Assembly: GCF_019175385.1 (NCBI RefSeq)
Contig: NC_083344.1
Location: 64,852,782 to 64,916,781 of the forward strand
From: Lycium barbarum
Taxonomy: Eukaryota > Streptophyta > Magnoliopsida > Solanales > Solanaceae
Direction of reading: 5' to 3'
Length of the DNA: 64,000 bases
The notes beneath the pieces were generated by a model, which had not been told where the DNA came from, did not search any database, and saw nothing but the letters and a program-made list of their open reading frames with translations. Of this stretch, positions 1-64,000 are shown piece after piece; positions within the stretch are counted from its first letter, which is position 1; each line of letters starts with the position of its first letter. The translations under genes and the position numbers were made by a program.

Positions 1-2
1 CG

Positions 3-3000
3 GGCCCAATAAGTGAGTCCAGAGGCGGACACAGGCAACAATTCCCTAGACATTCGGGCTGTTCCATGACTAGTGCACCTCCACGGTTTTCAGGCCAGAG
101 CCTTGATAGATCAACTCATCCCGGGTCGAGTCAGAGTTATTCGGGGTCCTAGTTTAGAGGTGATTCAGGCCAGTCAAGGCCACCTATACCACGATGTTTC
201 CAGTGTGGGAAGTCGCATTGGGGTCAATGCCGATTGGGTTCAGATGGTTGCTATTCATGTGGTCGACCAGGCCATATTATGCGTGATTTCCCCTCAGTAC
301 ATGTTAGAGGTAGGACCCAACCATCAGGGTCGGTAGCCGGATCTTCGGCATCTGTACGCCCTACTGGGCCAGGTTCACATGCGCCAGTCGGCCATGGTAG
401 AGGTAGAGACAGAGCTCCCAGTACTAGCGGTCCTCAACACCGTATTTATGCTTTGGCTGGACGCCAAGATCTTGAGTCTTCTCCTGATGTGGTCACAGGT
501 ATATTATCGGTATTCTCTCATGATGTATATTCTTTGATTGATCCAGGCTCCACATTATCATATGTTACTCCATATATTGCGGGTCGATTTATAATTGAGC
601 CGGAGTCTATCAAACCTTTTGAGATGTCTACACCCGTGGGTGAATCGGTAATAGCTAGCCGAGTATATAGGAATTGTGTGATTGTGATTTGTGATCGTCG
701 TACTATGATTGATTTGCATGAGCTAGAAATATTAGATTTTGATGTTATTATGGGCATGGATTGGTTAGCTTCTTGTTATGCCAGTGTTGATTGCCGAATG
801 AAGATGGTTCGTTTACAGTTTCCGGGAGAACCAGTCTTAGAATGGAAAGGGAATGCGGCATCACCAAAAGGTAGGTTTATTTCCTATCTAAAGGCAAGGA
901 AAATGATCACAAAAGGGTGCATTTATCATCTAGTACGAGTTCGAGATGTAGAAGCTGAGTCGCCGACCCTACCGTCAGTCCCAGTGGTGAACGAATTTCT
1001 GGATGTGTTCTCGGAAGAGCTTCCAGGCCTTCCTCCCGAACAGGAGATTGATTTTACTATTGATGTGTTGCCAGGCACCACACCTATATCTATTCCTCCA
1101 TATAGAATGGCACCCGCAGAATTGAAAGAGTTGAAGGAGCAATTGAGGGACTTGCTCGATAAAGGCTTCATTAGGCCTAGTTCATCCCCGTGGGGAGCAC
1201 CCGTATTGTTCGTCTGAAAGAAGGATGGCTCCTTGAGAATGTGCATTGATTATCGGCAATTGAATAAAGTGACGATTAAAAACAAGTATCCTCTTCCGAG
1301 GATCGATGATTTATTTGATCAATTGCAAGGTGCCAAATGGTTTTCAAAGATTGATTTGAGGTCCGGGTACCACCAAGTAAGAGTTAGGGAGAAAGATATC
1401 CCTAAGACAGCTTTCAGAACAAGATATGGCCATTTCGAGTTCCGAGTAATGTCGTTTGGGTTAACTAAAGCACCGGCAGCGTTTATGGGCTTAATGAATA
1501 ATGTATTCAGACCTTTTCTGGATCTATTCGTGATTATATTCATCGACAATATCCTGGTGTATTCTAGATCCGAGACAGATCATGCGGAGCATCTGCATAT
1601 AGTCCTTGGAGTTCTGCGAGCTCGAGAGTTGTTTGCAAAATTCTCCAAGTGTGAGTTTTGGTTGAACTCAGTATCATTTCTGGGCCATATTGTTGCAGCT
1701 GATGGTATTCGGGTGGATAGCCAAAAGATTGAGGCCGTGAAGACTTGGCCAAGGCCCACGACTCCTACGGAGGTTCGTAGCGTTTTGGGCTTAGCAGGTT
1801 ATTACAGAAGATTTGTTGAAGGTTTCTCTTCTATTTCTGCACCGCTCACAAAGTTGACTCAGAAGTCAGCTAAGTTTCAATAGACAGATGCCTGCGAGCG
1901 TAGCTTCCAAGAGTTGAAAGATAGATTGACTTCTGCCCCAGTCTTGACACTTCCAGAGGGATTGGAAGGGTATGTTTTTTATTGCGATGCTTCAGGCATC
2001 GGGCTAGGTTGTGTACTGATGCAACACGGTAAGGTGATTGCGTACGCTTCTAGGCAATTGCGGAAACATGAACAGAATTACCCGACCCATGATTTAGAAT
2101 TAGCCGCAGTGGTCCATGCATTAAAGATATGGCAACATTATTTATATGGTGTTCATGTGGATGTTTATACAGATCATAAGATCCTTCAGTATATCTTCAA
2201 GCAGAAAGAGTTGAATTTGCGGCAACGACGATAGTTGGAGTTGCTAAAGGATTATGATGTTGATATCTTGTATCACCCCGGAAAGGCTAACGTTGTGGCT
2301 GACGCTCTTAGCCACAGATCCATGGGAAGTCTAAGTGATGTACGACCAGAAAAGAAAGAGATGGCCCGTGAGCTTCAACAATTAGCGAGCCTAGGAGTCC
2401 GAGTAGTGGACTCAGGTAGCAGCGGAGCTACTATTCAGAATTCAGCAGTTTCATCGCTAGTAGCGAAAGTAAAAGAGCGACAATATGAGGATCCCATGCT
2501 AATGCAGTACAGAGATACACTCCCTCAGAAGGAGGAGTCATTATTTGATATTTCGGGAGACGGAGTTCTCCGATGTCGAGGCAGGTTATGTGTTCCCGAT
2601 GTGGTAGGCCTACGTCACCAAATATTGAGGGAAGCTCATTGTTCCCGTTACTCCGTACACCCCGGAGCGACGAAAATGTATCATGATCTTAAGTCTATAT
2701 ACTGCTGGAATGGAATGAAGAAAGATATAGCGGAATTCGTAGCTCAGTGTCCTAATTGCCAATAAGTGAAGATTGAACATCAAAAGCCGGGTGGATTATT
2801 GCAAGCTATAGAAATCCTAACTTGGAAGTGGGAAGTGATTAATATGGATTTCATTACAGGGTTACCCCGTTCTCGACGTAAGTATGATTCCATATGGGTG
2901 ATTGTGGATAGACTCACCAAGTCAGCTCATTTCTTATCGGTCAGGACGACCTATGCGGCAGAAGATTATGCGAAACTTTATCTTAAAGAGATAGTGAAAC

Positions 3001-3920
3001 TCCATGGCGTTCCAGTATCTATTATCTCCGATAGAGGGACCCAGTTTACAGCTAAGTTTTGGAGATCGTTCCAAGAGGGTCTAGGGACCCAAGTTCGCCT
3101 AAGCACGACATTTCACCCACAGACGGATGGGCAAGCTGAACGCACCATTCAGACTCTTGAAGATATGTTGCGGGCATATATGATAGATTTTGGAGGTAGT
3201 TGGGATGACCATTTGCCACTCATTGAGTTTGCTTACAATAACAGTTATCATTCCAACACTCAAATGGCACCGTATGAGGCTTTATATGGGCGGAGGTGTA
3301 GATCCCCGATTGGGTGGTTTGAAACTGGAGAGGCCAAGTTGATAGGGCCCGATTTGGTGCAGCAAGCTATAGAGAAAGTCAAGCTCATACAAGATCGGTT
3401 GTTAGCGGCTCAAAGTCGCCAGAAGTCCTATGCGGATAATCGTCGAAGGGACTTAGAGTTCCAAGTTAAGGATTGGGTATTCTTGAAAGTGTCGCCAATG
3501 AAAGGCGTTATGAGATTTGGCAAAAAGGGGAAACTCAGTCCCCGGTATATTGGACCATATGAGATTGTGCGCAAAATAGGCAAAGTGGCCTATAAGTTAG
3601 ATCTACCTCCGGAATTGGAGTCAGTCCATCCAGTATTTCATGTCTCGATGCTTCGAAAATGTGTTGGAGATCCCACTAGGATCGTCCCAGTCAATGATGT
3701 GCAAGTGACAGAGAAATTGACTTATGAAGAGGTACCCATTTCCATGTTAGATAGGCAAGTACGGAGGCTTAGGAACAAGGAAGTGGCCTCAATTAATGTT
3801 TTGTGGAGGAATAGCAATCGAGAGGAGATGACATAGGAAGCAGAAGAAAGTATGCGATCTAAATACCCACATTTATTTCAGCCCGTGGAAGATGCCCAAG
3901 ATGAGACGTCAAGATCATAA
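3..3920 (+). pseudogene. E1 gag-pol, partial, six nonsense codons, no frameshift
   Basis: One frame stays aligned from the window start to a TAA at 3918-3920. In order: arginine/glycine-rich Gag tail; two zinc knuckles (first CFQCGKSHWGQC from 195; second CYSCGRPGH, whose last Cys is Phe at 288-290); aspartic protease with LIDPGSTLS (Asp at 540-542); RT about 1090-1800; RNase H from about 1960; integrase with an HHCC finger about 2630-2762 and a DDE core about 2840-3180; chromodomain-like tail about 3730-3890. Premature stops: 150 TAG, 1215 TGA, 1881 TAG, 2232 TAG, 2763 TAA, 3834 TAG. Those at 1881, 2232 and 3834 stand where E4 has TGG (Trp), and the one at 2763 where a Gln codon is expected. 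The RT catalytic pair reads FIDN (Asp to Asn at 1548-1550), so even without the stops the polymerase would be inactive. Confidence 0.93.
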
Positions 3921-4088
3921 GGTATGTATATTTCCTTTTATGCTTTTGGGTCATGTGTGGCCAAAATTTTTATGTTGTTACGTTGTGGCCCTGTGTGGCA
4001 TCGATATTATAGGTTGTTGTGGCAGGATGGTAGCGCCATATTATAAGGGGAACTCTAGCGAAATTTTTGTAGAATTCCCCGAGACTTT

Positions 4089-4124
4089 AACATTTGAGGA
4101 CGAATGTTCCTAAGGGGGGAAGAA
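4089..4124 (+). promoter_or_regulatory. E1 pre-PPT hairpin and polypurine tract
   Basis: An inverted repeat (AACATTTG, loop AGGA, CGAATGTT; one arm mismatch) at 4089-4108 lies directly before the purine run AAGGGGGGA that primes plus-strand DNA synthesis and abuts the 3' LTR. The same hairpin sits in the same place in E2, N1, N2 and E4. Confidence 0.8.
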
Positions 4125-4310
4125 TTTTACAGCTCGGAAAATTTCCCGTTGGTACGCAAGTAAATGAACTAGTGATGTGTGTGAGGAGTGCGAGTGTATC
4201 ACATTTCATGAGCAATGTGCGTATATGGACGAGAATGATTAGAATTAAAAGTCGAGAAATGTGAAAAGTTGAAAGTTGGCAAAACTGCCCAGTGGTCATA
4301 AAGTGCAAAA

Positions 4311-4566
4311 TACGGACCGTAAAATGGGATACGGTCCGTAAACTGGCAGTCGTAAATTGCCATGCAAGGTTTCAACTTTCTGCCCAATTGAGAAGTGGTA
4401 AAATACGACCTGGTGGACGGACCGTAAAGTGATTTACGGCCCGTAAACCATGGTCGTAAATCACCATGCATGCAGCCAAAGTTTCTGGTTCTGCTTAAGG
4501 TTAAAGACGACCACGAGGGACGGTCCGTAAATTGGAATACGGACCGTAAACCTCCATGGACGACCA
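4311..4566 (+). repeat. Cluster of TACGGACCGTA-type palindromes in the E1 LTR
   Basis: Three diverged blocks each carry an ACGGACCGTAAA copy followed after a few bases by an ACGGTCCGTAAA or ACGGCCCGTAAA copy, and two add a GGTCGTAAAT or AGTCGTAAAT tail. The arms can form long hairpins within each block. An equivalent, differently spaced cluster occurs in the E2 LTRs (8474-8703, 32374-32617). Confidence 0.8.
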
Positions 4567-5822
4567 CTGTACACCTCAGCACAGAATTCCAATTCATTAA
4601 ATATGAGGACCAAGACTTGTTTTATTTCATTTCTACATTACACCACTTCTCTCTAGAATCATCGCTCTACATTTATTTCATAAGTTTTCAAGGATTATAA
4701 GTCACCAACAACATAAACAAGTGAATCAAGTGTAAGCAAGCCATTAAATACCATTCAAGTCAAGAAATACAAATGGAGAAAAACTAGGGTTTTTCTCAAG
4801 GTGAAGTATTATCAACCAAAGATTGTCCCTACATCATGTAAGGTAAGATTCATGATATTTATATGTTGGTTAACATATTGGGGAGTTGAAATACTTAGAT
4901 GGTAGAAGTATATACTAAAATGGTCAATGGAGGGTAAAATGAGGAATGTGGGTAATGTGAATGACTAATGGCTATTGTTATTATATTAATGAAGGTAGAA
5001 ACTTGAGCATCGAAGGAGTACGCGCAAGTGTAGAATAGTTCGACGAGGAGGTATGTAAGGCTAACCCTTCTTTCATAAGGCATGGTTCCTTGGTCAAACT
5101 CTTAAATCCTCTATATGAGTATGTTGTATTGAAGTGATTTACACTCCGAGCTCATAAGCTCACGATCCTCGATACGTGCTACGAATGTACTACGCACCCT
5201 ATTTGACGAGTAAGTATAGGATAGAGATGTAGCGAAAATGATGATGTTAGTGATGATGATGATAATAATAATGATGCTAAAGGTGCTTACGGGCTATTAT
5301 ATTCACATGTACCTATGAAGGGCTATAATGACACCCCGAGCTTATAACGCCGGGTAGGATATATGTATATGAATATGTGTAAAGTATGTATACGATTACG
5401 AAACGCGCGCACACATCTGCAGATGGTACGAATAACCCTGAAGCCTTGGTAGGGCCAGGTATGAGTAACCTTGAGCCTTGGTTGGCCAAGTATTTATGAA
5501 ACACCGATCCTATGAGGTCGGGTACGCTATGTAAATGCTATGTATATGAAATGACTATGTATATAATATGAATATGAATGTGATAAGACTAGGTATAAGA
5601 ATACGAATAAGGACATGTATACGAATATGAGCACAAGTATGGTACGAGTACTATTATGAAATACGAATGATGACGTAGGTGTACTAATACGTATGAAAAA
5701 TGGGAAGTCCTACGAAAGGCAGGTAAGTACTACGACGATGATATTATTGTCTCCCCTCCTACGCTATTTCATATGTGGTTCATTATGCTTGTATATCGAT
5801 GTTGATCCTACTTTACATACTT

Positions 5823-5952
5823 AGTACATTCTTCATACTGACGTCCTTTTGTTTGTGGACGCTGCGTCATGCCCGCAGGTGCTCAGGGAGACGGACTTGA
5901 TCCTTAGCTGCCTATTCGGAGATTTCATAGAGAGCTCCATTTCCTCCGGAGC
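5823..5952 (+). other. Conserved leader hairpins in the E1 LTR
   Basis: Hairpin 1 is AGTAC..ATACT (5823-5838). Hairpin 2 pairs CGTCC with GGACG (5840-5862). A donor-like site CCCGCAG/GT follows at 5878/5879. Hairpin 3 pairs GCTCC with GGAGC (5931-5952). The same three-part layout occurs in the LTRs of E2, N1, N2, E4 and S1, and hairpins 1 and 2 also in E3. Confidence 0.7.
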
Positions 5953-6322
5953 CATATCTTTTGGGTACTTATTCTTTTGTGTATATAATTATGGGCATAG
6001 CGGGGTCCTATCCCGCTCATGTGATATGTTATACTCTTCCTAGAGGCTCGTAGTCATGTGTATATGGTTAGACATGTCCGGCCTTGTCGGCCTATGTTTG
6101 TATATCATTTTGTCGGCTACGTTGGCCCATGTACATTGATGTGGCATAGATGCTTATGGTGATATAAATGTACTGTTGTCCAATTGGGACTAGTTGACGA
6201 ATGAATGGAAATGTATGTATAATTATGTGGCTCACCTAGATGTAAGTATAAGAGTAAGCTAAGAGGGTGCTCGGGTGGGCTAGCACCGGGTGCTCGTCGC
6301 GGCCCCGAGTCGAGTCGTGACA

Positions 6323-7420
6323 TTTATCCTCTCGGATGTACCTTAAGAGTCAAAAATCCCTTGACACTTTTCATAAAATCTGATTATTCCCTCTCTGGTC
6401 ATATCCATGTCCATCGTTATTATACTTTAATCCTATTTATCAAGATCTGTTTCAGGAATCTTCGCATTCGTCTTTTATTCCATATTGCCATACTCTATCC
6501 TTCCTACTTACTTACTTTAGAAATTTATCCGGATGGCTCTTCGTCTCTACTGTCACCTTAACCCTTTTCTTGGAAACCATACTTGACCCTTACTAGAAAT
6601 ATACTTCCCTTGCTTACCCTTCTCCTCTTCTTATGGCATTATAATTTTCTTAATCTAATATACATATATTCTTCTTCTTCCCGATATTATTACATCATGA
6701 TTATCCTTCTTTAACATTCGGAGAAAACAATATCAACCTGCCCTGTAACATTTGCTAACTTAACTTCAAGACCCAGCTCAATCAATACCTTGAACATATC
6801 GTAAGATCAATCATAAAAGCACGCATAATATTTAATGTGACCACTCATGAGGTATCGTTTACATTGCTTATTAATACCTCACTTATGAAATATCCCAATA
6901 CAATTTAAGATTGTCTTGAATCTGTGGCTTTAATACATCTTCCCTCTTTTTGCCTAGCTAGCCAGACTCATACCTCACGATCATTTAAAATTCTAATCGT
7001 AAGGCTCATATACTCCTAATTTCCCTCGGCTATTCTGGTTCCAACTTGCAATGTGACTTTGATTCCTTCACATCCTTCATTTGCTATTCGGCCTTGTTTT
7101 ACTACACAATAATCTTGTGACAATAGAACTTTTTAAAAAGAATTTTTTTCTGTACCTTGGTCCTACCTTTTGTCACATATTCATATATCCTTATACTCGT
7201 ATCTCCGTATAACATCCTTGCCAATATATTTTATCTGATAAAAAGACTCTTGTTGATATCTGGCTCTTTTAGTAACGTATATCGTTCTCTTACCTCTTCT
7301 ACCCCTTTATACACATAAATCATTAGCATATTTATACTCAAGGGTCATGCGTAAATATATACTTATCCCTTCCACTTCTTACTTCAAGAAAAAGTTACAA
7401 TTCTCATCTAATCATACTGA
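6323..7420. other. Unassigned decayed sequence
   Basis: About 1.1 kb, pyrimidine-rich on the plus strand, between the end of E1 and the recognisable protease remnant of E3. No frame gives recognisable protein and there is no LTR end or tandem array. It may be the rotted pol region of E3, but I cannot show that. Confidence 0.4.
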
Positions 7421-8282
7421 CGTCTCAATAATGAAACACTTTGAAAGGTTTAATCAACTCAAGTTTCACCCCAGTCCAACCAGCAATATAAAGAGTAACA
7501 TCTAACAATGTGGAACTCGGTTCAATCAACGCGTACACATCATGAGAGAATAGTGACAATATACCTGTGACAATATCGGGAGAGGACTCAAGATCCTGTC
7601 ATCTAGCTAGTGCATAGATACGGTTCTGAGGGCCACTCGAACTAAATGCTCCCCCTCTACCTCTACCACAACCTGCTGACACCTGCGAACCTCGCCCCAC
7701 AGGGCGTACAGATGATGAAGAACCAATTGCTGATCTTGTGGGTTGAGCCTTATCTTTTCCATTCCTCAATGGATAATCACGCATCATATGACCAATCCGA
7801 TCGCAGGCATAACAAGCACCAGAACCTAAGCGACACTGTCCAAAATGTGGCCTACCACACAGAGCACATCGGGGTGAGGGTAGTCTCATCCGACCTGAAT
7901 CATTCCTATACTAGAAACTCAAAACTCTGGAGCTCTGGCCTAATCCGAAATAAATGGAACTATTAAATCTCTTACCCGCAAATCGAGGTGGTGCACTGAC
8001 CGCTGACTGGCCTGAATGCCAAAAATACTACTGCCTTTACCCCCTCTAAACTCACTAGCGGCACCGAAATATTTGGCCTTCTTACAATAACCTCTACCAT
8101 AATCACGCTCACCCTTTTGCGACTGCTGCTGTTCTTCCAGATTCTGGGCATGGGCCTGAATACGAGCAATATCAATCCTATCCTGAAGTGACGCTGTCAA
8201 GCACTTATTAATCAGATATGGCCCTAAACCACTCACAAACTAGTGTACGCGGTCCGCCATGTCAGCTACCACGGCTGGAGCA
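7421..8282 (-). pseudogene. E3 gag (3' half) and protease start, minus strand
   Basis: Reading right to left: Gag capsid end (region matching DRVH..VSGLGPYL..CLTASLQD), linker, then a zinc-knuckle pair, CALCGRPHFGQC and CYACDRIGHMMRDY, the last with terminal Cys changed to Tyr (7773-7775). Then comes the start of the protease, where the expected DPG catalytic motif reads EPS (Asp to Glu at 7521-7523). Similarity fades near 7420. The upstream half of this gag is at 34527-34800; E2 was inserted between the halves. Frameshifts separate the open pieces. This is the oldest recognisable element in the left half. Confidence 0.85.
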
Positions 8283-9179
8283 TGTTACACCTTAGAAATT
8301 TCCCCCGCTAGCGTACAATGATTAGGCCAATGAAGGGTATGACGTATATGGTGTTTTGACGTGGGACAACGTCGTTTAGACTGGTATTGAGGTGCTAAAT
8401 AATTGTTAAGAAGGTTCCATAAGGATTGAAGATCAAATGAAATTACGAGAATAAGACTCAGTGAACTGATGGGTTATACGGTCGATTATACGGACCGTAT
8501 AACATTATACGGTCGTATAATGAACCGTAAAAGAGTCACAGAATAAGGTTGCTGAAGGGATGATTTTACGGTCAATTATACGGACCGTATAAAATTATAC
8601 AGCCCATATAATGTACCGTCAAGTTGACACAGAAAAGGGTAGTCACTGGAGCAGTTTTACAGTCGATTATACGGACCGCATAAATTTATACGGACCGTAT
8701 AATGATGTCGGGTCAGATTTCAAGTTTTAAATAAGGACCCAAGTTCATTTTATTTATTTCATCTTCTCTCTCCACGACCCAACCTCTCTCTAGAACTTTC
8801 CAAAACTCTTCCAATACAAGAATCCAAGTGAAAATCAAGATCAACAACACCCAAATCTGTGAAATGAAGAGTGTGAAATTCATCAAAGTCCATCTACACC
8901 AAGAAATTGCAAAGAAAGTGAAGTAGGGTTTTTAGTATAAAGGAGTATTACTACTCAAGACTTGTTCAACCACCATCTAAGGTACGTTTCATGACCATCT
9001 CATGTTGTTTAAGGTATTGGAAGGTCAGAATACTTGAATTATAGAAAGGCATATCAAATGGGTCATAAATGGGTAAATAGTGCAAGTGGTTGAATGGTAA
9101 TTGGATTGAATCATGAATGTTGATATGTTGTGATTATGAATACGTTATAAATGATGTTTATATCATGAAACAAGTATGA
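8283..9179 (+). repeat. E2 5' LTR, part 1 of 3
   Basis: Starts TGTTACACCTTAG and matches the E2 3' LTR from 32184 onward. Interrupted after tatga (9175-9179), one copy of the N1 target duplication. Includes the palindrome cluster at 8474-8703 and a donor-like CTAAG/GTACG near 8982 (CTAAG/GTAAG in the 3' LTR copy). Confidence 0.93.
8474..8703 (+). repeat. Three tandem units with ATACGGACCGTAT palindromes
   Basis: Three units of roughly 90-95 bp, each starting near GGTC(A/G)ATTATACGGACC and holding a near-perfect palindrome ATTATACGGACCGTATAA plus a second copy about 15 bases on. The 3' LTR counterpart (32374-32617) has one extra GGACCGTATAAT, so copy number differs between the two LTRs of one element. 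Confidence 0.85.
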
Positions 9180-10416
9180 CGTTATATCCCGTATTTTGCG
9201 TATTCGGATAATTCGAGATAATTGCGGGAAGTTAAGGGCAAGGCTATATTTTTGACCTTATTTAGCACACAAATTGTTCACGAAAGTTTTGATGTGGAAA
9301 TATTAAGAAATTCAAGGGGAAAAAAGGGAAATTCGCAAGACGGCTCCTAGAAAATATGGAGGAAGGCCAAGGGAAAATTTGGAATTTGGAAAATAATTTT
9401 TCATGAATTATAAAACAAAAAAAAAAGATGGGCTTGCACTAAATGGGCCAAGTGGCCGGCAAAGGTGGTGGGCTTTAGCCCACATGGATTAATTTTACAT
9501 GTGCATAAAAGATGACTTAAAGGTCACATTTCTCATCTTTATCCATAGAGGGTTCAAGAAACTTGGACAGGAAAGAAAGGAAAAGGCCATTTCGGCCATG
9601 GCTTACCAAACAAGCTTTGGAAAAATCTTGATCAAAAAAATATTTTCTTCTAGCTTTTCTACTAATTGGAAGGTCCTCTTTAACATGGATAAATTGTTGG
9701 AGTAAGCAAAATATTCGTTGTCCGAGTTGTGGACTCTAGCCGAGAAAGAAGATGAGTGGGAAAAAGGTATGTGTTCAATCTCCTTTTACATGTATTATGG
9801 ATGATTATGTGTGTTGTAGTATGTAAAAGTGGATGAAAATCATGAAATATGGATGTTATGTTGGTGGCCGAATAGTGGTGTGTTGGTAAGAAGTGATGAA
9901 TTGATTTTATTTAGTATATTGATTGTTGTTGTTGTGGATTCCACGATGAAAATAAAGGTTGACGACTTGAAATGAAGTTGTAGTTGTTTGTGGGTTGTTG
10001 TAGAAGTTAATGCAATTTTAATATGGTTTCTTGTAATTATGAGAAGGAAGTTGTTAATGTGTAGATTGTCGGTGTAGTTCATGAATTTGGACAAAAAGAA
10101 AATATGTTGTCATTGTTCTTGTTGACTTTGGAAGGTTTCGTGTGAAGTGGTATGTTGGTCAAATTGTTTGAAGTGTTCTTGAATCATGTTAGAATGATTT
10201 CGGATTAATACTTGAATGTGAAATCATTGATGTTAGCTTGACTATGTGTGGTTGAATTGAACATAAATGAAACGCTGTCGATGTTTGTAGAAAGAAGTTG
10301 CCAACATTAGTATGCGTTTTAAATTGATTGTGGATATTGTTGGAATAACTGTTGATTTGTTGTTGATGATTTGGCCGAGTTGGGTTCTCGGGGATGGTGT
10401 ATTTACAGGGGAAATG

Positions 10417-10434
10417 CTGCCGAAATTTCGGCAG
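10417..10434 (+). promoter_or_regulatory. Perfect 18-bp palindrome CTGCCGAAATTTCGGCAG
   Basis: Lies downstream of an imperfect inverted pair (GCCGAG..CTCGG) and an AGGGGAAATG stretch. Closely related copies with the same surroundings occur in N1 3' LTR (14425-14442), N2 (18554-18571, 24254-24271), E4 (42032-42049, 49696-49713) and S1 (56000-56017). Such a site suits a dimeric DNA-binding protein or a hairpin; the function is unknown. Confidence 0.75.
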
Positions 10435-11296
10435 ATTATGAATGAATTTATTTGGAAGACTAAGGCAAGTGTGTGATCTTCTTGAATGTAGACTAGAGAT
10501 AGCGAGCTGGACAAATAAGCGTAGCTAATAGGACGTGGAACAGGTATCTAAAGCTTACCTTTTCTTTCTTTTGGCATGTCCTAGAGCTAAGTAAGCTGTG
10601 ATACTTATCTTGGGGTAACACTATTCTTGATTCCGAGCTTGTTAATGATTCTTATTCACTTCATGATGTGAGTATACTTAGTATAGCCGAGCTTATTGTA
10701 TGATTGAATAGCAAGAAAAGTCTAAAGAGTTCTGTAAGTAGTAATGTCCCTAACTTTTGTAGACGGTCTTGGATTGGTTGAAAATGGTTGTAGAAGTTCC
10801 TGTAATGATAACGTTCATAGCTTTCATGTGTTAACTTGGATTGTTTTGGAAATGCTCGTGGAGGTTTCTATAACGAATAATGTTCATAAATTTCATAAGC
10901 GAACTCGAATTGCGTTAGAAATGTTCATGGGGGGTTCTATAATGAATAATGTCAATAACGATATTTGAAAGGTACTTGGTATGATTGTTGCTTTAATTTT
11001 CCAAAAATAGCTTCTGAAACGTTCGTAGAATGTTCTGTACTTCAAACGCTCATAACTTTCTTATACAAAGTCGAGTTGACCCGAAACTTGTTTCTGAGTC
11101 TTCAGGCGTCGGTAAGTATACTTATCCATCGAGTGTTAAAAGTTGATTTACATGCATTTAGTTTCCTACTACTCTGCTCGTGCATATGGTTGTTAATTTT
11201 CTTATACTAACACAGATTTACTTGAAACGTGTTTGTGGCTTATTAATGATTTCAAGAAAATTAGTTTTGTACTAAAGGAAACATAAACTTGACTTT

Positions 11297-11431
11297 CAAA
11301 ACCACTCCGATGGGGGTGTGGGATTTTACTATTAAGATTTTCAAAACCACTCCGAAGAGGGTGCGAGATTTTACTATTTAGATTTTCAAAACCACTCTGA
11401 AGGGGGTGCGAGGTTGTACTATTTCATTCCA
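11297..11431 (+). repeat. Three tandem 45-bp units
   Basis: Each unit starts CAAAACCACTCCGA, continues with a GGGGGTG-type run and ends TTTTACTATT. Repeated in the N1 3' LTR near 15329-15463. Confidence 0.88.
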
Positions 11432-11472
11432 TATACGACTCATGTTTACATTCCATGGCATCGTTATTATTA

Positions 11473-11665
11473 TGTCGGGACCGGCATGCCCGAAGGGGCC
11501 AGGGTAGTATTATGTCGGAACCGGCATGCCCGAAGGGGCCATCATTATTGTTAATGTTGCAAGCGGCATGCCCGAAGGGGCCAGGACTAGTACTATTATG
11601 CCGGAAGCAGCATGCCCGAAGGGGCTATCATTTTTATTAAGTCGGAAGCGGCCGTCCGATGGGAC
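11473..11665 (+). repeat. Tandem GGCATGCCCGAAGGGGCC units
   Basis: Four good copies and one diverged copy, spaced about 40-45 bases. Each contains the palindrome GGCATGCC and pairs internally (GCCC..GGGGC). The same array is in the 3' LTR around 15500-15690. Confidence 0.88.
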
Positions 11666-11859
11666 TACTGTGATACTATATTTAGACTGTGTATTCTAGA
11701 ATCTGGAGTGTGCTGTACTTATATAGTGTATGCTGGAATTCTAGTAAGGCACTACGTGGCACAGTTCAAAATATTGTTCCCGGTAGCTTCCGGGTTGTCT
11801 CTTAATTGGTTACTGCTACGCTTTCCCGTGTTTATGATTCAGTGATGCTTTACATATTC

Positions 11860-11989
11860 AGTACATATTCCGTACTGACCCCCTTTCTTCGGGGGCTGCG
11901 TTTCATGCTACGCAGGTATACCCAGATGAGTAGAAGACTTTGCTAAAGGTGTTCCAGCGGAATTGGCGAACTCCATCTCAGTTCGGAGT
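11860..11989 (+). other. Conserved leader hairpins in the N1 LTR
   Basis: Hairpin 1 AGTAC..GTACT (11860-11876). Hairpin 2 CCCCC paired with GGGGG (about 11879-11895). Donor-like CGCAG/GTATA at 11915/11916. Hairpin 3 ACTCC paired with GGAGT (11970-11989). Relative to E1 and E2, hairpin 2 has two base pairs replaced by other complementary pairs. Confidence 0.7.
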
Positions 11990-12320
11990 GTTGCCGGGTC
12001 AAAGTACTTGTGTCATGGTATTTTGTATATGTTAGGGACTTTGCAGACAGTGTCCTGTGGATAGGGCGTCGAGAAGTGCGAATCATTTATAAATGTTAAA
12101 AGAGTATGTATTTTCAGATGACTTCAGTTGGTAAAAAGTACGAAATTGATTGAAAGTTTTCATGTTCTGTATAAAGATAATGACCTCTATTTGGAATAGT
12201 TTCATGTTTTTAAAAGTTTTTGAAATGACAGGTTTTGGTAAAGCGAACGTTTAAGGGTTTGCTCGACTCTGATGAGAGTCGGTGCCCATCATGCCCTATC
12301 AAGATGAGGGTGTGATAAAG

Positions 12321-12332
12321 TGGTATCAGAGC
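12321..12332 (+). promoter_or_regulatory. N1 primer binding site (tRNA-iMet)
   Basis: TGGTATCAGAGC, three bases after the 5' LTR, complementary to the 3' end of plant initiator tRNA-Met. It primes minus-strand synthesis. Confidence 0.95.
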
Positions 12333-12377
12333 AGGTCGTCCTAGGGGTTGTCTGCAAAGTCGTGTCTAGTAGAGTCT

Positions 12378-12413
12378 TGTTTATCGGTGTGTTGTGCACC
12401 ACATCTATAAACA
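12378..12413 (+). other. N1 leader stem-loop with GTGCAC loop (dimerization-site-like)
   Basis: 36-base structure. The 5' arm TGTTTATCGGTGTG pairs with the 3' arm CACATCTATAAACA over 14 positions with one mismatch and one G-U pair. The 8-base loop contains the self-complementary hexamer GTGCAC. It sits between primer site and leader 15-mer, the place where retroviruses carry their dimerization initiation site. The structure is seen; the function is inferred. Confidence 0.7.
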
Positions 12414-12462
12414 TGAGGCTACGAGACATTAATAGGGTGTCATTCTTTCTTTCATATCTAAG

Positions 12463-12477
12463 ATCGTGCGATAGAGC
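12463..12477 (+). promoter_or_regulatory. Leader 15-mer ATCGTGCGATAGAGC
   Basis: Identical in N1, E2 (27131-27145) and E4 (43259-43273), with one change in N2 (22232-22246). In E2 and E4 it lies 50-60 bases before the Gag start position. Being shared by coding and non-coding elements makes it a candidate RNA packaging signal. Confidence 0.6.
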
Positions 12478-12799
12478 CCAGTCGTAAGAAATGAAGTCCC
12501 TGGTACTAACCTTTGATTTTAGCTAAAGGACGACATCGACGGAAAAAAGCGACCGATGACATTAGCAGTTGCAGAGTACAACGGTAAGTAGCGGTGCGGA
12601 AGAGTCATGTTGGATAAGGTAAGGATATTGAAATATGATTGAAATGTAAAGTCGGGGGAATGGAAGTGAAGGTAAATATTAGGGATTGAAAAGGGTAAAT
12701 TAGTAATTGTTAAGGAGAAAGACGTGTTACGAGAATGTTTCGGAATCTGTAAGACTTCGACCTGCTTCAGATCATGTAATGAAGGCCACGCGAAGAGGT

Positions 12800-12902
12800 G
12801 GGTGCGATTATATCAGCATTAATGCACCGGATTTCACCGAAGTTTTAAGGTTAAGCGTGCTAGGGTGAGAGAAATTTTGGGATGGGTGACCCCCTGGGAA
12901 GT
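12800..12902 (+). other. 5S rRNA-derived segment inside N1
   Basis: 103 bases align without a gap to nucleotides 1-103 of plant 5S rRNA as I know it, about 78 percent identical by my count (23 differences). Blocks AATGCACCGGAT, GTTAAGCGTGCT (A-box region) and GGATGGGTGACC..CCTGGGAAGT (C-box region) are unchanged or nearly so, while positions 34-50 and 71-80 hold most differences. TTTT runs at two places would tend to stop RNA polymerase III, and the 3' end of 5S is missing, so this copy need not make a stable RNA. Confidence 0.85.
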
Positions 12903-13148
12903 GTACTAAAAGTTCTATAAATGTAGATATAAGAGACAAATAGGAAGAACATGTGGGAGTACGAAGGACAAGGATAATGAGTTGGCGCAGTCGATTAGAA
13001 AACCCAGGACATGGAATGAGGATTCATGTGAAGACCGAGGAGATCGAGCATAAAGAAAATAGGGTAAAATATAAGGAATGGACATGAAGGAAAGGGCAAC
13101 TATAAGGAGACCTCCCCCAAGTATTACAATACCCCATGAGGCCAGTTC

Positions 13149-13183
13149 AACATTCGAGTACGAATGTTCTAAAGAGGGGAGGA
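13149..13183 (+). promoter_or_regulatory. N1 pre-PPT hairpin and polypurine tract
   Basis: AACATTCG, loop AGTA, CGAATGTT (13149-13168), then the purine run AAAGAGGGGAGGA (13171-13183) ending at the 3' LTR. Confidence 0.85.
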
Positions 13184-16100
13184 TGTTATATCCCGTATTC
13201 TGCGTATTTGGATAATTCGAGATAATTGCAGGAAGTTAAGGGCAAGGCTATATTTTTGACCTTGTTTAGCACATAAGTTGTTCACGAAAGTTTTGATGTA
13301 GAAATATTAAGAAAGGCTATGGGCAAAAAAGGAAATTCGCAAGATGGCTCCTAGAAAATATGGAGGAAGGCTAAGGGCAAATTTGGAATTTGGAAAATAA
13401 TTTTTCATGAAATACAAAACAAAAAAAAATAAAGATAGCCTTGCACTATATGGGCCAAGTGGCCGGCCAAGGTGGTGGGCTTTAGCCCACATGGATTAAT
13501 TTTACATGTGCATAAAAGATGAGTTAAAGGTCACATTTCTCATCTTTATCCATAGAGGGTTCAAGAAACTTGGAGAGGAAAGAAAGGAGAAGGCCATTTC
13601 GGCCATGGCTTACCAAACAAGCTTTGGAAAAATCTTGATCAAAAAAATATTTTCTTCTAGCTTTTCTACTACTTGGAATGTCCTCTTTAACATGGAGAAA
13701 TTGTTGGAGTAAGCAAAATATTCGTTGTGCGAGTTGTGGACTCTAGCCGAGAAAGAAGATGAGTGGGAAAAAGGTATTTGTTCAATATCCTTTTACATGT
13801 ATTATGGATGATTATGTGTGCTGTAGTACGTAAAAGTGGATGAAAATAATGAAATATGGATGTTATGTTGGTGGCCGAATAGAGGTGTGTTGGTAAGAAG
13901 TGATGAATTGATTTTATTTAGTATATTGATTGTTGTTGTTGTGGATTCCATGATGAAAATAAAGGTTTGATGACTTGAAATGAAGTTGTAGTTGTTTGTG
14001 GGTTGTTGTAGAAGTTAATGCAATTTTAATATGGTTTCTTGTAATTATGAGAAGGAAGTTGTTAATGTGTAGATTGTCGGTGTAGTTCATGAATTTGGAC
14101 AAAAAGAAAATATGTTGTCATTGTTCTTGTTGACTTTGGAAGGTTTCGGGTGAAGTGGTATGTTGGTCGAATTGTTTGAAGTGTTCTTGAATCATGTTAG
14201 AATGATTTTGGATTAATACCTGAATGTGAAATCATTGATGTTAGCTTGACTAAGTGTGGTTGAATTGAACATAAAAGAAACGCCGCCGAAGTTTGTAGAA
14301 AGAGGTTGCCAACGTTAATATGCGTTTTGAATTGATTGTGGATATTGTTGGAATAACTATTGGTTTGTTGTTGATGATTTAGCCGAGTTGGGTTCTCGGG
14401 GATGGTGTATTTACAGGGGAAATGCTGCCGAAATTTCGGCAGATTATGAATGAATTTATTTGGAAGACTAAGGCAAGTGTGTGACAATGTGTTTAATGAT
14501 TGTGTAATCTTCTTGAATGTAGACTAGCAATAGCGAGCTGGACAAATAAGCGTAGCTAATAGGACGTGGAACAGGTATGTAAACCTTACCTTTTCTTTCT
14601 TTTGGCATGTCCTAGAGCTACGTAAGCTGTGATACTTATCTTGGGGTAACTCTATTCTTGATTCCGAGCTTGTTAATGATTCTTATTCACTTCTTGATGT
14701 GAGTATACTTAGTATAGCCGAGCTTATTGTATGATTGAATAGCTAGAAAAGTCTAAAGAGTTCTGTAAGTAGTAATGTCCCTAACTTTCGTAGACGGTCT
14801 CAGATGGCTTGAAAATGGTTGTAGAAGTTCCTGTAATGAATAACGTTCATAGCTTTCATGTGTTAACTTGGATTGTTTTGGAAATGCTCGTAGAGGTTTC
14901 TATAACGAATAATGTTCATAAATTTCATAAGCGAACTCGGATTGCGTTAGAAACGTTCATGGGTGGTTCTATAATGAATAATGTCAATAACGATATTTGA
15001 AAGGTACTTGGCATGATTGTTGCTTTAATTTTCCAAAAATAGCTTCTGAAACGTTCGTAGAAGGTTCTGTACTTCAAATGCTCATAACTTTCTTATACTA
15101 AGTCGAGTTGACCCGAAACTTGTTTCTGAGTCTTCAGGTGTCGGTAAGTATACTTATCCATCGAGTCTTAAACGTTGATTTACATGCATTTAGTTTCCTA
15201 CTACTCTGCTCGTGCTTATGGTTGTTAACTTTCTTATACTAACGCGGATTTACTTGAAACGTGTTTGTGGCTTATTGATGATTTCAAGAAAATTAGTTTT
15301 GTACTAAAGGAAACATAAACTTGACTTTCAAAACCACTCCGAGGGGGGTGTGGGATTTTACTATTAAGATTTTCAAAACCACTCCGAAGGGGGTGCGAGA
15401 TTTTACTATTTAGATTTTCAAAACCACTCCGAAGGGGGTGCGAGCTTGTACTATTTCATTCCATATACGACTCATGGTTGCATTCCATAGCATCGTTATT
15501 ATTATGTCGGGACCGGCAAGCCCGAAGGGGCCAGGGTAGTATTATGTCGGAACCGGCATGCCCGAAGGGGCCATCATTATTGTTAATGTTGCAAGCGGCA
15601 TGCCCGAAGGGGCCAGGACTAGTACTATTATGCCGGAAGCAGCATGCCCGAAGGGGCCATCATTTTTATTAAGCCGGAAGCGGCCGTCCGATGGGACTAC
15701 TGTGATACTATATTTAGACTGTGTATTCTAGAATCTGGAGTGTGTTGTACTTATACTGTGTATGCTGGAATTCGAGTAAGGCACTACGTGGCACGGTTCA
15801 AAATATTGTTCCCGGTAGCTTCCGGGTTTTCTCTAAACTAGTTACTGCTACGCTTTCCCGTGTTTATGATTCAATGATGCTTTACATATTCAGTACATAT
15901 TCCGTACTGACCCCCCTTTCTTCGGGGGTTGCGTTTCATGCCACACAGGTACACCCAGATGAGTAGAAGACTTTGCTAAAGGTGTTCCAGCGGAATTGCT
16001 GAACTCCATCTCAGTTGGGAGTGTTGCCGGGTCTAAGTACTTGTGTCATGGTATTTTGTATATGTTAGGGACTTTGCAGACAGTTTCCTGTGGATAGGGC

Positions 16101-16351
16101 GTCGAGAAGTGCGAATCATTTGTAGATGTTAAAAGAGTATGTATTTTCAGATGACTTCAGTTGGAAAAAAGTACGAAATTGATTGAAAGTTTTCATGTTC
16201 TGTATAAAGATAATGACCACTATTTGGAATAGTTTCATGTTTTTAAAAGTTTTTGAAATGACAGGTTTTGGTAAAGCGAACGTTTAAGGGTTCGCTCGAC
16301 TCTGATGAGAGTCTGGTGCCCATCATGCCCTATCAAGATGAGGGTGTGACA
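13184..16351 (+). repeat. N1 3' LTR
   Basis: Starts TGTTATATCCCG and ends GTGTGACA; 3168 bp. Same internal features as the 5' copy: palindrome at 14425-14442, tandem arrays, hairpins near 15892-15930. A short insertion near 14485 (acaatgtgtttaatgattgt) is absent from the 5' copy and accounts for most of the length difference. Confidence 0.93.
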
Positions 16352-16687
16352 TATTAAATGTGCGAAAACACAATAATGAGTTATAAGGATAAATGTGGGA
16401 AAATTGGAGAAAAATGGTGGAATGTGGTAAATATATATATATATATGATGGTTGTTGGATGCAATATTGTGGATGATGTTGTAAACGTTGGGAGTTGATA
16501 TAGATTATGGGAAAAGTAGTATAGATAAAGGAAGTGCTGCCCAATTTTCTCTAGAAATAGTGACGCATTCCCTTAGTCAATTAACTAACGTCTATGCGAA
16601 TTCTCTCTTGAAGGTAACGACGTGACGTTAAAGGAGAGGAAGTGAACGATAGCTTAGCTAAACGACAAAGGTATGTGAGGCTATTCC
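16352..16687 (+). repeat. E2 5' LTR, part 2 of 3
   Basis: Matches the E2 3' LTR from about 33090 to 33426. Includes an (AT)n run that is shorter here than in the 3' LTR (33165-33191), and the shared AAAG/GTATGTGAGGC motif. Ends with attcc, the left copy of the N2 target duplication. Confidence 0.92.
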
Positions 16688-19600
16688 TGTCACGACCCAA
16701 CCCCGTGGGCCGCGACTGGTCCCCTAACTGGGTACCCGTACATACCTACCTGACCGAATTTCGTACCATACAGATTTTTTTTTTTAAAACAGATGTTACA
16801 GAAGTACGCCGATACAGATACGGCACGCGCGCAAACATATATATGTATATACCTGAACATGCAGACATTTACAGATAAGCCGATAAGGCTAACATACAGA
16901 CGAAACCCGTAACCCACACATCTATCTACAGGCCTCTACAGACATACAGAATCATATGCCGGGCCAGGGCCCCGCCGTACCCAGAACTTCCATACATACA
17001 GAACATACGGAAAACAGAAGATATATATACCAAAGTACATGCTCCGAAGCAAAAGGAGCTCTTCAAGATAGCAGAACCTGTGCCCTAGACTGGCGGCGTG
17101 TCACCGAGTGCGCCTGTACCTGCGGGCATGTAACGCAGCCCCCGAAGAACGGGGGTCAGTACGAAAATGTACCGAGTATGTAAAGCAGAAACATAACAGA
17201 TACAATCATAGTCCGAACCGGAGTCACAGAAATATAACGGACAAAACTATACATCAGACGGACGGACAGAGTCATGATCCAGACCGACATACAGAATCGT
17301 GGTCCACACAGATAAACAGAATCATGGTTCTGACGAACCGACAGAATCATAATCCGGACAGACGAGTAGAATCAGAATCCATACGGACATACAGAATCAG
17401 AATCCATACGGACATATAGAATCAGAAGCCATATGGACATACAGACATAGTCGTAATTCAGACGGACAGACAGAATTATGCATGCAGAGTAGTGCAGAGT
17501 CATACTGAACCATACAGAATCATACAGAATCATACAGAGGCATGTGCTTATATAAATACTGATGGCACATGCATACAGACATACAGATTCCGGCCCTGTC
17601 TGGGGGCGCGGTAACAGAACCCGGCCCTCTTAGTACGGGACGCGGTGGACAGACCGAATCAGATCAAATCAGATCATATCAGATGCCATCCTGGCCGCCA
17701 TCCCCATACACAGATCAATATATCAAAATCATACAGATATAACAGATCCCGTCCCGTACGCCGAGGGACGCGGTGAACAATGCAGAGAAATATGCACGAT
17801 AACAGAACCTGGCCCGGGACGCAGTGAAGGAATGCATTGAGACAGCCACGAACAGATCCATGGGAAACCACATACATACAGACTCACATACGGACTCAAT
17901 CAGACTAAAGGGTGCCAACCGGCAAGTCAGAATCAGAGTATACGGATAGTATGCATAGTACGCGCCTATATCCTATTTGGGAAGGCACGACAGATTATTA
18001 TCAGAATCAGATTCTCAGATGTTCAGAAATCATTTTGTAAGAATTTTATAAAAATAGTTGTATCATGATCAAAATAATAGTTCAGATGGTTTCTGAGAAA
18101 ATCGGACAAAACGGAAGTATTTAAAGTATTACAGAAGATATCGGGCCTTGCGGGCCCGCCTCGGACCAACTCGAGGCAACATATGTAAATTATCGCTAAT
18201 AGACCTTATGAGGTCATCCATAATCGTTTGGAAGTGTTCCGACTCCGTTTAGGGAAGTTTTGTACAAAAATTCACTTTAAAGGCAATTTGTAAGAAAATA
18301 GCTTCAGTTGAATTGAAGGAATTGGAGCGGTTTTCCGTCTCGAATTCCGGGGAACGGAGTCGTACTTAAGGCTCGCGGCCGAGCCTATCACATCCAGAAC
18401 ATGCCTAGGAACAAAGGGAAGTGCTTCACATACCTCGATAGCGCCTTACGCTCGCTTGGCGTCGACTTCAATTTCGTCCAAAATCTAGAAATGGTCAAGT
18501 TTACCATTTGTTAGTTTCAAACTTTTCAATAATCCAACTTAACACTGACTTGCCTACCGAAATTTCGGCAGCATTTCCTCTGTATATAAGACATCCCCGA
18601 GACTTAGCTCGGCTCAATTCATCATCACAACAACCCAGAAATAGCATCAATAACAACAATATGCATTAAACATACGATATGGCATCACTAGCCATCCTTT
18701 CGACATAACGAAACATTTTGCGTTTCAACCTTACATTTCCAACCCAAACTTATTATTCTCATATTCATCATCCATCAAAATCATTACAACATACGTCGGA
18801 AGCATCCATACCATTTTCACACAATATTCATAAGGTCTGCAAACGTTCAAACTTTCCATTAAGCCACTACTTTTCCAATTTTTCCTAACCTTCAACATAC
18901 AAGTTCATTATACATTTCCATCTTCCAAATTCATCCACAATAATCATAATTTGCCTCTTGATACTTTCATTTCCATTTTTACATAAACCATAACAAAGTT
19001 GTATGTTTTCCTACAACAACTTAATAACCATTAAGTTCCTTCACTCTCCTCACATAATCCATGATTAAAACAACCAAAATATTAATTCAAATCAGTCCAT
19101 CAATTTCAATTAAAACAACCCCTCACCCATAAATTTCAACAAAACAACAAACGAGTTTATAATGCTGTTTTCTCCGTTCTAATTCGTTAAAACTCTAAAT
19201 AAACACTTTAATAACATAAAAGGAATTTTATAAATACCTTATCAGAAGTTCCACCACGAAAATTTCATCCCCCAAGACCAATATTTATCTCAAATTGAAG
19301 GCAACGCAACATACAACGTTTTTCTCTTCATGAGCTTGGGGATTCGGAGCTCGGATTTTGATCAAAATGGCTTCCTTAGCCTTGAAGTTTTCTCTCTCTC
19401 TCTCTCTAATGTTCTTGGAAGATCTTATCTGAAAATGATCAGCCCTAAAGTGAATTTTCCATATATATTAACGTTAATGGGCCTCATGGGCCGAAACATT
19501 AGTGTTTGGGTCGGGTCCAAACTTGCTGCCCTGCCAGCCCAAATTGCATCGTCCATATTTCCTTATCCAAATATCATTTTGACGATAGGTTTGTTGCATT

Positions 19601-20173
19601 GGAAACTAGACTCGATGAACTTAATTTTAGGCTTTTGAAACACCTTAAAACTCCTCATATACTAGAAGATATGCCTCCAACAATATGGGCTAAAAATCTG
19701 GTCCGAGATTTTTCTGAAGTTGTTCGGATTCATTTCGTTCAGATTCGTTTAACTTCTAATCCTCTTCCGACCCTCGTGTAACCTCTTATACATGCATATA
19801 CATAGTCATATACATACATAACAATCCATACACATCTCGAAGGGTCCGGAGAATCACAATAACCTTAAACATAACTGGAGAACTTACGAAGCTTCGACGA
19901 AACTCCAATCGCAAAAATATATTCATATCTTTTATCCATCTTCTATAACATTACTAATAATCTCAAATACTTTAAAAGGGCACTCACATTACCTCATATA
20001 CGCTCATAACGCGATTTCAAATCCTTTAGGTTACGATGTCACCTCGGGATACTTAAGGCAACCATACATATATAACGATATTCTTACTAACTCGATTAAC
20101 TTTCCTTGAACTTTCTTAACTCATTTTTTTCTTGTCTTAATTAAAATAGCACAGACTCTTACGGGGTGTAACA
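16688..20173 (-). repeat. N2 3' LTR
   Basis: Plus-strand ends are TGTCACGACCC and GGGTGTAACA. It carries loosely repeated CAGAATC-rich units (about 17200-17560), the CTACCGAAATTTCGGCAG palindrome (18554-18571), the leader hairpins (near 17040-17180) and a CT microsatellite near 19390 that is longer than in the other copy. The 103-residue ORF over the repeats is a by-product. Confidence 0.95.
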
Positions 20174-20209
20174 TCCTCCCCCCCTTTAAAACATTCGTCC
20201 TCGAATGTT
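20174..20209 (-). promoter_or_regulatory. N2 pre-PPT hairpin and polypurine tract
   Basis: On the minus strand AACATTCGAGGACGAATGTT (20209-20190) followed by a G-rich purine run up to the 3' LTR (20189-20174). Confidence 0.85.
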
Positions 20210-20549
20210 AAATTGACCTCATGGGGCGTCATACCATTTCGGGAGGGTTCCTTTCATAATCGTCCTTCGTGGACTTTCCGACATGGCTTCTTTACCAGCA
20301 TGATGGGGTAATTCTTCACATCACTGATTCAAACGCCTTCATAATATATTTTATCATACCCCACATAATTATCGGACCATAAACTATATTCTCGTAGCAG
20401 ACGAATGCTTTTCAGACATTATAAGTAATCGTCACTTTTTGGTACACTTCTGAGTTTCTTACCACATTATCGTAATCCCACTTCATACCAGACACCTCAT
20501 ACCAAACAGATTCAGAACTAGGACCGGACGCGTAGAAGCATATCGGACG

Positions 20550-20890
20550 GATTCATAATCGGAGGCAGACGTATTAAACTATGGCGGACGGATTCATAGT
20601 CAAAATCAGAGGTACGGAAGTATGTCAGACAAATCTGAGATCGGAGTCAGACGTACAGAGAGGTATCAGACAGATTCGAAATCAGAATCAGACGTACAGA
20701 AATGTATCATACAGAGTCGTGATCAAAGTCAGACAGACAGAAATGTATCAGACAGAGTCGTAATTAAAATCAGACATACGTAGATGTATCAGACAGACGC
20801 GTGATCAAGATCAGACGTACAGAGGCGTAATAGGAAGAGCCTTATCAGAATCGGAAGTGCAGAAGTATAACAGATAGAATCCGAATTAGA
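20550..20890 (-). repeat. Diverged tandem array of about 41-43 bp units
   Basis: Plus-strand units read roughly CAGACGTACAGA..GTATCAGACAGA..CGTGATCAAA, at least six to eight copies, each altered. Composition resembles the CAGAATC-rich repeats in the N2 LTRs, so both may derive from one source. Confidence 0.75.
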
Positions 20891-21368
20891 GTCAGATCAC
20901 TCCTATTAAGGCTCCAGTGATTTATAAAAAACAAATTCCTTATTGGTGAACTTGTTTGCCAAGTTATCATACAAATCGTCTTGCGTGTCGCTTATCGACT
21001 CTTTCAGAGATTTCCCCTTATTCACACTTCTTATTTTTCACCTTTCCTACTATTCTTCATCTGTCACAACCTTAGTTGCCGGGACTCGGCTCTTGATCCA
21101 TATGGGCACCAAACGAAAATCATACACACACATACACACATACATATATATTTACTAGTATCTTACTGGCGAACGTTTCTGACTGTTATTCAAATCCGCT
21201 CAATTTCCCGAGCGGTGTTGCACCTTTTCTTTTTGCCCATTTAGTCCGCCTCGTTCTGCGCAACTCCTGTAAGGGCACTAAATTACTCCACACATTCTAT
21301 TTTCCTTTTGGTTACCCCAAATTTCCATTTATATCTATCATACTTACTCTTGTGCAAAATTTTGCATT

Positions 21369-21466
21369 ACTTCCCAGGGGGGTCACCCATCCCAGAATTG
21401 CTCTGGCTTGAGCACGCTTAACCCCGAAACTTTCATGCATTTGGACGCGTTAGGGCTGATATAATT
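21369..21466 (-). other. 5S rRNA-derived segment inside N2
   Basis: Minus strand, colinear with nucleotides 7-103 of plant 5S rRNA with one extra C; about 71 percent identical by my count (28 differences in 97). GTTAAGCGTGCT (A-box region) and GGATGGGTGACC then CCTGGGAAGT (C-box region) are kept exactly as in N1, while positions 27-50 and 61-80 have diverged independently of N1. Unlike N1 it has no internal TTTT run. The 5S 3' end is absent. Confidence 0.82.
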
Positions 21467-22231
21467 TCGTCAATTGCCCTGCAGGACCTTTGTCACATAA
21501 TTTTAGGGCAAATCGGGGTCTTAGCAAATTTTTGGAAAATTTTTGTAGCGGGTCCCACCCCCGGCTAAGTTGCACAATTACCATATTGCCTTTCTGAATC
21601 TCCGATATTCACTTTCATACACATATACATACAATTACAGACAGGCCACAGATTTAAGTCTTCGTCCCACGAATTCCGTCTCCAAATAGTCGGTGAAATC
21701 TGATAAAATATCACCATAAGGTGCTCTCCAACCACCGACAGAAGAAAATTAAATTCCGACAAGTATCGCGGAACCTGTTTGTACTTACTATATATATATT
21801 TACTTCCATATCTCTGGAAAAAAAATTTGGGCAGAGGTTCCTCTGTATTTCTTACTATCCGAAACCTGTACACAAGAAATACCAACCATGCCTCACAGGG
21901 CCAACACATATACGCATATATACACATCATATCATGTCGTCTCGTAGCCACACGGGGCTAACAATTACAGATAAAATTATACAGATGTCGAGGCTTACCT
22001 CACATGCCCAACTCGAACAACATCGGAGGCTCCTTCATGTTCACTTTTCTGTTCAATCTTCAACCTTATATTTCTACCACACTTCAAACAACTTCTCCGA
22101 CACACAACTTTCATATTATTGCTTACCTGAGTACTGTGCGGTCTCCAATATCATCAGCCATTGCCTTCTGTTGATGCCGTCCTTTGGCTGAAATTAAAAG
22201 TTAGTCGAAAGGAATTCATATCCTACAGCTG

Positions 22232-22246
22232 GCTCTATCGCATGAT
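22232..22246 (-). promoter_or_regulatory. Leader 15-mer, N2 copy
   Basis: ATCATGCGATAGAGC on the minus strand, one change from the copies in N1, E2 and E4. Same order relative to the primer site and the stem-loop. Confidence 0.6.
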
Positions 22247-22291
22247 CTAAGATTCAAAGAAGGGAAACATCCTAGATGCCCTGTAGCTTCC

Positions 22292-22327
22292 TGTTTATAG
22301 ATGTGGTGCACAACACATCGATAAACA
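22292..22327 (-). other. N2 leader stem-loop with GTGCAC loop
   Basis: 36 bases; arms TGTTTATCGATGTG and CACATCTATAAACA pair at 13 of 14 positions. The loop holds the palindrome GTGCAC (22306-22311). The G-to-A difference from the N1 arm turns a G-U pair into a Watson-Crick pair. Confidence 0.7.
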
Positions 22328-22370
22328 AGACTCTACTAGACACGGCCTGTAGACTTTCCGAGGACTAACC

Positions 22371-22382
22371 GCTCTGATACCA
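22371..22382 (-). promoter_or_regulatory. N2 primer binding site (tRNA-iMet)
   Basis: Minus strand TGGTATCAGAGC, four bases inside the 5' LTR end. Complementary to the 3' end of initiator tRNA-Met. Confidence 0.95.
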
Positions 22383-22386
22383 CTTC

Positions 22387-25300
22387 TGTCACGACCCAAC
22401 CCCGTGGGCCGCAACTGGTACCCTAACTGGGTACCCGTACATACCTACCTGACCGAATTTCGTACCATACAGATTTTTTTTTTTTAAAATAGATGTTACA
22501 GAAGTACGCCGATACAGATACGGCACGCGCGCAAACATATATATGTATATACCTGAACATGCAGACATTTACAGATAAGCCGATAAGGCTAACATACAGA
22601 CGAAACCCGTAACCCACACATCTACCTACAGGCCTCTACAGACATACAGAATCATATGACGGGACAGGGCCCCGCCGTACCCAAAACTTCCATACATACA
22701 GAACATACGGAAAACAGAAGATATATATACCAAAGTACATGCTCCGAAGCAAAAGGAGCTCTTCAAGATAGCAGAACCTGTGCCCTAGACTGGCGGCGTG
22801 TCACCGAGTGCGCCTGTACCTGCGGGCATGTAACGCAGCCCCCGAAGAACGGGGGTCAGTACGAAAATGTACCGAGTATGTAAAGCAGAAACATAACAGA
22901 TACAATCATAGTCCGAACCGGAGTCACAGAAATATAACGGACAAAACTATACATCAGACGGACGGACAGAGTCATGATCCAGACCGACATACAGAATCGT
23001 GGTCCACACAGATAAATAGAATCATGGTTCGGACAAACCGACAGAATCATAATCCGGACAGACGAGCAGAATCAGAATCCATACGGACATACAGAATCAG
23101 AATCCATACGGACATATAGAATCAGAAGCCATACGGACATACAGACATAGTCGTAATTCAGACGGACAGATAGAATTATGCATGCAGAGTAGTGCAGAGT
23201 CATACTGAACCATACAGAATCATACAGAATCATACAGAGGCATGTGCTTATATAAATACTGATGGCACATGCATACAGACATACAGATTTCAGCCCTGTC
23301 TGGGGGCGCGGTAACAGAACCCGGCCCTCTTAGTACGGGACGCGGTGGACAGACCGAATCAGATCAAATCAGATCATATCAGATGCCATCCTGGCCGCCA
23401 TCCCCATACACAGATCAATATATCAAAATCATACAGATATAACAGATCCCGTCCCGTACGCCGAGGGACGCGGTGAACAATGCAGAGAAATATGCACGAT
23501 AACAGAACCTGGCCCGGGACGCAGTGAAGGAATGCATTGAGACAGCCACGAACAGATCCATGGGAAACCACATACATACAGACTCACATACGGACTCAAT
23601 CAGACTAAAGGGTGCCAACCGGCAAGTCAGAATCAGAGTATACGGATAGTATGCATAGTACGCGCCTATATCCTATTTGGGAAGGCACGACAGATTATTA
23701 TCAGAATCAGATTCTCAGATGTTCAGAAATCATTTTGTAAGAATTTTATAAAAATAGTTGTATCATGATCAAAATAATAGTTCAGATGGTTTCTGAGAAA
23801 ATCGGACAAAACGGAAGTATTTAAAGTATTACAGAAGATATCGGGCCTTGCGGGCCCGCCTCGGACCAACTCGAGGCAACATATGTAAATTATCGCTAAT
23901 AGACCTTATGAGGTCATCCATAATCGTTTGGAAGTGTTCCGACTCCGTTTAGGGAAGTTTTGTACAAAAATTCACTTTAAAGGCAATTTGTAAGAAAATA
24001 GCTTCAGTTGAATTGAAGGAATTGGAGCGGTTTTCCGTCTCGAATTCCGGGGAACGGAGTCGTACTTAAGGCTCGCGGCCGAGCCTATCACATCCAGAAC
24101 ATGCCTAGGAACAAAGGGAAGTGCTTCACATACCTCGATAGCGCCTTACGCTCGCTTGGCGTCGACTTCAATTTCGTCCAAAATCTAGAAATGGTCAAGT
24201 TTACCATTTGTTAGTTTCAAACTTTTCAATAATCCAACTTAACACTGACTTGCCTACCGAAATTTCGGCAGCATTTCCTCTGTATATAAGACATCCCCGA
24301 GACTTAGCTCGGCTCAATTCATCATCACAACAACCCAGAAATAGCATCAATAACAACAATATGCATTAAACATACGATATGGCATCACTAGCCATCCTTT
24401 CGACATAACGAAACATTTTGCGTTTCAACCTTACATTTCCAACCCAAACTTATTATTCTCATATTCATCATCCATCAAAATCATTACAACATACGTCGGA
24501 AGCATCCATACCATTTTCACACAATATTCATAAGGTATGCAAACGTTCAAACTTTCCATTAAGCCACTACTTTTCCAATTTTTCCTAACTTTCAACATAC
24601 AAGTTCATTATACATTTCCATCTTCCAAATTCATCCACAATAATCATAATTTGCCTCTTGATACTTTCATTTCCATTTTTACATAAACCATAACAAAGTT
24701 GTATGTTTTCCTACAACAACTTAATAACCATTAAGTTCCTTCACTCTCCTCACATAATCCATGATTAAAACAACCAAAATATTAATTCAAATCAGTCCAT
24801 CAATTTCAATTAAAACAGCCCCTCACCCATAAATTTCAACAAAACAACAAACGAGTTTATAATGCTGTTTTCTCCGTTCTAATTCGTTAAAACTCTAAAT
24901 AAACACTTTAATAACATAAAAGGAATTTTATAAATACCTTATCAGAAACTCCACCACGAAAATTTCATCCCCCAAGACCAATATTTATCTCAAATTGAAG
25001 GCAACGCAACGTACAACGTTTTTCTCTTCATGAGCTTGGGGATTCGGAGCTCGGATTTTGATCAAAATGGCTTCCTTAGCCTTGAAGTTTTCTCTCTCTC
25101 TCTCTAATGTTATTGGAAGATCTTATCTGAAAATGATCAGCCCTAAAGTGAATTTTCCATATATATTAACGTTAATGGGCCTCATGGGCCGAAACATTAG
25201 TGTTTGGGTCGGGTCCAAACTTGCTGCCCTGCCAGCCCAAATTGCATCGTCCATATTTCCTTATCCAAATATCATTTTGACGAGAGGTTTGTTGCGTTGG

Positions 25301-25871
25301 AAACTAGACTCGATGAAATTAAATTTAGGCTTTTGAAACACCTTAAAACTCCTCATATACTAGGAGATATGCCTCCAACAATATGGGCTAAAAATCTGGT
25401 CCGAGATTTTTCTGAAGTTGTTCGGATTCATTTCGTTCAGATTCGTTTAACTTCTAATCCTCTTCCGACCCTCGTGTAACCTCTTATACATGCATATACA
25501 TAGTCATATACATACATAACAATCCATACACATCTCGAAGGGTCCGGAGAATCACAATAACCTTAAACGTAACTGGAGAACTTACGAAGCTTCGATGAAA
25601 CTCCAATCGCAAAAATATATTCATATCTTTTATCCATCTTCTATAACATTACTAATAATCTCAAATACTTTAAAAGGGCACTCACATTACCTCATATACG
25701 CTCATAACGCGATTTCAAATCCTTTAGGTTACGATGTCACCTCGGGATACTTAAGGCAACCATACATATATAACGATATTCTTACTAACTCGATTAACTT
25801 TCCTTGAACTTTCTTAACTCATTTTTTTCTTGTCTTAATTAAAATAGCACAAACTCTTACGGGGTGTAACA
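22387..25871 (-). repeat. N2 5' LTR
   Basis: 3485 bp, near-identical to 16688-20173. Leader hairpins near 22740-22880: GTAC..GTAC, CCCCC with GGGGG, GCTCC with GGAGC. Palindrome at 24254-24271. A TATA-like ATATATAT lies around 25160-25167 on the minus strand, about 0.7 kb into the LTR. Confidence 0.95.
24134..24184 (-). other. 51-base exon-like block in the N2 LTR
   Basis: Minus strand: acceptor-like CCATTTCTAG, then ATTTTGGACGAA and 39 further bases, ending GAG before the donor-like GTATGTGAAGC. The same length and flanking signals are found in E4 (42117-42167, 49781-49831) and S1 (56086-56136). Splicing is inferred, not shown. Confidence 0.5.
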
Positions 25872-26987
25872 ATTCCTTTCCTTCTAATGGCATGAATCCT
25901 ATAGTATGACTTCTTTTCCTCGTCATGAGTTTGTATGTTCCGGAAAGCTAAAAGCCTATATCCATAAATGCCTATATAAGATAAGAGATATGATATGACG
26001 GTTCCATATTGTTAATGATGCTATTTGTTGCTTACACTCACCTTATATGCTACTTCCTTCAAGGTGAGGCAGGATGTCGATGATTGTTCCATAATGACAT
26101 CAGGGGATCACGACCTTACGTCACCCCGATAGAGTATAATTGAACTCGAGCCCTATGCATGTACTATGATAATATAAGCATGTTATGATGATGATATTAC
26201 TATTACACCGCGCCTATTTGGCCGGGCAGTCACCGCCAAGGCGGGCAGCTTTACACCATGGCCAGATGGCATGGGCAGACACCACTTGTGGGCGGCGTGA
26301 GATGATACCCTGGACGCAGGAGGCCTGGACGCGGGCTAATGTTATTGATTATCACACCGATCCTATATGGATGGCCAGCTTATACATTATGCATATATGA
26401 TATACTGATGAGTATGAGTAAGACAACATGCATTACTTCTATTATAATTATCAGTCAGATACAACTATTTCACATTGGTATTTTCTTTACATCATTGTCT
26501 TATTTCATCGTTTATGCCTCTCATACTCAGTACAATATTTGTACTGACGTCCGTTTTTCTTTGGACGCTGTGTTCATGCCCACAGGTAGACAGGGAGGTG
26601 AGCTTGATCCAGATTCTTAGTAGATGTCAGCTGATTGAGAGCACTCCATTGTTCGGAGTTGCTTATGATTCTTCTTTTGGTACATAAGTACATTTTGGGC
26701 ATGGCGGAGTCTTGTTCCGTCTATATGTTTATATGTCAGTAGATGCTCGTAGATACGCAGTGTGGGTTAGATGATCTCACAAGATGCTATTATGTGTATA
26801 TATTATTTTGATGACCGAGAGGCAAATATATATAAGGCATTTATGTTTCCATATAAAATATGTTTTTCCTACAATTAGTGTATAAAGTTGGTGAAAGAGC
26901 ATTAAGTGAGTACGATGAGTAGTAGCTCGAGTGGTGCTCGGTGGCTAGTACCGCGTACCCGTCGCAGCCCCTAGCTGGGTCGTGACA
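25872..26987 (+). repeat. E2 5' LTR, part 3 of 3
   Basis: Begins with the right copy of the N2 target duplication (attcc) and matches 33427-34526 of the 3' LTR. Ends GGTCGTGACA, followed by AAAG and the primer site. Contains CGGGCAG/CGCGGGC-rich DNA around 26220-26340 and the leader hairpins. Confidence 0.93.
26529..26662 (+). other. Conserved leader hairpins in the E2 5' LTR
   Basis: Hairpin 1 AGTAC..GTACT (26529-26545). Hairpin 2 CGTCC with GGACG (to 26568). Donor-like CACAG/GTAGA at 26585/26586. Hairpin 3 ACTCC with GGAGT (26641-26662). The 3' LTR copy starts at 34068 and extends hairpin 2 to ACGTCC with GGACGT. Confidence 0.7.
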
Positions 26988-26991
26988 AAAG

Positions 26992-27003
26992 TGGTATCAG
27001 AGC
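26992..27003 (+). promoter_or_regulatory. E2 primer binding site (tRNA-iMet)
   Basis: TGGTATCAGAGC four bases after the 5' LTR end. Confidence 0.95.
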
Positions 27004-27047
27004 AGTTCGTCCTAGTAAGTGTCTACGAGCCTTGTCTAGTAGAGTGT

Positions 27048-27082
27048 TGTTTATGGTGTATTGCGCGCCACATCAATAAACA
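27048..27082 (+). other. E2 leader stem-loop with GCGCGC loop
   Basis: Arms TGTTTATGGTGTA and CACATCAATAAACA with one unpaired base, one mismatch and a G-U pair. The loop hexamer is GCGCGC (27063-27068) where N1 and N2 have GTGCAC. The two hexamers differ at two positions yet both are self-complementary. Confidence 0.65.
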
Positions 27083-27130
27083 GGAGGCTACAGGGCATTT
27101 AGGAAATATGACCATCCTTCTTCTAAGGGA

Positions 27131-27145
27131 ATCGTGCGATAGAGC
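27131..27145 (+). promoter_or_regulatory. Leader 15-mer, E2 copy
   Basis: ATCGTGCGATAGAGC, identical to N1 and E4, about 50 bases before the expected Gag start. Confidence 0.6.
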
Positions 27146-27191
27146 TATGTGTAAGATTTTATCCTCCCTAATAATGTGGTATGATTTCAGA

Positions 27192-30100
27192 ATTCCACCA
27201 AAGGAAAAAGCTGCAGCCGCCCAGAAGGGCAAGATTACGGCAAAGAGGCGGGTAGAAATGGAGCCTTCGATGAATATAGAAGAAGGCGAATCACATAATG
27301 AGGCTTTGTCTAATACTTCTTCTACCCCGCCTAATGTGGGAGAGCAAGGAGGAGCCCCAGCTCCGATCCCTCCACCGGTTGCTTCGGGTCAACAAATGAC
27401 CGAGGCCATCCAATTATTGACACCATTGATTGCCGCACAGGCACAACGAAAAAATGTGGGTTCAAGCGATCGGGCAGCAAGCACCAAGGCTCGTGATTTT
27501 ATGAGTCTAAATCCTCCGGAATTCTTTGGGTCAAAGCCGGACGAAGACCCGCAAAGTTTCGTAGATGAGATGTTGAGGACATTGAAGATTGTCCATGCCT
27601 CCGAAACTGAATCCGTGGAGTTGGCATCTTATAGGCTCCGGGATGTGGCAGTTTTATGGTACAACAATTGGGTATTATCAAGAGGAGAGAATGCGCCTCC
27701 TCCGGTATGGCAAGAATTCGTGGATGCATTCATTCGTCACTATTTGCCATCCGACGTCCGCCGAGCTAGAGCAGATAGATTTCTAAATTTGAGGCAAGGC
27801 AACATGAGTGCCCGGGAGTACAGCATGCAATTTAATTCTTTGGCTAGATATGCCCCGGCCATGGTGGCCGACATGGGAGATCGGGTGCATAGATTTGTGA
27901 GTGGTTTGGGGCTACACTTGTTTAGAGATTGCTTGACAGCCTCCTTGCAAGACGGGATGGATATTTTCCGCATACAGGCCTATGCTCAGAACTTGGAGGG
28001 GCGACAACAACAAAGAGGTGATCGTGATGTCTATAGAAGGCAAGGCAAGAGAGCCAGATCTATGGGAGCTGGCAGTGATTTTAGAGGGGGATCAAGGGAG
28101 ACACATTCTGGGTACTCAGGCCAGTTAGTGACGAGTGCGCCTCCTTGATTTGCAGGTAGGAGATCTGACTGCTCCTTCCGTTCAGGACAGGGCCAGAGTT
28201 CGAGGGCTTCAGATTCCCAGTTTAGGGAAGATTATAGTCAGAGGAAACCCCCAGTACCGCGATGCAGCCAGTGCGGTAGGTTACATTCCGGACAATGCCG
28301 CCAGGTTTTGGATGCTTGCTATGCTTCTGGATAGGTGGGACACATGATGAGAGACTGTCCGTCAGCAAGAGATAGAGTTGGGACTCAGCCCACAGGTTCA
28401 GCAGCGGGTTCTTCTTCGGTACGCCCGACAGCACAGATTCCCCAGACTTCAGCAGGCAGAGGTAGAGGAAGAGGGGGAGCATCTACTTCAGGTGCTATTC
28501 AGCCCCGCGTATATGCTTTGGCTGGGCGACAGGATCTTGAGTCCTCTCCAGATGTTAAAGGTACATTGACTATATTTTCCCGTGATGTAAATGCTGTGAT
28601 CGATCCGGGTTCTACCTTCTCTTATATTACTGCGTATGTTGCTAATTTTATTGGGGTGAAACCCGAGCCAATTAAACCTTTCGAGGTATTCACTCCGGTT
28701 GGTGATTCTGTAATAGCGAGGCAAGTATATAAGAATTGTGTAGTTGTCATATATGATCGCCAGACAAAAGCCGATTTGATTGAGCTGGAAATGCTTGATT
28801 TCGACGTAATTATGGGTATGGATTGGTTGGCCTCATGCTATGCTAATGTTGATTGCCGGACGAAAGTGGATCGATTTCAATTTTCGGGAGAGCCCGTGCT
28901 TGAATGGAAGGGTAATGCACCATCACCGAAGGGTAGGTTTATTTCCTACCTCAAGGCAAGGAAGATGATAGCCAAGGGATATATTTATCACTTAGTTCGG
29001 GTTCATGAGACCGAGGCCAAGCCACCAACTTTTCAATCAGTTCCGGTAGGGAATGAATTCCCAGATGTGTTTCCGGATGAACTTCCAGGTCTTTCTCCAG
29101 AAAGAGAGATTAATTTTGCCATCGATGTGTTGCCGGACACCAAGCCTATTTCTATTCCTCCTTATCGAATGGCTCCGGCAGAATTGAAAAGCTAAAGGCA
29201 TAGTTGAAGGACTTGCTCAAGAAGGGTTTCATTAGGCCCAGTTCATCACCGTAGGGAGCACCGGTCCTGTTCGTGAGGAAGAAAGACGGTTCTCTACGAA
29301 TGTGTATCGATTATAGGCAAACTGAATAAAGTGACGATAAAGAACAGATATCCTCTTCCAAGGATTGATGACTTATTCGATCAACTGCAAGGTGCCAAGT
29401 GGTTTTCAAAAATAGATCTGAGGTCGGGTTACCATCAAGTGAGAGTTAGAGAAGCGGATATTCCCTAAACAGCTTTCAGAACGAGATATGGCCACTATGA
29501 ATTTCGGGTGATGTCGTTTGGGTTGACTAACGCTCCGGCTGTGTTCATGAATCTAATGAACAATGTGTTCAGGACACTCTTGGACTTGTTTGTGATAGTG
29601 TTTATTGATGATATCCTGGTATGCTCTCGCACAGAATCAGAACATGTAGATCATTTGAGGATTGTTCTTGGCATTCTCCGAGCCCGAGAATTATATGCGA
29701 AATTTTCAAAGTGCGAGTTTTGGCTAAATTCTGTGACATTTCTGGGCCATGCTATTTCAGATGATGGCATTCGAGTCGACACTCAGAAAATTGAAGCTGT
29801 GAAGACTTGGCCAAGGCCTACGACGCCTACGGAAGTTCGTAGTTTTCTTGGACTGGCAGGCTACTATAGAAGATTCGTAGAGGGATTCTCATCTATTTCC
29901 GCTCCATTGACGAAGCTAACCCAGAAGTCAGCTAAATTCCAGTGGAGTGATGCTTGTGAGCGTAGTTTCCAAGAGTTGAAAGAAAAACTGACCTCAACTC
30001 CAGTTTTAACACTTCTAGAAGTGTCAGATGGCTATGTTGTGTATTGTGACGCTTCCGGTGTCGGACTAGGATGCGTGCTGATGCAGCATGGTAAAGTTAT

Positions 30101-31982
30101 TGCATATGCTTCCAGACAATTACGAAAACACGAGAAGAATTATCCAACTCATGATCTCGAATTGGCCGCGGTTATTCATGCCTTACAAATGTGGAGACAC
30201 TATTTGTATGGTGTGCACATGGATATTTATACAGACCACAAAAGTCTTCAATACATTTTCATACAGAAAGAGTTGAACCTGCGGCAGAGGCGGTGGTTAG
30301 AATTGTTAAAAGATTATGATGTGAGCATTTTGTACCACCCCGGAAAGGAAAATGTGGTAGGTGACGCACTTAGCCACCGATCGATGGACAGTTTATGTGA
30401 AGTCCCTCCGGGAAAGAAAGAGATGGTTCGAGAGCTCCACCAACTAGCTAATCTTGGAGTACGTGTAATGGATTCGGGCGATGTAGGGATTAGCATTAAT
30501 GATCCCACAGTTTCATCTCTGAGCATAGACGTGAAAGAGTGGCAATATGAAGACCCTCAATTGTGTCATTACAGAGACGCATCTCATGGAAAAGAGAAGT
30601 CTTCATTTTAAGTTTCTATGGATGGGGTTCTTAGGTACCGAAGCAGGTTATGTGTGCCGAATGTGGCAGAATTGCGCCGTCGAATATTAGAGGAAGCCCA
30701 TTATTCCCGGTATTCTATTCATCCAGGTGCAACCAAAATGTACCATGATCTCAAATTGATATATTGGTGGGATGGCATGAAGAGAGACATAGCAGAATTT
30801 GTAGCACAATGCTCAAACTGCCAGCAAGTAAAAGCAGAACATCAAAAGCCAGGAGGCTTATTGCAAGCAATAGAAATACCTACTTGGAAATGGGAAGTGA
30901 TCAATATGGATTTTATCGTGGGATTACCTCGTTCCCGTGGCAAGTATGATTCTATATAGGTGATCGTGGATAGATTGACAAAAGCAGCCCATTTTCTACC
31001 AGTTAGGACTAAATACTCAGCCGAAGATTATGCGAGGTTATATCTCAAGGAAATTGTGCGACTTCATGGTATTCCATTGTCTATTATTACTGATAGAGGA
31101 GCACAGTTCACGACCAAGTTTTGGAAGTCTTTCCAAGAGGGTCTAGGTACACAAGTGAAGCTTAGCACAACATTTCATCCGCAGACTGATGGACAAGCCG
31201 AGCGTACTATTCAGACCTTAGAAGATATGCTGCGAGCATGCGCGCAAGATTTCGGTGGAAGTTGGGACGATCACTTACCGCTAGTTGAATTTGCGTATAA
31301 CAATAGTTATCATTCCATCATTCAAATGGCTCCATATGAAGCATTATATGGAAGGAAGTGTAGATCTCCAATTGGATGGTTTGAAACAGGAGAGGCACAA
31401 TTGATAGGCCCCGAATTGATTCAACAAGCGGTGGAAAAAGTTAAGGTGATCTGAGATCGATTGCTAACAGCCCAAAGCCGCTAAAAGTCTTATGCGGACA
31501 ATCGCCGACGAGATCTGGAATTTCAAGTTGGCGATTGGGTGTTTCTGATGGTATCACCGATGAAAGGGGTGATGAGATTTGGCAAGAAAGGGAAGCTAAG
31601 CCCTAGATACATCGGACCCAATGAGATCATTATTAAGGTGTGTCAGGTAGCTTATGAATTAAATTTGCCTTCGGAGATGGAATCGGTCCATCCAGTATGT
31701 CATGTTTCGATGCTCCGCAAGTGTATTGGAGACCCTACAAGGATAGTTCCGGTTGATGATGTCCAAGTGACAGAACAATTAGCATATGAAGAAATGCCTG
31801 TTGCCATTTTAGATAGACAGGTGCGAAGGCTCCGGAATAAGGAAGTAGCTTCAATCAAAGTTTTATGGCGGAACAACAATCGGGAAGAAATGACTTGGGA
31901 GGCAGAAAAGAAGATGAGATCCGGGTACCCCCATTTGTTCCAACCCCCAGAGGAGATCCAAGCTGAGATGTCAACGGTATAA
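27192..31982 (+). pseudogene. E2 gag-pol, start codon lost, multiple stops
   Basis: Gag begins where E4 has ATGCCTCCA, but here the codon is ATT (27192-27194), so the start is lost. Gag capsid covers about 27470-28000. The zinc knuckle pair is damaged (second Cys to Ser, then a stop). Protease VIDPGST (Asp 28602-28604), RT with an intact FIDDIL (Asp pair 29607-29612), RNase H, integrase and chromodomain follow to TAA at 31980. Stops in frame: 28146 TGA, 28332 TAG, 29466 TAA, 30609 TAA, 30957 TAG, 31452 TGA, 31482 TAA. A one-base loss near 29189 is cancelled by a one-base gain near 29322, with a further TAG at 29252 between them. The open stretch 29508-30611 is the longest intact part (RT and RNase H). 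Confidence 0.93.
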
Positions 31983-32147
31983 GGTATGTATGCTTTATTT
32001 TACTCTTTATGTCGTGTGTGGCCATAGATAGCTTGATATTGTAATGTAGCCTCGTGAGGCAATGATATTATGGGTTGTTGTGATAGGTTGGTAGTGCCAA
32101 ATTACAGGGGAAACTCTGGCAAAATTTTTCTAGAATCCCTAGTGTTT

Positions 32148-32183
32148 AACATTCGGGGACGAATGTTCCAAAGGGGGGCAGAA
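32148..32183 (+). promoter_or_regulatory. E2 pre-PPT hairpin and polypurine tract
   Basis: AACATTCG, loop GGGA, CGAATGTT (32148-32167), then AAAGGGGGGCAGAA up to the 3' LTR. The loop differs from other families while the arms are identical. Confidence 0.85.
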
Positions 32184-33165
32184 TGTTACACCTTGGAAAT
32201 TTCCCCCGCTAGCGTACAGTGATTAGGCCAATGAAGGGTATGACGTATATGGTGTTTTGACGAGGGACAACGTCCTTTAGACTGGTATTGAGGTGCTAAA
32301 TAATTGTTAAGAAGGTTCCATAAGGATCGGAGATCAAATGAAATGATGAGAATAAGACTCAGTGAACTGATGGGTTATACGGTCGATTATACGGACCGTA
32401 TAACATTATACGGCCGTATAATGGACCGTAAAAGAGTCACAGAATATGGTTGCTGAAGGGATGATTTTACGGTCAATTATACGGACCGTATAAAATTATA
32501 CGGCCCGTATAATGTACCGTTAAGTTGACACAGAAAAGGGTAGTCACTGGAGCAGTTTTACGGTCGATTATACGGACCGTATAAATTTATACGGACCGTA
32601 TAATGGACCGTATAATTATGTCGGGTCAGATTTCAATTTTTAAATAAGGACCCAAGTTCATTTTATTTATTTCATCTTCTCTCTCCACGACCCAACCTCT
32701 TTCTAGAACTTTCCAAAACTCTTCCAATACAAGAATCCAAGTGAAAATCAAGATCAACCACACCCAAATCCGTGAAATCAAGAGTGTGAAATTCATCAAA
32801 GTCCATCTACACCAAGAAATTGCAATGGAAGTGAAGTAGGGTTTTTAGTATAAAGGAGTATTGCTACTCAAGACTTGTTCAACCACCATCTAAGGTAAGT
32901 TTCATGACCATCTCATGTTGTTTAAGGTATTGGAAGGTCAGAATACTTGAATTATAGAAAGGCATAGCAAATGGGTCATAAATGGGTAAATAGTGCAAGT
33001 GGTTGAATGGTAATTGGATCGAATCATGAATGTTGATATGTTGTGATTATGAATACGTTATAAATGATGTTTATATCATGAAACAAGTATTAAATGCGCA
33101 AAAACACAATAATGAGTTATAAGGATAAATGTGGGAAAATTGGAGAAAAATGGTGGAATGTGGTA

Positions 33166-33196
<31 letters not shown>

Positions 33197-34526
33197 TTGT
33201 TGGATGCAATATTGTGGATAATGTTGTAAACGTTGGGAGTTGATATATATTATGGGAAAAGTAGTATAAATAAAGGAAGTGCTGCCCAATTTTCTCTAGA
33301 AATAGTGACGCATTCCCTTAGTCGATTAACTAACGTCTATGCGAATTCTCTCTTGAAGGTAACGACGTGACGTTAAAGGAGAGAAAGTGAACGATAGCTT
33401 AGCTAAAACAAAGGTATGTGAGGCTAGTCCTTTCATTCTAATGGCATGAATCCTATAGTATGAATTCCTTTCCTCGTCATGAGTTTGTATGTTCCGGAAA
33501 GCTAAAAGCCTATATCCATAAATGTCTATATAAGATAATAGATATGATATGACGGTGCCATATTTTTAATGATGCTATTTGTTGCTTACACTCACATTAT
33601 ATGCTACTTCGTTCAAGGTGAGGCAGGATGTCGATGATTGTTCCATAATGACATCGGGGAATCACGACCTTACGTCACCCCGATAGAGTATAATTGAACT
33701 TGAGCCCTATGCATGTACTATGATAATATAAGCATGTTATGATGATGATATTACTATTACACCGCGCCTATTTGGCCGGGCAGTCACCGCCAAGGCGGGC
33801 AGCTATACACCATGGCCAGATGGCATGGGAAGACACCACTAGTGGGCGGCGTGAGATGATACCCCGGACGCGGGCTAATGTTATTGATTATCACACCGAT
33901 CCTATATGGACGGGAAGCTTATACATTATGCATAAATGATATACTGATGAGTATGAGTAAGACAGCATGCATTACTTCTTTTGTAATTGTCAGTCAGATA
34001 CAGCTATTTCACATTGGTATTTTCTTTACATCATTGTCCTATTTCATCGTTTATGCCTCTCATACTCAGTACAATATTCGTACTGACGTCCGTTTTTCTT
34101 TGGACGTTGTGTTCATGCCCACAGGTAGACAGAGAGGTGAGCTTGATCCAGATTCTTAGTAGATGTCAGCTGATTGAGAGCACTCCATTGTTTGGAGGTG
34201 CTTATGATTCTTCTTTTGGTACATAAGTACATTTTGGGCATGGCCGAGTCTTGTTCCATCTATATGTTTATATGTCAGTAGAGGCTCGTAGATACGTAGT
34301 GTGGGTTAGATGATCTCATAAGATGCTATTATGTGTATATATTATTTTGATGACCGAGAGGAAAATGTATATAAGGCATTTTTGTTTCCATATAAAATAT
34401 GTTTTTCCTACAATTAGTGTATAAAGTTGGTGAAAGAGCATTAAGTGAGTAAGATGAGTAGTAGCTCGAGTGGTGCTCGGTGGCTAGCCCCGGGTACCCG
34501 TCGCGGCCCCTATCTGGGTCGTGACA
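32184..34526 (+). repeat. E2 3' LTR
   Basis: Uninterrupted 2343-bp copy, TGTTACACC to GTCGTGACA. It serves as the reference that reveals both nested insertions in the 5' LTR. Palindrome cluster 32374-32617, (AT)n near 33165-33191, leader hairpins from 34068. Confidence 0.95.
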
Positions 34527-34800
34527 GAGCATACCTAGCCAAGGAATTAAAGAAAAGACTGTATTCTCGAGCGCTCATATTCCCTTGCCTAAGATTCAAG
34601 AACTTGTTGGCTTGGGCCCGTTGAACCTCTGGTGGCAAATAATGTCGGAGGAAGGCATCCACAAACTCTTTCCATACCGGGGGAGGTACATTTACCCCTC
34701 TTGAAGACATCCAAGTATTGTTCCAATGGACGGCCACATCCCGCAGTCTATAAGAAGCCAATTCAACCAACTCAGTATCGGAACCATGTATTATTCGTAC
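34527..34800 (-). pseudogene. E3 gag (5' half), minus strand
   Basis: Starts (reading leftward) with VRIIHGSDTE, continues through the conserved capsid stretch ELASYRLRDVAVHW and FLNLRQGNMSAREY, and runs into the E2 boundary at gagca. The Gag N-terminus, leader and primer site are missing: at 34800/34801 the frame joins directly to LTR sequence and stays open into it, forming a chimeric ORF. Confidence 0.87.
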
Positions 34801-36675
34801 AGCGTCCACAAGAAAGGACGTCAGTACGAATAATGCACCGAGTATATAAGGCGTGAATAACAACATAACAAGAGATATGGAACATAACATGATTTAAAGA
34901 GAGATACCCTTAACATTTGAATGCCTCTTAAGGCGGATACCATGCTTGCTTAGTCTCTTTAGAAAAAATATTTTTCATACATATAGAACATAATAGTGAT
35001 GCCGAACGTGCAGCCCGATCTGTATATCATATCATCACTATATATGCTGCCGAGGAACGAACAACCTGGTCAATTTAACCATAAATCCCGCGTCCGGGAC
35101 GATATCATAGTATACCAGCTGATCAGGTGGTTATGCGTAGTTAACGCCTGCCCTTTCCCCATATCCCATATATGCATATATAATATAAGTAGCATGCATG
35201 AGAGGCCAAATAAAATTACCACTTTATCCGAGTGACATAAGGTCGGTAACCTCCGATTTATGTTATGGAATAATCATTATCGTTATATCTAACCTTGAAG
35301 GAACAAGTAACATAAGGTGAGATCAACAACAAGGAATAAAATCAAGAAAGTCATGAAATAAACTCAATAATCTTATAATAGCATCAAAACCATAAGTTTT
35401 GGAATCTCTTGAATGGGATAATTATTATCATCATGGACCATATTTATCTTTAGCATCATAAGAAACTCTAAGAATCATGAACTTCTAGCTTTTGGGAATA
35501 AGGATGTTATGGAAAAGATGTATGGGTTTATAAAAAAGAATCATGCCTTTAGAAAGAAAGGGACAGCCTTAACATACCTTTTTGATCGGCTTAACTTTAA
35601 CTACTTAAAGCTTGTCCTCCCAAGCTTATAAATCTACATTCAAGAGAATTCATACTATTGTTAGGCCTATCGTCATATGCTTTTCTTATGTCTTTAAATT
35701 AAATCCTCTTAGAATTTGCCAGATTTCGAGCAACATCTCACCTGTTTATATCCCTAGCCCGAAATCACAACAATAACAAAACAACAATAATAGCAACACC
35801 AATATCAAAAATATCATCATCAACATCAATATGCTCAATAAAAAATCCCACACGATGTTTCCCCAATTTCTCAACTGATCACTAGACTTTATGAAGCTTT
35901 AACAACTAAATTTCCATGGTACGATTCATAATACCCATAGTAAAGAATATCCTTACCTCAATCAAGGTTGGTAGGGCTTGAAATATTATTTATCTTTGGT
36001 GGCCTCATTGTTTTCATCGAGATTCGTTGTTTAGAACAAGAACTACAAGACCTTATACGTTTCCAGACCCTAAACTCCGGGGTTTCACTTGATTTACGCT
36101 AAACTTTTATGGAGCATGTTGGGAGAATGTTCTAGGAGCTTAGGGAAGGTTTTAGAGGTGTTTGGATTACAAAATAAGGGGTAAAACCCCCTTTTTACAA
36201 TGTTCTAGGGTCGGTTGGTATCGACCTAGAATTTTCGGGTACTGTAGCGCTCGTGTCGCGCACTGTAGCTGTGCATTTCTACTCTGCTAGCCTGAATTGT
36301 AACGTCCATAATTCTATACTCCGATGTTATATTGACGAGTGGTTTGTTGCATTGGAAACTAGACTTCATGAACTTCAATTTAGGCTTTTACTTAGCTTAA
36401 AAACTCTTCATATGCTAAACGATATTCTTTGCCCAAGTTGGCTCATTCCTGTCGTTCAAAGTAGCGCTCATCTTATTCCAAAGTCAAACTAACTCAACTT
36501 CTTCCTCTCATTTCCTTATAGGACCTTCCAGAATTCCTCATATGCATCCTTTACTCATAAAATGTACTGAATAATGCTTCGTCCCTTGTACTCCAAAGTT
36601 GTTTTACATAGCCATAGTTCAACATACTTATGCTCAAATTTGATAAGTGCTTCTCCGTAAGTATGGGGTGTAAAA
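34801..36675 (-). repeat. E3 LTR remnant, minus strand
   Basis: Contains leader hairpins 1 and 2 (GTAC..GTAC; CGTCC with GGACG at 34803-34822 on the plus strand), segments similar to the E2 LTR near 35220-35290, the shared AAAG/GTATGTTAAGGC motif near 35570, and a U3 block similar to the N2 LTR near 36300-36420. Its outer end is the plus-strand GGGGTGTAA near 36675. The U5 portion is deleted. Confidence 0.72.
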
Positions 36676-37330
36676 ATAATGCTAAGTGAGTAATGGGTCA
36701 TCTACTCAACAAACAACTATTGGGGAAGAGAACCCAATTACTTCTACCCTTTTAAATGAGTGAACTATCACTAAGTGTGAATTCATACTGACATCAATCC
36801 TAATAATCATAATCTATCAATTCATGGGTTTTCCACTCAATTCAACCCCTTTCAATAAGCTTTTTAGGCTAAATCTTCCCTTTTTATTGGAACCCTAAGT
36901 CTAAATTGACAATTTCCACTGTTTATAACCAATTTTCACCCTAGTAAGTGATAACCTATACTCCTAGATGATTAAACAATAATAAAATCGATAACCCATC
37001 AATTATTTAAGGGTTTACAATTTCTAGGGTTCTAACCTTTTCTTCCACCATTAAAGGACCCTTAATTAATATAGGACTCGAGAAGATGATGGAATGAACA
37101 AAGTAAAGGGTTGAGACTTACCTTTCAAGAGTGTTTTAGCCCTAGCCTTGGAAATTCACCACAAGAGTTCTTGGGAACTGTTTTGGAGTTATGTGGGGAG
37201 TCAGTTCGGAATAAAGAATATAAAACACTGATTCTGCCTCCTATCAACCGCTGCAGCGGTCTTGTTATAGTAGGAAACCACCCGCTATGGCGAACATCAT
37301 TATTCCCCAACTCCCCGCGAAGGCGAGCCC
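36676..37330. other. Unassigned sequence between E3 and T1
   Basis: About 655 bp without coding signal. The GC-rich stretch near 37240-37325 is in the style of LTR DNA and could be an older LTR into which E3 or T1 inserted. No ends or repeats confirm this. Confidence 0.4.
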
Positions 37331-40300
37331 TGTTGACACCTAATTTTAACCTTATAAAACGCGTATTCTAATTTTTAAATTTCCCGAGTCCAAGACAGAG
37401 TAAGGATGCCTTTTAAAATTTTAAAAATTTAAAAACCCTACGAAAATTGCAAAATTTGATGTTTAATTATTATTCTGTAAAAATTGACAATTACAAGAAA
37501 TTACGAGTAATTTACTTTCGTAAATGTAAGTCAAAAAGAAGATGCGTATCCCGCTCCATCTAAATTCAGGAAATTACACAATTGAAACGACGTACGAATT
37601 ACGGTTCATTTTTTACCGCATTTTTCACATCCTTAAAAATTATCCGGAACTATATGAGTATTAGGCTTGTTATGAAGCCAATATTTTAAATTTGCGAGTT
37701 TTAAATTTTTATTTGCCTAAATAACTATTTTTATACGCATATTTTAGTATTTAGTTTTATTTTAACTTAAAATGGAGGAGGGGTTGAATTTAACCCTTTT
37801 AAAACTTGGGGAGGGGGGGGACTTTAAAGAAAATACGGGTGGAATTTTATTAAAGTAAACATTCCACACCCCTCCCCCCCCCCCCCCCCAATTTTGATTT
37901 TTCATTCTCCCGACTCTTCTTTTTCTCTTTGGAGGCGATATTGGTGATTAGGGTTCTCACAATAGCTATGGCCAATTCCGGCCATCTCTTGGCCATTTGT
38001 GGCCAGATTTTTTAGGGCTTTTGCGCTATTGTCCTTGCTATTCGCGATTATGGGTTTGTTTTCCTATAATCTTCACTTTGTGGTTCAAATTCGATGTTTC
38101 TTGGGATGTTGCTCAAGTCCCTCATTGTGTATGGTTGCCATGGGCGAGGTAATGAACCTTTAGCCATCTTGTGTCCCATGCACAAGAAATGATGGACTTA
38201 GGGTCAAATCGCATTTGGGATTTGTTTGGATTCGAGTACGATTTAGGGATTTTATCCCATTATTTGCGGAATTGGCACTGTTGGTGTACTGGGTTTTGTT
38301 TATTTGTGTGTGACCGATTGTACTATCCTAGTATTTTCCCATTTTTGATTAATTATTATTCAATTTAGGGTACAATACCGTTTAAGTTTTGTCATGTTAT
38401 GTGAGTTGGATGATTTCAATTGTCTATTTATACTATTCTAGTACGAATTAGTGGGAATTTTATGATTTTGCTAATTTTTTTTAATTTGATTTTGAAATTA
38501 AAAAGTTAAGTTTTGGAGGGATTTTCCGGTGACTTGGTCTTTGTTGTCCATTTCTATTCAGATAAAACCTAAGAGGAATACTATAAATAGAAGGTGATAA
38601 GACTTGAAATGGGATTCCTCTTTTTGAGCTTTTTCTAGAAAACTTAAGGCATTTTCACAAAAATATTCAATCTATATATATACTCTATCGTACTAATATA
38701 TACTACACAAAAAAATATTGATATACTACACAAATGCACTACCGATATTATCTAAATCGTTGAAGAAAAAAAAGCTGCTTAAGGGTCTGTTTTTGGTATT
38801 GATGTTTGAAGTTCGCTGACCTCCAATCCCCCATTTTGATCCTAGGTTACCACTTGAAAAGGTAATATCTCATCTTTGTTCACTTTCAATTATGTTTCAG
38901 TTTTTAGCTCTGTGTTTGGTTCCTTTTTTCATTTCTGGATTGTGTTTGATACATTTGCTTAGTTTGAAATTAAGCACGATGTTTAGTTTATTAGTTGAGT
39001 CACATTTCACTACTTAGGTTAGTTTTTGGTATCTATTTTTGTCTATTTTTGAGTTTAGTTTGGATATTTTCCTTATATTGGGGTGACATTTCACTACATT
39101 GAGGCTTTTCTCATAGTTTGATTACTTTTCCAGCTTTAAAATCATGTACAGAACACATTGTAGCTTAACACAAATCTCTGTTGGTGCTAGTTTATTGTTT
39201 AAGTGCCATTCTAGTTCTGGAATATGAATATCAACATGTATGTTGTTCATTTGAAGTCATGTTGTTAGTGCTCTATAACTTAACTGTTATTCTCTGGAAT
39301 ATGAACTTAGCTTGTATGGTGTTCTTTAGAGCTCATGCTGTTAGTTTCCCTTAACTGTTAAAGACTATTTGATTGCGAAGCATGAACCAGAGTGATAAAC
39401 ATACATTGAATAATATCCATATTAGTTGCCAAAAGGTGAAGTTTTATGGTAAAAGGAGTTAGTTTGAAGTGTAAGATTGATTGGAAATTGTCTTAGCTAT
39501 TAAAATGATGTCTTGTCTAGAAAAATAACTTTGTTTTGGCTATGCCTAGGCCTATGTGTGTCTGTCCAGTCTCAAGAACATTAGAAAGGTCCTTCATACT
39601 CCTATCTATTCTATGTAATCATGTTAGGGACAATCCTCATGTTTACATGTCTCTAATGTGCCTAAATGTTATTCATGTTCTATCTTGTTCACTACTACTG
39701 TTTGGTTTGACACTAAGTGGTTTGTGCCTTAGGGGATTAGAATAAGACCTCCAGATAAAATTGAACCTTGAAAATGCTCTCTGTGTAAGATTGGGGTTTT
39801 TGAAACTGATTTCCATGAAATTTGTGTTAAGTATGAATTGTTTTTCCATATTTAGTTATTTAGTTTTAAAACCTGTAAGTTGAAAAGTATCCCTGTTGGC
39901 TTTAAAAGATGGCATACTGGTTTATGTAATGTCTGTCCAGCTTATCCTAGCTCATTTTGTGAATTTTTTTTTGAACTCTCAGTCTATGCTTTGGTAATCT
40001 CTGGATACCTTTTTGATATTGTATGTTATCCCTGCTCAGTTTTGCTTGTTTTAAGACCTGACACTAAATGTTTACATTGAGAACCCCTTACTTTGAACCT
40101 TGCATCATGTTCGTGTGACATGTCTTTTGCATTTGCATGCCTTGAGATGGCCTAGAACCTGCTAAAAGACCTTATTTGAACTTAACTTCTAAAAACTAGC
40201 CTGTTTTTGTGCATTTGAGGTATCAACCTATGTCATTGGTTCTATTAGGATTATGTGTTGTCCATGCCCTGTTCTGTGCTCTGTTCTGTTAAATGACCCA

Positions 40301-40648
40301 AATTAACTCTAAAGATGATTTGAGCAAATGCCCTTCTATATAATCTTGGCCTGTTTTTCTCCAAAAATTGTGGTCTGACCAGCATTTGGTTTTGATATAA
40401 AGCATGTTTGAGTCTAGAGGTCAAGGAATGGATCATAGGAATTATTATGTACCTTTTGCTTGATTGTTTGTTTTTAGGCAATTGTTTGGACCTAGAGTGA
40501 AGTTTTGACACCTCTTAGGATGTGAAAAGCCTAGAACTAGCCAAATGACCTTTCTGTAAACTAAAAAATGACTTATGCAAAACCTCTCTTATGTGGTCTG
40601 CCCTTTTCTGTGTATTTGTGACATTCTGAGGATTCTTTTGAGGGCATA
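37331..40648 (+). repeat. T1 5' LTR, part 1
   Basis: From TGTTGACACC to gcata (40644-40648), the left copy of the E4 target duplication. Contains a G-rich then C-rich pair of homopolymer tracts (about 37811-37890), otherwise AT-rich and non-coding. ORFs of 60-86 codons here are chance. Confidence 0.8.
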
Positions 40649-40968
40649 TGTTATATCCCGTGTTTTCACACGTTGGAAAAATTTGAAAACAATCTTGACT
40701 TGTAAGAAATAAGGTCATAGTTGATTTTTATTTGACATAGGAGTTGTGCATGAAAGAGTATTGTTGTGAGAGTGCGGGATAAGGCTAAAGGTAAATTTGA
40801 AATTTTGGAAATTAGTTTCGGGAATTACAAAATATGATTCATAAGTCATTGGGCTCAAAAAAATTGAAATGAAAAATGAGGCCCAATTTACTAGGGGTGG
40901 CCGGCCAAGCTCTTGGTCTTGGCCCAAGTCCACCTAGTTGATCATGTGCTAGTCATGTGATCAACTAG

Positions 40969-40974
40969 TATATA
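40969..40974 (+). promoter_or_regulatory. Candidate TATA box of the E4 LTR
   Basis: CTAGTATATACTTGGA about 320 bases into the LTR; same in the 3' LTR at 48632-48637. Based on position and composition only. Confidence 0.4.
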
Positions 40975-42116
40975 CTTGGATAGGCACTAAGACAATTCAA
41001 GAAGCATAGAACAACAAGCCAAAAAAAAAAAAAAAAAGAGGAGCTCTCGGGTTTGAGGGCAAAAATTAGCCACCAAAAATCTTGCTCTAAATTTTTTTCT
41101 CTTGTTGGATTTTCACTAATTCAAAGTCCCTTTGCAACTTGGTGTAGTTGGTTTGGAAGGAAGAAGTCTTGTTTCTTCAAGTTGACCCTATATTCAAGTG
41201 AAGAAGATTGAGTAAAAAGGTAAGAATTTATCCCTTATTATTGTGTTATGAAGTATTGTTTGTGTTGTAGTATGTAGAAATGAGTTGATTGTATGGAAAA
41301 ACGGAAGTTTGCAAAGTGGGTATGGAATATAGAATGTGGCCGTGTGTGTGTGTTAAGGTGTAAGTGAAATGAGTTGAAATTTATGTTGTATTCTAGTTGT
41401 GTGTATGATGGAATTCATATGGAGGATGAGAGTTGAATAAATTGGGTTGAAGTTGAAATATAGGGGTTTGGCCGTGTGGTATGGTGTTGGTAGGATGCTA
41501 ATGAATTAATTTTGTTTAATGTGTTAGTTGTGTTATTTTGATGCTTGCAATGTAAATGAAGATAAAATGATATAAGTTTGTATTGAAATGGAATGTAGAA
41601 GTTTATGTCGTTTTAGTATGATTTTTCGACATTAGGAAAATGAAGTTATTTGGTTGTTAATTGTGATGATCATTGATGAATTTGGAAGTTGGAAACATGT
41701 TGTGAATATGTGTGCCAAAGATTAGATGTTTTGAATAAGTTATGACTTTGGCGGAAAGGTGTATATCATGAGTATAACTTGAGGAAACGATATGAAATGT
41801 TTCTAAAACTATATTGTGATGATCTTGATTGATAATGAATGTGAAATCATTGATATTAGTTTAAAGATTTAGGTTGGAGTGAAGGTTATGTCACTTTGTT
41901 ATAATGATGGCTAGTTGAAGGATATTGTGTCTCTAATGTTTGTTGTTGATGTTGATGTTGTTGTTTGGGTTGTTGTTGATGGTTTTAAGCCGAGTTGAAT
42001 TCTCGGGGGTGCTATATGTATAGGGGAAGTGCTGCCGAAATTTCGGTAGGCAAGTATGCATTAAGTTGAATTTATGGCATCCATAACTCATAATTGGTAA
42101 ATGTGACCATTTGCAG

Positions 42117-42167
42117 ATTTTTGACGAAACGGGAAGTGAGCTTGGATAGGCTTAAAAAGCTCAAAAG
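42117..42167 (+). other. 51-base exon-like block in the E4 LTR
   Basis: Acceptor-like ACCATTTGCAG, then ATTTTTGACGAAACGG and on to CAAAAG before the donor-like GTATGTAAAGC. Same 51-base length in N2 and S1 despite sequence divergence. Confidence 0.5.
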
Positions 42168-43159
42168 GTATGTAAAGCTACCCCGATCCTTCTTTTGGCA
42201 TGCCTAAGTGTATTAGAATCGAATTTGGGCCTCGAAAGACTTTCTGCCCCTCGGAAATCCGCAAGTGAAAATATCATTTTTTCTTCCAGTAAGATTGAAC
42301 TCTTTTGGTATGCTTTCTTGGAAATTATGCAAACTTTCTCTAAGCTCCTTGGAAAGCTATAGAACGTCCGTAGAACCTTTGTAGGTGACCCCTTAAGTTT
42401 AAAATATGTAATTTGAGCCCACCGCCTTGCTTGTCCCGAGGTGGGCCCACTATTCCCGGTTTTGCCCTTATTGTACTCAAGTCTTGCTTTCGAGCGGTTT
42501 TTGAAAGAAATGTTTTGACTACTATTCTAATTACCTAACAAACATTGTTTTAAATATTCCATTAAGTCTGATAAATTTTTTTGACACTCGAAACGACTTC
42601 GGAAAGGTTATACTCTGTAATTCATTATGATCCCATCCGACTTCATTGGATTGGTTTGTCAGTAATATGCCTCATCGAGTTTCTGAAAATATTTATACTA
42701 TTTTAATTGCATTTAGTCTCTCACTACTCCACTCGTGGATGCCCCAATGTTTCCCACACTGAGCCCGGGCCAGGATATGTTGTCAAGCGTGATCCTTTGC
42801 ATTATTCGTCGTGCCTCGATGTGAGGGGGCAGGTATACGCGTACATGGGTTTGTGGAGTATGCTGTGCCATGTACGCTTGTTCTGATATGATTTGCTATG
42901 GCCATCTGATATGATATATTATGTGACGGGGTTATGCCCCCATTCTGATTCTTCTGTGTTGTGGCACCAGCGTCGGGAGGGTGGCCACGTTCTGTCTGCC
43001 GAGTCCCTTGGCAGGGGCCGGATTTGATATGACATATGTTTCTGTACACACTCTGCATGTTTTGAAAATATGTATTTGACACTTTGGATTTTCTGCTCAC
43101 TTTCTGTACGTTCTGTACCAGTTATGATTTTGTTTCTATAATTCAGGCTTTACATATTC

Positions 43160-43198
43160 AGTACATATTTCGTACTGACCCCCTTTCCTCGGGGGCTG
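43160..43198 (+). other. Leader hairpins 1 and 2 in the E4 5' LTR
   Basis: AGTAC..GTACT followed by CCCCC paired with GGGGG, then TGCG and the junction at 43216. Hairpin 3 is absent here because it lies in the missing segment; it is present in the 3' LTR (GCTC with GAGC near 50935-50960). Confidence 0.68.
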
Positions 43199-43216
43199 CG
43201 TTTTCATGCCGCGCAG

Positions 43217-43321
43217 GGCTACAGGGAATTTAAGATACTACCCTTCTTTCTGTCTTAGATCGTGCGATAGAGCTGTGTTATCCGGATGATTCCTCCCTAA
43301 CGAATTGTTACATTTGCAGTT
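43217..43321 (+). other. E4 residual leader before gag
   Basis: GGCTACAGGG onward aligns with the E2 leader from about 27087, downstream of the E2 stem-loop. Contains ATCGTGCGATAGAGC (43259-43273) and leads to the Gag ATG at 43322 (context gcagttATGCC). No primer site is present. Confidence 0.85.
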
Positions 43322-46300
43322 ATGCCTCCAAAAAAGGCGACGGCGGCCCAAAAGGCCAAGGCAGCAGCTGTGGGAGAGACTAGTCGGGCCCAGAGGGTTA
43401 CCAGGGCCCATGCACATATTGCTCCTGATATTTTGCCCCCGGCAAAGGGCTCTTCCACACCGCCACATGTAGAGGAGATTGGAGCAGCAGCAGCTGCAGG
43501 TCGAGGGGCGGCTCCACCGCCAGCTCCCGAGATTCCAGTACCTGAGCCTCCAGCTCCACGGCCAGGGACTGAGGATCAGAGTATGAGAGAGGCAGTCCAG
43601 CTATTGACCAGACTTGTGGTGGGACAGGTGCAGGGGCACGGATTGGGAGGTGACCGAGCATATAGGCGTGACAGTTCGAGAGCTCGTGAGTTCATGAATT
43701 GTGGCCCTCCAGAGTTCTTCGGGACAAAGCCCGAGGAGGATCCTGAGGAGTTTATCAGGAAGATGCGGCGCACCTTACATTTGATTAATGCTTCCGCGAC
43801 AGAGTCAGTCACATTGGCTTCGTACCGGTTGTATGATGTAGCGGAAAATTGGTACGAGTCATGGGAGTTATCCAGAGGCGACGGCGCTCCCCCAGCAGTT
43901 TGGGATGATTTTTCTCAGGCTTTTCTTAGCCATTTTCTGCCTCCGGAGTTACGGCGGGCCAAGGCTGACAGATTCTTATTGTTGAGACAGAGGGGCCGCA
44001 GTGTTCGAGAGTACAGTATGGAGTTCGACTCATTGGCCTGATATGCACCTGCTGTGGTAGCTACTATGGCTGACAGGATGCACAGGTATATTATGGGGTT
44101 GGACCGGTATTTTGTCGACAGTTGTTTGGTATTGGCCGGTCAGCCCGATATGGATATTGCCCGGATTCAGGCGCACGCCCAGGGTATGGAGGACCGGCAC
44201 AGGGGTCATCAGCCCGATAGGAGTCAGGATCGGAGACAGCCCAAGAGGGCCAGATCATCTGGGTATTCGGGAGATTTTCGGGGCAGACAGCCTCAGCAGC
44301 CGCAGCAGTCTAGCAGACATCTATCCCAGCCGGCACAGAGCGCACCTCCACAGCCTACAGGTCGCAGATTTGATAGCCCAGGTTATTCAGGAGCAGGTCA
44401 AAGCTCCAGGGCTTCAGGTTCGCGGACAGATAAGGGTTCTGGTCAGACGAGGCCACCTAGGCCTCAGTGTTCTTATTGTGGCAGATACCATCCTAGGGAG
44501 TGCTACAGAGCCACCGGTGCATGCTTTTCTTGTGGCCGTCAGGGCCATTCTGTGAGAGATTGACCGTATAAGGGTAGTTCGGGTGGTGCAGCGCAGCCTA
44601 CCGGATCAGCCGCCGGGTCATCATCTTCGTCAGTGGCTATGCGCCCTACAGGGCCGGGTACATCAGCACCGGCGGGTCGCGGCAGAGGCCTTGGTGGAGC
44701 TTCTGGTACTGGCGGTCCTTCGAACCGCATTTATGCTTTGGCCAGCCGCCAGGATCAGGAGGCATCGCCTAATGTCGTTACAGGTACATTATTGGTTTTC
44801 TCTCGGTCTGTGTATGCATTAATTGATCCAGGTTCGACTTTGTCATATATTTCGCCTCTTGTTGCTGGAAAAATTGGTATAACGTCTGAACCTATAGAGC
44901 AATTTGAGGTAGCCACACCGATTGGGGACTTTATTGTAGCAAAACAGGTATATAAAGACTGTTCTGTAATTGTTTGTGGCCGAGACACTAAGGCAGATCT
45001 GGTGGAATTAGATATGATTGAGTTTGATGTTATTATGGGAATGGACTGGCTAGCCTCCTGTTATGCTAATGTTGACTGCCAAAATAAGGTAGTTCGTTTC
45101 CAGTTTCCTGGGGAGCCAGTTATAGAAAGGGCCGGTAATACTGCATCGCCGAAAGGTAAGTTTATTTCATACCTTAAGGCGAGGAAGATGATCAGAAAGG
45201 GGTATATTTATCATCTGGTTCGGGTACAAGACTTGACAGCAGAAACGCCGACTCTTTAGTCAGTTCCCGTGGTTAATGAATTTTCCGATGTATTCCCAGA
45301 TGAGCTTTCAGGCCTTCCTCCAGAGCGGGAGATAGATTTTACTATTGATTTTCTTCCAGATACTCAACCGATATCTATTCCCCCGTACAGAATGGCACCG
45401 GCAGAATTGAAAGAACTGAAAGAGCAGTTGAAAGATCTGTTAGAAAAAGGCTTCATCAGGCCCAGTACTTCGCCTTGGGGAGCCCCGGTATTATTTGTGC
45501 CTAAGAAAGACGGGTCGCTGCGTATGTGTATTGATTACCGACAGTTGAATAAGGTAACCATAAAGAATAAATACCCCCTCCCCAGAATTGATGATTTGTT
45601 TGATCAGTTGCAGGGCGCCAAATATTTTTCGAAGATAGATCTTCGGTCAGGCTATCACCAGGTGCGGGTACGAGAGGCCGATATTCCTATAACAGCATTC
45701 CGGACCCGATATGGGCATTATGAATTCAGAGTTATGTCTTTTGGGTTAACTAATGCTCCTGCGGTATTCATGGATCTGATGAACCGGGTATTCAGGCCAT
45801 TCTTGGATATGTTCGTAATTGTATTTATCGATGATATTCTGGTTTATTCTCGGTCCGAGGCAGAGCACGCAGATCATCTGAGAGCGGTATTAGGGGTACT
45901 TCGGCATCAGAAATTATATGCAAAATTTTCTAAATGTGAATTGTGGCTGGCTTCAGTGGCATTCCTGGGGCATATTATTGCAGTTGATTGCGTCCGGGTG
46001 GATACACAGAAGATTGAGGCCGTGAGGAATTGGCCCAGACCCACGACGCCCACGGAGGTTCGGATTTTTCTAGGGTTAGCAAGCTATTACAGGAGATTTG
46101 TGGAAAAGTTTGCTTCGATTTCAGCGCCTTTGACAAGGCTAACTCAGAAGGGAGCTAAGTTCCAGTGGACCGATGCATGTGAACGAAGCTTCCAGTTGCT
46201 GAAAGAGAAGTTGACTTCGGCTCCAGTTTTGACTCTTCCAGAGGAACCCGATGGATATGTTATTTATTGTGACGCTTCTGGCGTGGGATTGGGCTATGTA

Positions 46301-48277
46301 TTGATGCAGTACGGCAGAGTTATAGCTTATGCTTCTCGGCAATTGAAAAAGCATGAAAAGAATTATCCTACTCACGATCTGGAGCATGCAGCGGTGATCC
46401 ATGCCCTTAAGATATGGAGACATTATTTATATGGCGTTCATGATGATATCTATACAGATCATAAGAGTCTCCAGTATATTTTCAAGCAGAAAGAGCTTAA
46501 TTTGCGGCAGCGGAGGTGGCTGGAGCTCCTGAAAGACTATGATGTGGATATTCTGTATCATCCGGGCAAGGCTAATGTTGTTGCAGATGCGCTTAGCCGG
46601 AAATCTATGGGCAGCTTGGCAGATTTACAGCCAGACAGGAGAGAGATAGTACGTGATATTCATCAGTTGGCTAATCTTGGGGTTCGTCTCTCCGATTCTG
46701 GTGGTACGCGGATTTCTGTCCGAGGGGTTTCTGAATCATCTATTAAGGAAGATATCAAACGACATCAATATGAAGATCCTGTTTTAGCTCAGTACAGAGA
46801 CACAGCCTATGATAAGGAGAAGACTCCGTTCGAGTTTACACCGGACGGGACTTTATTATACAGGGGCAGGTTGTGTGTACCTGATATTGCAGGCCTTCGG
46901 CAGCAGGTTATGGGCGAGGCACACTATGCTCGCTATTCTGTTCATCCTGGTTCTACGAAGATGTACCATGATCTTAGATGCCTATACTGGTGGGATGGTA
47001 TGAAACGGGATATTGCAGAGTTCGTCGCCCAGTGCCCGAATTATCAGCAGGTCAAGATTGAGCATCAGAAGCCGGGCGGATTGTTATAGGAGATGGAAAT
47101 TTCGACATGGAAGTGGGAGATAATCAATATGGACTTCATTACAGGTTTGCGTCGCACTCCACGGAAGTATGATTCCATCTGGGTTATTGTGGATAGGCTG
47201 ACAAAATCAACCCATTTTGTCCCCATCAGAACTACTTATTCCGCCGAGGATTATGCCAGGCTTTATATTAAAGAGATAGTGAAGCTTCATGGAGTTCCTA
47301 TATCTATTATCACTGACAGGGGTGCCCAATTCACGGCGAACTTCTGGAGATCTTTTGAGGAAGGATTAGGGACTCAGCTGAGCCTGAGCACAGCTTTCCA
47401 TCCTCAGAGTGACGGACAGGCCGAGCGCACTATCCAGACACTTGAAGATATGTTACGGGCCTGTGTTATTGATTTCAGAGGTAGCTGGGATGATCACTTG
47501 CCATTGATTGAGTTTGGTTATAATAACAGTTACCGTTCCAGCATCCAGATGGCTCCGTACGAGGCCTTGTATGGCAGGAAATGCAGGTCACCTATCGGCT
47601 GGTTTAATATTGGCGAGACAGAGTTAATTGGCCCAGATATGATCCAGCAGGCCGTTGATAAGGTGAAACTTATCCGAGAGCGACTGTTAGCAGCCCAGAG
47701 TCGACAGAAGTCATACGCCGATAAACGGCGTCGACCGTTGGAATTCCAGGTAGGCGATTGGGTATTCCTGAAGGTATCGCCTATGAAAGGCGTGATGCGG
47801 TTCGGCAGGAAGGGTAAGCTCAGTCCGCGTTATATTGGGCCTTATCAGATTATTAGAAAAATTGGAAATGTCGCCTATGAGTTAGATCTGCCATCAGATT
47901 TGGAAGCGGTACATTCGGTATTCCATGTATCTATGCTCCGCAAATGCATTGGTGATCCCTCCAGAATATTCCCTGCGGATGATATTCAGGTGACGGAGCA
48001 GTTATCTTATGAGGAGCAGCCCGTAGCTATCTTGGACCGCCAGGTAAGGAAGCTCCGGAACAAAGATGTAGCCTCTGTTAAGGTGTTGTGGCGGAACAAC
48101 AATAGGGAAGAAATGACCTGGGAGGCCGAAGAGGAGATGAAGAATAAATATCCTCATTTGTTCCCTATGCCCACAGGTAATCTCGAATCTTTGTTTAATT
48201 CCATTTCAATAACGAATGTGCTGTCTATAAACAGAAACTCCCCCGAAGTATTTTCAGACCCTATAAGATTAATTTAA
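43322..48277 (+). pseudogene. E4 gag-pol, four nonsense codons, otherwise one open frame
   Basis: Start ATG at 43322 with MPPKK; 1651 codons in one frame to TAA at 48275. Gag: basic N-terminus, Ala/Pro linker, capsid about 43690-44110, zinc knuckles CSYCGRYHPREC and CFSCGRQGH, the final Cys position being a stop. Protease LIDPGSTLS (Asp 44825-44827). RT with intact FIDDILVYS (Asp pair 45830-45835), RNase H, integrase, chromodomain tail with EEMTWEAEEEM. Stops: 44039 TGA (from CGA by comparison), 44561 TGA, 45257 TAG and 47087 TAG (Gln positions). The last Cys of the integrase HHCC finger is Tyr (CPNY). There is no frameshift. The best-preserved coding region in the window; the stretch 45269-47089 is open through RT and RNase H. 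Confidence 0.94.
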
Positions 48278-48311
48278 CATTCGAGGACGAATGTTCTAAA
48301 GGGGGGGAGGA
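48276..48311 (+). promoter_or_regulatory. E4 pre-PPT hairpin and polypurine tract
   Basis: AACATTCGAGGACGAATGTT (48276-48295) overlaps the gag-pol stop codon, then AAAGGGGGGGAGGA (48298-48311) meets the 3' LTR. Confidence 0.88.
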
Positions 48312-51300
48312 TGTTATATCCCGTGTTTTCACACGTTGGAAAAATTTGAAAACAATCTTGACTTGTAAGAAATAAGGTCATAGTTGATTTTTATTTGACA
48401 TAGGAGTTGTGCATGAAAGAGTATTGTTGTGAGAGTGCGGGATAAGGCTAAGGGTAAATTTGGAATTTTGGAAATTAGTTTCGGGAATTACAAAATATGA
48501 TTCATAAGTCATTGGGCTCAAAAAAATTGAAATGAAAAATGAGGCCCAATGTACTAGGGGTGGCCGGCCAAGCTCTTGGTCTTGGCCTAAGTCCACCTAG
48601 TTAATCCTGTGCTAGTCATGTGATCAACTAGTATATACTTGGATAGGCACTAAGACAATTCAAGAAGCATAGAACAACAAGCCAAAAAAAAAAAAAAAAA
48701 AAAGGAGCTCTCGGGTTTGAGGGCAAAAATTAGCCACCAAAAATCTTGCTCTAAATTTTTTTCTCTTGTTGGATTTTCACTAATTCAAAGTCCCTTTGCA
48801 ACTTGGTGTAGTTGGTTTGGAAGGAAGAAGTCTTGTTTCTTCAAGTTGACCCTATATTCAAGTGAAGAAGATTGAGTAAAAAGGTAAGAATTTATCCCTT
48901 ATTATTGTGTTATGAAGTATTGTTTGTGTTGTAGTATGTAGAAATGAGTTGATTGTATGGAAAAACGGAAGTTGGCAAAGTGGGTATGGAATATAGAATG
49001 TGGCCGTGTGTGTGTGTTAAGGTGTAAGTGAAATGAGTTGAAATTTATGTTGTATTCTAGTTGTGTGTATGATGGAATTCATATGGAGAATGAGAGTTGA
49101 ATAAATTGGGTTGAAGTTGAAATATAGGGGTTTGGCCGTGTGGTATGGTGTTGGTAGGATGCTAATGAATTAATTTTGTTTAATGTGTTAGTTGTGTTAT
49201 TGTGATGCTTGCAATGTAAATGAAGATAAAATGATATAAGTTTGTATTGAAATGGAATGTAGAAGCTTATGTCGTTTTAGTATGATTTTTCGACATTAGG
49301 AAAATGAAGTTATTTGGTTGTTAATTGTGATGATCATTGATGAATTTGGAAGTTGGAAACATGTTGTGAATATGTGTGCCAAAGATTAGATGTTTTGAAT
49401 AAGTTATGACTTTGGCGGAAAGGTGTATATCATGAGTATAACTTGAGGAAACGATATGAAATGTTTCTAAAACTATATTGTGATGATCTTGATTGATAAT
49501 GAATGTGAAATCATTGATATTAGTTTAAAGATTTAGGTTGGAGTGAAGGTTATGTCACTTTGTTAGAATGATGGCTAGTTGAAGGATATTGTGTCTCTAA
49601 TGTTTGTTGTTGATGTTGATGTTGTTGTTTGGGTTGTTGTTGATGGTTTTGAGCCGAGTTGAATTTTCGGGGGTGCTATATGTATAGGGGAAGTGCTGCT
49701 GAAATTTCGGTAGGCAAGTATGCATTAAGTTGAATTTATGGCATCCATAACTCATAATTGGTAAATGTGACCATTTGCAGATTTTTGACGAAACGGGAAG
49801 TGAGCTTGGATAGGCTTAAAAAGCTCAAAAGGTATGTAAAGCTACCCCGATCCTTCTTTTGGCATGCCTAAGTGTATTAGAATCGAATTCGGGCCTCGAA
49901 AGACTTTCTGCCCCTCGGAAATCCGCAAGTGAAAATATCACTTTTTCTTCCAGTAAGATTGAACTCTTTTGGTATGCTTTCTTGGAAATTATGCAAACTT
50001 TCTCTAAGCTCCTTGGAAAGCTATAGAACGTCCGTAGAACCTTTGTAGGTGACCCCATAAGTTTAAAATATGTAATTTGAGCCCACCGCCTTGCTTGTCC
50101 CGAGGTGGGCCCACTATTCCCGGTTTTGCCCTTATTGTACTCAAGTCTTGCTTTCGAGCGGTTTTTGAAAGAAATGTTTTGACTACTATTCTAATTACCT
50201 AACAAACATTGTTTTAAATATTCCATTAAGTCTGATAAATTGTTTTGACACTCGAAACGACTTCGGAAAGGTTATACTCTGTAATTCATTATGATCCCAT
50301 CCGACTTCATTGGATTGGTTTGTCAGTAATATGCCTCATCGAGTTTCTGAAAATATTTATACTATTTTAATTGCATTTAGTCTCTCACTACTCCACTCGT
50401 GGATGCCCCAATGTTTCCCACACTGAGCCCGGGCCAGGATATGTTGTCAAGCGTGATCCTTTGCATTGTTCGCCGTGCCTCGATGTGAGGGGGCAGGTAT
50501 ACGCGTACATTGGTTTGTGGAGTATGCTGTGCCATGTACGCTTGTTCTGATATGATTTGCTATGGCCATCTGATATGATATATTATGTGACGGGGTTATG
50601 CCCCCATTCTGATTCTTCTGTGTTGTGGCACCAGCGTCGGGAGGGTGGCCACGTTCTGTCTGCCGAGTCCCTTGGCAGGGGCTGGATTTGATATGACATA
50701 TGTTTCTGTACACACTCTACATGTTTTTAAAATATGTATTTGACACTTTTGATTTTCTGCTCACTTTCTGTACGTTCTATACCAGTTATGATTTTGTTTC
50801 TGTAATTCAGGCTTTACATATTCAGTACATATTTCGTACTGACCCCCTTTCCTCGGGGGCTGCGTTTTCATGCTGCGCAAGTACCGACGACAGGTTTGCC
50901 GATCCGTCTGTCTAGGATATCTTTTCTGCCATTTGGAGCGCTCTTTTATTCAGAGCCATCTTTTGGTACAGTCTGTCACTTCTATATATGTATATTCTCG
51001 TTCATGGGTACGGCGGGGCCCTGTCCCGCCATATGATTCTGTTGGTCTGTTTAGAGGTCTGTAGACATGTTTGTGGGTTGGGGTCTTTCTGAACAGATGT
51101 GTGTATATGTTGTGTTTGGGCGATCTCTTTCGCCGCGGCGGCCGGTCCACATATATTTAAATGTTGCACTGTTGGCCCTGTGTGGCCTTTGTTGGTATTT
51201 TCTGCGTGCAGGGTATTTGGGATAGTCCGTAAAACAAAGAAGACTCTGCCGAAATTTTTCTGGAAATTAGCTAAATTTGAAATAAATCCTTGTCGGCTTC

Positions 51301-51372
51301 TGCTATATACTGGAATGCATTTGAGTGCCCAGATCGGGCACTAGTCACGGCCTACAGGGTTGGGTCGTGACA
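48312..51372 (+). repeat. E4 3' LTR, full length
   Basis: TGTTATATCCCG to GGTCGTGACA, 3061 bp. Palindrome variant 49696-49713, 51-base block 49781-49831, hairpins 50824-50865, donor-like site 50880/50881, hairpin 3 near 50935-50960. U5 (50881-51372) has no counterpart in the 5' LTR. Confidence 0.94.
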
Positions 51373-53674
51373 GCATACACCTCAATTTGCCTAGTCCTAC
51401 CTACCTCAAGATTTGAAACTAGAATTGTATGCTAGGGTATACATCTTTGAACCCCATACCATGCTCATATATCTTTGTTTGGCATGTACGCAATCTGAGG
51501 GTGATTAGTTCATTTCTAAAACTGCTTTGGATGAATAAAATTGATTAAAAAGGACCTAGAACTGGAAATATATATACATAGTCTTGATTTTCTGCATTTG
51601 AATATTGAGAATCGTGGATTTGTTGCGCATCTTCTCTTGGGATTTTTTTTGTTTTGAAGTAGAGGTCTAGTATGAAATCTGTGTCTTTTGCTCCTATGCG
51701 CATTGGATAAGTTTCTTCTCTTTGTTACATTTTGCCTTGGCATATTCATTAATGTTTGTGATTGTTTCATGAGTCTTGTTGATCTTTGTTGTTTGAGTTG
51801 GTTTGTGTCTCTTCATGCCTTTGCCCTATCATTACCAGTTTAGGGATAGACCACAACTTGCCTTAAAGTTTCTGGAAGTTTGCCTGTAGCATCTGTGTCT
51901 TTCTTTTGTCATTATTGATGCCCTTTACTTGTACCCATTTCTGGGAAAACGTGTGACCTATATGTGGTATAAATATGTAGTATATTTGGATGTTGACATG
52001 ATGTTGTAAATGCATATGAAGGGTATGCCCCTCTCTGGGGGATTTGCTCTTCACTTTGTAGTTATATGTGGTGGTATATGGGGGTATATTGTGGCTTTGA
52101 CACTTAGGGAAAATCTAAGAGGAAATTGGAGGGTACATGTTGGTGGTATATCATGTATATTATCACTCAACACTTACAAAAATAAGGGGAAAATGGGACT
52201 TGCAATGTTGGTATACCAGTGATATATCATGTATACATGTTCTCAACACTTAGAAAAACTAGAAAGGGAAAGAGAGAGGAAAAGGGGGTCGGGCCAGTTT
52301 GCTAGGCCTCGCAGGTTGTACTCGCTCTGTTTTAGGCCCGCCTCACAATTTGGGCCTCTATATTTGTTTACTGCTTTAGCTACTGATTAATGGGCCTAGC
52401 CCGACAAACTTGTAATTCATCTTGGGCTTTATAATATTTATGTCTTTACATTTCAGTTTTTTTTGTTTTTTTAAATTTGGATATGTACTAATTTCCTGTA
52501 TACCCGTGTCTCTTTGGTCCATCCAAAACCCGTTAGCTGGCCCCAACGGGGCCCACTGACATGTCTAGATCGAGTCAACCCAACTTTGAGCAAAACAGAG
52601 CATACATGGAATTAAAACGAGACTGACTGCACAAATGTTTTCTTCTTGGCCTTGGTCGGCCCAAATTCTCTACCTCATTTAAATTATGTACTTTAAATTG
52701 TCATTTGCATAATTGTTGTGCCAATTGGAACCCTTATGAGATTGACATATTTTAAAGTCGCGAAAAAAGATTTGCAGCAAAATTAAGACATAGTTGTAAA
52801 GCATTAATGCAACTTGGGACTGATGTCAATAAAAGGACCAAAACTGCTGATTTTTATAAAATTTTGGACTGATTTGACCATATATGAAACCTGTGGACTT
52901 ATGACATATGGACTGATTTGGACCAATATTCAAAACTTGTGGGACTAATTGTGATTATTTAGACTTAGACTAAAAATAAAATTTGACTAAAACTTAGGAA
53001 AAGATAGAATAAAAATGGACTATATATGTAGAATACTATATGGACTATAATAGTACACCTAACCTATTTTCCTAAAACTATTTTCCTATACTCTAACTAT
53101 TTTTTCAAAACTGTTTTTTGGGTGGACTTACATAGGGTCCTACTTAGGCTAAGAGCCTTCGGGTATTAGTCCAAGTGTTCTAGTCTGACACCCTAAACGC
53201 CCAATTTTGGGCAAAATTTTACCACTTTTGATTCTTGAAACATGGTATTTTTTTGCATAAATGACTAATTTCTATTTGCGGAAATATAAAACAAAAAACC
53301 AATTTTATCACAACCAATTTATACTTACATAAACATAATATTAGAATCCGTAGATCAACCATATTTTATGGATCCTTAATATCGGGGTTCCTAACATCTT
53401 TCCTGGGGGATCACCAGAACCCTTACCCATACTTTGGTTAGATTAGGATTCTTTTAAGACTTAACTGCTTTAAATGAACCCTTTTCGAACTGGTTTTTCT
53501 AATTTCCTAAAAATTAGGTGGCAACTCTAAAATAAGTCCATTTAGAGCACCATCCACATAGAAGTATGTTTTTTCCTTTTTTCCGGTACGATTGACAACC
53601 GTATTTCCCTGTGACACTTTTCTTTTTAAATGAGGCAAGTGCAAATACAAATCGAAAAAAATAGAACCGCTACA
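51373..53674 (+). repeat. T1 5' LTR, part 2
   Basis: Resumes with gcata after E4 and ends GCTACA before the primer site. AT-rich, non-coding. Around 52840-53050 the word GGACT recurs in a loose, irregular repeat. Confidence 0.78.
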
Positions 53675-53676
53675 GA

Positions 53677-53694
53677 TAGCGACTCTGCTGGGGA
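53677..53694 (+). promoter_or_regulatory. T1 primer binding site, Tat/Ogre type
   Basis: TAGCGACTCTGCTGGGGA, one change (G to A at the second base) from the TGGCGACTC..TGGGGA site typical of Tat/Ogre elements, which is usually assigned to an arginine tRNA. Confidence 0.78.
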
Positions 53695-53927
53695 CAATTT
53701 AAGGTTCTAATCATAAGGATTCCAATAATTTGTGTGTTTGTATGATATAAATTGTTTAAGTGATATAAATTGTTTATGTGTTTAAATTTCCGCAAAATAT
53801 TACTATCATTCGTGCTTGCATACTCCGCCACCCCTGGCATTTATTTTACATTTTATTTAACGATGACGACGCAGGATGAGTTGCGGTCATCCTTCACTAA
53901 AAAATCTTTTGTTATAATCTTTGGAGG

Positions 53928-53972
53928 TCTCTAAGGTTGAGTGGACATGCGGTCATCCCACAACCTTAGAGA
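53928..53972 (+). other. 12-bp perfect hairpin in the T1 leader
   Basis: TCTCTAAGGTTG pairs with CAACCTTAGAGA across a 21-base loop. The word GCGGTCATCC occurs inside the loop and again 65 bases upstream. Confidence 0.7.
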
Positions 53973-56085
53973 GCCCACCCCTAGCTTGTCCGCTTGGGTA
54001 ACCTGTGTCATTCACTTGAAAAATCACTCTAGAATAATTAGCGTAGAGCGAAGCCAAATCCCTACTGATATAGCGCATGCTAACCATAACCCGGTTTGGG
54101 TATCTCAGACCTACTTGAGTCGGATAGGAAAGACACCTTACTGTGTTCATTTGGTGTTAAATCCTGAAGACATTGCATCCCACTACTTGCTATTTGGAAG
54201 CATTGTTGTGCCATGTGTTAAATAAATTAATGTTCCGGGGGGCGGGGAACTAACAGTGTTATGTCTTGCAGATGTCTCCGGATGTGCAGTTTGATATGGT
54301 TTTGGGTCCACCCCCAGGTTTAGTAATATGGTGGGAAGGTTTGACTAATGATCTGAAGAAAGAGATAAAGGGTTGTATAGGCCATCAGACTTCATTAATG
54401 GATATGACTAGGAATCCGGGTCTGCTAGAGATTGTTACTGGTTATTGGGACAACGACAGAATGGTGTTCAGATTTTGAGAGATAGAGATGACTCCCACTT
54501 TAGAGGAGGTTAGATATGTCTTGGAAAGCGTAGGAAGTGCTAATAGATCCAAAAATAAAGTAGCTCAAAATATCCTTATCTCTCACAAACCTATTATATC
54601 CCGTACTTTCGCGCGTTCGGGAATATTTGAAATGACTTTGATTTGTAAGGAATAAGGTCATATGTTGATTGGAATTCACATATGTGTGTATTGATCATGA
54701 AAAGTATTGGTGTGGAAATACGGAGGAAGACCAAGGGCAAAAATTGGAATTTTGGAAATTAGTTTCGGGAATTACAAAATACGGACTACATCAATTGGGC
54801 TAAAAAAAAAAATAGGAAAAGAGGCCCAAATGGCATGGGGTGGCCGGCCATATGCTTGGCCCAAGCCCCAAATATTAAGTCATGTGTTCAAATTAATAAA
54901 AAGGGGCCAATTATTCATTAAAATCCCCTAGAACTTTCAAGAGATAATGAGAGAAGTAAAGAAACAAAGAAGAAGAGAAACAAAGGGGAGCATTTCGGCC
55001 AACCCATGGGAATTTGACCATGAGAAATCTTGTTCTAAAAATCATTTTCTTGTGGTATTCCTACTAATTCAAGGGTCCTCTAAAACATGGTATAATTATT
55101 TCAGAAGATAAGTCGTTCGTTTCATCAATTTAACACTTGAGCCAAGTGAAGAAGTTTGGAGAAAAAGGTAAGAATCCATCCCTTTTTATTATGTTATGGA
55201 GCTTTGTTCATGTTGTGGAATGTAGGAATGAGTAGAAACTATGAAAATATGGAAGTTTGTATGGTATTTTATATATGCTTGTGTGGCCGTGTGGGTGCCT
55301 TGATGTATAGCCAACATGAATTGAATTTTATGTTGTAGTCTAGTTGTGGTTATGATAGAAATTATATTGGAAATGAAAGTTGAATGAATTTGACGGAAAT
55401 TGGAAATATGGAATGTAGCCGTGTGGTGTTGTGTTGATGGTGGAGGATAAATTAAATTTCCTTAGTATGATGATTGTGTTGTTGTGAAGTGAATGGAAGA
55501 AAAATGGTTCTTGTTGTTATGGAAAGTTTGTTGTTAAGTTGTTGTAGGAAATATGCAACTTTATTGTAGTTTATGTATATATGGAAATGAAAGTGGTAAG
55601 GTGCAAATCATGATATTCATTAATGAAATTAGAAGGTAAGAATGCATTATGAACGATTATGTTGAAGATTGGAAATTTTAGATGAATTATGGTTTTGGTG
55701 AAAAGTTTGTATATCGTGTATACCTTGTGAATATATTATAGAAAGGATATGATATGCTTCCTATTTGCGTTGTAATGATCATGACTAATGATGAATATGA
55801 AAATATTAAGATTGGTTTCGAAGTGTAAGGTCAGAATGAAAGATATTGTGTTATGTCGGAAAGATGGCTAGTTATGCCATATTGTGTATTTTGTAGTACT
55901 TGTTGTTGTTGTTAATGTTGTTGTTGGATTGTTGGGTTGCTGTTGTTGATGTATTAAGCCGAGCTAAGTCTCGGGGATGTTATATGGATAGGGGAAATGC
56001 TGCCGAAATTTCAGTAGGCAAGTATGTGCTTAAGTTGGATTCTTAAGGCTTGAATTTGACAATTGGTAAAAGTGACCATTTGCAG

Positions 56086-56136
56086 ATCTTGGACGAATCG
56101 GGAATCGAATTCGAGCGAGCGGAAGGCGCAGCCAAG
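56086..56136 (+). other. 51-base exon-like block in S1
   Basis: ACCATTTGCAG, then ATCTTGGACGAATCGG to GCCAAG, then GTATGTAAAGC. It is open in one frame (17 codons); the E4 and N2 versions have stops in that frame. Confidence 0.5.
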
Positions 56137-57060
56137 GTATGTAAAGCTGTCCCTTTCCTTCTTATGGCATGTCCTAGGAGTACTAGGCTTGAATTTGAGC
56201 CTCGGGGATTATTCTGTTCGTAGAAAATCGAGTTTGATTTTGGGCACTATTCATTCAGTAAGATTGAATCACTTTTCTTATAATTTGTCCTTAAAGTAAA
56301 CTTTGAGTACGTAACTCTCCTAAACGGAGTCGGTATGCTTCCAAATGATTATGGACGACCTCATAAGGTCTATTATTGGTAATTTATGTACGCCGCCCTG
56401 AGTGGGTCCGAGGTGGGCCCACAAGGCCCGATACATTCTGTATAACTTTAATTACCTTGTTTCTGTCCGATCTTCTCAGACAACATCTGGACTAACATTT
56501 TGTCCATTATATGACAGGCGCTATGCCTATTTTTATAAATCTGACCAAATGCTTTTGACATCTGAAAATCTGATTCTGGTAATAATCTGTCGTGCCATCC
56601 CAAGCGACATATATGCATATGTTATGAATATTTGTCCGAATATTTTGATTCGACCTGCCATTTGGCCTACTTCAGTTCCATTGAGTCTGTACGATGATCT
56701 GTGTGTATGTGGTTTCTCATTAATCTGTTCGTGGACGCCTCAATGCTTCCTTCACTGCGCCCGAGCCAGGTTCTGTTATCGTGCACATTCCACTGCATTG
56801 TTCACCGCGTCCCTCGGTGTGCGGGCCGGGATCTGTTTACATCTGTATGTGATATTATGATGTGTGTATGGGGATGGCGGCCAGGATGGCATATGATCTG
56901 ATCTGGCTGTCCACCGCGTCCCGTACTAAGAGGGCCGGGTTCTGTTACCGCGTCCCTCATGAGAGGGCCGGGATCTATATGTATGTATGTATATGCTATC
57001 TGCATCTGTATAAGCATATGACTCTGTATGACTCTGCATGCATGATTCTGTCCGGTACAT

Positions 57061-57140
57061 TTCTGTCCGTCCGTCCGGATTATGATTCTGTCCGTCCGTC
57101 TGGATTATGATTCTGTCCGTCCGTCTGGATTGTGATTCTG
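57061..57140 (+). repeat. Tandem 25-bp units in S1
   Basis: TTCTGTCCGTCCGTC(C/T)GGATTATGA repeated three times, with degraded copies on to about 57370. The reverse complement resembles the GACGGACAGA and CAGAATCA units of the N2 LTR. Confidence 0.85.
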
Positions 57141-57415
57141 TCCGTCACACTTCGGTCTGTCCGATTGAGTTACGATTCTGTCTGTTACACTTCTGGTAAT
57201 CTGACCCGGACCATGATTCAGTCTGCTACACTTTTGTACCTCTGGCTCTGATTATGATTATGACAGTCACGTTCTGTGCCCCTGATCCGTACGATGATTC
57301 TGCCAGCTCAACTCTGTATTTCTATTTCGGGTTCTGGTTCGATTCTGTCCGCTATATTTTTGTACTTCTGGTTCGGATTATGATTATATTTGTTATATTT
57401 TCGCTTTATATACTC

Positions 57416-57546
57416 GGTACATTTTCCGTACTGACCCCCTGTTCTTCGGGGGCTGCGTTTCATGCCGCGCAGGTACTCCTAGATGAGTTGAAGTTATTAC
57501 ATAAGATGATCCAGCGGAGTTGGCAAGCTCCATTTGCTCCTGGAGT
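57416..57546 (+). other. Conserved leader hairpins in S1
   Basis: GTAC..GTAC (57416-57432), CCCCC with GGGGG (57435-57452), donor-like CGCAG/GTACT at 57472/57473, GCTCC with GGAGT (57527-57546, one G-U pair). Confidence 0.68.
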
Positions 57547-59054
57547 GCTGCCGAATCAGAGTTTGTATGTTACGGTTCTGGATTTATGTTAGAGACTTTG
57601 CAGACAGTGTCGTGTGTTGTGGTTGTCAGTCTGTAAGCGGCTCCATCAGCCGATATGTCGGTCTATGCTATGCATCGCATTCTGCATGATTACGGATCTG
57701 TTCAGCTTGAAAGAATATTTCTGGAAAAAAAAATTATTATGTATTTTATCCTATTTGACTTGAAAGGTTTGATGCGATTTCATGTGCAGTAGGAGTCTGA
57801 GGGTTCGCTCGGCCCTAAGTAAGGGTCGGGTGCCCATCACACCCTAGTGAGGACGGGGTGTGACATACCCCAAAAGAAATCAAAGACATGTTTGCTGTCA
57901 ACAAAGACGATTGGGCACAGTGACCCACTATAGTCTTTAGAGAGTTATATAGGAGATATTCATCCAAACAGGGGCACGAAAATCACATCCTTGAGTTCTC
58001 CTCACTCCAGTCCTAGGAAGCTAGCCAAACACTAGCCTTTATCACCTATCTATTGGGGACCATGGTATTTCAACTAAATGTCTCCCTAGATATAGACACC
58101 CGGGTTGTCTTTGTTGCCCATGCTGTCCTTAAGGGAGTTACAACAAATGGGATTACCAAATATTTTGACATCATCTCCATTATCCTATCAGATATATACC
58201 GAGCTTTAGGGGAGTGCCGCAACTATTATTATTATTTCCAGGGTTGCAACCTCCTAGTCCAATGGTGGATACTTAAGCATTTATATTAGAGCGGTTTATC
58301 TACCCGCCAAGATCTATCCCTAAGAGAAGATGGTTTGGGAGTCGTTGCTATGCCTTGTGGGGTTCAAGATAAAAAATGATGGGTTCACATCTTTTTCAGA
58401 CTGAGAGAAGAACATATCAGGTGGAGGGTACCTGATTTTCATTCCAAGACTATATGAGCTAAGAGTCGTAGATGTCCATATCTACCGCTTATGGGCATTA
58501 GGGGCATCAGAACATACACCCTACGGAGAGTACTAAGATAGTTTGGTATGAGACAGGTTATTCCGAATGTGGGTAATATGGGAGAGTTTGTACACGATTA
58601 TGAAGAAGGTCGTATCGAAGGTATAAAAGATGCTCAGAAAGATTGGAAGAATGTGATAAGGGAAAATGAGTTGGATAAGGACCCAAAAAATCCAAGTCAT
58701 GATGAAAATCACTACGAGTGGTTTAGGGCAAAGATAGCGGGTACTGCCACTCCAGGGCCGTATCTGTACATATTTCCCGAGAATAGGGAAGCCGCGAATG
58801 CAATTCAAGTTAGAAGAATGAAGCGACGAATAGAAGGAAGAGAAATGGATCATCAAGCAAAGATAAAATATGATCAAGACATAAATAAGAGTTTGATAGA
58901 CGAGGCAGATGCTTTATTGAAGAGCTTGGAATGTCTTGGCACTTTTGTTAAAGGAGCCATATATACAGGGACGTCGTTGACCGATGATCAGAGGGATCAA
59001 TGGATTGGGGCAGCATTGATGCCTACCCATGTGGCCATTCAGACCGTCGTCTGA

Positions 59055-59455
59055 AGGGCCAAGAAGGCCAATATGATAGAGAGCAGATGTTTGTCCATGG
59101 AGTGGACTTTTTCTGATTATTGGATTTACTTAAAAAATGCCCTATAATCCCACTAGAGAAAATATTATTAATAAAAAGCACTGGGATTTCTATTTTTTGG
59201 GAACAATACATTTGTTTTACATATGGAACAATTTTGCTTCATACGCTATTAGCCTTGGAGCAACGAGGTATAGGAAAGGGAATTATATATTGTCTAAATG
59301 CTTACTTGATATAACTGCTTTGTGTGAAAATCATACAATTTGTTCAAACTCTTCATTGGTCCACATTCCGGTCACTACCCAAAAGAAAAACCAAGAAAAT
59401 AACCCCCAAAACAAATTTAGCTCAACTTTTAAAAAGGTTGATTTACTAATAGGAA
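59055..59455 (+). other. T1 spacer after the first ORF
   Basis: AT-rich, about 400 bp. The first 60 bases may still be the decayed C-terminus of the first ORF. The rest shows nothing recognisable. Confidence 0.5.
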
Positions 59456-60435
59456 ATGGAGACTCCAGACAACATGAGTGCGACTTCTCCTTACGTCAAC
59501 CTAGTCAGTGATGATGAGGACATGGAAGCGACAAGTGAAAAAAATCGACAATGGGACAATAGAATGGCCCTGGCCACTGCTAGAATGAAAGAGGCTGTAC
59601 AAACCACTAAACCAGCCAATAAGAAAATGAAAGAAGCAGAAACCCTTCTAGCCTATGTTGAAGAATTAACTAAGCAACACCGTATCAATCGGGTAAAACA
59701 GGGAAAAGCACCTGAAGCTCCACTCGGAGTTATGTCCTACTCAATCAACAAGAAGGGATTTACTCCATACCATATGGAGACGACGAATTATTTATCCCCA
59801 ATCTGAAAGTCTATGGAAACCCGCATGAATTTCAGCTCTAGGAAACTCCAGTTTTATGCACAATTGTTCTTAAGGGCACAAGATCGTACAATTGGGGCAC
59901 ACCAATAAAGTTGTCTAAACAAGAACTCTTGGAAACTTTGGGGAACTTTGGAGTGTATGCGCAAAGCCCTAATCTGTTGCCGCCATGCGCTCCTTTTATG
60001 ATTTACAGCAAATGCCTCTACAACCAGAGTCAGTCAGGTCATACAGCCAACGAGTGTGGAGCATTGGAAAGGAAGCTTATCCAATGGATTGATCAAGGGA
60101 GAATTAGCCAACTGTAGGGGCCCCACTCTCTCTTGGCTCATGACCAAGGAAGAAACCATCCGGAAAGGATATCAAAGGTTAGGTTCTGGAGGAGCGACTT
60201 TTCTAAATTTGAAGAGTCATACGCCAGGATCCACTCCCTACTATGTAGTGTGAAGAAGATAAGAGCAGTGCCCCAAACATATCAGGGTCGCCCAGGATCT
60301 CCGAAAGAAAGGGTTTGTGTGTATCACCATGGCCGCCCTGGTCATGACATTGAAGAATGTGTGAATTTCAACCTTGAACCGGAACGCCTCGTGAATAAAG
60401 GCCATGTTTGGATTGTCGTGGGAAGACAAGGATAG
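59456..60435 (+). pseudogene. T1 Gag-like segment with zinc-knuckle-like motifs
   Basis: Begins near METPDN with a charged, probably helical stretch (59500-59690), then a broken frame leading to two motifs of the form C-x2-H-x5-H-x4-C: CLYNQSQSGHTANEC (60013-60057, first His lost) and CVYHHGRPGHDIEEC (60316-60360). Such motifs normally sit at the end of Tat-type Gag, yet here they precede the main Gag. Frameshifts and stops show it is dead. Exact identity uncertain. Confidence 0.55.
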
Positions 60436-61020
60436 AAGATAAAGATAAAGAAGACAATGAAGACCTGTTTAGTATGGTTGGGTAGAAAACATGAGTATCC
60501 CTTTACTGCTTTCAATAAGATAGAGTATCCCTTTCCCTTTCTATATAAACGGAATCACGCCGACCTGATGTCCCGTTGGGGATATGTGGGAAACTTACTT
60601 AAGACCTGGTCAGGATAGTAAAACTAAGTTTCGGGTAGCATAGGAAAAACCTTTTCTGTGTATGCCTGAACTACGGATGGACCTGATTTCCCTTTGGTGG
60701 GATATGTAGGCAGTCTATTTAAGACTCAGTCCTTTTATAATAAAAATCTAAATCCCCCTTAGTACAGGATGGGGAAGAAGCAAATCAACCATAAAAACCA
60801 CTTACCAAAAAGTCAATTTTCCCAAAAGTGCAAAATACCAAAAGACTCTTGGAATGTGAATCGGTCAAGAGTTGAAATAAAAAGTATGACTTTATGTGTT
60901 ATAAACTACAAACAACGTGATATCTTGTATTTCGTGCTTAAATCTAACGCTAATTTGGGAGCTTTTGAGTTGTTTTCTCTTATAGATAGGGGTCGATTCG
61001 CTGGCACCAGTTACTCGATC
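60436..61020 (+). other. T1 spacer with a duplicated block
   Basis: Two related blocks (from about 60561 and 60679) share GACCTGAT.TCCC, GGGATATGT.GG, TTTAAGAC or CTTAAGAC. The word GGGATA(T/C)GTAGGCA is characteristic of Tat-type leaders as I know them. No coding signal. Confidence 0.6.
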
Positions 61021-62700
61021 AAAAGTTGACGCAGCGTTCTTAAACCCTCAAGAAGAAAACATGCCTGAAACTCCACCACTGAACAGAACTGCTTTGGTCG
61101 AAAGTACCCTAACAGCTGGCATAGCTGGAATGCCTTTGGAAGAGGCTGTTAGCTTACTGATGAGGTAATTGGCTAAAGCTAGAGAGGAAGCGGACAGGCT
61201 GGGGCCGAATAAGAAAACGCTACTAATGTTGAGGCTAGGAGACCTCCACCCACTTTACCAAATCTGGATTTAACAATTCCTGACCATTTCTCGCAAACCC
61301 GGACTGGGGATACCTTTCAAAGTCCACTACACCCAAATACCACCCATATGGGGAATTCCTCCCACCAAACCCCAGCTTTTCAAACACCTGCTCATACTCC
61401 AAACGCAAATGCTTATCAAGCCCCTCGGGCAATAGGAGTTCCTGTGATTCACCCCGTGCAACCAAATGTCACTTTTCAAGACCATGTCACCCATATTGAC
61501 TCCTCGCCAGTACTGGAGAACATGAAAATGTTCTTTGAAGCAAGAATAGATAAAATTGAGAAAGACATGAAGAAGAAAATTGTTGAACTAGAACATGGCT
61601 CTAAAAAGAAAGAGAGGTTGAGATACTCTGACTTGTGCATACATCCAGACCTAGGTCTACCAGAAGGCTTCAAGATTCCTAAGTTTGATCACTTCAATGG
61701 GCCGGCCAATCCTAGAGCCCACCTGAGGTCCTACTGCGACCAGTTGGTTGAAAATGGCAAAAATGAAGCTTTGCTCATGAAGTTATTTAGTCGAAGTCTG
61801 TCAGGAACAGCTATTGAATGGTTTATCTCTCAAGACATTAGCTGATGGAAAACATGGGAAGAAATGGCAAGTTCGTTCATGGAAAGATTCCGCTTCAATG
61901 TGGAAAATGTGTCTGATCGGTTCTCATTGAAGAAAATTAGTCAGAAATAACCTGAAACCTACTGAGAATATGCTAGTAGCTGGAGAGACAAAGTGGCATG
62001 TGTGCAACCACCTATGACTGAAGCTAAGCTGGTAGCCGCATTTATATAATAACAGGAAGCTGATTACTTTGGCAAAATGATAACTGTGAAAGGGAGTTCA
62101 TTTGCGGATTTAGTCGTCGTTAGGGAAGATATCGAAGATGGTCTCAAGACCGGCAGGATTGTTAGTGTACTAAACAGGAGTAGGTGCGTCCGGTATCGCT
62201 GGCGGAAAAAAGAAAAGAGAAGCTATAGCCTATGTTTCTTGAACCACCAGCCCGAAAAGCCGTCGAAAAGAGATGACCCACAAAAATCCATATAACTACC
62301 CATCACCCCCACCAACCAACTATATCGCACAATCTGGCTACCAAGCTCCACAACCAAATTATCAAATACCAGCACCAAGACACCGAGCTCCAGGACCAAA
62401 TTATCGAATGCTATGACCCAATAACCAAGCTCCACAAAATCAGACTTTCCAAAACCAGCCTCCACCAGCAAACTATGAGGCACCCCAAAAGAAACCTATG
62501 GGCGTATTCACTCCTTTTCTAGAATCAAGGACAAATTTATTTGCCAAGCTAAGAGATACCGTGCGAATAAGCAGTGTTCCACAAAAACCTGCTAATCCTA
62601 CGGAGCGATGGTACAGGCCGAATTTCACTTGCGCCTACCATTCTAACCAAGTTAACCATGCCACTGAATATTGCATAAACCTAAGGTACAAACTATAGGA
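61021..62700 (+). pseudogene. T1 gag
   Basis: Best open part 61348-61845: Pro-rich N-terminal half, a coiled-coil-like stretch (61530-61610), then the capsid signature YSDLCIHPDL..PKFDHFNG..HLRSYCDQL and SLSGTAIEWF. The match continues after stops (from 61843) with MERFRFNVENVSDRFSL and beyond to 62200. The frame shifts before 62498, where a knuckle CAYHSNQVNHATEYC (62630-62674) precedes a TAG at 62697. Clearly a Tat/Ogre-type Gag, not the chromovirus type; inactive. Confidence 0.82.
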
Positions 62701-62701
62701 T

Positions 62702-64000
62702 ATGATTGACAATCATGAGCTTATCTCGGAACTAACACCTCTGAATATGAACACAAATCCGCTCCCAAAGCATGGAGGAAACCAAATTGACATGATAGAA
62801 AGAGGTGATGAATGGGAAGAGAGCCCGACGATAATTCATCTAGATATTGTAGGGTTAGAGAGCACTGTCGCCTCATTGTCTTTAATGGAGCGAAAAGAAG
62901 TGTTAATCCCTTTGACAAAGGAGTCTGAGACATCTATTGTAGCCAAAAGAGAGCCTTTCGTGTTCAAATACCCCTCAACGGTCGCTCGAATTCACAATGA
63001 ACTATTCATACTCAAAACATCAGGACTGGTTGAGAATGCACCCTTTGTGATCAAAATGCCGCACCAGATGATGATCAATAACGAAAAAGAGATAGCTGCT
63101 ATGGTTTAGGGTATGACTAGGTCAGAAAGGTGTTATTCCCCAGAAGACCTGTGCTCGAAGCGCCACATCGCGAAAACCCTCAAAAAAGACCAATCACTGA
63201 AGGTGAAGCTGAAAACTTCTAGAGGCAAATGCCTGTAAAAGATTATTCGATTATTGAGCACCTGCATAGGACTCCTACCAGGATATCGGTAATGTCCTTG
63301 CTACTCAGTTCATCTCAACATCGCTTAGCTTTAATGGAAGCCTTGGATGAAGTGAAAGTACCCATTGGCACTACAAGTGAAACATTGGCTGAAATTGTGG
63401 GGTATGTTGTGTGAGCACATAGGCTATCATTTTCTGATAATGAATTACCATAGGAAGGGAAGTCCCACAATAAAGCCCGACACATAATAGTCAAATGTCG
63501 TGACAGAATTATCTCTCAAGTACTGATTGACGGAGGAGTTGGGTTGAATGTATACCCTGTGACCACTCTGAAACAAGTCGGGTATGATATTGGCAGGATC
63601 CGTCAGAGTCGAACCAACGTAGAAGCTTATGATGGCGCGACCAGCAACCCAATTGGAGAAATAGATCTACACATACAAATGGGCCTCGCGGGTTCGTACT
63701 GGAGTTCATCATCATGGACATCAAAAGAAGCTATAACATGTTGTTAGGCCGACTATGGTTGCACGCCGCCGGGGTTGTAGCATCTTCGTTACAGCAGTCT
63801 CTCAAATTCATATGGGATGATCAAGAAGTCATGATTCACGGCAAAGGAAGTGTCCACAACTATCCGGATAACTCTGTATAAGTCATAGAGAAATCACCAG
63901 TTGGAGCTGATTTTCACACTGTTGAGCTAGCCATGATAGATTGTAGGGGAGATGATGAAGATATCCCTATGCCACTGGTCTATAAAATGGTTGCTACAAC
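62702..64000 (+). pseudogene. T1 Gag-protease linker and aspartic protease, cut by the window end
   Basis: 62702-63109 is an open linker. After a frame change, 63229-63412 gives the typical pre-protease stretch (TPTRISVMSLLLSS). The protease active site LIDGG follows (Asp 63529-63531), then GLNVYPVTTLKQVGYD and, after a one-base frameshift near 63690, the second protease half with SYNMLLGR and LHAAGVVASSLQQ. A TAA near 63880 and a TAG at 63214 add to the damage. The substitution of the usual Ser after DGG by Val is unusual. Confidence 0.82.

Follow-up and report, generated by a model that had tools for sequence, protein, structure and literature searches.

This locus raises the question of why part of a 5S rRNA gene should lie inside an LTR retrotransposon that encodes no protein, and what may have kept it there. 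A preliminary description of the window (the whole stretch of DNA analysed, 64 kb) had placed 103 bases resembling plant 5S rRNA in the 866-bp interior of such an element, here called N1. We examined this block, the element around it and the rest of the window.

Two long-LTR elements with an interior 5S-derived block

N1 was found to be a nested LTR retrotransposon with the following features.

9180-16351, plus strand: N1, whole element, 7172 bp
9175-9179 (TATGA) and 16352-16356 (TATTA): 5 bp target-site repeats, identified from the flanks against an unoccupied paralogous site
9180-12317, plus strand: 5′ LTR, 3.1 kb, ends set from its termini and the target-site repeat
12318-13183, plus strand: interior, 866 bp
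12321-12332, plus strand: primer binding site (PBS) TGGTATCAGAGC, exact match
12800-12902, plus strand: 5S-derived block, 5S nt 1-103 (blastn, Rfam)
12849-12860, plus strand: box A, fitting RGTTAAGYRHGY, the pattern printed in PMC7215508
12879-12891, plus strand: box C, fitting RRRATRGGTRACY, 18 nt past box A
13171-13183, plus strand: polypurine tract (PPT), recognised from the sequence and adjoining the 3′ LTR
13184-16351, plus strand: 3′ LTR, pairing with the 5′ LTR

The two N1 LTRs are 95.4% identical, and the unoccupied paralogue of the target lies within 33060-33115. The longest stop-free sense stretch of N1 is 55 codons, which together with the 3.1 kb LTRs bears out the long-LTR, non-coding structure reported previously. 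Tandem repeats with the core GGCATGCCCGAAGGGGCC occur in the N1 LTRs at 11459-11652 and 15491-15684.

Our blastn search of the window with a plant 5S rRNA aligned 79/103 positions (76.7%) without a gap (E=4e-20). The count was again 79/103 with a second 5S reference, for which printed angiosperm probes back nt 1-30 and 34-89 but not nt 31-33 and 90-119. The gapless colinearity with nt 1-103 was thus as described before, and the earlier hand count of about 78% identity was slightly too high. The similarity begins at 5S nt 1 and is gone past nt 103 (2/16 over nt 104-119), so the 3′ end is indeed missing, as had been stated. RF00001 matched 12800-12918 with 34.1 bits (E=0.0032), under its gathering score of 38; it was the sole Rfam family at E<=1 across the 64 kb, where none reached the gathering score. 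The check by RF00001 or BLASTN suggested earlier therefore came out positive for BLASTN and under the cut-off for Rfam, and strict Rfam annotation would overlook the N1 block.

Our analysis also identified a second block-bearing element, N2, which is younger and larger than N1 and is absent from the preliminary description.

16688-25871, minus strand: N2, whole element, 9184 bp
16683-16687 and 25872-25876: target-site repeats ATTCC on both sides of the element
16688-20173, minus strand: 3′ LTR, 3.5 kb, from termini and repeats
20174-22386, minus strand: interior, 2.2 kb, non-coding by the tests run
21369-21472, minus strand: 5S-derived block, ending at 5S nt 103 as in N1
21381-21393, minus strand: box C, 18 nt past box A
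21412-21423, minus strand: box A, matching the same pattern
22371-22382, minus strand: PBS TGGTATCAGAGC, exact match
22387-25871, minus strand: 5′ LTR, pairing with the 3′ LTR

The N2 LTRs are 99.05% identical, and the unoccupied paralogue of its target lies within 33400-33460. Two ORFs of the N2 interior gave no Pfam match, and the longest stop-free sense stretch of the element is 130 codons. The N2 block aligned to plant 5S rRNA at 69/97 positions over 21465-21369 (blastn) and gave an nhmmer E value of 4.6e-29 with a model that had this block among its sequences. Its RF00001 score was 20.1 bits, so it is recognised through its resemblance to 5S and to N1 and not through the family model. Four of its first seven nucleotides differ from 5S. 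Each block is interior and in sense orientation in its own element.

The whole window was scanned by nhmmer --max with a model built with the N1 and N2 blocks. Three matches were found at E<=10: the N1 block, the N2 block and 34 nt at 27493-27526 (E 5.2). The last, inside the coding element E1, was considered as a third block and taken as chance. No 5S match at E<=10 fell in any LTR of the window; this result and the LTR coordinates agree with the interior position originally given for the N1 block. The printed Cassandra box pattern had exactly two matches in the window, the N1 and N2 blocks, both with zero mismatch (0/100 shuffles). SINE3 elements, which are 5S-derived SINEs, stand alone and have a 3′ tail and target repeats of their own; by eye, neither a tail nor a flanking repeat was seen at the block. 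Predicted proteins were compared with chance translations across the block (seven antisense candidates and one sense), and none matched at E<=10.

Copies of the block were also sought in non-plant collections, which are silent on how common it is. None was found in IMG/VR (three DNA patterns and part of the E2 pol), in prokaryote contigs (one pattern) or in a plasmid collection (distant blastn with the N1 interior). One IMG/VR stretch matched a pattern yet encodes no relative.

E1 and E2 are the coding Ty3/gypsy elements of the window and have complete LTR pairs. Gag, RT and RNase H domains were found in both, and integrase and a chromodomain also in E2, in the part of the ORFs that was scanned. 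The leaders of N1 and N2 are 73-76% identical to that of E1, and 35-37 nt on the PPT side are common to N1/N2, E1 and E2 (86-89%); the 3′ end of the N1 interior is alignable to N2, E1 and E2. This suggests that N1 and N2 are derivatives of Ty3/gypsy elements, with PBS, leader and PPT side in common with a coding member. In a tblastn search with ten E1/E2 ORF pieces against N1 and N2, matches with E<0.01 occurred only at the leader, and the best non-leader match, in N1, covered 23 residues (E 0.018). Apart from the chance-level 34-nt match in E1, nhmmer found no 5S block in E1 or E2.

Several further observations concern these neighbours. An E1-like 3′ part is present twice in the window at about 94-95% identity (8279-9177 + 16352-16692 + 25874-26987 versus 32180-34526). 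N1 and N2 were both inserted in one of these copies, so that the other shows both unoccupied sites. In E2 (40648-50879) the LTRs are 98.8% identical and the exact PBS is absent; the start of its interior corresponds to about position 100 in that of N2, and its 5′ leader seems, from this sequence, to have been deleted. Among the 59 proteins listed for the E2 gag (43322-44041), several of them unnamed, the best named matches came from Lycium barbarum, followed by Solanum dulcamara and Nicotiana, and a nightshade-family plant is the most likely source of the window. The N2 interior contains diverged tandem repeats between the PPT and the 5S block (20541-20896).

Box conservation and probable common origin of the blocks

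The identity of N1 and N2 was compared along the block and its flanks.

Upstream flank: 88/130 (gaps omitted), 88/145 with gap columns
5S nt 1-49: 31/49
5S nt 50-62, box A stretch: 13/13
5S nt 63-78: 9/16
5S nt 79-103, box C stretch: 25/25, or 25/27 with gap columns
Downstream flank: 58/89 (gaps omitted), 58/97 with gap columns

The two misses among the 27 columns are an inserted C of N2 and a gap column right after nt 103; the extra C belongs to a C run that spans the end of box C and the bases directly after it. The two box stretches were identical at 38/38 positions, versus 186/284 (about 65%) over the flanks and the remaining block together. Under chance, identity at every one of the 25 columns in the printed Cassandra boxes has a probability of 7e-5 (gaps omitted) or 6e-6 (gaps counted). 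With the full set of 38 columns, delimited after the alignment was seen, the corresponding values were 4e-7 and 7e-9.

That the boxes are kept while the rest drifted had been proposed from N1 alone, where the contrast with 5S is marginal (Fisher P 0.04 or 0.025). The same contrast for N2 alone gave P 0.002-0.009, and with the two copies compared to each other it became strong: the box A and box C columns agreed at 31/31, versus 45/72 for the columns of the block outside them (P about 1e-5). Including the intermediate element, which is not identical in N1 and N2 (differences at nt 67 and 68), gave P 0.003. Uniform divergence across the block, which the preliminary description had said would speak against its claim, was not seen between N1 and N2, two copies in all. 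A run-length test blind to box positions was non-significant (P 0.088), the run over box C being interrupted by the extra C of N2. Box A, box C and their 18-nt spacing have thus been held fixed while the remainder of the block drifted like the flanks, in the two copies compared.

Changes common to both copies at nt 50 and 80 depart from the printed angiosperm 5S, which argues that the boxes were not merely refreshed from 5S genes. A printed gymnosperm probe likewise has G at nt 80, so this change need not damage the box. C-to-T or G-to-A changes make up 13 of the 24 in N1 and 12 of the 31 in N2, counted against 5S nt 1-103. Decay of this kind was rejected as the sole cause of the pattern, as it would not spare both boxes; the CpG of box A is intact in N1 and N2.

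The blocks could be fossils, that is, an old captured 5S fragment with no function whose identical boxes are luck in a comparison of just two copies. The N1 block, with its TTTT runs, its lost 3′ end and its score under the Rfam cut-off, would suit such a history, as would the run-length result. The identical columns fall on the printed boxes with the remainder drifted like the flanks, and we regard this explanation as somewhat unlikely. Another DNA-binding protein, or a signal specific to the element, might also maintain the box stretches without Pol III. The conservation does extend past box C up to nt 103, and the same interiors hold strong islands unrelated to 5S, namely the PBS and the following leader hairpin with a palindromic loop, which lies 3′ of the PBS.

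12361-12432, plus strand: leader hairpin of N1
22346-22272, minus strand: leader hairpin of N2
27026-27103, plus strand: leader hairpin of E1

This hairpin is nearly unchanged between N1 and N2 (two identical 26-nt runs). Its fold z in N1 is -2.66, and a consensus hairpin was obtained from the three sequences, among which no stem pair is changed on both sides. The loop carries a 6-nt palindrome, GTGCAC in N1 and N2 and GCGCGC in E1, which is still palindromic though different; the kissing loop of retroviral dimerisation is an analogue. Against a keeper other than Pol III stands the fact that both conserved islands of the block sit on 5S promoter boxes at exactly the printed spacing, and this alternative appears decidedly improbable.

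The two blocks probably also share a history. Over nt 1-103, 16 positions are changed from 5S in both copies, and 12 of these 16 carry the same base. Simulated independent change gave a mean of 4.9 shared positions and reached at least 12 in 0.04% of 20,000 runs (P 0.0004); box and non-box counts were matched and 75% transitions assumed in the simulation, and the count of shared changes refers to the angiosperm reference, in which position 93 lies outside the printed probes. The alignment score of the upstream flanks was reached by 0/500 mononucleotide shuffles. The downstream flanks gave P 0.056 against such shuffles, barely beating chance, so their identity figure is soft. The same-base changes and the upstream flank point to a single ancestor as the most likely source of both blocks, and the 12 common changes suggest that the capture probably predates the split of the N1 and N2 families.

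Two independent captures, with 5S genes or Cassandra as the donor, or recurrent conversion by such sequences, would gain some plausibility from PMC7215508 and PMC10853983, which describe Cassandra as common across plants and its 5S part as variable between the boxes. The same 3′ end, the 12 shared changes and the alignable upstream flank make this very improbable. That comparison involved N1, N2 and the 5S reference, and a single capture from Cassandra stays compatible with it.

The K80 distance between LTRs was 0.009 for N2, which is young, and 0.038 for the older N1; N2 therefore carried the block when it moved, not long ago. After its insertion N1 should have gained only some two changes in the block, so that the drift of this block took place mostly while the family was mobile. 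The divergence of the N1 and N2 flanks corresponds roughly to 17-31 million years (gaps omitted) or 22-40 million years (gap columns counted as changes) under assumed rates of 1.3e-8 and 7e-9. In the 3′ part of the LTRs, a 73-nt stretch of N1 (11846-11918) is 89% identical to N2 (22817-22887, minus strand) and is perhaps a promoter or polyadenylation signal. The rest of the LTRs showed one stretch alignable at 60%, plus a few short weak matches.

RNA fold, terminators and upstream elements

The block might instead act as RNA, with a 5S-like fold in the genomic transcript that serves export, packaging or splicing through its binding of TFIIIA or ribosomal protein L5. Plant TFIIIA has a 5S mimic exon, which offers an analogue, and the sense orientation in N1 and N2 is as this explanation would have it. 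N1 keeps 13 of the 14 tested pairs of helices II and III, and pairing is maintained through double-sided changes at 34-41 in both copies and at 14-65 and 31-46 in N2. Yet random placement of the N1 substitution types keeps 12.5 pairs (P 0.52), and the 10/14 pairs of N2 compare with a null of 8.9 (P 0.33). The fold z of the blocks (0.20 and -0.09) is like that of shuffles, versus -1.81 for a plant 5S sequence. The block is without the 3′ strand of helix I, and nt 1-49, which hold the partners of box A, are the part that has drifted to 31/49. A conserved 5S RNA fold was thus not favoured, with pairs and folding energy no better than chance, and we consider an RNA element improbable. Because the fold is kept no better than chance, selection is more likely to have acted on the DNA boxes than on a 5S-like RNA.

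TTTT runs within the block had been held against its function. Such runs are present in N1 at +44 and +76, but each was completed by a C-to-T change that is absent from N2, and they count only slightly against the source copies having been functional. Past these runs, N1 reaches no further T-run before its 3′ LTR. The first TTTT of N2 falls at +114, close to the 5S gene end, where N1 has none, and hence no terminator is common to both copies. Plant 5S genes possess upstream TATA, GC and C elements; none of these was clear by eye upstream of the block in N1 or N2.

Known systems and the proposed role of the block

The nearest known system is Cassandra, a TRIM of about 600-900 bp in total with a 5S sequence in each LTR, as described in PMC7215508 and PMC10853983. 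PMC7215508 prints its pattern as box A RGTTAAGYRHGY, 18 nt and box C RRRATRGGTRACY, and its PBS as TGGTATCAGAGC; PMC10853983 describes the boxes as fixed and the intervening stretches as variable. N1 and N2 resemble it as protein-less LTR elements with 5S-derived DNA, the same boxes, the same 18-nt spacing and variability between the boxes. They also have the same PBS TGGTATCAGAGC, which is weak evidence because the coding element E1 has it too. They differ in that the block is single and interior, the LTRs are 3.1-3.5 kb and the totals are 7.2 and 9.2 kb. The contrast with Cassandra drawn earlier for N1 was therefore sound, and membership of N1 and N2 in Cassandra was rejected, as they have no 5S block in the LTR and are not miniature. 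The survey in PMC4717578 reports no 5S sequence in any TRIM family besides Cassandra.

Helenus and Ajax (the TRIMp3 proposal) are presented in PMC10886601 as non-autonomous elements with a small-RNA-gene promoter in the LTR, Helenus at 311-1263 bp and Ajax, from nemerteans, at 421-434 bp. Ajax is like N1 and N2 in that, by the same account, it keeps the 5S boxes without the 5S fold (PMC10886601). Their promoter lies in a short LTR, whereas the block of N1 and N2 is interior and the LTRs are long. Long LTRs are a feature of LARDs (large retrotransposon derivatives), which N1 and N2 resemble in this respect and in their non-coding interior. A conserved RNA structure of the core also characterises LARDs; in N1, N2 and E1 the leader hairpin is conserved as sequence, with no double-sided pair change. 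LARDs such as Sukkula have a non-coding core and a presumed reliance on an autonomous partner, according to the available passages of PMC7215508, and in contrast to N1 and N2 no 5S-derived block is mentioned for them in those passages. In the titles and opening abstract lines of the openly licensed papers listed, no long-LTR element with a 5S block in its interior appeared.

On balance we favour the explanation that a type-1 Pol III promoter or TFIIIA docking site has been kept inside long-LTR elements of Pol II type. An ancestor of at least two protein-less long-LTR Ty3/gypsy-type families would have captured 5S nt 1-103 in its interior in sense orientation, a step for which the sequence, the position, the orientation and the shared changes were all observed. 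The capture probably occurred when reverse transcriptase switched its template to 5S rRNA, since the N1 block starts exactly at nt 1, has its 3′ end cut and is in sense orientation; the enzyme would have entered within the 5S RNA and then run off its 5′ end. Box A, box C and the 18-nt spacing would then have stayed fixed as the remaining block drifted. The boxes most likely provide a docking site on the interior DNA for TFIIIA, which would bring in TFIIIC and Pol III; this site would act beside a Pol II promoter that the LTR presumably contains. Such docking may maintain the copy in a transcribable state or may yield a short Pol III RNA, and the chromatin role is favoured because N1 and N2 have no common terminator.

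More tentatively, this lineage may use two polymerases, with Pol II acting from the LTR for genomic RNA and an internal 5S-type promoter recruiting TFIIIA, TFIIIC and Pol III in mid-element, where it would serve as a boundary or to counter silencing, or as a source of short RNA, over about 17-40 million years. The two 5S-carrying kinds of LTR element found in print, Cassandra and Ajax, have the block within tiny LTRs, a position from which it could drive the element as a whole. If Pol III starts in the middle of N1 or N2, its transcript cannot be a full replication template, and the boxes and their spacing still appear to have been kept. To judge from its sequence, the module of N1 and N2 is a Cassandra-like promoter in an unusual place, the interior, and in an unusual type of element, one with long LTRs.
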